Positions 1-41,182 of a stretch of DNA of 41,182 nucleotides are shown here, one piece after another. The position numbers were made by a program, and so were the translations under genes. The notes under the pieces were generated by a model. It was given only the letters and a program-made list of their open reading frames with translations, did not search any database and was not told where the DNA came from. Source of the DNA: Bacteroidales bacterium. GTDB lineage: Bacteria; Bacteroidota; Bacteroidia; Bacteroidales; JAOZVK01. The stretch spans positions 1 to 41,182 of the forward strand of contig JAOZVK010000003.1 of the NCBI GenBank assembly GCA_029938185.1, given 5' to 3'. Numbering within the stretch: the stretch's first letter is position 1; every line of letters begins with the position of its first letter.

Positions 1-16
1 AGGATTTTAAACATGT

Positions 17-34
17 AAATCCTGTTAATCCTGT
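17..34. repeat. Short dispersed repeat (AATCCTGT units)
   Basis: The motif AAATCCTGTTAATCCTGT occurs here and again at 39983-40000, just before cas1. It consists of tandem AATCCTGT units. No coding potential is apparent; it looks like a simple dispersed intergenic repeat. Confidence 0.5.
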
Positions 35-79
35 CTAAATAATACTAAAGAAACATACGTCTTGTTACACTAATGTATT

Positions 80-2056
80 TTAGAATTTTTCATAATCATC
101 ATCAACGTCCTGAGACATTTTTAAATCAATTCCGTCGTTTTCAACAAGATTAGCTTCCTTATTTAAATTTGATACTGGTGTATTTGACTTAATACTGGTA
201 TTTAATGAGTATTCTTGTTTCTCAAATTTGAAATAACTAATAATTTCTTTTAATTGTTCAGCCTGTGCTGAAAGTTCTTCCGCATTGCTTGCCATTTCTT
301 CACTTGATGCAGCATTTTGTTGGGTTATATTATTCAGTTGTTGAACAGAACTATTTACTTGATTTGCTCCATTAGTTTGTTCAGTAATTGATGCAGAAAT
401 TTCTTGAACAAGCTGTGTCGTTTTTTGAACTTGCGGTAACATTTCAGTAAGTTTTTGATTTGTTTTTTCGGTTGCAATAAGTGATTTTTTAGCAAAACCA
501 ACAATTTCATTTGCCGCCTTTCTACTTCTCTCAGCAAGTTTTTGTACTTCGTTAGCTACAACAGCAAATCCTTTTCCATGCTTACCTGCACGTGCAGCTT
601 CTACTGCTGCATTCAAAGCCAGAATATTGGTTTGAAAAGCTATATCATTTACAATTTGTATTTTTTCTGAAATTTGTTTATTCATTTCAACCGCTTCCAA
701 TGATTGATTACTTACCTCCCTGATACTCTTACTTGCCAATTTTGATATTTTTTCGGTTTCCAAAGAGCTATCTGAGTTTTGTTGAAAAGAAGATGTCATT
801 TCCTCAACAGTTGATGATACTTCTTCAACAGATGAAGCTTGTTCGCTAGTGGCTGAAGATAAATCTTGAGAACCATTGTTAAGTTGTTCCGATGCTGAAG
901 CTATCTGTAACGAAGCATTACGAATTTTAGTTACGATATTTTTAAGATTTACTGACATATTAAGCATTGAATGATAAATTCCCACACTACGATTATCTAT
1001 TTGATAGTTTCCAGTAAGGTCTCCTTCTGAAATCTTTTTTGTAATTTTGGCAACTACATCTGGTTCGCCTCCAAGCTGTAACATAGTTCTATTGGTTACA
1101 ATAATAATTATTAGTAGTGAAATAATTATAGCAAGTAAGGTAAATACTATCAATATACTTTTTGTTAAAGTTGCGGTACTTTCTGCATCTATTTTACGTT
1201 GTTTTAATAACTCGGCTTCAGCATTAATAAAAACAGAAATCAAAGACCGTATTTTATCCATATATTGCTTTCCTTTTTTCTTAGCAAATTCAGAATATAA
1301 ATCTTCCATTTTTGATGACTTCATTGCCGATTTATTTATTGTTATTGCTTTTTCTGCATAACTATTTATCCATATATTAGCAGCATTTTGTACTGATTGT
1401 CTTATATTGTAACTATCAAAATGTTTGTTAAGTTGTGATTTAGCACTATAGTAAGGTTCAAGATATTCTTCTTTATTGTTCAATAAAAAACCTCTTAGCC
1501 CAGTTTCCATATTAATCATATCTATAATGATTTGGTTTTGTGCTCCTTGCGAAAGCCCCGATGAAGCAACAAGATTTTGTATATTGTCCATGTTACGCTT
1601 TCCATTCCCAGATGCTATTAAATTAAATAATTCAACTCTATAATCTTCGCCAGCTTTAATATTCTTTCGTAAACTAATATATTTATTGGCAAGCTTGCTT
1701 TTCCATAAATTGGCTTGCTGTTCTATTTCGTTAAGACGTACCACCTGAGTAGAATTATCATTTACAATAATTTTCATTTTGCCAATAAGGGTAGTAAAGT
1801 TACTGCTACCATTTTTGTAGGGTTCCAAAAATTCGTCTTCTCCTGTAACGGCAAAGCCACGCATTCCTGTTTCTTGATCAATCATATACATTAGCAGTTC
1901 ATTTCCGTTATCAATTACTCTATAGGTGTGTTCAACCAATTTTGAGTTTTTTAATAACGAGTTAATACTGAAAAATACAACAACTGCAATAAAAAACATT
2001 AATGATAATGCAATAATATTAGGAATTAATAATTGTGTTCTAAGTTTTAGTTTCAT
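80..2056 (-). CDS. Methyl-accepting chemotaxis protein with CHASE3-type sensor
   Basis: A transmembrane chemoreceptor that relays a signal to the CheA/CheW complex. An N-terminal membrane helix (about residues 8-30) is followed by an extracytoplasmic region with two CHASE3-like motifs, each of the ETG(M/L)RGF form followed by LEPY. A second membrane helix (about 305-325) comes next, then a HAMP-like segment and a long coiled-coil signalling domain. The signalling domain contains the hallmark hairpin tip around [21 protein letters not shown] chose the ATG at 2056 (MKLKLRTQ) because the longer ORF adds 15 polar residues before the signal-anchor helix. It has no chemotaxis neighbours in the window and is unrelated to the cas island. 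Ligand unknown. The family call is very secure; the sensory role is inferred. Confidence 0.93.
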
Positions 2057-2475
2057 AATATTAAATTTTAAATGTTTAAGATTTTTAAGTTTGCAAAACA
2101 AGATATACTAAAAGTATGCCGAAAATTTAAAGTTCTAAAAATCAGAATAATACATCCGTCCTTTTAATTGTTACTGAATTGGCATGTATCCATAAAATTT
2201 CTGTGTGTGCTTAATCATATTAAATATAAAAATGTTAAATAACTTCGATGCAATTAATAAAAAGCCACACTGTGACTTTCCCAGTTATAAATACTTATTA
2301 AGCCGAAAAATTTTTGTAAAACTACTTATAATTTCTGGTATTTTTTGCACAAGTAAGAGTCTATTTCAGATTTAAACTTTGTAAGTAGGTCGATATACAA
2401 AAACGACACTTTTGTTTTTTATATTATACTGTTTATTAAGTGTAAGCAAAATTGCTCATTATCCATTATTCATTG

Positions 2476-2682
2476 TTAATTACTTATATATGCTGATGTT
2501 TCAGTTTGAGCTTCATTTATATGCCTTTGATTTAATTTCTGCAATTCATCTTTTTTACGAAACCCTTTATAATCAACAGTATAATCAAGTAATTCAGATA
2601 ATTTTTTTTGGTCTTCAATTTTATATGTTATCAGTCCTTGAATAGAAATTGTTTGAAAATCATTAGTTGATTCATTGAATAA
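2476..2682 (-). pseudogene. C-terminal fragment of an SPFH/band-7 (stomatin-prohibitin-like) protein
   Basis: On the minus strand a 68-codon open stretch ends in TAA at 2476-2478 and reads ...TISIQGLITYKIED, then LLDYTVD, then KLNQRHINEAQT. This resembles the section of SPFH/band-7 membrane proteins that follows the beta strands (QGLITYRI...LLDFTV...INEAQ). No start codon or N-terminal part is present and the frame closes upstream with TGA. It is therefore a decayed fragment, probably left by an old deletion. The family call is from memory of the pattern and is moderate. Confidence 0.45.
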
Positions 2683-2855
2683 TCATTATAACATAAGTTC
2701 CACGCAAAAAATGCAAAGCATGATTTAATACTTTGCGTATTTTGCGTCAATCATTTAGCGTATTTTGCGTGAAATTTGTTAGTTCTTTTTTATGAACAAA
2801 CCCTATAACACAATATTCAATATTTAAAATACCGTAAGATATGTTATAATAAAAC

Positions 2856-2961
2856 TAAGTAGTCTTACAAAAGTTTTTAGGCATTTGTTTTTGTACAATT
2901 GACTACATAATAGTAACTTATAAAAATGCGAAAGCCACATTAAATAGGTCGAAGACCTTAA
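2856..2961 (+). repeat. ~105-bp dispersed repeat, copy 1 (forward)
   Basis: Starts TAAGTAGTCTTACAAAAG and ends ATAGGTCGAAGACCTTAA. The end holds the small hairpin AGGTC-GAA-GACCT. Clearly related copies lie at 5659, 9667 (composite), 12132, 20900, 29710, 38532 and 39235, in both orientations. The length is close to 105 bp in most of them. No ORF is carried, so it is a MITE- or REP-like element. Confidence 0.75.
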
Positions 2962-3604
2962 TGTTTGTTTTGTAATTTTTTTTCTTAAAAATTTGTACAT
3001 TATTTTTATAACAAAGTCTATTTCAATATTTACACACCCACATTTCGTTTCGCTATAGAGACTTATCAATAGGTTGTCATGATAGAGTTTTTATGAATAC
3101 ACTAATTACTAAATATTTGAAATATTAATAAAAATAATTTAATAGTTTAATTATCAAACAGTTTTAAGTTCGTAAAGTAGAATTATACAAAAAAAGAAAA
3201 AAAAGCGAAACAAAAAATACCAATCAAGTCAAACTTTAAGTTTTTGGCAAAAAAAAAGGTTATTTAAAACATATGAAAAAGATGAAGAGATAGCCTTAAT
3301 AACATTATACGCAAATAAAGATATTTTTTTTAATAAAAATATTATTATATATTTGGATTTTAATATAACCTAAGAGATTATTTTTATATATAATTTTTTG
3401 CTTTTTTATTTATTGAAAACCAAAAATAAGTAATCTAACAAAAGCTTTTAGATGTTTGTAATTCATTATAATAACAATATGTTATAATGTTAATAAAATA
3501 TATAAACAATATTAAATATTTCGATGACCTCTAAATCAAAAGTAAAATTATTTAGACCTAAACAACATAAATAAGGCTCAAAAAGCCATAAAACATAAAT
3601 AAAA

Positions 3605-3973
3605 ATGAACGAAATTGTAATCTACATAATAGTTTTTTTAGTTATTTCTGCAATAAGCTATTTTACTAAACCCAAAAAGAAGCCTCAGAAACAAGTTGAA
3701 GAAGATTCAGAGTCAAAATATTCATTATCTGAATTTGAAAAAATATTACAAAATACATATGGTGCAACAAAAGGATTTAAATCAAAAAATGAAGAAATTA
3801 TAGAACAGTATGTTGAAAAAGATAAAGAAGAAAAGAAAGTTAATGAAGATGAAAAAGAACAAACAAAAGTAGATGAATATCATTCCGAAGACTCTTATTC
3901 TCAAAAGAAAGAATTTGATTTAAAACAAGCAATAATATATCAAACTATATTAGAACGAAAAGATTTTAACTAA
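3605..3973 (+). CDS. Small membrane-anchored charged protein, unknown function
   Basis: A 122-residue protein. The first ~20 residues (MNEIVIYIIVFLVISAISYF) form a membrane anchor or uncleaved signal. The remainder is highly charged, rich in Lys and Glu, and probably helical or disordered in the cytoplasm. A run of alternating E/K residues lies at about residues 65-95. No known domain is recognised. It precedes greA by about 250 bp and is probably independent chromosomal background. Membrane location is inferred only from the hydrophobic N-terminus. Confidence 0.6.
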   Translation: MNEIVIYIIVFLVISAISYFTKPKKKPQKQVEEDSESKYSLSEFEKILQNTYGATKGFKSKNEEIIEQYVEKDKEEKKVNEDEKEQTKVDEYHSEDSYSQKKEFDLKQAIIYQTILERKDFN

Positions 3974-4141
3974 CATTAGTAAAGTTGGGCTTGTTGTTTT
4001 TTTAATTAACTGGAAATCAAAACAATCAACTTACTTGAGTAAGTAAGGTAAAAAAGGCTCGAAGAGTCTAAAAAATTGATATTTAATATTAAAGTGAAAA
4101 TAAAATTGTGAAAAGTTATAAATAAAATCATAATTTATTTT

Positions 4142-4188
4142 TATATTTGCAATCTGAAAGAGTCCTAAATGAATTGGGATTCTTTTTT
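4142..4188 (+). promoter_or_regulatory. greA promoter -7 box and leader hairpin
   Basis: TATATTTG (4142-4149) fits the Bacteroidetes -7 consensus TAnnTTTG. The expected transcript then begins with AGAGTCC...GGGATTCT (4159-4183), a hairpin with one G-U pair, followed by a T6 run. That looks like an attenuator or terminator in the greA leader. No clear -33 box was found at the usual spacing. Confidence 0.45.
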
Positions 4189-4219
4189 ATTTTATAAAAA
4201 ATCAAATAATCAAATAAAA

Positions 4220-4693
4220 ATGTCAAAAATTTCATATTTAACACAAGAAGGATTAGATAATTTAAAAAACGAATTAAAACATTTAACAACTGTTGAAAGA
4301 CCAAAAATATCGGAACAAATAGCCGAAGCAAGAGATAAAGGAGATTTATCGGAAAATGCAGAATATGACGCAGCCAAAGAAGCACAAGGATTACTCGAAT
4401 TAAAAATTTCAAAACTTCAAGAAACTGTTAGAATGTCAAGATTGATTGATGAATCAAAAATTGATTCTTCAACAGTTCAAATATTAAATAAAGTTAAGAT
4501 TAAAAACAGAAAAACCAATGCTGTAATGGAATACACATTAGTTTCTGAAAGCGAAGCGAATTTGAAAGCTCGTAAATTATCAATTGAAACACCTATAGCT
4601 AAGGGATTATTAGGAAAAAAAGTTGGAGATGTTGCGTATATTAAGGTACCATCGGGACTTATGGAATTTGTAATCTTGGATATTTCACTATAA
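4220..4693 (+). CDS. greA: Transcription elongation factor GreA
   Basis: Cytoplasmic factor that enters the RNA polymerase secondary channel and stimulates cleavage of backtracked transcripts. At 157 residues it has the standard GreA length. The N-terminal coiled coil begins LTQEGLDNLKNELKHL. The tip carries the conserved acidic motif ARDKGDLSENAEYDAAKEAQG (about residues 35-55), including the catalytic D and E. The C-terminal FKBP-like domain follows with PIAKGLLGKKVGD. The ATG at 4220 (MSKISYLTQEG) is preferred over the ORF start at 4169, which would add 17 residues encoded by the leader hairpin region. The HIT gene follows 11 bp later, so the two are probably co-transcribed. Confidence 0.96.
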   Translation: MSKISYLTQEGLDNLKNELKHLTTVERPKISEQIAEARDKGDLSENAEYDAAKEAQGLLELKISKLQETVRMSRLIDESKIDSSTVQILNKVKIKNRKTNAVMEYTLVSESEANLKARKLSIETPIAKGLLGKKVGDVAYIKVPSGLMEFVILDISL

Positions 4694-4704
4694 TACTATA
4701 AAAA

Positions 4705-5100
4705 ATGGCAAGTATATTTACAAAAATAATAAAGGGAGAGTTTTCATCATATAAAATTGCTGAAAACGAAAATTATTATGCCTTTCTAGATATAAACCCT
4801 ATTGTTAAAGGACATACACTGGTTGTTCCAAAAAAAGAAGTTGATTATATTTTCGATTTAGAAGATGATATTATTGCTGGAATGAATGTTTTTGCAAAAA
4901 AAATAGCAATAGCAATTAAGAAGGTAATTGATTGTAAGCGTGTGGGAGTCTTAGTATTAGGCTTGGAAGTTCCTCATGCCCATATACATTTAATTCCGTT
5001 TAATCATGAAACAGAACTTAATATAAAAAACCCAAAACTTAAATTTTCAAATGAAGAGTTTAAACAAATAGCTAAAAATATTAGCTCTTTTGTAAATTAA
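4705..5100 (+). CDS. HIT family nucleotide hydrolase (Hint-like)
   Basis: Histidine-triad protein, predicted to hydrolyse nucleoside phosphoramidates or similar AMP-linked substrates in the cytosol. It begins ASIFTKIIKGEFSSYKI, the typical (S)IFxKII(x)GE start. It carries FLDINPIVKGHTLVVPK in the middle and the catalytic triad HAHIHLIP (H-x-H-x-H, about residues 91-97). At 131 residues it is a normal length. The residues before the triad (VLVLGLEVPHAHIH) differ a little from the usual N-x-G-x-x-AGQ-x-V-x-H loop, but the loop is intact. Second gene of a likely greA-HIT operon ended by the hairpin at 5161-5198. Confidence 0.93.
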   Translation: MASIFTKIIKGEFSSYKIAENENYYAFLDINPIVKGHTLVVPKKEVDYIFDLEDDIIAGMNVFAKKIAIAIKKVIDCKRVGVLVLGLEVPHAHIHLIPFNHETELNIKNPKLKFSNEEFKQIAKNISSFVN

Positions 5101-5160
5101 TATTAATAATATCAGACTTGCTTGACCTAACAGGAAAGTCATCGACACCCTAATTCCATA

Positions 5161-5198
5161 AAAACCTAAACATTTACATATGTAGATATTTAGGTTTT
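5161..5198 (+). terminator. Probable terminator after greA-HIT
   Basis: Inverted repeat AAAACCTAAA (5161-5170) / TTTAGGTTTT (5189-5198) with an 18-nt loop, about 60 bp after the HIT stop. The right arm ends in T's. The stem is A/T-rich, so strength is uncertain. Confidence 0.45.
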
Positions 5199-5317
5199 TA
5201 CAATATTCCATATATTATTTTCATATCCGTTTCAGGAAATTTTATTTGAGTTTCATTTAAAGTTTTACATAATTTTTTTAATGCAATATCATCTCGTTTT
5301 TTTGGTTGATGGTGAAT
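5198..5317 (-). pseudogene. C-terminal protein fragment, possibly of a transposase
   Basis: The minus strand encodes a 39-residue open stretch (HHQPKKRDDIALKKLCKTLN, then FPETDMKIIYGIL) ending in TAA at 5198-5200. The ending 'FPxTDxKxIY' resembles C-termini of Bacteroidetes DDE transposases, but I cannot confirm the family. No matching upstream part is seen on either side. Regarded as a decayed fragment. The overlapping plus-strand ORF 5306-5602 has no recognisable family and is not called. Confidence 0.28.
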
Positions 5318-6044
5318 ATTTATATACAATATATATATTTGATTATCTACTTTGATATCAGTATTTTATTAAAAAAACTGAACAAAAGAGACCTTCTTTC
5401 CTTTGATTTTTTAGTAATTTTCTACACTATTGAGACAAGTGCTGTTTCAGCTCAGTATGCTATCATCTTAATAGTATCAATAAATTCAGAACTCACAAAA
5501 ACAGTTCTCTTTTTCAAAAACAATCGCAAGTTAAAAGTTAATAAAGTTTACTTGAAAGTTATTCATAAACTAAAAAAATTAAATGTGGAATGTAAAAAAT
5601 AAAATATTTCTATGATAACTAAAGTATTACTTTGAATATTATTCTGTATAATACGTTCTAAGGTCTTCGACCTATTTAACGTTGCTTACGCATCACACTA
5701 ATACTCTAACAATATGTAATCTAACAAAATATAAATGTTGAAAAACTTTTGTAACAGTACTTACATTCAATATTCGATATTCTACATTTTATATTCGATA
5801 TAAATCTTTCATTTTAATTTGTCTTTGTTTTTGTTCAATTTGACGCTTTTTGTGAGTTCTGTGTTTTGAGTCGGGGAATAATTTCTTAATTTATAGAAAA
5901 ATGTCAACAGAATTGAAGGAAGGCTGTAATAGCCTGATTCAAACTCAAAAATATTATTATGTTTTATAATCCATTACTTAATAAGGCGAGTAAGCTGAGT
6001 AAAACTCCTGCATTTTCTACATCTAAGGTACAAAAAAATGTGAT
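5318..6044. other. Intergenic region before CRISPR module A
   Basis: No convincing gene. It holds the 98-aa ORF 5306-5602, which I could not assign, and copy 2 of the ~105-bp repeat (5659-5763). A hairpin AGGCT-GTAAT-AGCCT lies around 5930. I looked for a crRNA-like element like those before modules B and D. I found only GAATTGAAGG near 5917, without a partner half or a seed match. Confidence 0.5.
5659..5763 (-). repeat. ~105-bp dispersed repeat, copy 2 (reverse)
   Basis: Reverse-orientation copy starting TAAGGTCTTCGACCTATTTAA and ending near ACTTTTGTAACAGTACTTA. It lies about 280 bp upstream of module A. Confidence 0.75.
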
Positions 6045-7865
6045 ATGATACATGAAATAACAAATTTTATTAATTATTTAGAAGAAAGTGATATAAAAAA
6101 TAACACAAATATTTTTTTAGAAAATTTATATTTAAAAGAGGGTTTGTATGTTTTTTTAGAGAAAGATGACGATGAACTCATTATAGGTGATGTTTTGAAA
6201 GTAGATAAAAAAACCGAAAAAAATAATTTGTATAATGAGTTTATGCAAAGATATTCTGTTACTGAAATGATTAGAAATAAAAGTCTCAATTCATCGGAGA
6301 AAATTTTTATAGAAATTGGAAGCCCTTTTGCAATTTCAATTTCGGGTAAAGGACAAAAAAAAGGAAGAATAAAAAAATTACAAGCAGCTGAAGCTTATTT
6401 TAAAGCAACTCAAAAATACATAGACAGCAAAGAGGAACAACATGTTGAATGGTTTGAAAATTTAAAATTCTATGTAAGAAACAAGATGTTTGATTTTTTG
6501 GATAGTCTCGAAGAGTATAAAAATCCAAAAGATAATTTTATGTTTTATTTTTTTATTAAAAAGCCTGAAATTAAGGATTATATTGGTTTTTATGATAAAT
6601 ATCTGAAAACAAAAGTGTTTTTATACGATTTGAAAAAAGATGAAACACATGGAATAAGTAATGACCTGAATGTATTTAATGTTAAAAAAGCATTTTTAAA
6701 ACATAAATCGGCAACTTTTGATATAAACTACAAAATAACAGGTGAGGACGCAATGAAATTATACAAGTTTTTTCGATTGCAACAGAAAAATAAAATACTG
6801 CCAAACCCAATGCCCGTTTTTGTTGATAAAAATGAACTGACAACAGAAGCAGTAAAATTTTATAAAAAAGATCATAAAGAAATTATTGAACATCTTATTG
6901 ACCAAAAAAAAGACGATTTACATAATTATTATCTTATATATTTTCAAAATAATTTGAAGGGTAGCAGAATTGTTGATTTGGATTTTGTGCCGGTTTTTAA
7001 GCATAAGCTTGAAAAAAACATAAAAATTGAAACTATTTTTAATACTTCAAAAAAAACTATTTTTTTCAAAAAAATTGAAACTGTTTTTGATTTTGAAAGT
7101 ATAATTGTTTGTAAAATATTTAACAATAGTTTGGTTCAATATTCAAGCAAAAATAATAATTTTTCATTGAAATATTTTGATGAAATTGACAATAATCCAA
7201 AATATATTAGCTCAAATACTTATATTCAAATAATGAAATATCGTAAAGCATTTTACGATTTTATATACAAATCAAAACATCAGGCAATAACAAATATTAT
7301 GTTTCAGGATATTATGCAAAGTTCAATTCTTGATGATATTAGACATGACGAATATAAACCGGATAAAAAAATTCACACAAAAGATATAGCAATTAAAGAA
7401 AAACTAAATATTTGGTTTAGTTTATTTAATTATTTTACTCATAAAAAAAAGACAGAAAATATGATTAATAAAACAGAACTACTTTTTGATAGACTAAAAA
7501 CTATTGCTAAAAACAGCAAAGAAAGAATAAGGAATGAAGAAGAGTTTGCATTTGCTTCTGGACAATTGATTTGGAAATTATTAATTCAAAGCGAATCCTC
7601 TAATCGTACACATGCGATGTTAGAACCTTTTTTGCAAAAAACAGATGCAGAGCTATTTAAACAAGCAATTGCAAGAACTTATGAAATATATAAACATAAA
7701 TTTACTATTTATTCTACAAAATATGAGTTTGATAAGATTATGAGCGAAGTTATGGGAATAGAAACTGAAACCAATATAAAAACACTTGTTCCGCTAATTT
7801 TAGCAGGATATTTTGCAGAAACAATTTTTAAAAAAAAAGATAACGAAGATAGTGAAAACAATTAA
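6045..7865 (+). CDS. cas8b: Cas8b large subunit of type I-B Cascade (module A)
   Basis: Predicted large subunit of the crRNA-guided surveillance complex, responsible for PAM recognition and Cas3 recruitment. The protein has 606 residues. Sequence conservation in Cas8b is low, so the call rests on length, Cas8b/Csh1-like texture (N-terminal YLEESDI...LKEGLYVFLE, then GKGQKKGRIKKLQAAEAYF) and its place directly before cas7 and cas5. The C-terminal third is helical (AFASGQLIWKLLIQSESSNRTH, then LAGYFAETIF), as expected for the small-subunit-like region of Cas8b. It is first in the module A operon, 31 bp before cas7. It is clearly different from the module D Cas8b at 30725, so the two I-B systems are not recent duplicates. 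Confidence 0.75.
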   Translation: MIHEITNFINYLEESDIKNNTNIFLENLYLKEGLYVFLEKDDDELIIGDVLKVDKKTEKNNLYNEFMQRYSVTEMIRNKSLNSSEKIFIEIGSPFAISISGKGQKKGRIKKLQAAEAYFKATQKYIDSKEEQHVEWFENLKFYVRNKMFDFLDSLEEYKNPKDNFMFYFFIKKPEIKDYIGFYDKYLKTKVFLYDLKKDETHGISNDLNVFNVKKAFLKHKSATFDINYKITGEDAMKLYKFFRLQQKNKILPNPMPVFVDKNELTTEAVKFYKKDHKEIIEHLIDQKKDDLHNYYLIYFQNNLKGSRIVDLDFVPVFKHKLEKNIKIETIFNTSKKTIFFKKIETVFDFESIIVCKIFNNSLVQYSSKNNNFSLKYFDEIDNNPKYISSNTYIQIMKYRKAFYDFIYKSKHQAITNIMFQDIMQSSILDDIRHDEYKPDKKIHTKDIAIKEKLNIWFSLFNYFTHKKKTENMINKTELLFDRLKTIAKNSKERIRNEEEFAFASGQLIWKLLIQSESSNRTHAMLEPFLQKTDAELFKQAIARTYEIYKHKFTIYSTKYEFDKIMSEVMGIETETNIKTLVPLILAGYFAETIFKKKDNEDSENN

Positions 7866-7896
7866 TAATTTAAAAATATAATAAATCAGAAATATT

Positions 7897-8808
7897 ATGA
7901 CTACATTCAAAAACAGAGTATTCGGAGCGGTAATAGTAAAAGCCATAAATTCAAATTATAATGCAGATTTTACAAAACAACCACGCACTTTGCCCGATGG
8001 AAAAGTCTATGCTACTGACAAAGCATTTAAATTTACTGTCAGAAATTATTTAAAAGATATGTATTCGGGCGAAAAAATTTTCTTTTTCAAAACACTTAAT
8101 GAAAATCAAAATCCAAGAACTTTGGATGATACTTACGAATTTCATTTCGATAAATTTCCTAAAAAAATATTAAAAAATGATGTTACAAAAAATCTTTTAA
8201 GCTGTATTGATGTTCGCTTTTTCGGAGCCACTTATGCAGGAAAAACTAATGTATCAATTCACGGACCGGTGCAAATAAATCATGGTGTAAATATATGGCA
8301 CGAAAATAATATTTATTCCGAACAAATTACAAGTCCGTTTGCAAACAATTCAAGTAAAAAAGAAGCTGAAAGCGGAATGACCACAATCGGACGTGATACA
8401 AAATTACAAGAAGGACATTATTTACATCATTTTTCAGTAAATCCATTAAATATTGAAAAATTAATTGATAATGCACAAGAATTAACAAAGGAGGACATCA
8501 ACAAATTAAAAGAAGCCATGCGATTAGGTGCAACCTACTACGACAGCACTTCAAAAGCTGGAACCGAAAACGAACTTATGATTTGGGTACAACTCAACAA
8601 AAATTCAAAATTGGTTTTGCCTAATTTTTCTCAGTTAGTTGAAATGAAAAAAGAAAAAAAAGACGAAAAAGTAGTTTTGGATTTAGAAACTTTAAATGCA
8701 AAACTAAAAAAATATTCTAGTGACATTGAAAAAATAGAAATTTATTGTAATGGAGCTTCTATTAAAATCGAAAATTTACCAGAAAATATAAAATTATATG
8801 ATTTGTAA
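7897..8808 (+). CDS. cas7: Cas7 backbone subunit, type I-B (Csh2-like, module A)
   Basis: RAMP-fold protein that polymerises along the crRNA as the Cascade backbone. At 303 residues it has the usual length. It opens with NRVFGAVIVKAINSNYNADF and has the Cas7/Csh2 core pattern DVRFFGATYAGKTNVSIHGPVQI, equivalent to DVRLFGG...LTGAVQF in the module D copy. A later SGMTTIGRDTKLQEGHYLHHF matches the conserved region after it. In an uninterrupted I-B operon cas5 would follow directly. Here an AbiE toxin-antitoxin cassette of about 1.9 kb intervenes before cas5. Confidence 0.88.
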   Translation: MTTFKNRVFGAVIVKAINSNYNADFTKQPRTLPDGKVYATDKAFKFTVRNYLKDMYSGEKIFFFKTLNENQNPRTLDDTYEFHFDKFPKKILKNDVTKNLLSCIDVRFFGATYAGKTNVSIHGPVQINHGVNIWHENNIYSEQITSPFANNSSKKEAESGMTTIGRDTKLQEGHYLHHFSVNPLNIEKLIDNAQELTKEDINKLKEAMRLGATYYDSTSKAGTENELMIWVQLNKNSKLVLPNFSQLVEMKKEKKDEKVVLDLETLNAKLKKYSSDIEKIEIYCNGASIKIENLPENIKLYDL

Positions 8809-8830
8809 AGATTTAGAAAGATTTATTTTT

Positions 8831-8896
8831 ATTTTACCTTTCATAGTATTATTTTTGACGATTACGTATAGGTATAATACTACAAAAGGTAAAAAT
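8831..8896. promoter_or_regulatory. Inverted-repeat operator in the abiEi promoter
   Basis: ATTTTACCTTTCATAGTATTA (8831-8851) is repeated in inverse as TAATACTACAAAAGGTAAAA(T) (8875-8896), about 20 bp per arm, ending 5 bp before the abiEi ATG. A TATAAT sequence overlaps the right arm. AbiEi proteins are known to bind inverted repeats in their own promoter and repress it, so this is the probable autoregulatory operator. A cas7 terminator role is also possible. Confidence 0.6.
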
Positions 8897-8901
8897 TAAT
8901 T

Positions 8902-9666
8902 ATGGCAACAGTTGATAATATACTACTGAAAGATATAACTTTCTCTGGTCTTGATATATTCACTTTGGAAAATCTATTTGAAATTTCATCACTATCTCAC
9001 AAATCGACAGAAATTGCTTTACGTTTATTGAACGACAACGATTTAATTCTAAAAATTGAAAAGGGAAAATATTGCAAATTTGATTTCAAAGATGAACTTG
9101 TAATTGGCAATTTTTTGAGCAGAGACGGAGGAATTGCTTATTGGACAGCAATGAATTACCACGGTCTGACAGAGCAAATTTCAAATACTATTTTTGTTCA
9201 AACATCTTATAAAAAACCAAGAAAGACAATTTTTGGAACTAAATATGTTTTTGTTCAAATAAAACCTGAAAAATTAACAGGATACAAAACCTTAGGATAC
9301 GGTAATCACCAGTACAGAATAAGTGATTTAGAAAAAACTATTGTGGATTGTTTTGATTTGCCAAATCATTCAGGTGGTTATCCAGAAGTTATCAAAGCCT
9401 TTGCCAATGCTGATATAAAAGCAAGAAAATTAGTAAGATACTGCAAAGCAATCAACAATATCTCTGTTGTAAAACGTTTAGCTTATCTTACTGAATTGTT
9501 ATGTAAAAAAAATATGGAGTATTTTATAGATTATGCTTTGTCAGTAAGAAATAAAAAATACAATTTATTTGAACATAATGGAGAACAAAAAGGTAAAGGA
9601 CTAAAAAAATGGCGATTGATTTTAAATATGAACGATGATGAAATTCTTGAAATTGCAAATTCATAG
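8902..9666 (+). CDS. abiEi: AbiEi-family antitoxin / transcriptional repressor
   Basis: Antitoxin of a type IV AbiE toxin-antitoxin system, which in this family also represses its operon. The 254 residues start with a winged-helix segment (LENLFEISSLSHKSTEIALRLL, then LKIEKGKY). The AbiEi core follows with AYWTAMNYHGLTEQI, then FVQTSYKKP and ISDLEKTIVDCFDLP (about residues 75-155). This YW..L..HGLTEQ / EKTIVDCL pattern is characteristic of COG5340-type antitoxins. It lies inside the module A cas operon between cas7 and cas5, preceded by its own inverted-repeat operator. It is separated from its toxin gene by the dispersed repeat at 9667-9878, whereas abiEi and abiEii usually touch or overlap. 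Confidence 0.85.
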   Translation: MATVDNILLKDITFSGLDIFTLENLFEISSLSHKSTEIALRLLNDNDLILKIEKGKYCKFDFKDELVIGNFLSRDGGIAYWTAMNYHGLTEQISNTIFVQTSYKKPRKTIFGTKYVFVQIKPEKLTGYKTLGYGNHQYRISDLEKTIVDCFDLPNHSGGYPEVIKAFANADIKARKLVRYCKAINNISVVKRLAYLTELLCKKNMEYFIDYALSVRNKKYNLFEHNGEQKGKGLKKWRLILNMNDDEILEIANS

Positions 9667-9878
9667 TTAAGTACTGTTATAAAGGTTTTTCGACATTTAC
9701 TTATTCATAACTTACTGATTAAATTATCTTTGTAAGGTCTTCGACCTATTTAATATTGCTTACGCAAGATATATAATAAACGGTATTTCAAAAAGTAAGC
9801 TCAATACTAAATAGGTAAAAACTTTTGTATGGGTGCTTACTAATGCGTAAACAACTATAAATAGGTCGAAGACCTTAA
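9667..9878. repeat. Composite of the ~105-bp dispersed repeat between abiEi and abiEii
   Basis: Begins right after the abiEi stop with a forward-type start (TAAGTACTGTTATAAAGGTT, then TTTCGACATTT). It continues with a reverse-type hairpin end (TAAGGTCTTCGACCTATTTA, 9733-9752) and ends with a forward-type hairpin end (TAAATAGGTCGAAGACCTTA, 9858-9877). It looks like nested or inverted insertions of the element, and it accounts for most of the unusual gap inside the TA operon. Confidence 0.65.
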
Positions 9879-9898
9879 AACTAAAATACTAAGAACAA

Positions 9899-10754
9899 AT
9901 GATAGAACAAAGAGAAATATTTGAACATAATGAAAGCCTCGGAGTACCACCTACAACAATTGATAAAGATTGGATACTTGGTCATTTTTTAAATGCAATG
10001 TTCCAATTTGAAGACATAAAGCACAATTTTGTTTTCAAAGGCGGTACATGCTTGAAGAAAGGTTATTTTCCAGATTATAGATTTTCTGAAGATTTGGATT
10101 TTACCCTTTTGGATAATCAATTTTTAGTTGATAAAAAACTAATAAATAAACTCATCAAACTTACTACACAAAATAGTGCTGCAAAGTTCTATTGTGAAAG
10201 TATAAAGGAGCAAATATATAAAGATATTAAACAAGGATATGAAGTGATAATTAAGTTTTGGGGTGCCAACCATAAACCGAATCAAAGACCATTACCACCA
10301 AAACGTTGGCAAACAAAAATTAAATTAGATATTAATTTTACTGAAAAGTTACTTTGTGTTCCTTTACTTAAAAAAATTATACATCCTTTATTCTGATGAA
10401 ATCAAAATTACGAGTTCTGTTCCTACTTATTCATATTTTGAGATTGTAGCAGAAAAACTTCGTACACTTGTACAAAGAAATCGTCCAAGAGATGTCTATG
10501 ATAATTGGTACTTTTCCAATAATATAAAATCGAAAGATTTTATTGAAATTAGAAAAATATTGATGGAGAAAGCCAAAAATAAGGATGTAAATATTTCGAA
10601 TGTAAATCAATTTGTAAATGATAAAAAGAGGAAAAAAAATAAACGTGCATGGGAAAGTAGCTTAAAACATCAAATTTCTGAAAAAAATCTTCCTGAATTT
10701 GATATTGCTTATGATAATTTATATCCATTTATAAAAAATATTTTAAACTCTTAA
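9899..10754 (+). pseudogene. abiEii: AbiEii-family nucleotidyltransferase toxin, frameshifted
   Basis: AbiEii/MenA-type toxins are nucleotidyltransferases. The first frame (9899-10396) has the conserved FVFKGGTCLKKGY and FSEDLDFTL motifs with the catalytic D-x-D. The second frame (to 10754) continues the family with YFEIVAEKLRTLVQRNRPRDVYD. Frame 1 runs off at HPLF-stop, while frame 2 picks up at YSDEIKI. Removing one T from the TTT at 10387-10389 would restore HPYSDEIKI. The gene therefore carries a +1 frameshift in mid-protein, unless this is a sequencing error or slippage site. A truncated first half retains the active site but probably not function. It ends 4 bp before the cas5 ATG. Confidence 0.8.
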
Positions 10755-10758
10755 AAAA

Positions 10759-11532
10759 ATGCAAAAACTAATATCAATAGATTTATATGCAGATTTTGGA
10801 ATGTTAAAAAAGCCTGATACTAACGAGCCTGTTTACTTAACATTTAATATGCTACATAAACCTGCCTTGCTCGGAATTTTGGGTGCAATAATAGGATTAG
10901 AAGGTTTTAAAGAAAAAGGAAAATTGCCCGAATATTATGAAAAACTAAAAGATTTAAAAATAGGAATTGAACCCTTGAAACATGAAAACGGAAATTTTCA
11001 AAAAACTACTTTAAAATACAATAATGCAACAGGCTTTGCAAATAAAGCTGATGGAAATTCAGGTGCAACTCTAAATATTGAAGAACAATTTTTAATTGCC
11101 CCAGCATATCGTTGTTATTTTTTATTGAATACTGAAAATAATAATCATCAAAAAATTGACACAAATTTATCAAATTATTATGCAGAGTTTTTGCCTTATC
11201 TTGGAAAAAATGAATTTTCTGTTTGGTGGGAGGATTATCGTGAATATAATGAAACCAAGGATTTTAATTTTTCAAAAGAATATAAAATTGGAAGTCTCTT
11301 TTATAAAAATGAAGCTGTAAGTAATCATATTGCAAAAGCGATAGGAAGGGCAATGAGAAAAGAATTAAAAAACAGATTTGTATATTTTGAACGGCTTCCT
11401 GTTTTTTATAATGAAATACTTTTTCAATATGAATACAATGATTTTGTTTATACAAATGCACGTTTTAACGAAAAACTAAAAATTGAAAAACTAAAAATTA
11501 TTGATAATCAAACTTTAATTCAATTGTTTTAA
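10759..11532 (+). CDS. cas5: Cas5, type I-B (module A)
   Basis: RAMP protein that caps the 5' handle of the crRNA in Cascade. It has 257 residues. The Cas5b signature lies at the N-terminus: KLISIDLYADFGMLKKPDTN, then FNMLHKPALLGILGAIIGLEGF. This matches AHFKKPETN...TKTALIGLIGAVLGIE in the module D Cas5. A mid-region NATGFANKADGNSGAT is probably the thumb loop. The start is only 4 bp after the abiEii stop, so translation may now depend on transcription through the AbiE cassette. That would link this Cascade subunit to toxin-antitoxin expression. Confidence 0.87.
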   Translation: MQKLISIDLYADFGMLKKPDTNEPVYLTFNMLHKPALLGILGAIIGLEGFKEKGKLPEYYEKLKDLKIGIEPLKHENGNFQKTTLKYNNATGFANKADGNSGATLNIEEQFLIAPAYRCYFLLNTENNNHQKIDTNLSNYYAEFLPYLGKNEFSVWWEDYREYNETKDFNFSKEYKIGSLFYKNEAVSNHIAKAIGRAMRKELKNRFVYFERLPVFYNEILFQYEYNDFVYTNARFNEKLKIEKLKIIDNQTLIQLF

Positions 11533-11580
11533 GTCTACTTTACAAACATAAAACTACTTGATAATTAACACATTCACAAA

Positions 11581-11635
11581 GTCCCATCGGGACGACCTAT
11601 TGATAGCCCCGTATGTAGCAAAGCCAAATGCGGGG
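11581..11635. repeat. Two small hairpin repeats (REP-like)
   Basis: GTCCC-ATC-GGGAC (11581-11593) has a 5-bp stem and 3-nt loop. It is followed by CCCCGTAT...ATGCGGGG (11607-11635), an 8-bp stem with one G-T pair. These GC-rich palindromes stand out from the AT-rich background and directly precede the small ORF at 11694. They resemble the palindromes associated with Y1/RAYT transposases. Confidence 0.55.
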
Positions 11636-11693
11636 AAAAAAAAGTTTAAAAGTCCTTTATTTTAATAAAATTTAGAAAAAATTATTATACAAA

Positions 11694-12134
11694 ATGCAAA
11701 AATACGTAAATCAACTAATTGGAGACATACACAAAGCAAAAAATAATGTTCCAGCAAAACCATACTACGAAGTACCTCCCGAAATGGAAGGTATTGAATA
11801 TATTTTGGAGTGGGAAAACAATCCTGAAATACTTATGAGTAAACTATTTAAGCTTGAAAGCTATTTATTTCCACCAACAGATAAGCTTAATACTATACAA
11901 ATGCAGGCAATTACCGATGCTATACTTGAAATGTGGGCTGTATTTAATTTCGAGGCAACTTTTCCAGACAAACTACCTGTGTTGTATCAATACGAACAAC
12001 TTGTAAAACAATTAGATAAAAAGGTAAGGTGGACAAGTGAAGGAGTAAATGTATTTTGGTCATGGTGCGATATAGAGCCAAAAACATGCCCTTTTCCAGA
12101 AGAGTTTTGCGATTGTAAAGATTTGCCCGATTAA
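11694..12134 (+). CDS. Small Cys-motif protein of unknown function (copy 1 of a 3-copy family)
   Basis: 146 residues, no recognised domain. It is clearly homologous to the two identical 143-residue proteins at 20471 and 38806. Shared features are the start (M..Y...LI.D...A), an FPP(T/L)(D/T)KLN motif near residue 60, a W..FNF...FPD.LP region, and a C-terminal Cys cluster C.FP.E(F/Y)C.C.D that could bind a metal. The Cys ending reads CPFPEEFCDC. It sits between cas5 and cas6 of module A. Its TAA stop forms the outer edge of a ~105-bp dispersed repeat, as in all three copies. Function unknown; accessory cargo of the repeat/transposase elements is as likely as a CRISPR role. Confidence 0.7.
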   Translation: MQKYVNQLIGDIHKAKNNVPAKPYYEVPPEMEGIEYILEWENNPEILMSKLFKLESYLFPPTDKLNTIQMQAITDAILEMWAVFNFEATFPDKLPVLYQYEQLVKQLDKKVRWTSEGVNVFWSWCDIEPKTCPFPEEFCDCKDLPD

Positions 12135-12236
12135 GGTCTTCGACCTATTTATAGTTGCTTACACATTAGTATAAAAACAACTTTATCAGAAAGTTACGAA
12201 TAAGTAAATGTCGAAAAACTTTTGTAAGACTACTTA
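12132..12236 (-). repeat. ~105-bp dispersed repeat, copy 4 (reverse)
   Basis: Starts TAAGGTCTTCGACCTATTTA, its TAA being the stop of the preceding ORF, and ends TTTTGTAAGACTACTTA. It lies between the small ORF and cas6. Confidence 0.75.
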
Positions 12237-12309
12237 ATAAAAAAAGTAATTTTTAAAAATCTATTTTTTTTATATACTTACTGGATATTTTTCAAATAAC
12301 ATTAATTCA

Positions 12310-12981
12310 ATGAGAATACATTTAAAATTATCAAAAAATACAAAACTTGTACCTTATAGTCACCAACATAAACTTGTGGGAGCTATACACAAATGGCTTG
12401 GCAAAAATGATTTGCATGGAAAAATATCTTTATATTCATTTTCTCGCTTGCAAGGTGGCAGTAGCAATAAAAAAGGTCTTGATTTCAAGAATGGAGCAAA
12501 TTGGTTTGTTAGTTTCTATAACGATGATTTTTTGAAAGATATAGTTTTTGGTTTAATGAAAGACAAGCCAGAGATTTTTAACGGTATGCAGGTTGAAACT
12601 GTCACAATTCAAGAAACACCGGATTTTACTAATACCACTTATTTCAAAATAGCAAGTCCTATCCTGATAAAGAGAAACGATGGGGGTTTTATAAAGCATT
12701 TTTTGTATACCGACAAAGAAGCACCCGAACTGCTTACTGAAACACTCCGCAGCAAAATGCAACAAGTAGGTTTAACAGATGATAGTTTGAAAATAGAATT
12801 TGACACCAATTACTCTAAAGCATCTGCCAAACTAATAGACTACAAAGGAATTAAAAACAAAACAAGTTGGTGTCCAGTTATAATTCACAGAAAACCAGAA
12901 ACTAAAGCTTTTGCTTGGAACGTGGGAGTGGGGGAATTCTACTGGTGTGGGTTTTGGGGCGTTAATTTAGGTTTTATTTAA
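12310..12981 (+). CDS. cas6: Cas6 crRNA endonuclease, C-terminal glycine loop frameshifted (module A)
   Basis: Cas6 cuts pre-crRNA within the repeat. The N-terminal part is intact and nearly identical to the copy at 30046 (LVGAIHKWLGKNDLHGKISL, then YSFSRLQGG). Near the end the intact copy reads GVGSSTGVGFGALI, the Cas6 glycine-rich loop. This copy reads GVGEFYWCGFWGVNLGFI. The DNA shows one extra base in the G-run (GTGGGGGAATTC versus GTGGGGAGTTC) near 12930, plus several substitutions. The glycine loop that contacts the crRNA repeat is lost, so this Cas6 is probably impaired. Module A could depend on the second Cas6. The next gene, cas3, starts 10 bp after the stop. Confidence 0.85.
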   Translation: MRIHLKLSKNTKLVPYSHQHKLVGAIHKWLGKNDLHGKISLYSFSRLQGGSSNKKGLDFKNGANWFVSFYNDDFLKDIVFGLMKDKPEIFNGMQVETVTIQETPDFTNTTYFKIASPILIKRNDGGFIKHFLYTDKEAPELLTETLRSKMQQVGLTDDSLKIEFDTNYSKASAKLIDYKGIKNKTSWCPVIIHRKPETKAFAWNVGVGEFYWCGFWGVNLGFI

Positions 12982-12991
12982 ATATTTGTAT

Positions 12992-15430
12992 ATGAAAAAC
13001 AAGATTAATAGTTATTATAATAAAATATTAGAATTTCCGCCTTACGAATATCAAGCAGAAGTAGCTGAATTGTTATTATCTGGAAAAAATATTATTCTAT
13101 CGGTGCCAACTGGTGCAGGGAAAACTTGGGCTTCGATAATACCATTTTTAATTGCAAAACAAGATGAATCAATAAATTTCCCTCAAAAATTAATATACAG
13201 TTTGCCATTGCGAACATTAACTAATTCTATTCATCAAGACATAACAAAAACTTTAGAAAAATTTCAAGAATTTAATGATTTAGCCTCAAAACAAACAGGA
13301 GAATACAGTAATGATAAATATTTTGAGAAAGATATTGTTTTTTCAACAATCGACCAGACACTCAGCAACTTTCTTTCATTTCCATTAACGCTCTCCAAAC
13401 AACAAGCAAATATTAATGCAGGTGCAGTAATTGGCAGTTACTTAGTATTCGATGAGTTTCATTTATTAGACCCAAATCTTTCAATGGCTACAACTCTCGG
13501 CACACTAAGAATGTTATTAAATTTGACAAGGTTTTGCATAATGACAGCAACAATGAGCGATGAATTTATTAATTTCATACAAAATGAAAGTGGACTTGAA
13601 AATATTGAAATTGTAACTTTAAACAATTTTCCTAATGATATTCCTAAAATTAAATCATTAATAGCTCCGAAAAATGTGACAAAAAAAGAAATAATAATTT
13701 CAAAAGATACTATCAATGCAGAAAATATTATAAAGTTGCACAAAAACAAAACAATTGTAATTTGTAATCGTGTTGAAACTGCTCAAAGTTTATTTGTTGA
13801 AATTGAAAAAATCAAAAACCCGGGAACTAAATTATTTTGTATTCACGGACGCTTTTTTGATAAAGACCGCAAGGAAAAAGAGGAAAAAGTAAAAGAATAT
13901 TTCGAAAAAGACAGTAAAAAAAATGCGATACTAATATCTACGCAAGTTATTGAAGCTGGTATGGATATTTCATGCGAAGTTTTGCATACGCAAGTGTCGC
14001 CAGTAAATTCATTTTTGCAAAGAGTTGGGCGTTGTGCAAGATACGCAAACGAAACAGGAAAAATATTTGTTTACGACATATTAACTCTTGATGAAAAGTT
14101 GAAATTAAAAGATACACTTTCAGGTGATAATTTTGATAAAAATGAAATTAAAAAACTAAATAACAAATATTTACCATACAATCAAAATTTATGTGAAAAA
14201 ACTTTTGAAATATTGAGAATAACTCCAAACATTGATGAAAAAGTTGCAGAAAGTTTAGTAAATGAAATAATGACTCCGCAGGAACAAGAAGATACTGATA
14301 ATATAAAAAGTAATCTATTCAATCAAGTTGAAATTAGAAAATCATGGAATGATTGCGAGAAAAATAATTACCGAAATACAATAAGAGATATTCAAAATGT
14401 TGATTTGGTAATTATTAATAATGAAATTAAAAATGATGTTGCTTTACAACCTTATAGTTACGAATGTATTGGACTTTATAAATGGACTTTTATAGGTAAA
14501 TGGAAAAAGATTATAAAAGAAGATTATAATTCAGAAAATGATGATTATCCTGTTTTAAAACGTGGAGAAAATAATATTTTTGATTTTGGAGAGGAAGAAT
14601 ATAAATTGGAACAAGCTGATTATGATAACATCACTGATAGTAGGTTTTATATAAATTCAGATTTTTTTAATTATGACGGCAAAATTGGTTTGAATTTTAT
14701 TAAAATAGGAAATGAAGTATCAAGTAAATCTATTCAAAATGATAAAAATGAGGATTTTAAACCCTTAAAATCAGATACTTTTATTGAACATAATACAACG
14801 ATGTTAAATTATTACCGAGAAAATTTCAAACCTAAAATGAATTTCATTATCAAAGAATTACCTAAATTTATGCAAGTTGAAAATATTGACTTCAACAAAT
14901 TGATTGAAATAATGATTGTAATGCACGATTACGGTAAATTGAACAAAGATTGGCAAACTCCAATAAAAAAATATCAAAGCTTAAAAACAGGAGAAGTAAT
15001 AACAGAGGCTTTGGCACATAGCGATTTTGATAGAACAAAGCCAGATGATATTGAGTTAAGCAAAAAATGTGGCAAACGCCCTGAACATTCAGCAATTGGA
15101 GCATTTGCTTTATATGTAATGCTGAATAGACAAGGGTATGAGGAAAAATTAATTGACCCTGTATGCAGTGCAATTTCCAAGCATCATAATGCAGGAACTA
15201 TTGTAAAAAAAATAAAAGGATATTCTGTAACGAAAAATGATTATAATTCAATTGAAAATTTATTAAAGGATATTAAATTCAGCATGAGACCACTTTCTGA
15301 ATTGAAAGATAAGAGTTTTGCTTTTTCACTATATTCTGACGACAAAAAAATTAAACAAGAAATTTTAGAATTTCTATTATCAAGAATATTAAGAATTTGC
15401 GACCAACGAGCAACTGAAAACATAAAATAA
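12992..15430 (+). CDS. cas3: Cas3 helicase-nuclease with C-terminal HD domain (module A)
   Basis: ATP-dependent helicase and nuclease recruited by Cascade to shred target DNA. I use the ATG at 12992 rather than the TTG at 12986. Superfamily 2 motifs appear first: Walker A SVPTGAGKT (about 38-46), DEFH (about 154-157), TATMS, STQVIEAGMDIS and QRVGRCAR. The HD nuclease lies at the C-terminal end: MHDYGKLNKDW (about 642-652), EHSAIGAF and ISKHHNAG. Most Cas3 proteins, including the module D copy, have HD first. The reversed order marks this as a different lineage. All catalytic motifs are present. It follows cas6 by 10 bp and is the last cas gene of module A. Confidence 0.92.
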   Translation: MKNKINSYYNKILEFPPYEYQAEVAELLLSGKNIILSVPTGAGKTWASIIPFLIAKQDESINFPQKLIYSLPLRTLTNSIHQDITKTLEKFQEFNDLASKQTGEYSNDKYFEKDIVFSTIDQTLSNFLSFPLTLSKQQANINAGAVIGSYLVFDEFHLLDPNLSMATTLGTLRMLLNLTRFCIMTATMSDEFINFIQNESGLENIEIVTLNNFPNDIPKIKSLIAPKNVTKKEIIISKDTINAENIIKLHKNKTIVICNRVETAQSLFVEIEKIKNPGTKLFCIHGRFFDKDRKEKEEKVKEYFEKDSKKNAILISTQVIEAGMDISCEVLHTQVSPVNSFLQRVGRCARYANETGKIFVYDILTLDEKLKLKDTLSGDNFDKNEIKKLNNKYLPYNQNLCEKTFEILRITPNIDEKVAESLVNEIMTPQEQEDTDNIKSNLFNQVEIRKSWNDCEKNNYRNTIRDIQNVDLVIINNEIKNDVALQPYSYECIGLYKWTFIGKWKKIIKEDYNSENDDYPVLKRGENNIFDFGEEEYKLEQADYDNITDSRFYINSDFFNYDGKIGLNFIKIGNEVSSKSIQNDKNEDFKPLKSDTFIEHNTTMLNYYRENFKPKMNFIIKELPKFMQVENIDFNKLIEIMIVMHDYGKLNKDWQTPIKKYQSLKTGEVITEALAHSDFDRTKPDDIELSKKCGKRPEHSAIGAFALYVMLNRQGYEEKLIDPVCSAISKHHNAGTIVKKIKGYSVTKNDYNSIENLLKDIKFSMRPLSELKDKSFAFSLYSDDKKIKQEILEFLLSRILRICDQRATENIK

Positions 15431-15443
15431 TCAAAAAATAGTT

Positions 15444-15486
15444 CCTATTATATTTTCTCTTTTTTAATATATTCGCAATATTTTTG
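15444..15486 (+). promoter_or_regulatory. Promoter with CCT-flanked match to the downstream crRNA-like guide
   Basis: TATTTTTG (15479-15486) is a perfect Bacteroidetes -7 box (TAnnTTTG). Upstream, CCT (15444-15446) is followed by ATTATATTTT (15447-15456). This is identical to the first 10 nt after GGAATTGAAAA in the downstream element. Allowing one mismatch, the match runs through 18 positions, though the later part is a T-run. The match covers the -33 region, where no good TTTG box is seen. Layout fits a type I target: PAM 5' of the protospacer on the same strand as the guide. Confidence 0.6.
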
Positions 15487-15491
15487 TAAAA

Positions 15492-15564
15492 CTAAAAAGC
15501 AGGCAGTTCGGAATTGAAAAATTATATTTTGTCTTTTTAATTGAACCATATGCTTGTTTTTTAG
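15492..15564 (+). ncRNA. crRNA-like guide element L1 (CreA/CreR-like candidate)
   Basis: The outer arms CTAAAAAGCAGGCA (15492-15505) and TGCTTGTTTTTTAG (15551-15564) pair over 14 bp with two G-U pairs. Inside lie GGAATTGAAAA (15510-15520), a ~15-nt AT-rich guide, and TTTAATTGAACCAT (15536-15549). The two inner sequences resemble the 3' and 5' halves of a type I-B CRISPR repeat, and ATTGAAAA fits the 8-nt crRNA 5' handle. The first 10 guide nt match the promoter site at 15447-15456 after CCT. The expected transcription start (~15493) falls at the first arm. Element L2 at 29943 has the same plan with different arms and guide. It could repress its own promoter and the ORF at 15590. Expression is unproven. 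Confidence 0.55.
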
Positions 15565-15589
15565 TTTCTTGATATATGAAAATTACAGA

Positions 15590-15994
15590 ATGAATAAAAT
15601 TGAAAAATTAATACAATTGCGTGATGATATTTTTGCATGGGCAGAAATAGAATTGAAAGATACAATCGTATTCAATACTGATGCGAATATGGAAATACTA
15701 ATAAATAAGAGAGGCTTAAAACATACTTTAAAAGGAAAAAGCTACAAAAAGGTTGATATGCTTGAAAAAAATGAAGCAACAATTATGTCTGTTAAATATT
15801 TGAACCATTTTCTTGAAAGTTCTAAGTATGTTAGATTTGAAGAGGATAGCAGACAAAGAAACAATCTTATAGGCTTTCATATTTTTGCAAATATTTTCAA
15901 CTATAAAGAGAATAAATATAATGTTAAAATAATAGTAAGGGAAACAAAAGAGAAAGTTTATTTTTATGACCAAGCATTATTTGAAAAAAAATAA
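15590..15994 (+). CDS. Small protein resembling phage-type BECR RNase fold; candidate toxin
   Basis: 134 residues from the ATG at 15590 (MNKIEKLIQL); the TTG start at 15554 would run through the crRNA-like element. The pattern LKHTLKG, then a helix, LNHFLESSKYV, then NNLIGFHIF and YNVKIIVRETKEKVYFYDQ resembles the PBECR families. These are phage/MuF-associated barnase-EndoU-ColicinE5/D-RelE-like putative RNases. No single catalytic motif can be read with certainty; His residues in LKHT and GFHI are candidates. It lies 26 bp after the crRNA-like element and 126 bp before cas8a of module B, and its stop codon falls in the duplicated leader. It could be the toxin of a CreTA-like unit or an ordinary accessory gene. 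Confidence 0.45.
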   Translation: MNKIEKLIQLRDDIFAWAEIELKDTIVFNTDANMEILINKRGLKHTLKGKSYKKVDMLEKNEATIMSVKYLNHFLESSKYVRFEEDSRQRNNLIGFHIFANIFNYKENKYNVKIIVRETKEKVYFYDQALFEKK

Positions 15995-16120
15995 CCCGAC
16001 CACCGAGCATCTTACGTGTTTTCGGTTAGTAGGGTCGGGGTTTATGGTACCGAGCATCTAACGTGTTTTCGGTTATACTAATGCAAATTTACAACTATAT
16101 AATATAAAAATCAAATTTTA
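15991..16120 (+). promoter_or_regulatory. Structured leader before cas8a, duplicated at 21214
   Basis: About 130 bp that recurs before the WYL regulator gene with roughly 93% identity, up to and including the start ATGAAAGAA. It contains CCCGAC...GTCGGG enclosing ACCGA...TCGGT, then a second ACCGAGCATCTAACGTGTTTTCGGTTA unit 47 bp on. The GC-rich nested palindromes stand out. It is a candidate shared operator or structured 5' UTR co-regulating modules B and C. Confidence 0.6.
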
Positions 16121-17872
16121 ATGAAAGAATTTAAAATATATAAACAAACAGGTACTTATGCTGAAACTCTTGAAGCTTATGGTTTGGCAAATATTATAGA
16201 AAAAATATATGCTCAGTTAAATATTGATGATAATACAAAAATATTTGATTCAGGGCAATATTACAGTGTAATAGCTAATAGTCCTCTTTCAAGTGAAATG
16301 ATAAATAAGTTAAGTTATTTTCATGTTCTGAAATATATTGCAAGAAAGAATAAAGAAGGAAAACTCAATTTACCCGAAGGTCTGAATTATGATAATTCAG
16401 TTTTCCGCTATGATGAGCAGAAAAATTTAATAGAACAAAGACGAGCTGAAATAAACGAAGCCTATAAAAAGTTTTCGGGTAAAGAAAAAAATAAGCATAG
16501 GCGAAAAAGATTAAAAGAAATTGATAAAAAGTATAGCAATGAAAGTGCTACAAAAATAGATATTGAATTTGATGTTTACAGTCAGGCAAGCACTCCAAAT
16601 CAACTTAGTGGATTCCAAAAAATTTATAATAATTTTTATTTGAATAAAGATAACTTTAATATTCTAATAAGTGATATTTTAAAATATTATTCTAAAAATA
16701 ATAATTTAGAATATCCCAAATTAATAAAAGATAAAAAACTTGTAAATTTCTCTAAAACAATAACAGCAACACAGCTTTATAATCCAAACCAAGGAAAAGG
16801 ATTAAATAAAGCAAAAGCAAATGGTATTAACGGTTTTAATTTTAAATCATCTTGGATTAGTGAAACTTTAAAAACGACTGGAGCTGTTAACAGTATGATT
16901 TGTAAATCAGTTAAAGTCGGCAGTAGTTATGATTTAAAATTATTTGTTCCCGAATTTAATGATATTCACATGTCAAAGAAAACAGAAATTATAAATGAGT
17001 TCAAAAAACATTTAAAAGGGAACACACCTATAAAAATAGATATTTTAAACATTATTATTTTAATAAATAAGTTACTTGAAAATTCTGAAAAAAATCAAGA
17101 CTATTTCGGAAAAGCAAAAAATAAAATCAAAGGTTTATATTCTGTATATCAAAAAGATTTAGGACAGAATAAAGCTGTTTCAAATATTGCATTTATTCAA
17201 ACTCCTGATTTTATAATTATTAATGATAAAAATGATATTGATACATGGCTTGAAATTCTAAATGAACAAATATCAATTATAAGCAGTATTGATGAACTTG
17301 GTAGTTCGGTGCAAGCATTAATGGCATATCGTAATTTTATAAATGCTTCGCATCTTGAAAGTTTTTTCATATTTTCATATTGGTATGCAGCTTATCTTAT
17401 GCAATTTTTTTCTGATAAAAAAATATATATAAAACAATTTACTTACAAAATATTAACTAAATTTTATAATCACATGGATAAAAAAGGAAACTTAATGAAT
17501 ATTATTAATAATGAAGGATTTCAAGCTATTGCAAAAGCAATAAGAAACAGCACTGTTACCTTACAATATGTAAAATCAAAAGGATTAAAACCAAAATTTG
17601 ACATTAGATACGGTGTTGCTCAATCCTTGCAAAATAAATCTAAAACATCGGATAATTTAGCGACTTACATAGGTAGCTTTATAGCATCTTTTAACGCTGA
17701 ATCAGGTATGAAAGCAGAAAAGAAAGAGTTTAGGAAGCGTGTAACTGAAACAGAATTAACAGAATTTTATTCTTTGTTAGATAATAATTCTTCAAAATTA
17801 GTCGGAGCATTACTTGCTTCTTATAGTTTTGCAAAAAGTAAAAATGATGATTCAAATAAAGAAACGAAATAA
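16121..17872 (+). CDS. Cas8a-like large subunit (module B)
   Basis: Predicted large subunit of a third kind of type I effector. The 583-residue protein starts FKIYKQTGTYAETLEAYGLA, then NIIEKIY. That resembles the opening of Cas8a1-type proteins (Cst1/Cmx1/Csx13 groups, with the 'AyGlA' motif). The middle has FNFKSSWISETLKTTGAVNSM. The C-terminus ends in a helical stretch (LDNNSSKLVGALLASYSFAKS). Direct linkage to a DevR-like cas7 (26 bp later) and a cas5 supports the role strongly; subtype (I-A-like or an I-B variant) is uncertain. It has no similarity that I can see to either Cas8b in the window. Its leader is shared with the WYL gene. Confidence 0.6.
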   Translation: MKEFKIYKQTGTYAETLEAYGLANIIEKIYAQLNIDDNTKIFDSGQYYSVIANSPLSSEMINKLSYFHVLKYIARKNKEGKLNLPEGLNYDNSVFRYDEQKNLIEQRRAEINEAYKKFSGKEKNKHRRKRLKEIDKKYSNESATKIDIEFDVYSQASTPNQLSGFQKIYNNFYLNKDNFNILISDILKYYSKNNNLEYPKLIKDKKLVNFSKTITATQLYNPNQGKGLNKAKANGINGFNFKSSWISETLKTTGAVNSMICKSVKVGSSYDLKLFVPEFNDIHMSKKTEIINEFKKHLKGNTPIKIDILNIIILINKLLENSEKNQDYFGKAKNKIKGLYSVYQKDLGQNKAVSNIAFIQTPDFIIINDKNDIDTWLEILNEQISIISSIDELGSSVQALMAYRNFINASHLESFFIFSYWYAAYLMQFFSDKKIYIKQFTYKILTKFYNHMDKKGNLMNIINNEGFQAIAKAIRNSTVTLQYVKSKGLKPKFDIRYGVAQSLQNKSKTSDNLATYIGSFIASFNAESGMKAEKKEFRKRVTETELTEFYSLLDNNSSKLVGALLASYSFAKSKNDDSNKETK

Positions 17873-17898
17873 TAATTAACTTTTAAAATCTATATAAA

Positions 17899-18876
17899 AT
17901 GTCAAAAAAAATAGCATCAATATCAGTAAGCGGCAGAATGACGCTGAATATGCATTCTCTCAATAACGAAGGAGGAGAAGGAAATCAAATAATTACACGC
18001 CAATTAACAATAATAGGCAATGACGGCGAAGAACATACAGTAAATGGTATTAGCGGAGATATGTTTAAACATATCCATGTCGGACATCTTATTAATAAAG
18101 CAAAAGAAAAGAAATTACCGCTTTGTACGAATTGTAAAATAGCAAACCCAAACAGATTATCAAGTGGAGAAGATTTAGGGACACATTTTAAAAATGAAAA
18201 GGATTTAAAAAAGTTAGGTGATGATAAGATTGCCAATGCAATAATTGAGAAATGTATCATTGATGATACACATGGTGTTTTAGTTACTTCGATAGGAAAA
18301 CAAAATAAAAATCACGCCAGAAAATCTATTGTCGAATTTGCGTGGACAGTTGGAATTCCTGATAGAAATAATACTGAAACTTATATTCATACAAAAATAG
18401 TTTCGGATGCGGGTAATAAAGAAAAAGGGGCTTCAAGTAACGAAGGACAAAATATTTTTCATCGCCCTGCAAATCACGGAGTTTATGCATTTATATGCAA
18501 TGTTGATGTTTACAGACTTTCGTATAACGATGTAACAAGATCATATCCTGAAATTGATAACCGAAATGACAGATACAAAGCTCTTTTAAGCAGTTTATTA
18601 AATACATTTTTAAATCCTAAAGGAGCAATGACAAGCACACAAAAACCGCATATTACAGATTTTGAAGGTGTTGTTTCAATATCTTCAAATTCGACTCCTG
18701 CTCCAACTGTAAGCCCTATTAATGAAGACTATAAAGCAGAAATAATTACAGTAAAAGACAACCTAAATAAGATTGAAGGCTCTAAAACTATTGAAGTAAA
18801 AGAATTTAATGGACTTGGGCAATTATCAAGTATTTTTGAAGAACTAATAAAAGCTGAACCCTATAAAATAAATTAA
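17899..18876 (+). CDS. cas7: Cas7, DevR/Cst2-like family (module B)
   Basis: Backbone subunit of the module B effector. At 325 residues it fits the DevR-type Cas7 family: IASISVSGRMTLNMHSLNNEG, then ISGDMFKHIHVGHL (about residues 52-65), followed by FAWTVGIPD and RPANHGVYAFICNVDVYRLS. These 'ALN-E-G-N' and 'SG(D/E)MLKH' features match DevR-group Cas7 rather than Csh2. A CTNC pair (LPLCTNCKIANPNR) might bind zinc. It lies between cas8a (26-bp gap) and cas5 (1-bp gap), so it is surely co-translated. Members of this group in Myxococcus form the dev operon; no developmental role is implied here. Confidence 0.85.
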   Translation: MSKKIASISVSGRMTLNMHSLNNEGGEGNQIITRQLTIIGNDGEEHTVNGISGDMFKHIHVGHLINKAKEKKLPLCTNCKIANPNRLSSGEDLGTHFKNEKDLKKLGDDKIANAIIEKCIIDDTHGVLVTSIGKQNKNHARKSIVEFAWTVGIPDRNNTETYIHTKIVSDAGNKEKGASSNEGQNIFHRPANHGVYAFICNVDVYRLSYNDVTRSYPEIDNRNDRYKALLSSLLNTFLNPKGAMTSTQKPHITDFEGVVSISSNSTPAPTVSPINEDYKAEIITVKDNLNKIEGSKTIEVKEFNGLGQLSSIFEELIKAEPYKIN

Positions 18877-18877
18877 T

Positions 18878-19552
18878 ATGAAATTTTCAGCAATATTTAA
18901 ACCGACAAGTTTATTTTCACTAAAAGATAGTAATTCAACTAATTCGGGAGCGAAATCATTATTTTTACCTTCGCCTTATTCCATAAAAATGGCAATAATT
19001 AATCAAGCTATAACAGCTGGTGATCAATTAAAATTACTATCTGCTAAAAAAAGTAAGGAATTTGAGTATATCAGTAAGGCGGAGGTTTCTTTTAACATTA
19101 ACAACGGATTTTGTGTAAATAATTTGTTTATTAAAATTCAAAGATTAAAAAGGGAAGGGGTTGGTTATCAGTCGACTGTCAGTTTTAGAGAATTTATTCA
19201 TATTCCAGATACAATAGAAATTATATTTAATGTCGTTAATGGTGAGGCTAAATTATTCTTAATGAATTATATTCATAAAATTAATTATTTTGGTAAACGA
19301 GCTTCATTTTTTCAATTTTTAAGATATAATGAAATTCCTGAAAAAGGTAATGTATTGGATTTTAAAACCGGAGAGATTACAGGAGGTATTATTCAACAAT
19401 ATGATGATTTTCCAAAAAATGCAACGTTTGACAAAATAAATAGTTACTCAGGAGCAAGAATTACAAGAGATAAAAAAGTTTTACTGATTCCGATAGTACT
19501 AAAAAATGCCTCAAAGTCTTTTAGTTCTTATAAACTTAAAAATGAAATATAA
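18878..19552 (+). CDS. cas5: Cas5-like subunit (module B)
   Basis: 224-residue protein in the cas5 position of module B. It starts MKFSAIFKPTSLFSLKDSNS and has SGAKSLFLPSPYSIKMAIINQAI (about residues 23-45), the Cas5 pattern of Ser/Pro-containing loop then helix that places the thumb. A central INYFGKRASFFQF (about 134-146) matches the 'lGkr.S.fq' motif of Cas5a/Cas5t-type proteins. It probably caps the crRNA 5' handle next to Cas8a. No cas3 or cas6 follows. The operon instead runs into an inverted repeat and a broken DUF1016 gene, suggesting either loss of the nuclease genes or sharing with neighbours. Confidence 0.7.
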   Translation: MKFSAIFKPTSLFSLKDSNSTNSGAKSLFLPSPYSIKMAIINQAITAGDQLKLLSAKKSKEFEYISKAEVSFNINNGFCVNNLFIKIQRLKREGVGYQSTVSFREFIHIPDTIEIIFNVVNGEAKLFLMNYIHKINYFGKRASFFQFLRYNEIPEKGNVLDFKTGEITGGIIQQYDDFPKNATFDKINSYSGARITRDKKVLLIPIVLKNASKSFSSYKLKNEI

Positions 19553-19575
19553 GTTGTATAATAGAAGATAATTTG

Positions 19576-19638
19576 AATAATCTTTTGTAGTAATAAAATT
19601 GAATATTCTGTATAGGAAAATTACCACAAAAGATTATT
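19576..19638. repeat. Long inverted repeat, copy 1
   Basis: AATAATCTTTTGTAGTAA (19576-19593) pairs with TTACCACAAAAGATTATT (19621-19638) with one mismatch and a 27-nt loop, followed by a T-run. The same structure, perfectly paired, occurs at 37341-37403 before the intact DUF1016 gene. It could be a terminator for module B or an operator of the DUF1016 gene. Confidence 0.6.
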
Positions 19639-19657
19639 ATTTTTTAAACAGAAATTA

Positions 19658-19953
19658 ATGAATATCGAAAAAACAAGTTCAAAATTATTTGTTGATGTAA
19701 AACAAATGATTTCAAATGCTATACGAAAAGTTGCTGTAACTGCCAATAGTGAATTGATTTTGAACAAGAAAACAAAGCAAGACCAATAATTGAAGAAAAT
19801 ATAAATTGAGTTGATACTCTTATAACACTTTCAGCTGGTGGATATGTAGAAACTAAAGCAGAAAAAGCTGATGCTTTGGACTTAGCAGAAACTAAATTGA
19901 TTGAATTAATGCATAAGTTTGATTATCAGAATCAATTGAACAGAAAATGTTAA
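19658..19953 (+). pseudogene. Hybrid remnant: DUF1016 5' end joined to another gene's 3' end
   Basis: The first ~105 bp match the start of the DUF1016 gene at 37423 almost exactly (MNIEKTSSKLFVDVKQMISN). At GAATTGATTTTG (19751-19762) the sequence switches to one matching the fragment at 37133 (FEQENKARPIIEEN, then LITLSAGGYVETKAEKADAL). That second part carries an in-frame TGA. The 12-bp switch sequence is present in both parent segments, so this is a microhomology junction. Order is reversed relative to 37 kb, where the fragment precedes DUF1016. Confidence 0.8.
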
Positions 19954-20000
19954 ATTTAAAATTCGTTGTTTTTTTGTAAAAATCTTAAAAATTTAATTTC

Positions 20001-20176
20001 GCACTTACAGTGCTTTTTTCTATTTTACATTTTTTTTCTACCATAATTTTGCATCTGCGATGCTACTTTAAGAATCCAATTTGCATAAATGATGCTGCTT
20101 AAATTGACAAAAGAGCCATAGGCTCAATATTATGGTAGAAATTACAAATTCATAATAAAAACAGAACCGTAGGTTC
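20001..20176. repeat. Cluster of 13-nt hairpin repeats (5-bp stem, 3-nt loop)
   Basis: Four perfect units lie here: GCACT-TAC-AGTGC (20001), GCATC-TGC-GATGC (20051), GAGCC-ATA-GGCTC (20113) and GAACC-GTA-GGTTC (20164). One has a mismatch: GCATAAATGATGC (20083). Further units of the same shape are GGCTC-GAA-GAGCC (20422), GTCCC-ATC-GGGAC (11581), AGGTC-GAA-GACCT in the 105-bp repeat, and weaker ones at 3575 and 4056. Stem sequence varies but pairing and size are kept. The cluster sits directly before a Y1 transposase fragment, so it may hold recognition hairpins. Confidence 0.65.
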
Positions 20177-20229
20177 GATATTATGTTTGAATTTGATATT
20201 ATTAATCAATAAAAATAACACAATAATAT

Positions 20230-20370
20230 ATGGCAAATACATACACACAATTAAATGTTCATGCCGTTTTTTCGGTTCTTGGAAGAGAAAATATGTTGTT
20301 AGATAAATTTCGTCCAGAATTATTCGGTTTATCAAGTTTATTTACGCATAAATTTATTATTGCTTTTTAA
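20230..20370 (+). pseudogene. Truncated Y1 (IS200/REP-type, RAYT-like) transposase, copy 1
   Basis: Starts MANTYTQLNVHAVFSVLGRE, the typical N-terminus of Bacteroidetes Y1-type transposases (MANTYTQ...HxVFxVxGR). It goes out of family after about 32 codons and stops at 46. The HUH motif and catalytic Tyr are missing, so it is inactive. A second copy is at 38682. Confidence 0.75.
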
Positions 20371-20470
20371 TTAACTGATAATCAATATTGGTAAAACTAT
20401 TTATGCATAAGTAGCATTAAAGGCTCGAAGAGCCAATTATTCAAATATTTTACTTTTTTAAAATTATAAA

Positions 20471-20902
20471 ATGGAACAATATATTAAACAACTAATTAAT
20501 GATTTGAGAGATGCAGCACAGCGTACACGACCTATGAAAATGGAACTTGCTCCCGATTTGGAAGTTGTTAGAGGAGCAGAAGAGTATTTGTATGGCACGC
20601 AACATAAACTCGGTTCTCTTTTTGGTATTGAAAAAACAGCTTTTCCGCCTCTTACAAAGCTTAATAATAATCAATTAGAACAACTTGTACCCGAAATTGA
20701 ACGTTTATGGGCTAAATTTAATTTTTATCCTGTTTTTCCGGACAATTTGCCTGCAATTTATCGCTATAAACTACTGATTGATAAATGGGACGAGCCTATG
20801 CAATATGTAACATCAGGAAGCATGTATATTGAATTTTGTGAATACGAAACTGAAAATTGTCCTTTTCCAAAAGAGTATTGCATGTGTACCGATTTTGACT
20901 AA
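20471..20902 (+). CDS. Small Cys-motif protein of unknown function (copy 2)
   Basis: 143 residues, identical in protein sequence to the gene at 38806 and homologous to 11694. Features: YLYGTQHKLGSLFGIEKTAF, then FPPLTKLN, a WAKFNFYPVFPDNLPAIYRY segment and a C-terminal CPFPKEYCMC cluster that may bind metal. The stop codon lies in the edge of a reverse-orientation 105-bp repeat. It is preceded by a truncated Y1 transposase. The near-identity of copies 2 and 3 in DNA shows a recent duplication of this unit. No function can be assigned; there is no signal peptide or membrane segment. Confidence 0.72.
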   Translation: MEQYIKQLINDLRDAAQRTRPMKMELAPDLEVVRGAEEYLYGTQHKLGSLFGIEKTAFPPLTKLNNNQLEQLVPEIERLWAKFNFYPVFPDNLPAIYRYKLLIDKWDEPMQYVTSGSMYIEFCEYETENCPFPKEYCMCTDFD

Positions 20903-21004
20903 GTCTTTGACCTATTTAATGTGGCTTACACATTTTTATAAATTACTATAAAGTAGCCAATTGTACAAAAACAAATGCCGAAAAACTTTTGTAAGACTAC
21001 TTAA
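20900..21004 (-). repeat. ~105-bp dispersed repeat, copy 5 (reverse)
   Basis: Starts at the stop codon of the preceding ORF (TAAGTCTTTGACCTATTTAA) and ends TTTTGTAAGACTACTTAA. Confidence 0.75.
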
Positions 21005-21008
21005 TAAA

Positions 21009-21162
21009 TTGGGCTACCAGTTTTAAGTTAGACGCTTTTTAAACGCAAAGACACACAAAGTTTAACGCAAAGTTTCGCAAAGTTTTGCTAATCTTTACTT
21101 TAATTCTATGGTTAAAACTAATTGAAAAAACAAGACTGTCCAACTTCTGACGGGTAGCCATA
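21009..21162. repeat. MITE-like inverted-repeat segment
   Basis: TTGGGCTACC...AAGTTAGA (21009-21032) is matched inversely by TCCAACTT...GGGTAGCCATA (21139-21162), imperfect over about 24 bp. The interior is 106 bp and contains CGCAAAG repeats (ACGCAAAGTTTCGCAAAG). No ORF. It is probably a small non-autonomous element or remnant, lying just before the duplicated leader. Confidence 0.4.
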
Positions 21163-21213
21163 AATTGCAAATGGGATTTAATTTTCAAAATATAAATAAA
21201 TGAATATTGAAAA

Positions 21214-21344
21214 ATAACCCGACCACCGAGCATCTTACGTGTTTTAGGTTAGTAGAGTCGGGATTTATGGTACCGAGCATCTTGATGTGTTTTCGGTTAT
21301 ACTAATGCAAATTTACAATTATATGATATTAAAATCAAATTTTA
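21214..21344 (+). promoter_or_regulatory. Structured leader before the WYL regulator gene, duplicate of 15991
   Basis: Same ~130-bp leader as before cas8a, with CCCGAC...GTCGGG retained. The first inner TCGGT has changed to TAGGT, which breaks one inner stem. The second ACCGA...TCGGT unit is intact. Identity extends into the start codon context (ATGAAAGAA) and then stops. Confidence 0.6.
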
Positions 21345-22244
21345 ATGAAAGAACATGAAAAAATTCAAAGACTAATTTATTTATTAAAATTATTGTCATC
21401 AAATATAGGATATTCACACAAGATGCTTGCCGAAAAAATTGGCGTAGTAGAAAGAACAATAAGAAGATACATAAATTCTTGTGAAAAAGCAGGCTTAGTT
21501 CTTAATAAAACAAACGGTTATTTTCGTTTAGAAAAAAACACACCTCATTTTAGAGAAATAAGTTCATTACTACACTTTTCCGATGAGGAGGCTGTTTTAC
21601 TTAACGAGGCGATAAATAAAATTGAGTTAAATTCAACTTCTACAATTAATTTAAGAAACAAACTATTTGCTCTATACAATTCAGACAGAATAAACTATCC
21701 AATTATAAAGAAAGAAGATTCTGGAAATGTAAAATTGATAATTGAAGCAATCAGAGCTAAAAAACAAATTAGAGTGATTAATTATAAATCATCTAACAGT
21801 GGAACTGTAATGGACAGGATTGTTGAACCTTTCGATTTTACAACAAACTATATTCATATTTGGGCTTATGAAAATGCATATTCAAAAAATTTCCTGTTTC
21901 GGGTTTCACGTATTGAAAATGTTGAGGTTTTAAAAGATGATTGGACAAATGAAAACAATCATAAAAAAGGAATAACCGATGTATTTAGAATGAGTGGAGA
22001 TACTAAAACCCCATTTGAATTAAAATTAACTACAGCCGGATACAATTATTTAATAGAACAATACCCTATGGCAAAACAATATATTGAAAAAAATAAGAAT
22101 AATATATATTTTTTGAACCATTGGTATGCTAATTTTCATGGAATAACAAAATTTATTTTGAGTGCAATGGATGAAGTTGAAATTATAAGTAACGAAAAAT
22201 TAAGAGATTACATAAATAATAAAATAAAAAACAAAATTTTTTAA
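21345..22244 (+). CDS. WYL-domain transcriptional regulator (module C)
   Basis: DNA-binding regulator of the kind often found beside CRISPR loci. The 299-residue protein has an N-terminal HTH (IQRLIYLLKLLSSNIGY, then MLAEKIGVVERTIRRYINSCEKAGL, about residues 6-55). The WYL domain follows (about 125-205) with VINYKSSNSG, then VEPFDF and IHIWAYENAYSKNFLFRVSRIENVEVL. The C-terminal extension resembles the WCX region. WYL domains are thought to sense nucleic-acid or nucleotide ligands. It is the first gene before the type I-D operon and shares its leader with cas8a of module B, so it is the natural candidate regulator of both. An inverted repeat at 22302-22363 downstream could be its operator. 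Confidence 0.88.
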   Translation: MKEHEKIQRLIYLLKLLSSNIGYSHKMLAEKIGVVERTIRRYINSCEKAGLVLNKTNGYFRLEKNTPHFREISSLLHFSDEEAVLLNEAINKIELNSTSTINLRNKLFALYNSDRINYPIIKKEDSGNVKLIIEAIRAKKQIRVINYKSSNSGTVMDRIVEPFDFTTNYIHIWAYENAYSKNFLFRVSRIENVEVLKDDWTNENNHKKGITDVFRMSGDTKTPFELKLTTAGYNYLIEQYPMAKQYIEKNKNNIYFLNHWYANFHGITKFILSAMDEVEIISNEKLRDYINNKIKNKIF

Positions 22245-22301
22245 TAATTATTAATGCAATTGACACAAGCTGTCCTACCTACAAACTACTTTTGTAAACA
22301 T

Positions 22302-22363
22302 AAACAAATAGCAATGTATTACTATAAATATTTTTTTGTTTCTTCATAAGCAACTATTTGTTT
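22302..22363. promoter_or_regulatory. Inverted repeat upstream of cas10d
   Basis: AAACAAATAG (22302-22311) and CTATTTGTTT (22354-22363) form a perfect 10-bp inverted repeat with a 42-bp centre. It lies in the 187-bp gap between the WYL gene and cas10d. It is a candidate operator for the WYL regulator or a looping site; chance in AT-rich DNA is possible. Confidence 0.35.
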
Positions 22364-22431
22364 GTGAGAGTTAGCATAAATGCATAAGCTATATAATAAT
22401 TGAACAAAAACTTTAACATACAATAATATAA

Positions 22432-25281
22432 ATGAAATATAAATTAACAGAAGAGTATTTTGAAACTTCAATTTTTCAAAAAACAGTTCAAGAATATTTT
22501 GATACTGTTTTAAAAGGCATTCTTAACTATAAAGATGTAATACAAGCCAAAGGACTTTTTATTATTGACGGAAAAGTTATGGCAGACCTATACGATATGC
22601 CATATCACATACATATTCTAAACGGACTTATTCCTTCCTTGTTTCTTTACGAAAAATTCCTTTCCGTTAGAGGATGGATAGGAAAAGATACAGAAAAAAA
22701 TAAGGAAGCAGAAATATATATAAAAACGTTTATACTTGGATTTACATTTCATGATGCTGACAAATTTACTGGAGCAAGTTGGACTAATGCTTTTAATGAA
22801 TTAGAGAAAATTAAAGATAAATTACTTGTATCAGAGTTTTTCCCCGAATTTGAAAACTATAAAAACGATGTGTATTTTTTAGCTTTGTCCACTGAAAATA
22901 GAACGGAAGTTAAAAAGAACAGATATGAAATAACTTTGGATTACAGACACTTAAATGAAATACTTGCACCTCTTTGCAATTTTGCAGATGGAATTGCTTC
23001 AATTCAGGAATTAGACGGTGTAGAAGTGTTTTATAAAGAGGCAGAAAAAGCGTTAGGAAAAATAAATCAAATTATTGATTTTAAAATTTCTTATATAAAA
23101 ATACACGAAAATCCTTACACACTTCTAAGTCAAAACTTATTGAATACCGCAGGCAAAGTATTGAAACAAAATGGACGTTCGATATTTTATACAATGCGAG
23201 ATGGTATTTTATTTTTCGGAAATGATTTGACAGATAAGGAAAAGGAACTGATTTTTGAAGAGTTTGAAAATAATCAATCGGATGATATTGACATAGGAAA
23301 ATTAGTAAAGGTAACAGCTCAACAAGCTGATTTATCTTCTATAGTTTCTATTGGAATAAGCGAATCAATACTAAATCAAATAATTCAAAATACTACAAAT
23401 AAATTCCTTTCACTCTCTCCAAACGGACAAGATAAAATTGAATATTTCGATGATTTCGTAAAATTTAATGAACTTCTTATTGAAAAGACCGAATTACCTA
23501 TAGATATTAAAATCAATAATAACAAATTATATTTGAATTTTTCTGAAACTGCATATGATGATAATGCTGAGTTCATCAAAATATTTGCTTTACAAAAAAT
23601 AATGTGGCAAAACGGAAAAATAAACAAAGTTTGGAGTAAAAGTTTTAACAACTTGATTACGTCAGATGAAGAATTAACTTTTGAAATTAATGAACAATTT
23701 CAAACAGGAGAAGATGAATATATTATATTAACAAAAATATCTGACCTAAAAAAATATTTTTCTTCAATAACAAAATCATCAAACGCTTTACTCAAAACAT
23801 ATATTTCAATAATAAAAGCCGTAAACATATTAAATACTTATGAAGATGACATTGACGACTGTATTAATGATTTATATAAAAATGTAATCAACTTCTTTTC
23901 TAATGACGAAAACGATGATAAAAGTGTTCTTTCTGAACTCTATAATAAATATTTCACATATAAAGGAAATAAAGATTTTTCTGCAATAATTGAAAATATG
24001 CCAATTGTTCCCATAAAAAAGAAAATGTGTGCATATACAGGAAAATTTGGAACAGAAAGATATGTTGAAAGCGTTGCTTTCGGGATGAATGCAAGAGGAT
24101 TTTCAAACCGGACTGTTGCATCATTGAAAAATAACATAAGCTTTGTTTCAAAGTTAATGGCAGAGGAGAATAAACTAAGAAAATCTTCTTTTGCTCGTCC
24201 AAAATCGAACCATGTTATATATTATGATTTTTTCGAAACGTCACTGGACATTAATCCCGATTTAATTAAAACTTGCATTAAATCAAGAAATCATGAAATA
24301 AGCAAAGATGGAATAGTAAAATTAGACAGAGCTGCAAAATTTCAGGCAAATTTAAAAAATTTGGAATTTACAGAAATAGGAAGTGATATGATAAGTGCAA
24401 TTTGGCTAGTTAGAAATAAACTTGTAATGGTTCAGAAATTAAATATCAGAATGTATATTACAGGTATAATGTCGCCATATCTCTCACATAAAGAGGTTTT
24501 TGTATATGAAAATGCACCACGCTTTATCAAAGATTTGAAGTGGAATATAATAAGGCTGCATGAAATACAAATGGTTCTTGACGAAATCAGTATTTTATTT
24601 GCACTTGGCAGAAGCCGAAAAAGTATAAATTCGGGTTTAGTTTTGAACTATGCAGGAAGTCCGAATTCGATTTTTCAGGCATTTTACCTTTTTGCAATGC
24701 AAAAAGAACAAAAAGAAGTTACAAATGTAGAGTATAAATTAATTGATTTTATAAATAAATATCCAAATAAATTTAAAAATATGACAACTATTGAAAAACT
24801 CGTTGACATTGCATTGAAAATAGATAGCAGTGCAAAAAGTGGTAGCGAGGAAACATGGCTGATACGAACAGCTTTAGATTTTTTAAGAAAAAATGTTAAA
24901 GAAAAACTCGGCAAAGAGGATACAATTCAGCAAATTGCAGGTAATATTTATAAAACAAAAAGATTGGAATACGCTGATGTTACTGTTATCGAAAATTTTG
25001 CAAGAGCTGTTTATGAAGAGCTTTATGAAAAACAATGGAAGAAATCGCTCCCGACAATTAACAGACAAAAAGATTGGATTTATCAATTTGGATTTGTTTT
25101 TAAACAAAAGTCTGTTCAAAGAATGAGACAATTAAAAGCCGCAAAAATCAAACGTGAAATAATAGAAAAAGGTTTAGAAGTAAATGAAGAAAACATTATA
25201 GCAAATTTGAAAAAAGATAAACTACAAAAATATGCCAACGAATATATAAAGTTAATTTTAAATAATGGTCTTGAACTATAG
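22432..25281 (+). CDS. cas10d: Cas10d (Csc3-like) large subunit with HD nuclease site, type I-D
   Basis: Large subunit of the type I-D effector, which also supplies the HD nuclease that other type I systems place in Cas3. It has 949 residues, close to the usual Cas10d size. The N-terminal domain has MPYHIHILNGLIPSLFLYEKF (about residues 59-79) and GFTFHDADKFTG (about 102-113), the HD metal site. No GGDD motif is visible, as expected for Cas10d. The usual paired-CxxC zinc finger is not obvious; only MCAYTGK is seen. The C-terminal region is helical and Lys-rich (FKQKSVQRMRQLKAAKIKRE). Order cas10d-csc2-csc1-cas3'-cas6 is the canonical I-D arrangement and makes the assignment secure. Confidence 0.85.
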   Translation: MKYKLTEEYFETSIFQKTVQEYFDTVLKGILNYKDVIQAKGLFIIDGKVMADLYDMPYHIHILNGLIPSLFLYEKFLSVRGWIGKDTEKNKEAEIYIKTFILGFTFHDADKFTGASWTNAFNELEKIKDKLLVSEFFPEFENYKNDVYFLALSTENRTEVKKNRYEITLDYRHLNEILAPLCNFADGIASIQELDGVEVFYKEAEKALGKINQIIDFKISYIKIHENPYTLLSQNLLNTAGKVLKQNGRSIFYTMRDGILFFGNDLTDKEKELIFEEFENNQSDDIDIGKLVKVTAQQADLSSIVSIGISESILNQIIQNTTNKFLSLSPNGQDKIEYFDDFVKFNELLIEKTELPIDIKINNNKLYLNFSETAYDDNAEFIKIFALQKIMWQNGKINKVWSKSFNNLITSDEELTFEINEQFQTGEDEYIILTKISDLKKYFSSITKSSNALLKTYISIIKAVNILNTYEDDIDDCINDLYKNVINFFSNDENDDKSVLSELYNKYFTYKGNKDFSAIIENMPIVPIKKKMCAYTGKFGTERYVESVAFGMNARGFSNRTVASLKNNISFVSKLMAEENKLRKSSFARPKSNHVIYYDFFETSLDINPDLIKTCIKSRNHEISKDGIVKLDRAAKFQANLKNLEFTEIGSDMISAIWLVRNKLVMVQKLNIRMYITGIMSPYLSHKEVFVYENAPRFIKDLKWNIIRLHEIQMVLDEISILFALGRSRKSINSGLVLNYAGSPNSIFQAFYLFAMQKEQKEVTNVEYKLIDFINKYPNKFKNMTTIEKLVDIALKIDSSAKSGSEETWLIRTALDFLRKNVKEKLGKEDTIQQIAGNIYKTKRLEYADVTVIENFARAVYEELYEKQWKKSLPTINRQKDWIYQFGFVFKQKSVQRMRQLKAAKIKREIIEKGLEVNEENIIANLKKDKLQKYANEYIKLILNNGLEL

Positions 25282-25339
25282 TTTTATTCAAAAAATAAAA
25301 TAGAGTTTTAAAAATAATATATAATAAAACAGTATAGAA

Positions 25340-26263
25340 ATGAAAAAAATATTTGATTTAATACCGAAAGAATATTTCGTAGAAAACCTGAAAGACAACA
25401 CCCTTGGAGTTGTAAAAATAGCATTATTACGAGAAGTAGTAAATCCGATGATTATCAGAAGTAATTTTGCTGATGAAACTATAACTTTTAAAGCAAATGA
25501 CGAAAAAGATTTAGTAGAAATTCCAGCAAGAAAGCTAAAAAGTAAAGAAAAACTAAGAGGCTTAAGAATTTGTAGAGAAATGAATGTAGTTGATAAAAGT
25601 TTGCGCTACAATGTTATACAAAAAAGTTTACATCTTGCAAATCCAAACTCCATTTTGTTTGGTGATTCGGTAACGGAAAGTAATGATGCAGTGGGTATAA
25701 CAAGTCGTGTTATTTACGATTGGGCATATTCGATACGTGATGTAAACGAAATAACAGATACTTTTCAGCACAATGCTTTAAGCGAAGGCGGAACAATGCA
25801 TGATGAAGTAAAAGGCGGTTTGAGACAATCTCTTTTTCAGGTACAATATGTTATGCCAAAGACATATTTTCCTCATTTTTTAACTTTAGAAAATGTTACT
25901 CCTGAGTTATTTGTACATATTTTATCATCGGTAATATACGAAACTCGCTACGGAGCACAAAGTACGACGCTTGGCTCAAATATGATAAACCACATTGTAG
26001 GAATAGGTTTTTCGAAATTTGAAGCACCTATAAACAGTTTTTCGATTGCGGATAATTGGACGGATAAAAAAGTAAATTTCGAAAATGTAAAATCTGCAAT
26101 AAATAAATCAATGAAAACATATTATAAAGATAATTACAAAGATGGTCTGCAATTTAAAAAATTAATTGACAATCTTTGGGAAAACAACGAGCTTCAACAA
26201 CATTATGATAAAGCAAAAGAAGATTGTACTAAATTATTAAAAGATACTAAAGTGATAAAATAA
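25340..26263 (+). CDS. csc2: Csc2 (Cas7d) backbone subunit, type I-D
   Basis: Backbone protein of the type I-D complex. The 307 residues include the family pattern NPNSILFGDSVTESNDAVGI, then TSRVIYDWAYSIRD (about residues 102-137), followed by FQHNALSEGGTMHD and the region LSSVIYETRYGAQSTTLGSNM. These match the Csc2 motif 'fGd..te....ksRviyd.ay' and the glycine-rich 'RYGA' segment. Its last base is shared with the csc1 start codon (TAATG), showing tight co-translation. Confidence 0.9.
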   Translation: MKKIFDLIPKEYFVENLKDNTLGVVKIALLREVVNPMIIRSNFADETITFKANDEKDLVEIPARKLKSKEKLRGLRICREMNVVDKSLRYNVIQKSLHLANPNSILFGDSVTESNDAVGITSRVIYDWAYSIRDVNEITDTFQHNALSEGGTMHDEVKGGLRQSLFQVQYVMPKTYFPHFLTLENVTPELFVHILSSVIYETRYGAQSTTLGSNMINHIVGIGFSKFEAPINSFSIADNWTDKKVNFENVKSAINKSMKTYYKDNYKDGLQFKKLIDNLWENNELQQHYDKAKEDCTKLLKDTKVIK

Positions 26264-26967
26264 TGGAAATAAAAGCAATAAAAATAAAATTGTTGAATCA
26301 CCTGTTTTATCATACCGAAATTTCAAACGGCTCGATTACAGGCGGTTTTTTGGGTGATTTGGCTTTAACTTATGCATTAAATAAAGCGTTAAATAATAAT
26401 GCCAATATTTATGAGCATCGCTTATTGCCTAAGTATTCAGAAATTAAAGAATTCGGATATTATTTTTCTGTAGCAAAACCTGTTGTACTTTCATCGGGAA
26501 AATACAATTATAAAAGCAAGCCAAGCAGAACGGGAAGCTATACCAGAAATACACTTTTTAATACAGACGGATTTTACGATATAAAAAGTATAGAAAAATC
26601 GGCAAAATCTCCTTTTAAAAACCTAATTCATACACAAGGAATTGCGCTTTCGAGCAAATACATTAAAAATGAATTTGTTACTTTATTGATTGCAAAAGAT
26701 AAAATAGAATTACCCCATACTTTAAGGATAGGTAACCAAAAAGAAACACTTTTGGAATTACAAGAACTAGATTTTAACAAAACAGATAATGATTTTTGGT
26801 TAAATGCATACACTCTTAAAGTGGTTTTTGATAATCTTAAAAAAGCTTCGGAAATTTCAATTGACGAAAATGGAACAATGAATTATCAATATATTTTAGA
26901 AAATTATGCTCTTATGAAGGGGTTTAGTAAAAATCAGGTCATTGAAATTTTTAAACATAATTATTAA
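26263..26967 (+). CDS. csc1: Csc1 (Cas5-like) subunit, type I-D
   Basis: Cas5-family subunit that caps the 5' handle in type I-D. The 234-residue protein has KLLNHLFYHTEISNGSITGG, then FLGDLALTYALNKAL (about residues 9-43). The GFLGDYALTYAL motif is diagnostic of Csc1. NTLFNTDGFYDIKS and YIKNEFVTLLIAKDKIELPH follow, ending the RAMP fold with LPHTLRIGNQKE. It overlaps csc2 by one base and is followed by cas3' after 5 bp. Confidence 0.9.
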   Translation: MEIKAIKIKLLNHLFYHTEISNGSITGGFLGDLALTYALNKALNNNANIYEHRLLPKYSEIKEFGYYFSVAKPVVLSSGKYNYKSKPSRTGSYTRNTLFNTDGFYDIKSIEKSAKSPFKNLIHTQGIALSSKYIKNEFVTLLIAKDKIELPHTLRIGNQKETLLELQELDFNKTDNDFWLNAYTLKVVFDNLKKASEISIDENGTMNYQYILENYALMKGFSKNQVIEIFKHNY

Positions 26968-26972
26968 ATCTT

Positions 26973-29000
26973 ATGAAAAATTTTTGTTTTAATATCAAAC
27001 CACAATATGTAAAGCAAACCAAAACAAAGGGTAAGTTCCCTGATGGTAAAGGCGGTTATAAAGAATTTCCTTTACATTTGGTTCAGAAACGAATGAAAGA
27101 AGACTTTGAAAAGTTTACAGACTTTACAATTATTACCGCTCCAACAGGAACAGGAAAAAGTTACGCCTTTCCTTTTCCTGTTCAAAACTCAAAGAAACAG
27201 AAGCATTTTGGAGGTTTACGTGATGGAAAAAAAGCTTTAATAGTTTTGCCAACAAATGCTTTGATTGACGAATTGCACGAAAATTTTACTGGTACTTTTA
27301 AGGAAATAAAAATAGGTAAACTTACAGGGAAATATATCACAGAATTACAAAAAAATGATGTGCAAAAAGGTACATTTACAAGGTTTACTAAAATACTTGA
27401 AATTTCGCAGCAGAATGATTTAATTATTACAAATCCCGATATTATTAATTATGCAATGCATGGTGGATACCATAAGTATAAAAGCAAAACAGGACGAAGA
27501 GAATTTCAAAACTTTTTGGAAGCTTTTGATTACATTGTATTCGATGAATATCATCTTTACGATGAAAGTCAAATTGCTAATATTCTTACTTTAACTTTCT
27601 TACGTGATATCTTCTTGGGCGAAAACAGAAAAATTAAATACTTTTTTGTGTCAGCAACTCCTGAACCCGGTTTGAAAGATATTCTAAAAACTTTTAATTT
27701 AGAATTTGAAGAGATAATTGAAAAAATTGTTGAAAATAAACAAAATGCAAGAGCAATTCACGGAAAATTAGAAATAGAAATTCATCAAACTACAAAATTT
27801 GCTCAACTTATTGAGAATAGATTTGAAGAAATTGAAGAACAAATTAAGGCAAAACGAAAGGTCTTGATAATTTTTGATAGAATAGCGGATTTATTTAATT
27901 TTTCTAAAACAATTTATGAAAAGTTTCCCAATTACAAAATTGTTAAAAGTACTGGATATGCTTCGAAAGAAGAATCTCAAAATGATTTAATAAAAACTGC
28001 AAATATTATTTTGGCAACCAACAAAGCTGAAGTTGGTGTAAACTATGAAGTTGAATATGCAATAATGCAACCGGGCAAATTTTATCGAAATTTTGTACAA
28101 CGTTTTGGTCGGGTTTCGAGAGGCGAAATGGAAGGTAAAATAATTGTAGCTGTAAAGGAAAATACAAGTTTCAACAGGCTTAAAAAAAATATTACCGAAA
28201 AAGAACTTGCTTATTATGATTTTTTGGAAAAAGCAAAAGAAGCATTTCAAAGCAAAAAATTTTATTCTGAAATTATACCTTCTTATATAGGAGAATATTT
28301 GTGGTGTATACAAAACAATTTGTATACGAAGGGAAATAAAAAATATTTGACAAAAGGAAACTACAGTACACTACAAGAGTTTAAAAGCAATATAAACAAA
28401 CTTGAATTTTTAAAAAATCCTAAATACTATATGCGTTTCAATTTGTTTCAAAATATTGATACACATATATCGAAGCTAAAAAATAATCACAAAGACGGAA
28501 TTACTGTTATTTCGATAATTGAATGGTGGGAAAAGTATAAAAATACATATTTAACTTTCAGAGATAATTCAAAAATAGTTGAAATTTATGACAAAGCACT
28601 TGATACAAATTTATCATATTCTTTGGAGTGGATTCTGCAATACAAAGAAATAATAGGAGAACCTGAAATTATTGTAAAAAAAGAGAATTACGAAATTGTT
28701 AAATATACAGTAGGTGAAATAAAGGAACGAGACAAAGACTTACAATACGAAATTTCCACAATCCCTACATTTACTGAAATACCTTGTATTTTGCATTACG
28801 ATGATTTATCTAATGATAGAAAAATTAAAGAAAGCTTCATAAGAAAGGTAGAAAAACTAAAAAGAAAATATAAAAAAGGATGGAATCCTATTGATAAACA
28901 ATTAGAAAATCTTTGTGAAAAGTTATTGGATTTATCAAATACATTCAACCGAAAAAGATTAAAAATAGAAAACATAATTTCAAACAATCAATTTTTATAA
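26973..29000 (+). CDS. cas3': Cas3' helicase, type I-D (no HD domain)
   Basis: Superfamily 2 helicase that unwinds target DNA; nuclease activity is expected from the HD site of Cas10d. The 675-residue protein has Walker A TAPTGTGKS (about 54-62), DEYH (about 191-194), SATPE, ATNKAEVGVNYE and QRFGRVSRG. No HD motif is present at either end, consistent with type I-D. The C-terminal 250 residues are helical and basic (RKVEKLKRKYKKGWNPID). It starts 5 bp after csc1 and ends 2 bp before cas6, so the operon is fully compact. Confidence 0.92.
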   Translation: MKNFCFNIKPQYVKQTKTKGKFPDGKGGYKEFPLHLVQKRMKEDFEKFTDFTIITAPTGTGKSYAFPFPVQNSKKQKHFGGLRDGKKALIVLPTNALIDELHENFTGTFKEIKIGKLTGKYITELQKNDVQKGTFTRFTKILEISQQNDLIITNPDIINYAMHGGYHKYKSKTGRREFQNFLEAFDYIVFDEYHLYDESQIANILTLTFLRDIFLGENRKIKYFFVSATPEPGLKDILKTFNLEFEEIIEKIVENKQNARAIHGKLEIEIHQTTKFAQLIENRFEEIEEQIKAKRKVLIIFDRIADLFNFSKTIYEKFPNYKIVKSTGYASKEESQNDLIKTANIILATNKAEVGVNYEVEYAIMQPGKFYRNFVQRFGRVSRGEMEGKIIVAVKENTSFNRLKKNITEKELAYYDFLEKAKEAFQSKKFYSEIIPSYIGEYLWCIQNNLYTKGNKKYLTKGNYSTLQEFKSNINKLEFLKNPKYYMRFNLFQNIDTHISKLKNNHKDGITVISIIEWWEKYKNTYLTFRDNSKIVEIYDKALDTNLSYSLEWILQYKEIIGEPEIIVKKENYEIVKYTVGEIKERDKDLQYEISTIPTFTEIPCILHYDDLSNDRKIKESFIRKVEKLKRKYKKGWNPIDKQLENLCEKLLDLSNTFNRKRLKIENIISNNQFL

Positions 29001-29002
29001 AC

Positions 29003-29659
29003 ATGAGAGTTCATATACAATTTTCAAAATCAAAAGAAATAATCCCTTTTAATCATCAAGAAGTATTAACAGGCGCATTTCATAAATGGATTGGTAAAAA
29101 CAACATACACGATAACTTATCGCTTTATTCGTTTTCGCGACTGAATGGTGCAAGATTGAAAAAAGATGGTTTATATTTTCCTTCACAAGCAAAATGGTTT
29201 ATAAGTATTTACGATAAAGATTTGTTTAAAAAACTTTTGTCGGGTATTTTAGATAAACCAGAACTGAGATGGGGCATGATAGTAAATAATTTTTTTGTAC
29301 AGCAAGAGCCAGATTTTACTTTTCAAACAGAATTTAAAGCAGCAAGTCCAATTTTTATTAAAAGAAATATAGAAAACAATCAAAAACATTATATTTTCGA
29401 TGATAAAAAAACATCGGAGCTTATGATAGAAACCTTACAAAACAAGATGAGAAAAATCGGTTTAAAAGATGATAGTTTAAAAATTGAATTTTCGACAAAA
29501 TATAATAATCCAAAAACTGCAAAAATAACATATAAAGGTATTGAAAACAAAGCAAATATTTGTCCTGTAATAATTAAAGGAAAGCCCGAAACAAAGGCTT
29601 TTGCATGGAATGTAGGAGTTGGAAATTGTACTGGAATTGGATTTGGGGCTATCTCTTAG
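29003..29659 (+). CDS. cas6: Cas6 crRNA endonuclease, type I-D
   Basis: Processes the pre-crRNA for module C. The 218-residue protein shares the framework of the other two Cas6 proteins (F.HKWIGKNN.H..LSLYSFSRL, then KPETKAFAWNVGVG) but differs throughout. It has an intact C-terminal glycine loop GVGNCTGIGFGAIS. A His in the AFHKW segment is a candidate catalytic residue. It is last in the module C operon, 2 bp after cas3'. The divergence from the duplicated pair shows that it is an old I-D-specific paralogue, probably adapted to another repeat sequence. Confidence 0.9.
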   Translation: MRVHIQFSKSKEIIPFNHQEVLTGAFHKWIGKNNIHDNLSLYSFSRLNGARLKKDGLYFPSQAKWFISIYDKDLFKKLLSGILDKPELRWGMIVNNFFVQQEPDFTFQTEFKAASPIFIKRNIENNQKHYIFDDKKTSELMIETLQNKMRKIGLKDDSLKIEFSTKYNNPKTAKITYKGIENKANICPVIIKGKPETKAFAWNVGVGNCTGIGFGAIS

Positions 29660-29709
29660 TGTGTTTTAATTATTAATATTGTAAACTGGTATAATTGTAA
29701 ATTTATATT

Positions 29710-29815
29710 TAAGTAGTCTAACAAAAGTTTTTCGACATTTGTTTTCGCACAATTAATTATATGACAGTAATTTATTAAAATGTGTAAGACACATTAAATA
29801 GGTCGAAGACCTTAA
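29710..29815 (+). repeat. ~105-bp dispersed repeat, copy 6 (forward)
   Basis: Starts TAAGTAGTCTAACAAAAGTT, then TTTCGAC, and ends ATAGGTCGAAGACCTTAA, between module C and module D. It is very close to copy 7 at 38532. Confidence 0.75.
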
Positions 29816-29876
29816 TGTTTTTCGATTTATGTAAAGTGTAAAAAATGCCAAAAGTGAAAAAAAAACCAAATTATTA

Positions 29877-29916
29877 CCTAAGAAATTTGTTATTAAAGTA
29901 AACAATATTATCTTTG
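29877..29916 (+). promoter_or_regulatory. Module D promoter with CCT-flanked match to crRNA-like guide
   Basis: TTTG (29886-29889), 19 bp, TATCTTTG (29909-29916) is an exact Bacteroidetes promoter (-33 TTTG, -7 TAnnTTTG). The -33 box lies inside AAGAAATTTGT (29880-29890), directly after CCT (29877-29879). These 11 nt are identical to the first 11 nt of the guide at 29966. Eight of the next 11 positions also match. Binding of a guide complex here would block the -33 box. Confidence 0.65.
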
Positions 29917-29942
29917 CATAATTATTTGTTAAAATAGATTTT

Positions 29943-30025
29943 GGTAAGTACACAGGAATTGAAAAAAGAAATTTGTATTTAATGTAATTTCTACTTTAAT
30001 CGAACCATGTACTTACCGTTTTTTT
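29943..30025 (+). ncRNA. crRNA-like guide element L2 before module D (CreR-like candidate)
   Basis: The outer arms GGTAAGTACA (29943-29952) and TGTACTTACC (30008-30017) pair perfectly and are followed by GTTTTTTT, a good intrinsic terminator. Inside are GGAATTGAAAA (29955-29965, repeat 3' half with ATTGAAAA handle), a 29-nt guide (29966-29994), and TTTAATCGAACCAT (29995-30008, repeat 5' half). The guide's first 11 nt match the promoter -33 site after CCT. The ~100-nt transcript expected from that promoter would contain the whole element and then terminate or read through into cas6-cas8b-cas7-cas5-cas3. This suits autorepression by module D Cascade (CreR principle). The stem sequence differs from L1 but pairing is preserved. 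Confidence 0.6.
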
Positions 30026-30045
30026 ATAAGATAAAAATTGTATAA

Positions 30046-30705
30046 ATGAGAATACATTTAAAATTATCAAAAAATACAAAACTTGTACCCTATAGTCACC
30101 AACATAAACTTGTGGGAGCTATACACAAATGGCTTGGCAAAAATGATTTGCATGGAAAAATATCTTTATATTCATTTTCTCGCTTGCAAGGTGGCAGTAG
30201 CAATAAAAAAGGTCTTGATTTCAAGAATGGAGCAAATTGGTTTGTTAGTTTCTATAACGATGATTTTTTGAAAGATATAGTTTTTGGTTTAATGAAAGAC
30301 AAGCCAGAGATTTTTAACGGTATGCAGGTTGAAACTGTCACAATTCAAGAAACACCGGATTTTACTAATACCACTTATTTCAAAATAGCAAGTCCTATCC
30401 TGATAAAGAGAAACGATGGGGGTTTTATAAAGCATTTTTTGTATACCGACAAAGAAGCACCCGAACTGCTTACTGAAACACTCCGCAGCAAAATGCAACA
30501 AGTAGGTTTAACAGATGATAGTTTGAAAATAGAATTTGACACCAATTACTCTAAAGCATCTGCCAAACTAATAGACTACAAAGGAATTAAAAACAAAACA
30601 AGTTGGTGTCCAGTTATAATTCACGGAAAACCAGAAACTAAGGCTTTTGCTTGGAATGTGGGAGTGGGGAGTTCTACTGGTGTTGGTTTTGGGGCTTTAA
30701 TTTAA
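30046..30705 (+). CDS. cas6: Cas6 crRNA endonuclease, intact duplicate (module D)
   Basis: 219 residues. The DNA is nearly identical to the cas6 at 12310 over about 600 bp (one silent change near codon 17), with differences clustered in the last 80 bp. This copy retains the full glycine loop GVGSSTGVGFGALI and Gly in IIHGKPETKAF, where the other has Arg. The homology begins at the start codon and ends at the stop; flanking sequence differs. It is first in the module D operon, 19 bp before cas8b, and directly downstream of the crRNA-like element and its terminator. It probably serves both type I-B modules. Confidence 0.93.
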   Translation: MRIHLKLSKNTKLVPYSHQHKLVGAIHKWLGKNDLHGKISLYSFSRLQGGSSNKKGLDFKNGANWFVSFYNDDFLKDIVFGLMKDKPEIFNGMQVETVTIQETPDFTNTTYFKIASPILIKRNDGGFIKHFLYTDKEAPELLTETLRSKMQQVGLTDDSLKIEFDTNYSKASAKLIDYKGIKNKTSWCPVIIHGKPETKAFAWNVGVGSSTGVGFGALI

Positions 30706-30724
30706 AATAATAATAATAATAAAA

Positions 30725-32866
30725 ATGAGTTTAGATACAGTTTTAAAAATAGGTAAAGCATTAAGAAATTCAAAAGATAATTTAAAATACTTTAAATATG
30801 TTGGTTCTGTAAAGGCTGATGTTAATAAAAAGAAGGAAAAGAATTATCCGATTTGCATAACGATTCCTGTAAAAGAAGATTTTACTTTTGATTGGGAAAA
30901 CATGGATTTAACACCCGAAAATCAACGAGATGATTTGTATTATTTCAAATATGAAACATCAAATAATGATACCAGCCCTAAGAAATATCTTTTTGGAGAT
31001 ATTTCTTATATTAGGCGTAATGGAATTGACACCAAAGGTAAGATAAAATCTACTAAAGACTTTGGAAATTACACATTAGAGAGAGGTAATGCTTTTGAGA
31101 ATGGGAAAAACATATTAAATGAAATAAAACTAACATATTTTGAAGAGGAAATAAGAAAAACAATTAACAATAGTAATATTGAAAATTTAAAAGAGAAAGA
31201 TGAAATTATTAAACAATTGATTAAATCTTATAAAATCAATAAAGAAGTTAAACTATCAAATAAGATAGAAAAGTATAAAGATGAAATTATTGAAATATCT
31301 CAAAAAGTAAATCAAGATATAAGTGAAGTAACCTTATTTGATTTTCATAGTAGATTTGAAGAATTCTCAGATAAAATTACATTAATATTAAAATATGCAT
31401 CAGCTTTTAATTTTTTATTGGAAGAATCAGAAAAAATAAACGAATATTTATCTAATAAACAAAAGTTAGTTGATTTATACACTAAAGTCGTTGTTAAACA
31501 GATTAATCCACGTGTTTTAAAGAAAATATTAAAAAAAGATGAAGATATAGAAGACTTATCAGAAGAAACAAAAAACAAAATATCAAGATATGCAAATTTT
31601 GAAGTTTTTTTACATTTTGATTATCAAGGTAAAAGTTGGTATAAATTTAAACAATCATTTGACCTTTTAAATGAAAAATTAAATTCTGGAGTTACAGATA
31701 ATACAGATTTTGGGAAAGTGCCATCAAAAGCAATATACAGAACATTATGCTCTGGAAATGATAGAAATGACATTCAGTTTCCTCAGTTTGATAAAAATAA
31801 TAGAATGAAGTCATTTTTCTTTAAAGGTGATGAATTTATTGATTTTCTACATAGTGAAATTTTTCTCGAAAAACCTTTAAGACGTTTACAAGGAACAAAA
31901 ATTGAGTTCTATGTTTTACCAGTAGCAATAAATGAAAATAAACAAATAACAGCAACGGATTATGATATTTTTTTAAAATTACAGGACGAAGTTCGTATTA
32001 AAATATATGATAAAGAAATTGACGAAGAACCTCTTTTTTCTTTTTTCGATGAGGAACAAATTAATTTTACAAAATTTGATTTTATTTTTACTGATGCAAG
32101 CGGAAATTCAAAAAATGATTTAATTGAAATATCTGGATTAGAACAAAGTAAATTAAAAGAAATAGCCAAAAGAATTGAAACAATTAATAATGAGGTAAAA
32201 CAAGAAAAAAAGAAATATTTAAGAACACAAAAAGAGCAATCTAATTTCAAAATAGAATACTCTTTTCGAAATATTTTAGGCAATCACTATTACGATGAAA
32301 AGACAGGAAATTCAAGTGTAAAAGCAAATCCAAAATACCAATCACACTTATTAAAGGTTTTGCCTTTAATATACACTGACAATTATCAAAATGACGAAAT
32401 GTTATTGTCTGCATTTATTCAAAATGTGGAGCATATTATTCGAAGTTTTAAGAAATATATAAGTAGTCAATTTATTAAGTTGAAGTATGACTTGATGTTC
32501 TTATATAAAATTCAAAATAATAATTCTAAAAATGATAAATTTATGGAAATAACAAATTCAAAAAGCTACAAAATAGGTTTGCAGCTTGGTAATTTAGCAA
32601 AAAACCTAACATTAGAAATTAATTCTTTTGAAAAAAATTATGTTGGAAATCTCAGCAGACGATTAAGCACACTGCCAGACTTCGTTAAATTAAAAAATGA
32701 TATTGAACAAAAATTAATAATGCACGAAAAAACAAAATATACTTTTCAAACTTCTTATGATTTAGCTCAGGAAGTAAAAAAGTTTAGTGGTCAGTATGAT
32801 AAAGAAAAATGTGCTTTCGGTTTTTTAGAAAGCTACTTTAAGCCGTTACCAAAAAAACAAATATAA
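30725..32866 (+). CDS. cas8b: Cas8b large subunit, type I-B (module D)
   Basis: Large subunit of the second I-B Cascade. It has 713 residues. The opening SLDTVLKIGKALRNSKDNLK, then YFKYV, with ICITIPVKEDFTFDWENM soon after, is typical of Bacteroidetes Cas8b/Csh1. The middle has long Lys/Glu-rich helices (about residues 130-200) and an RRLQGTKIEFYVLPVAI strand region (about 378-394). The C-terminal part is helical (NSKSYKIGLQLGNLAKNLTL), as expected for the built-in small-subunit region. It differs from the module A Cas8b in length and sequence. It is followed by cas7 after 23 bp. Confidence 0.82.
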   Translation: MSLDTVLKIGKALRNSKDNLKYFKYVGSVKADVNKKKEKNYPICITIPVKEDFTFDWENMDLTPENQRDDLYYFKYETSNNDTSPKKYLFGDISYIRRNGIDTKGKIKSTKDFGNYTLERGNAFENGKNILNEIKLTYFEEEIRKTINNSNIENLKEKDEIIKQLIKSYKINKEVKLSNKIEKYKDEIIEISQKVNQDISEVTLFDFHSRFEEFSDKITLILKYASAFNFLLEESEKINEYLSNKQKLVDLYTKVVVKQINPRVLKKILKKDEDIEDLSEETKNKISRYANFEVFLHFDYQGKSWYKFKQSFDLLNEKLNSGVTDNTDFGKVPSKAIYRTLCSGNDRNDIQFPQFDKNNRMKSFFFKGDEFIDFLHSEIFLEKPLRRLQGTKIEFYVLPVAINENKQITATDYDIFLKLQDEVRIKIYDKEIDEEPLFSFFDEEQINFTKFDFIFTDASGNSKNDLIEISGLEQSKLKEIAKRIETINNEVKQEKKKYLRTQKEQSNFKIEYSFRNILGNHYYDEKTGNSSVKANPKYQSHLLKVLPLIYTDNYQNDEMLLSAFIQNVEHIIRSFKKYISSQFIKLKYDLMFLYKIQNNNSKNDKFMEITNSKSYKIGLQLGNLAKNLTLEINSFEKNYVGNLSRRLSTLPDFVKLKNDIEQKLIMHEKTKYTFQTSYDLAQEVKKFSGQYDKEKCAFGFLESYFKPLPKKQI

Positions 32867-32889
32867 ATTAATATTAAAGATATAAAATT

Positions 32890-33888
32890 ATGTCAAAAAT
32901 AAAAAAATCAGAAATTTTATTCTTGTATGAAAGTTCATACAATATTCCAAACGGAGACCCTTTTACAGGCGAACAACGTTATGATGAAGAAACTAAGAAA
33001 ATTTTAGTTAGTGATGTTAGAATGAAACGCTATGTAAGAGATTATCTTTTAGATAAAGACAAAGATATTTATGTAGTTAATGATAAAAGCTTTGCTGAAG
33101 GTAAAGAATCCGGTTCGGCTTCACGTATAAAATCTTTGCAAAATAAATTTGAAACGGAACTAAAAATTGAAAAAGAAAAGATAGAAGCTGAAAATAAAAA
33201 GAATAAAACTAAATTAAAATTCAGCCCTGCAATGTTCGTAATGAAAAAATGTGTTGATGTACGTTTATTCGGAGGTATTGCAACAGGAAAAGGTGATGCG
33301 ATAAATTTAACTGGAGCAGTTCAGTTTTCACTTTTAAATCCATCTTTAAACAAATCTACTTTAAGAATGCACCAAAATACAACAGTTTTTAGTTCAAGTG
33401 CTGAAAAAGGTCAAGGCTCAATAGGAACAACAACACTTGTTCCTTATGCCGTAAACCAAATACATGGTTGGGTAAATTCAAAAGTTGCTGAAAATACAGG
33501 AATGTGTAATAATGATTTAAAACTAATGTATGAAGGTCTTTGGTATGGCACAAGTGGCGAAGGTAGTTCGCATTCAAGAAGTAAAATCGGACAAAATTCA
33601 TTATTGTTATTAGAAATAGTTTATGCTGAGAATAATAAAAAAGTATATAGCGTAGATAAATTGATAAAATTAACCCCAAAAGAAGGCAAGAAAGATGAAG
33701 AAATCCGAAGCATGGACGATTATGATTTGGATTTTACAAAATTATTAGAAGTAGCAAAGTCTGATAAAGTTTCAAAAATTAGATATTATTCTGAATTAGA
33801 CAGTATTAATGATATGTTTGAAATAGATGGTAATTTTAAAAGTAAATTAGAAAAATTATCTTTTGAGCCAAACAAAAAAACTGAATAA
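32890..33888 (+). CDS. cas7: Cas7 backbone subunit, type I-B (Csh2, module D)
   Basis: 332-residue Csh2-family Cas7. It starts SEILFLYESSYNIPNGDPFTG, then EQRYDEETKKILVSDVRMKR, the standard N-terminal signature (NPNGDP...R.DE......VSDVR.KR). It has CVDVRLFGGIATGKGDAINL, then TGAVQFS (about residues 117-140) and the later HSRSKIGQNSLLLLEIVY. The internal Lys/Glu-rich stretch (KIEKEKIEAENKKNKTK) is a loop insertion. cas5 starts 2 bp after the stop. Confidence 0.95.
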   Translation: MSKIKKSEILFLYESSYNIPNGDPFTGEQRYDEETKKILVSDVRMKRYVRDYLLDKDKDIYVVNDKSFAEGKESGSASRIKSLQNKFETELKIEKEKIEAENKKNKTKLKFSPAMFVMKKCVDVRLFGGIATGKGDAINLTGAVQFSLLNPSLNKSTLRMHQNTTVFSSSAEKGQGSIGTTTLVPYAVNQIHGWVNSKVAENTGMCNNDLKLMYEGLWYGTSGEGSSHSRSKIGQNSLLLLEIVYAENNKKVYSVDKLIKLTPKEGKKDEEIRSMDDYDLDFTKLLEVAKSDKVSKIRYYSELDSINDMFEIDGNFKSKLEKLSFEPNKKTE

Positions 33889-33890
33889 TT

Positions 33891-34604
33891 ATGAAAGGAT
33901 TTCAATTTATAGTTGAAGGAAACTGGGCACATTTTAAGAAACCTGAAACAAATAATAATCCGCTTTCACACGATTTAATCACAAAAACAGCTCTGATTGG
34001 ATTAATCGGAGCTGTGCTTGGAATTGAGCGAAATGAAATGAAAGCTAAATTTCCTGAATTGTCAGAAAGCTTGTTGTATAATGTTCAGTTACTTAGTCCT
34101 GTAAAGAAAACATCTTGGGGGTTTACAAGTAAAAAAGCAAATAGCCCAACTGCAAGTGGTTCACCTAAATATTTTGAATTTCTTAAAAATCCAAAATTTA
34201 AAATTTCTTTGGCACTAAAATATAATGTTTCTAAAAATATTTTTAATTCTTTTTTACAATCTGTAAAAAGAGAAGAAACTATTTATCCGCCTGTTCTTGG
34301 TTGGCATAACTGCCCAGCAAATATTAGTTTTTTTTCAGAAGGCAAATTTTCTGAATTAAAAACAGGTGAGTTTGAAACAAAAGGATTTGTATTAGCAGGT
34401 GGAGAGCACAAACCAACAAATATTACAGGAAAATTTCGTATTGGTTTTGATAAATTACCTACTTATCAAGATGATGATTTTTGGAATTTACCTGATAAAT
34501 ATCGACAAATTATTTATCCTGATTTTCCTCATTCACTACAAATTAAGGGCGATTATTATGAATATATTACAAACTCAAATGTTGAAAAATGGTGGCTAAT
34601 GTAG
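33891..34604 (+). CDS. cas5: Cas5, type I-B (module D)
   Basis: 237 residues with the Cas5b signature QFIVEGNWAHFKKPETNNNP, then SHDLITKTALIGLIGAVLGIE (about 3-46). YPPVLGWHNCPANI and FVLAGGEHKPTNITGKFRIG follow. It caps the crRNA 5' end in Cascade. Its last 16 bp overlap the start of cas3 in another frame (CTAATGTAG region), indicating translational coupling. Confidence 0.93.
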   Translation: MKGFQFIVEGNWAHFKKPETNNNPLSHDLITKTALIGLIGAVLGIERNEMKAKFPELSESLLYNVQLLSPVKKTSWGFTSKKANSPTASGSPKYFEFLKNPKFKISLALKYNVSKNIFNSFLQSVKREETIYPPVLGWHNCPANISFFSEGKFSELKTGEFETKGFVLAGGEHKPTNITGKFRIGFDKLPTYQDDDFWNLPDKYRQIIYPDFPHSLQIKGDYYEYITNSNVEKWWLM

Positions 34605-37048
34605 CGAAATTGAAATCACATCCAGATAAACTTTTATTTGATCATGTTGATGGTGTCCTTAAAAATGTAAAAAAGCTCACTAATTTGAAAATAGCTGAAT
34701 TGGTTGCGATTTTTCATGACTTAGGAAAAATTAATCCTAATTTTCAAAAAAAACTCAGTGGCATAAAGACTGGTGAATACTCACATCATGGGTATTTGTC
34801 AGCTTATGCTTTTTTGTGTGCTTTTGCATCATCACCTGCAAATCAAGAAATACTTGGCAATTGGTTAAGTAAAAAGATAAGTAAAAATGATTTAATTGCA
34901 TTAACAACAATCATTGCAAAGCATCATGGTAATATTCCTGATTTCACACCAAAAGATGAAACTGGAACTGGAGCTTCTATATTAAATAAGGAAGAGAATG
35001 AAAAATTATTCGTTTTTTTAGGTAAGGGGATAAATCTTCCTGTTGAGGAATTTACGAAACATTATTTCTCAGAAATAAAATCTTTTTATCCATTTTTGGG
35101 AAATCCTCTTGTTCAAAAGAAATTCAAAGACGAATTTATTTTTGATTATAGAAAAAACAACAATCCTCTTGATTATTATTTAGATACTCAATTTTCTTTT
35201 GCAAGTCTTATTCAAGCAGATAAAGTTGATGCTGCAAAATTGGGAAATTTTATTGATGATAATAAATCAAATGTAGAGCAGTTTTGTGGCAACTATAATA
35301 TATGCTTAAATTCTTATCTAAGCAAATTAAATCAAGATTCTGAAATAAATAAACTACGAACAAAAATAAGGCTTGATGCTGTTGGTCGAATAAAAAACGG
35401 ATTACAACAAAACAAACAAGTCTTTGAATTAACAGCCCCGACAGGCTCAGGAAAAACACTTATGATGTTGTCACTTGCTTCCGAAATTATTAAGCAAAAA
35501 GGAGCAAAAAGGATTATTTATTCATTACCATTTTTATCAATCACAGAGCAGGTCGAAGCAGAAGTTTTAAAAATATTTAGCAATCAAAAGCAATTTGTTC
35601 AAAGGATAGATTCTAAATCACAAAATAAAACTTTTGAAAATTTACAAAAAGAATTTGATAAAAATCCGAGTAAAGAAGTAATGAAAAAAATTAATATGAT
35701 TGAGTTTCAGGAAAATACTTTTTCATATCCCTTTATAATAACAACATTTGTTCGTTTTTTTGAAACATTATTAACTAATAGAAATGCTGATTTATTAAAA
35801 CTTCCGAATTTTTCAAATTCAATTTTCTTAATTGATGAAATTCAGGCACTTCCACCAAGGTTATATACTTTTTTCACAGCATATTTAAGCAAATTTTGTG
35901 AAAAAAATGGAAGTTATGCAATTATTTCTACGGCTACACAACCAAATTTTAATTTGCCTGAAAAAGATGAAATAAAAGAATTTTTCAGTAATTATTCAAA
36001 ACCTTTTAAATTACTCTCACTTGATTATTTTCAAAACGAGCTTTTTAATAGATATAAAATTATTATTGATAAAAAAGGAACAGATATAGCTGAATTAAAA
36101 GAAAAACTTATAAAATCAGAAAAATCGGTTTTAGTAATTTTAAATACCATAGATGATACGAAAGATTTGTATTCTTTATTAATTGAAGCAGGTTTATCAA
36201 AAAAAGATACTCTTTTGCTAAATACTCATATTACTCCCAAACATAGAAAAATTAAAATCTATCTGGCAAAACGTAGATTAAGAGAGAATAAAAAAGTAAT
36301 TTTAATATCAACACAACTTATTGAAGCAGGTGTAGATATTGATTTTCCTGTTCTCTATCGCGATATGGCAACAGTTTCAAGCATTGTTCAATCAGCAGGA
36401 CGATGTAACAGAAATGGAAAACTCAAAGATAAAGGTATTGTTAATCTTATTCGTTTTAAAAAGGACGGAAGAGAAAGAGCAAAACTGATTTACCGTGATG
36501 GAAATAAAGAACTATTAGGTTTTACAACAAAAGCATTACAGTTAGAAAATTATCAGGAAAAAGAACTTTTAGATGTTCAGAAAAAATTTTTTGATAGAAT
36601 TTTAAAAGAATTGCATTTTGCAAAACATATACAGCAAGATCCAAGACAAGATTTCGATTTTTTAAATGACATTAAAGAAGCTCAATTTAACAAAATAGGT
36701 GAATTTAATTTAATAGATAAAGGAGTATTTGGTGAAGAAATGCAATATTTTATACCTAAAAATGAAAATGACAAATCTTTTCAGCTATTAAATGAATATA
36801 TTGAGGAATTAAATATTATTATTAATTTTAACAAAAAAGATTGGAGTATTGTTAAATTAAAGAAAAATAAGATAAAAATATTAAGAAAAAAAATGTCAGA
36901 AAATATTGTCCAAGTAAGACTAAAAGAAGGTCAATCAAAACCAATTACAAATAATTTTACAAAAGATAGAAATTTACACGAAATAGCACTTTCTTCATAT
37001 TCATTTGAAAAGGGAGTGGATTTACAGGGAGAAGATATCTGGTTATAA
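34589..37048 (+). CDS. cas3: Cas3 helicase-nuclease with N-terminal HD domain (module D)
   Basis: 819-residue target-degrading nuclease-helicase. The HD domain comes first: FDHVDGVL, FHDLGKINPNFQKK (about 42-55), HHGYLSAYAF and AKHHGN. Helicase motifs follow: Walker A TAPTGSGKT (about 279-287), DEIQ (about 416-419), STATQPNF, STQLIEAGVDIDFP and QSAGRCNRNG. This is the standard Cas3 order and the opposite of the module A protein at 12992. All catalytic residues appear intact. It overlaps cas5 by 16 bp and is the last gene of the module D operon. Confidence 0.95.
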   Translation: MVANVAKLKSHPDKLLFDHVDGVLKNVKKLTNLKIAELVAIFHDLGKINPNFQKKLSGIKTGEYSHHGYLSAYAFLCAFASSPANQEILGNWLSKKISKNDLIALTTIIAKHHGNIPDFTPKDETGTGASILNKEENEKLFVFLGKGINLPVEEFTKHYFSEIKSFYPFLGNPLVQKKFKDEFIFDYRKNNNPLDYYLDTQFSFASLIQADKVDAAKLGNFIDDNKSNVEQFCGNYNICLNSYLSKLNQDSEINKLRTKIRLDAVGRIKNGLQQNKQVFELTAPTGSGKTLMMLSLASEIIKQKGAKRIIYSLPFLSITEQVEAEVLKIFSNQKQFVQRIDSKSQNKTFENLQKEFDKNPSKEVMKKINMIEFQENTFSYPFIITTFVRFFETLLTNRNADLLKLPNFSNSIFLIDEIQALPPRLYTFFTAYLSKFCEKNGSYAIISTATQPNFNLPEKDEIKEFFSNYSKPFKLLSLDYFQNELFNRYKIIIDKKGTDIAELKEKLIKSEKSVLVILNTIDDTKDLYSLLIEAGLSKKDTLLLNTHITPKHRKIKIYLAKRRLRENKKVILISTQLIEAGVDIDFPVLYRDMATVSSIVQSAGRCNRNGKLKDKGIVNLIRFKKDGRERAKLIYRDGNKELLGFTTKALQLENYQEKELLDVQKKFFDRILKELHFAKHIQQDPRQDFDFLNDIKEAQFNKIGEFNLIDKGVFGEEMQYFIPKNENDKSFQLLNEYIEELNIIINFNKKDWSIVKLKKNKIKILRKKMSENIVQVRLKEGQSKPITNNFTKDRNLHEIALSSYSFEKGVDLQGEDIWL

Positions 37049-37132
37049 TTAATATATTTCAGGCGTTATTTTACACTAATTCCCAAATACTTAATAATAA
37101 CATAATTTCAAAAAAATTGTTATAACTTATGA

Positions 37133-37327
37133 TTGAGAATTGATTTTGAACAAGAAAATAAAGCCAGACCAATAATTGAAGAAAACATGAAAGGTGTAGA
37201 TACTTTTGTAACACTTTCAGCGGGCGGGTATGTAGAAACAAAAGCCGAAAAAGCTGACGCTCTGGACTTAGCAGAAGATAAATTGATAAAATTAATGAAA
37301 TTTTTTTATAATAAGAATCAGTTGTAA
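37133..37327 (+). pseudogene. C-terminal fragment of an unidentified gene
   Basis: Open frame from a TTG, reading IDFEQENKARPIIEENMKGV, then LSAGGYVETKAEKADALDLA. A related piece (with an in-frame stop) forms the right half of the hybrid remnant at 19763-19953. No good start, RBS or N-terminal domain is present, so it is treated as a fragment. I do not recognise the family. It ends 13 bp before the long inverted repeat in front of DUF1016. Confidence 0.45.
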
Positions 37328-37340
37328 AAATAATAATTTA

Positions 37341-37403
37341 AATAATCTTTTGTGGTAAGATAATTGAAATCGCAGTATAGGAAAATTACCACAAAAGATT
37401 ATT
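37341..37403. repeat. Perfect 18-bp inverted repeat before the DUF1016 gene (copy 2)
   Basis: AATAATCTTTTGTGGTAA (37341-37358) and TTACCACAAAAGATTATT (37386-37403) with a 27-nt loop and a T-run after. It ends 19 bp before the DUF1016 ATG. It is either a terminator of the preceding unit or an operator of the nuclease gene. The same arrangement before the broken copy at 19658 shows that it moves together with the gene. Confidence 0.65.
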
Positions 37404-37422
37404 ATTTTTTAAACAGAAATTA

Positions 37423-38466
37423 ATGAATATCGAAAAAACAAGTTCAAAATTATTTGTTGATGTAAAACAAATGATTTCAAATGCTAGACGAAAAGTTGCT
37501 GTAACTGCCAATAGTGAATTGATTTTGCTGTATTGGAAAGTCGGTAACAGAGTAAGAAAAGATGTATTAAACAATAGCAGAGCTGAATATGGTAAACAAA
37601 TAGTAAAAAAATTATCCAATAAATTGACAATAGAATATGGCAGAGGATGGAGCGAAAATCAGTTGCGACATTGTATTAGAAGTGCAGAGACTTTTCAGAA
37701 AGAACAAATTCTCTACGCAGTGCGTAGAGAATTGTCATGGACTCATATCAGGTCACTAATGTATATTGATGATATTCTTAAAAGACAATTTTATATGGAA
37801 ATGTGCATAATAGAACGATGGGATACTCGATTGCTTAACAATAGAATTGACAGTATGCTTTTTGAACGTACTGCAATATCAAAAAAACCAAAAAAACTAA
37901 TCAAAAAAGAATTAGACAAATTGCAAAAAGATAATGAATTACCAGATGATTTAATTTTTAGAAACCCCTATTTGTTAGATTTTCTCGGTTTGAAAAATAT
38001 TTATTCTGAAAAAGATTTAGAAAATTCTATATTAGTTGAAATGCAACAATTTATTACAGAACTCGGTTCTGATTTTGCATTTCTTGCACGTCAAAAACGC
38101 ATTACTATTGATAATATTGATTATCATATTGATTTATTATTTTATCACAGAACACTTCAATGTTTAGTAGTTATAGAGTTAAAACTCGGTAAGTTTAAAC
38201 CTGAACATAAGGGACAAATTGAATTATATTTACGATGGCTTAACAAATACGAAAAACGAAAAAATGAGAAAGCACCAATCGGCTTAATCTTATGTAGCGA
38301 AGGAAATTCAGAGCATATTGAATTGCTGATGTTAGAAGACAGTAATATTAAACTTGCTCAGTATTTAACTGAGTTACCAGATAAAAAAATTCTTGAAAAA
38401 CAATTAACAAAAACAATTAAGAAGGCAAAAAAAATGAAAAATAAAAATACAAACAATAAATTATGA
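37423..38466 (+). CDS. DUF1016 / YhcG-type PDDEXK nuclease family protein
   Basis: 347 residues. The N-terminal DUF1016 domain has ANSELILLYWKVGNRVRKDV, then YGKQIVKKLSNKLTIEYGRGWSENQL (about residues 25-85) and LSWTHIRSLMYIDD. The C-terminal PDDEXK-like domain has FLARQKRITIDNIDYHIDLL, then FYHRTLQCLVVIELKLGKFK (about 222-265), in which D, E and K form the predicted metal site. Proteins of this family are often in defence islands and beside restriction-modification systems; the exact activity is not established. It has no partner gene here. A truncated relative with the same upstream inverted repeat lies at 19658, between modules B and C. Confidence 0.88.
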   Translation: MNIEKTSSKLFVDVKQMISNARRKVAVTANSELILLYWKVGNRVRKDVLNNSRAEYGKQIVKKLSNKLTIEYGRGWSENQLRHCIRSAETFQKEQILYAVRRELSWTHIRSLMYIDDILKRQFYMEMCIIERWDTRLLNNRIDSMLFERTAISKKPKKLIKKELDKLQKDNELPDDLIFRNPYLLDFLGLKNIYSEKDLENSILVEMQQFITELGSDFAFLARQKRITIDNIDYHIDLLFYHRTLQCLVVIELKLGKFKPEHKGQIELYLRWLNKYEKRKNEKAPIGLILCSEGNSEHIELLMLEDSNIKLAQYLTELPDKKILEKQLTKTIKKAKKMKNKNTNNKL

Positions 38467-38681
38467 CTGTAATTCGTAATAAGTAGTTGATAATGAACAA
38501 TTGATAATTTACTTTCACTTGAATTATTGTATATAGTCTAACAAAAATTTTTTCGACATTTGTTTTCGCACAATTAATTATATGACAACTGTTTATAAGA
38601 ATGCGCAAGTCACATTAAATAGGTCGAAGCCCTTATGTTATAGCTTAACAAAGTGTCGATTTTATACGATAAGCTACTTAT
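38467..38681. other. Intergenic region with repeat copy
   Basis: Holds the forward 105-bp repeat copy 7 and nothing else recognisable. The reverse-frame ORF 38417-38608 is a shadow. Confidence 0.5.
38532..38636 (+). repeat. ~105-bp dispersed repeat, copy 7 (forward)
   Basis: Starts ATAGTCTAACAAAAATTTTT and ends AATAGGTCGAAGCCCTTA; the hairpin has lost one pairing (AGCCC). Together with reverse copy 8 at 39235 it flanks the transposase fragment and small ORF as inverted repeats about 800 bp apart. Confidence 0.75.
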
Positions 38682-38804
38682 ATGGCAAATACATACACAC
38701 AATTAAATGTTCATGCCGTTTTTTCGGTTCTTGGAAGAGAAAATTTATTGGTAGATAAATTTCGTCCAAAATTATTCAAATATTTTACTTTTTTTAAATT
38801 ATAA
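38682..38804 (+). pseudogene. Truncated Y1 (RAYT-like) transposase, copy 2
   Basis: Same start as at 20230 (MANTYTQLNVHAVFSVLGRE), with FKYFTFFKL-stop after residue 32. The junction AATTATTC corresponds to an 8-bp sequence present twice in copy 1, 117 bp apart. The intervening 117 bp have therefore been deleted between short direct repeats. It is inactive. Confidence 0.75.
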
Positions 38805-38805
38805 T

Positions 38806-39237
38806 ATGGAACAATATATTAAACAACTAATTAATGATTTGAGAGATGCAGCACAGCGTACACGACCTATGAAAATGGAACTTGCTCCCGATTTGGAAGT
38901 TGTTAGAGGAGCAGAAGAGTATTTGTATGGCACGCAACATAAACTCGGTTCTCTTTTTGGTATTGAAAAAACAGCTTTTCCGCCTCTTACAAAGCTTAAT
39001 AATAATCAATTAGAACAACTTGTACCCGAAATTGAACGTTTATGGGCTAAATTTAATTTTTATCCTGTTTTTCCGGACAATTTGCCTGCAATTTATCGCT
39101 ATAAACTACTGATTGATAAATGGGACGAGCCTATGCAATATGTAACATCAGGAAGCATGTATATTGAATTTTGTGAATACGAAACTGAAAATTGTCCTTT
39201 TCCAAAAGAGTATTGCATGTGTACAGATTTTGACTAA
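38806..39237 (+). CDS. Small Cys-motif protein of unknown function (copy 3)
   Basis: 143 residues, identical in protein to 20471-20902. The DNA is almost identical, e.g. ACAGATTTT here versus ACCGATTTT near the end. Same FPPLTKLN and CPFPKEYCMC features. Its ATG follows the transposase-fragment stop by one base. Its TAA stop forms the edge of repeat copy 8, and cas4 begins about 105 bp later. Function unknown. Confidence 0.72.
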   Translation: MEQYIKQLINDLRDAAQRTRPMKMELAPDLEVVRGAEEYLYGTQHKLGSLFGIEKTAFPPLTKLNNNQLEQLVPEIERLWAKFNFYPVFPDNLPAIYRYKLLIDKWDEPMQYVTSGSMYIEFCEYETENCPFPKEYCMCTDFD

Positions 39238-39331
39238 GGTCTTCGACTTATTTAATGTGGCTTACGCGTTCTTTTAACACTCTAACAATACGCAGTTTAA
39301 CAAAATGTAAATATCAAAAAACTTTTAAGTC
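39235..39331 (-). repeat. ~105-bp dispersed repeat, copy 8 (reverse, diverged)
   Basis: Starts TAAGGTCTTCGACTTATTTAA at the stop of the small ORF and ends AAAAAACTTTTAAGT, just before cas4. It is slightly shorter and more diverged than the others. Confidence 0.65.
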
Positions 39332-39342
39332 CCCCATACAAA

Positions 39343-39849
39343 ATGACTAATAATATAACAGGAACACATATAAATTACTACTTCATATGCAAACGCAAAT
39401 TGTGGCTGTTTGTAAATGGTATTCATATGGAACAAAATTCAGAGCTTGTTTATGAAGGCAAACTGATACATGAAACAACGTATCCGCAAAGAAGCGAAAA
39501 ATATGAAGAAGTTCAAATAGGTGGTATAAAAGTGGATTTTTATGATACGAAAAATAAAATTATACACGAACTCAAAAAATCAAACAAAATAGAAACAGCT
39601 CACGAATGGCAATTGAAATACTACATATATATATTTGAAAAAGCAGGAATGAGTGGAGTTTCAGGTGTTTTGGAGTATCCGAAACTAAGAAAAACAACAA
39701 AAATATATTTGTCTGATATTGACCGAGAACGAATTGTTGAAATTGAGAATGAAATTGAAAAAATTATTAATTCGGAAATATGTCCTGATATAATCAATAG
39801 TAAAATATGTAAAAGATGTAGTTATTATGACTTTTGTTATAGCGAATAG
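39343..39849 (+). CDS. cas4: Cas4 adaptation nuclease (RecB-like, Fe-S)
   Basis: PDDEXK nuclease that trims and orients prespacers by PAM before Cas1-Cas2 integration. The 168-residue protein has C16 in YYFICKRKLWLF. The nuclease core is GKLIHE, then IKVDFYD and IIHELKKS (D...E-x-K, about residues 64-86), then EWQLKYYIYIFEKAG. Three C-terminal cysteines in KICKRCSYYDFC complete the predicted four-Cys Fe-S site. It starts after repeat copy 8 and precedes cas1 by 207 bp, an unusually wide gap. It is the only cas4 in the window and presumably serves several modules. Confidence 0.95.
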   Translation: MTNNITGTHINYYFICKRKLWLFVNGIHMEQNSELVYEGKLIHETTYPQRSEKYEEVQIGGIKVDFYDTKNKIIHELKKSNKIETAHEWQLKYYIYIFEKAGMSGVSGVLEYPKLRKTTKIYLSDIDRERIVEIENEIEKIINSEICPDIINSKICKRCSYYDFCYSE

Positions 39850-39982
39850 CTGGATAGACAGGATTATACTTTCAATGGTTCAATTATTCAATGATACAAT
39901 TATACAATATTTTGATTAATAGCTCATAACATTTTTATAAAAGTAAAATTTTTAACCTAATTTAGTATAATTGGATGAAAAC

Positions 39983-40020
39983 AAATCCTGTTAATCCTGT
40001 AAATCCTGTCAAAAAAAACC
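39983..40020. repeat. Short tandem repeat between cas4 and cas1
   Basis: AAATCCTGTTAATCCTGT, then AAATCCTGTC and AACCTGTC: four imperfect TCCTGT/ACCTGT units, the first 18 bp identical to positions 17-34. It looks like simple repeat expansion. It is not a CRISPR array, since there are no spacers. Confidence 0.5.
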
Positions 40021-40056
40021 TGTCAAAAAAATCCCTAAAAGAAAAATACTCAAATC

Positions 40057-41061
40057 ATGAAAAATAGTTATTATTTATTTAATCCAGGACGTTTAACTCG
40101 CAAGGATAATACATTGAAATTTACGCCGGTTGACAAGGAAGGCAAAGAGCAAAAGCCAAGATATTTGCCTGTTGAACAGGTTGGTGAATTATATATCTTC
40201 GGTTCGATTGATGCAAATAGTGCGATGTACAATTTCTTAGGAAAAAACGATATATCTGTACATTTTTTCGATTATTACGAAAATTATACTGGTTCGTTTC
40301 AGCCAAGAAAAAAATTATTATCAGGTAAAATGCTTGTAGCACAAACAAAAGCATATTTAAACAAAAAAATGCGTGTAGAAATAGCCAAAAAGTTTATTGA
40401 TGGAGCAAGTTATAATATGCTTAAAAATTTGCAATATTATAATAGAAGAGGCAAGGAACTGGAAAGCATTATTGAATATGTAGAAAAGTATAGAAATAAG
40501 CTGAATGAAATAAAAGAAATAGACGAACTGATGGGCTTGGAAGGTAATATTAGAAAAACTTACTACGAGGGTTTTGATTTAATATTAAATAATCATAATA
40601 TGGAAGGACGAAGTATGCGACCACCGCAAAATCCTGTTAATGCCTTGATTTCGTTTGGTAATATGATGTGCTATTCGCAGTGTATTAGGGCTATACATCA
40701 AACACAACTTGATGCTACAATAAGTTTTTTGCATAGTCCGGGCGACCGCAGATATTCGCTTTCGTTGGATCTTGCCGAAATTTTTAAACCAATTTTGGTA
40801 GATAGAGTTATTTTTAAAGTGCTAAATAAGGGTATGATAAAGAAACAAGATTTTGATAGTAAGGTGGGTAGTGTATTATTAAAAAATAAAGCAAAGCAAA
40901 TTTTTATTAAGGCTTTTGATGGCAGACTTTCGGAAACTATTATGCATAGAGCACTTAATAAGAATGTTAGCTATAAGCATTTAATAAAACTGGAATGTTA
41001 CAAATTGCAAAAAGTGTTATTGAAAATAGGTGAATATAAACCATTTAAGATATGGTGGTAG
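40057..41061 (+). CDS. cas1: Cas1 integrase
   Basis: Metal-dependent integrase that inserts new spacers together with Cas2. The 334-residue protein starts [20 protein letters not shown], typical of type I-B Cas1. It has the conserved [14 protein letters not shown] and the catalytic residues E ([10 protein letters not shown], about 162), H ([20 protein letters not shown], about 226) and D/E (about 238/241). The C-terminal [24 protein letters not shown] is also standard. The ATG at 40057 gives the normal N-terminus. No cas2 follows in the remaining 121 bp, where one would expect it at once. Confidence 0.97.
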
Positions 41062-41182
41062 TAAGGAGTTAAAAACTAAAAGTTAAAAGCTAAAAGTTTG
41101 TTCCCTTTATTTATTTGTAATATTAAGTACTTAAATGTTGCACAAAAATCTTCAATTATTCATATATGTATCAGATATTGAG
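41062..41182. other. Window edge after cas1
   Basis: Contains short repeats of the form TTAAAAACTAAAAG and TTAAAAGCTAAAAG. An ATG at 41135 opens a frame that stays open to the edge (MLHKNLQLFIYVSDIE). It could be the start of cas2 or another gene, but 16 codons are too few to decide. Confidence 0.3.

What the first reader, a model, noticed from the sequence alone, without database searches (positions are those of the whole stretch)
29877..30025. crRNA-like element L2 whose guide matches the -33 box of its own promoter
Seen: GGAATTGAAAA (29955-29965) and TTTAATCGAACCAT (29995-30008) look like the two halves of a type I-B CRISPR repeat around a 29-nt guide. They are enclosed by a perfect 10-bp stem and followed by T7. 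The guide's first 11 nt, AAGAAATTTGT, recur at 29880-29890, immediately after CCT and over the TTTG -33 box of an exact Bacteroidetes promoter (TTTG-N19-TATCTTTG). Eight of the next 11 positions also match. Known: CreR RNAs use Cascade with a PAM plus a partial seed match to repress cas promoters without cleavage. Inference: module D represses itself through this RNA. The guide sits in the loop of a long-range hairpin, which differs from a plain repeat-spacer-repeat layout.
Basis: partly seen in the sequence, partly recalled or inferred. Interest (0 to 1): 0.95.

Follow-up and report, generated by a model that had tools for sequence, protein, structure and literature searches.

The report
Self-repressing CRISPR guide RNA (CreR-like)
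Just ahead of a type I-B CRISPR-Cas operon in a Bacteroidota genome sits a short CRISPR-like guide RNA gene whose guide matches the promoter that drives both it and the operon, so the CRISPR machinery probably uses it to hold down its own production; the same arrangement recurs in about eleven other genomes with different guides that each match their own target.

Summary
GGAATTGAAAA, a 29-nt guide and TTTAATCGAACC lie at 29955-30006. They are the 3' and 5' halves of this genome's real CRISPR repeat (ATTTTAATTGAACCGTATTGGAATTGAAAC, contig C21), closed by a perfect 10-bp stem and followed by T7. The guide matches its own promoter with an exact 11-nt seed after CCT; mismatches at 12, 13 and 18 interrupt a 22-nt match. 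Overlapping array spacers independently give a CCN PAM (5 of 5). Only 2 of 40,742 window positions show such a match.

The window holds a second element, L1 (15489-15567), built the same way, with the same PAM and register, ahead of an LPD3-domain gene inside a type I-A operon. A scan of about 85,000 genomes found solitary half-repeat elements. Of 41, 7 have a perfect CCN+seed target nearby (0.01 expected), mostly in front of cas8b or cas6 and with wholly different guides: guide-target co-variation.

Best reading: a CreR-type, Cascade-dependent autorepressor of the I-B operon. Possibly new are the stem that replaces the lost Cas6 site of the first repeat (recurrent, not universal) and the position in the leader of the operon it targets. 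No expression or repression data were available.

The parts
29877..29879 (+). PAM CCT of the self-target
   Evidence: Sequence; CCN is the PAM inferred from 5 overlaps between array spacers on contig C21
29880..29901 (+). protospacer: matches guide positions 1-11, 14-17, 19-22 (mismatches 12, 13, 18)
29886..29916 (+). Bacteroidota-type promoter TTTG(29886-29889)-N19-TATCTTTG(29909-29916); predicted start about 29923; the only promoter seen between the terminator-like site at 29800-29812 and cas6
   Evidence: start site is inferred
29943..29952 (+). left arm of the closing stem (GGTAAGTACA)
   Evidence: p about 0.0003 against shuffled right flank
29955..29965 (+). psiR1 remnant GGAATTGAAAA = 3' end of the CRISPR repeat with the 8-nt 5' handle ATTGAAAA
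   Evidence: real repeat on C21
29966..29994 (+). guide (29 nt; array spacers are 35-38 nt)
29995..30006 (+). psiR2 remnant TTTAATCGAACC = Cas6-binding 5' half of the repeat; only copy of this 12-mer in the genome
30008..30017 (+). right arm of the closing stem (TGTACTTACC)
30019..30025 (+). T7 run directly after the stem; possible partial terminator in front of cas6
   Evidence: sequence; the terminator scan does not list it because its loop is long
30046..30705 (+). cas6 (Cas6b-like), first gene of the I-B operon
   Evidence: TIGR01877; the 97% identical copy at 12310 is typed Cas6b
30725..32866 (+). cas8b1
   Evidence: PDLC01107, E 9e-143
32890..33888 (+). cas7/csh2
33891..34604 (+). cas5b
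34589..37048 (+). cas3 (HD + helicase)
15444..15464 (+). second element L1: PAM CCT (15444-15446) and protospacer from 15447, matching the L1 guide at 1-10 and 12-18
15489..15567 (+). L1 element: 17-bp closing stem (15489-15505 with 15551-15567, two G-U), psiR1 15510-15520, guide 15521-15535, psiR2 15536-15547
   Evidence: (z -4.7)
15590..15994 (+). LPD3-domain ORF (134 aa) directly downstream of L1, between cas3 and cas8a of the type I-A operon; candidate gene kept silent by L1
   Evidence: PF18798 E 6.6e-18; operon typing

Best explanation
L2 is a CreR-type cas-regulating crRNA-like RNA of the type I-B operon 30046-37048. Shown by sequence: a guide flanked by the two functional halves of the CRISPR repeat, a matching CCN+seed site over the -33 box of the promoter upstream, and the same design in other genomes. 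Inferred: the promoter at 29886-29916 makes a leader RNA; Cas6 (encoded just downstream) trims it to ATTGAAAA-guide-TTTAATCGAACC...; Cas8b/Cas7/Cas5 load it; the complex binds the promoter through the PAM and partial match, too short for cleavage, and blocks RNA polymerase. Because L2 and the cas genes share that promoter, this is negative feedback: abundant array crRNAs (or an anti-CRISPR) would take Cascade away from L2 and release the operon. The closing stem probably replaces the Cas6 site that psiR1 has lost, by holding the Cas6-binding half of psiR2 next to the cleavage site of psiR1.
For: Both halves belong to the genome's own repeat. PAM CCN from 5 of 5 spacer overlaps. Seed+PAM match at chance level of about 1 in 20,000 positions. 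The solitary half-repeat pattern occurs 3 times in 5.7 Mb: L1, L2 and one truncated array unit. L1 shows the same PAM, the same register and a stem of unrelated sequence. In 85,000 genomes, 7 of 41 pattern hits have a perfect CCN+seed target within 500 bp (0.01 expected), 11 of 41 with at most one mismatch (0.24 expected). Two more elements found independently through Cas6 (L025, L026) have perfect 1-5 and 7-11 matches after CCA with mismatches at 6, 12 and 17/18. Neighbouring operons begin with cas8b (L044, L046, L053, L064, L067) or cas6 (L050, L052, L055, L066). Seed 1-5 and 7-11 plus PAM is the rule shown by mutation for CreA (PMC8501985). psiR1 keeping the Cas5 handle and psiR2 keeping the Cas6-binding part is the published decay pattern (PMC9458426).
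Against: No RNA or reporter data. No close relative of this genome is held, so conservation of this very element was not seen. In most relatives the element is divergent from the cas operon with a promoter of its own, unlike the shared promoter here. The Bacteroidota promoter consensus is common by chance in this AT-rich DNA. psiR1 lacks the Cas6-binding half, so 5' processing is not explained without the stem idea.
Confidence: 0.84

Rival explanations
1. Decayed minimal CRISPR array: a leftover repeat-spacer-repeat unit with a self-matching spacer, no longer functional.
For: Both halves are clearly repeat-derived; self-targeting spacers tend to be inactivated.
Against: A true self-derived spacer would match over 35-38 nt, not 11+8 nt with gaps. 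Exactly the functional nucleotides are kept. Independent elements with different guides show the same seed match in other genomes. Strong stem.
Confidence: 0.06
2. Leader attenuator: the stem plus T7 works as a terminator in front of cas6, and the promoter-like 22-nt copy inside its loop is a chance or structural duplication; Cas6 binding to its own leader controls the operon at the RNA level.
For: Stem directly followed by T7; no other promoter seen before cas6; psiR2 is a plausible Cas6 binding site in the mRNA of cas6.
Against: Does not predict the CCN PAM, the register of the seed, or the same relations in L1 and the relatives; several relatives are not upstream of cas6 on the same strand.
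Confidence: 0.07
3. CreA antitoxin RNA of a CreTA or CrePA addiction module rather than a cas regulator.
For: Same molecular design; for L1 the regulated gene is a small LPD3 ORF, as in protein-toxin CrePA modules (review PMC12737573).
Against: For L2 the gene behind the target promoter is cas6 itself; no toxin-like ORF lies between 29923 and 30046.
Confidence: 0.03

Closest known systems
CreR (crRNA-like cas-regulating RNA of type I and V-A systems; reviews PMC12737573, PMC12948488)
   Same: Mini-CRISPR next to a cas operon; partial guide match with PAM in the cas promoter; predicted Cascade-dependent autorepression.
   Different: Here the RNA is in the leader of the operon and shares its promoter; the repeat halves are joined by an outer stem. 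Whether the original CreR survey includes such forms could not be checked: that paper is not in the library.
CreA of CreTA modules in haloarchaea (PMC8501985, PMC9458426)
   Same: psiR1 keeps the 5' handle, psiR2 keeps the Cas6-binding part; seed 1-5 and 7-11; RNA and regulated gene can share one autoregulated promoter.
   Different: No toxin RNA for L2; CreA repeats are reported without a conserved hairpin in each repeat, whereas here an inter-repeat stem is present.
CrePA (protein toxin CreP with CreA RNA; review PMC12737573)
   Same: L1 plus LPD3 ORF has this layout.
   Different: Known CreP proteins typically carry KilA-N; the LPD3 ORF is unrelated and its toxicity is untested.
Racr, RNA anti-CRISPRs with solitary repeats (PMC10651486)
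   Same: Solitary repeat-like RNA.
   Different: Racrs are encoded by viruses and inhibit the effector; these elements sit in cas operons and have a guide with a local PAM-flanked target.

Membership tests
CreR | Spacer-like sequence flanked by CRISPR-repeat-derived sequences | tested here: met
   Halves equal to positions of the C21 repeat
CreR | Seed (1-5, 7-11) complementary to a cas promoter, next to a functional PAM | tested here: met
   11/11 seed after CCT on the promoter upstream of cas6; PAM CCN
CreR | Linked to a cas operon and not to a toxin gene | tested here: met
   L2 directly upstream of cas6-cas8b1-cas7-cas5-cas3. For L1: LPD3 gene instead
CreR | RNA is expressed and processed by Cas6 | not testable with these tools
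   needs small-RNA sequencing
CreR | Cascade-dependent repression of cas genes | not testable with these tools
   needs reporter assays
CreA/CreTA | Target promoter drives a toxin (creT) | tested here: not met
   L2: cas6 is the next ORF
CrePA (for L1 only) | Target promoter drives a toxic protein | tested here: inconclusive
   LPD3 domain ORF; no fold (pLDDT 36), no PADLOC hit, no close relatives in 248 genomes, IMG/VR or plasmids

The most novel reading that the evidence does not exclude
A stem-closed, split-repeat form of CreR: psiR1 has lost its Cas6 site, and an outer stem joins the Cas6-binding half of psiR2 to the cleavage site of psiR1, so that Cas6 acts on a circularly permuted repeat. 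The two window copies act separately, L2 as the thermostat of the I-B operon and L1 as the RNA antitoxin of a new, LPD3-type, CRISPR-repressed toxin inside a type I-A operon.
Probability: 0.3. Interest if true: 0.75.

Novelty: new variant of a known kind. Interest (0 to 1): 0.6.

Why it matters
It gives a bacterial, testable example of a CRISPR effector repressing its own operon through a leader-encoded guide. It also gives a simple search rule (half repeat, 8-31 nt, half repeat, CCN+seed within 500 bp) that recovers such regulators across Bacteroidota. If the stem really rebuilds a Cas6 substrate from split halves, it is a new way for crRNA-like RNAs to be made. L1 points to an untested protein gene that may be lethal when CRISPR is disabled, i.e. 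a new sensor of anti-CRISPRs.

Tried and rejected
Rfam: no hit in the window. Array spacers against the phage collection: no match, so the PAM was taken from overlapping spacers; array against the own genome gave two weak matches only, not used. LPD3: no relatives in 248 genomes (52), IMG/VR (57) or plasmids (62); only one other LPD3-domain protein in 148 genomes (55); AlphaFold without alignment useless (65), so no fold search; one PDB sequence match at E 0.05, not meaningful (63). Outer stem as a universal feature: rejected, it is absent in L043, L044, L046, L050, L070, L025 and L026. A replacement of psiR1's 5' half by the stem is only a trend (0 of 4 against 6 of 11, Fisher p 0.10; rank correlation p 0.054); part of the pairing signal also occurs in ordinary arrays because the repeat is CC-N5-GG (L058, L071). 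Wider pattern searches in 396 and 395 genomes added only coding or array matches.

Full report
What is there. The window is a whole contig (C13, 41,182 bp) of a 5.7-Mb Bacteroidota genome. It carries three type I effector modules: I-A (cas6 12310, cas3, LPD3 ORF, cas8a, cas7, cas5 to 19552), I-D-like (22432-29659) and I-B (cas6 30046, cas8b1, cas7, cas5, cas3 to 37048), then cas4 and cas1. L2 lies between the I-D-like and I-B modules.

The halves are real repeat halves. The array is on another contig (C21, locus L003): 111 perfect copies of ATTTTAATTGAACCGTATTGGAATTGAAAC with 35-38-nt spacers. L2's GGAATTGAAAA is its last 11 bases with C changed to A. TTTAATCGAACC is its 5' part with one change, and this 12-mer occurs nowhere else in the genome. 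A search for half - 8 to 31 nt - half finds three places: L1, L2 and one truncated array unit.

The PAM. Spacers did not match phage records. But three pairs of spacers in the array overlap each other, so one spacer shows what stood next to the other in the invader. The five flanks read CCT, CCG, CCG, CCG, CCG. CCT in front of the L2 target is therefore a valid PAM.

The match. The guide pairs with 29880-29901 at 1-11, 14-17 and 19-22. Positions 12 and 18, two of the three mismatches, are those where type I crRNA bases are flipped out. Shuffled guides reach a perfect seed beside CCN in 0 of 2000 trials; only 2 of 40,742 window positions do so within 150 bp. The target covers the -33 box of the only promoter found between the terminator-like site at 29800-29812 and cas6.

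A second copy in the same contig. L1 (15489-15567) has the same halves, a 15-nt guide, a stem of quite different sequence (z -4.7), and a CCT-flanked target at 15447 that matches at 1-10 and 12-18, upstream of its own -7 box. It stands in front of an LPD3-domain ORF between cas3 and cas8a of the I-A module.

Relatives. A scan of 85,000 genomes for GGAATTGAAA-N8-31-TTTAATYGHACC gave 38 loci. Some are chance matches in coding DNA or array ends. With the two window elements and a second match in one locus, 41 elements were tested: 7 have a CCN site with a perfect 10/10 seed within 500 bp, expected 0.01; 11 with at most one mismatch, expected 0.24. Targets lie in front of cas8b (L044 Bacteroides, L046 Prevotella, L064 Bacteroidales; with a TCA site L053 Mongoliitalea and L067 Cytophagales) or cas6 (L050, L052 Emticicia, L055 Prolixibacteraceae, L066). 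In L064 the PAM overlaps the -33 TTTGG of the divergent cas8b promoter (sequence, read by eye). Two more, L025 and L026, came from an independent Cas6 search; both have perfect seeds after CCA with mismatches at 6, 12 and 17 or 18. The guides are all different, so guide and target co-vary between genomes. L043, L066 and L070 are weaker cases: the target is far away, or the neighbour is not a cas gene.

The stem. Left and right flanks pair strongly in L1, L2 and L052 (p about 0.0003-0.001 against dinucleotide-shuffled right flanks) and moderately in L055, L066 and L067 (p 0.015-0.03); summed over 13 elements, 0 of 20,000 re-pairings of flanks are as good, and 25 of 20,000 without the window elements. 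It is absent where psiR1 still has its Cas6-binding half (L025, L026, L043, L050), a trend only (p 0.05-0.10). In the linear repeat, CC and GG flank five bases; in stem-closed elements the same CC and GG form the inner end of the stem. This suggests, as inference, that the stem presents the two halves to Cas6 like an intact but circularly permuted repeat.

Mechanism and filing. The decay pattern (psiR1 keeps the Cas5 handle, psiR2 the Cas6-binding part; PMC9458426), the seed rule (PMC8501985) and the gene context place L2 with CreR RNAs (PMC12737573). The testable sequence criteria of CreR are met; expression, processing and repression could not be tested. The shared promoter makes it a one-promoter feedback loop, as reported for the autoregulated creTA operon of Halobacterium hubeiense. 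L1 may be a CreA of a CrePA-like module, but the LPD3 protein could not be characterised.

Verdict. New variant of a known kind.

Noticed in passing
15489-15994: Second stem-closed crRNA-like element (L1) with a self-promoter match, in front of an LPD3-domain ORF inside a type I-A cas operon; possible CRISPR-repressed toxin.
   Followed up: partly
29700-29850; also 2856-2966, 3427-3530, 5659-5766, 12130-12237, 20903-21010, 38534-38639: A block of about 110 bp (72-88% identical) recurs in both orientations and borders the CRISPR-Cas modules, as if they were exchangeable cassettes.
   Followed up: partly
11694-12134, 20471-20902, 38806-39237: Three ORFs of 143-146 aa beside the repeat blocks, no Pfam family; the copies at 20471 and 38806 start with the same peptide.
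   Followed up: no
12310-12981 and 30046-30705: Two cas6 genes 97% identical at the protein level in the I-A and I-B modules, but without shared upstream DNA: only the I-B copy has L2 in front.
   Followed up: partly
29967-29973 with 29986-29992: The L2 guide contains a perfect 7-bp hairpin (AGAAATT/AATTTCT) that would hide its own seed in free RNA.
   Followed up: no
L003 (G000:C21) 7740-13770: The CRISPR array is interrupted by about 6 kb with several ORFs, and resumes beyond; looks like an insertion into the array.
   Followed up: no
19571-19650 and 37345-37412: Near-identical long hairpins with ATTGAA-containing loops in front of a YhcG-family nuclease gene (37423) and of a fragment of such a gene (19660).
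   Followed up: no
L029, L031, L036 just upstream of cas6: Single half-repeat sequences (e.g. AATCGCACCCTTTGGGAC) close to the cas6 start codon without a visible first half; possibly degenerate regulators or Cas6 leader sites.
   Followed up: no
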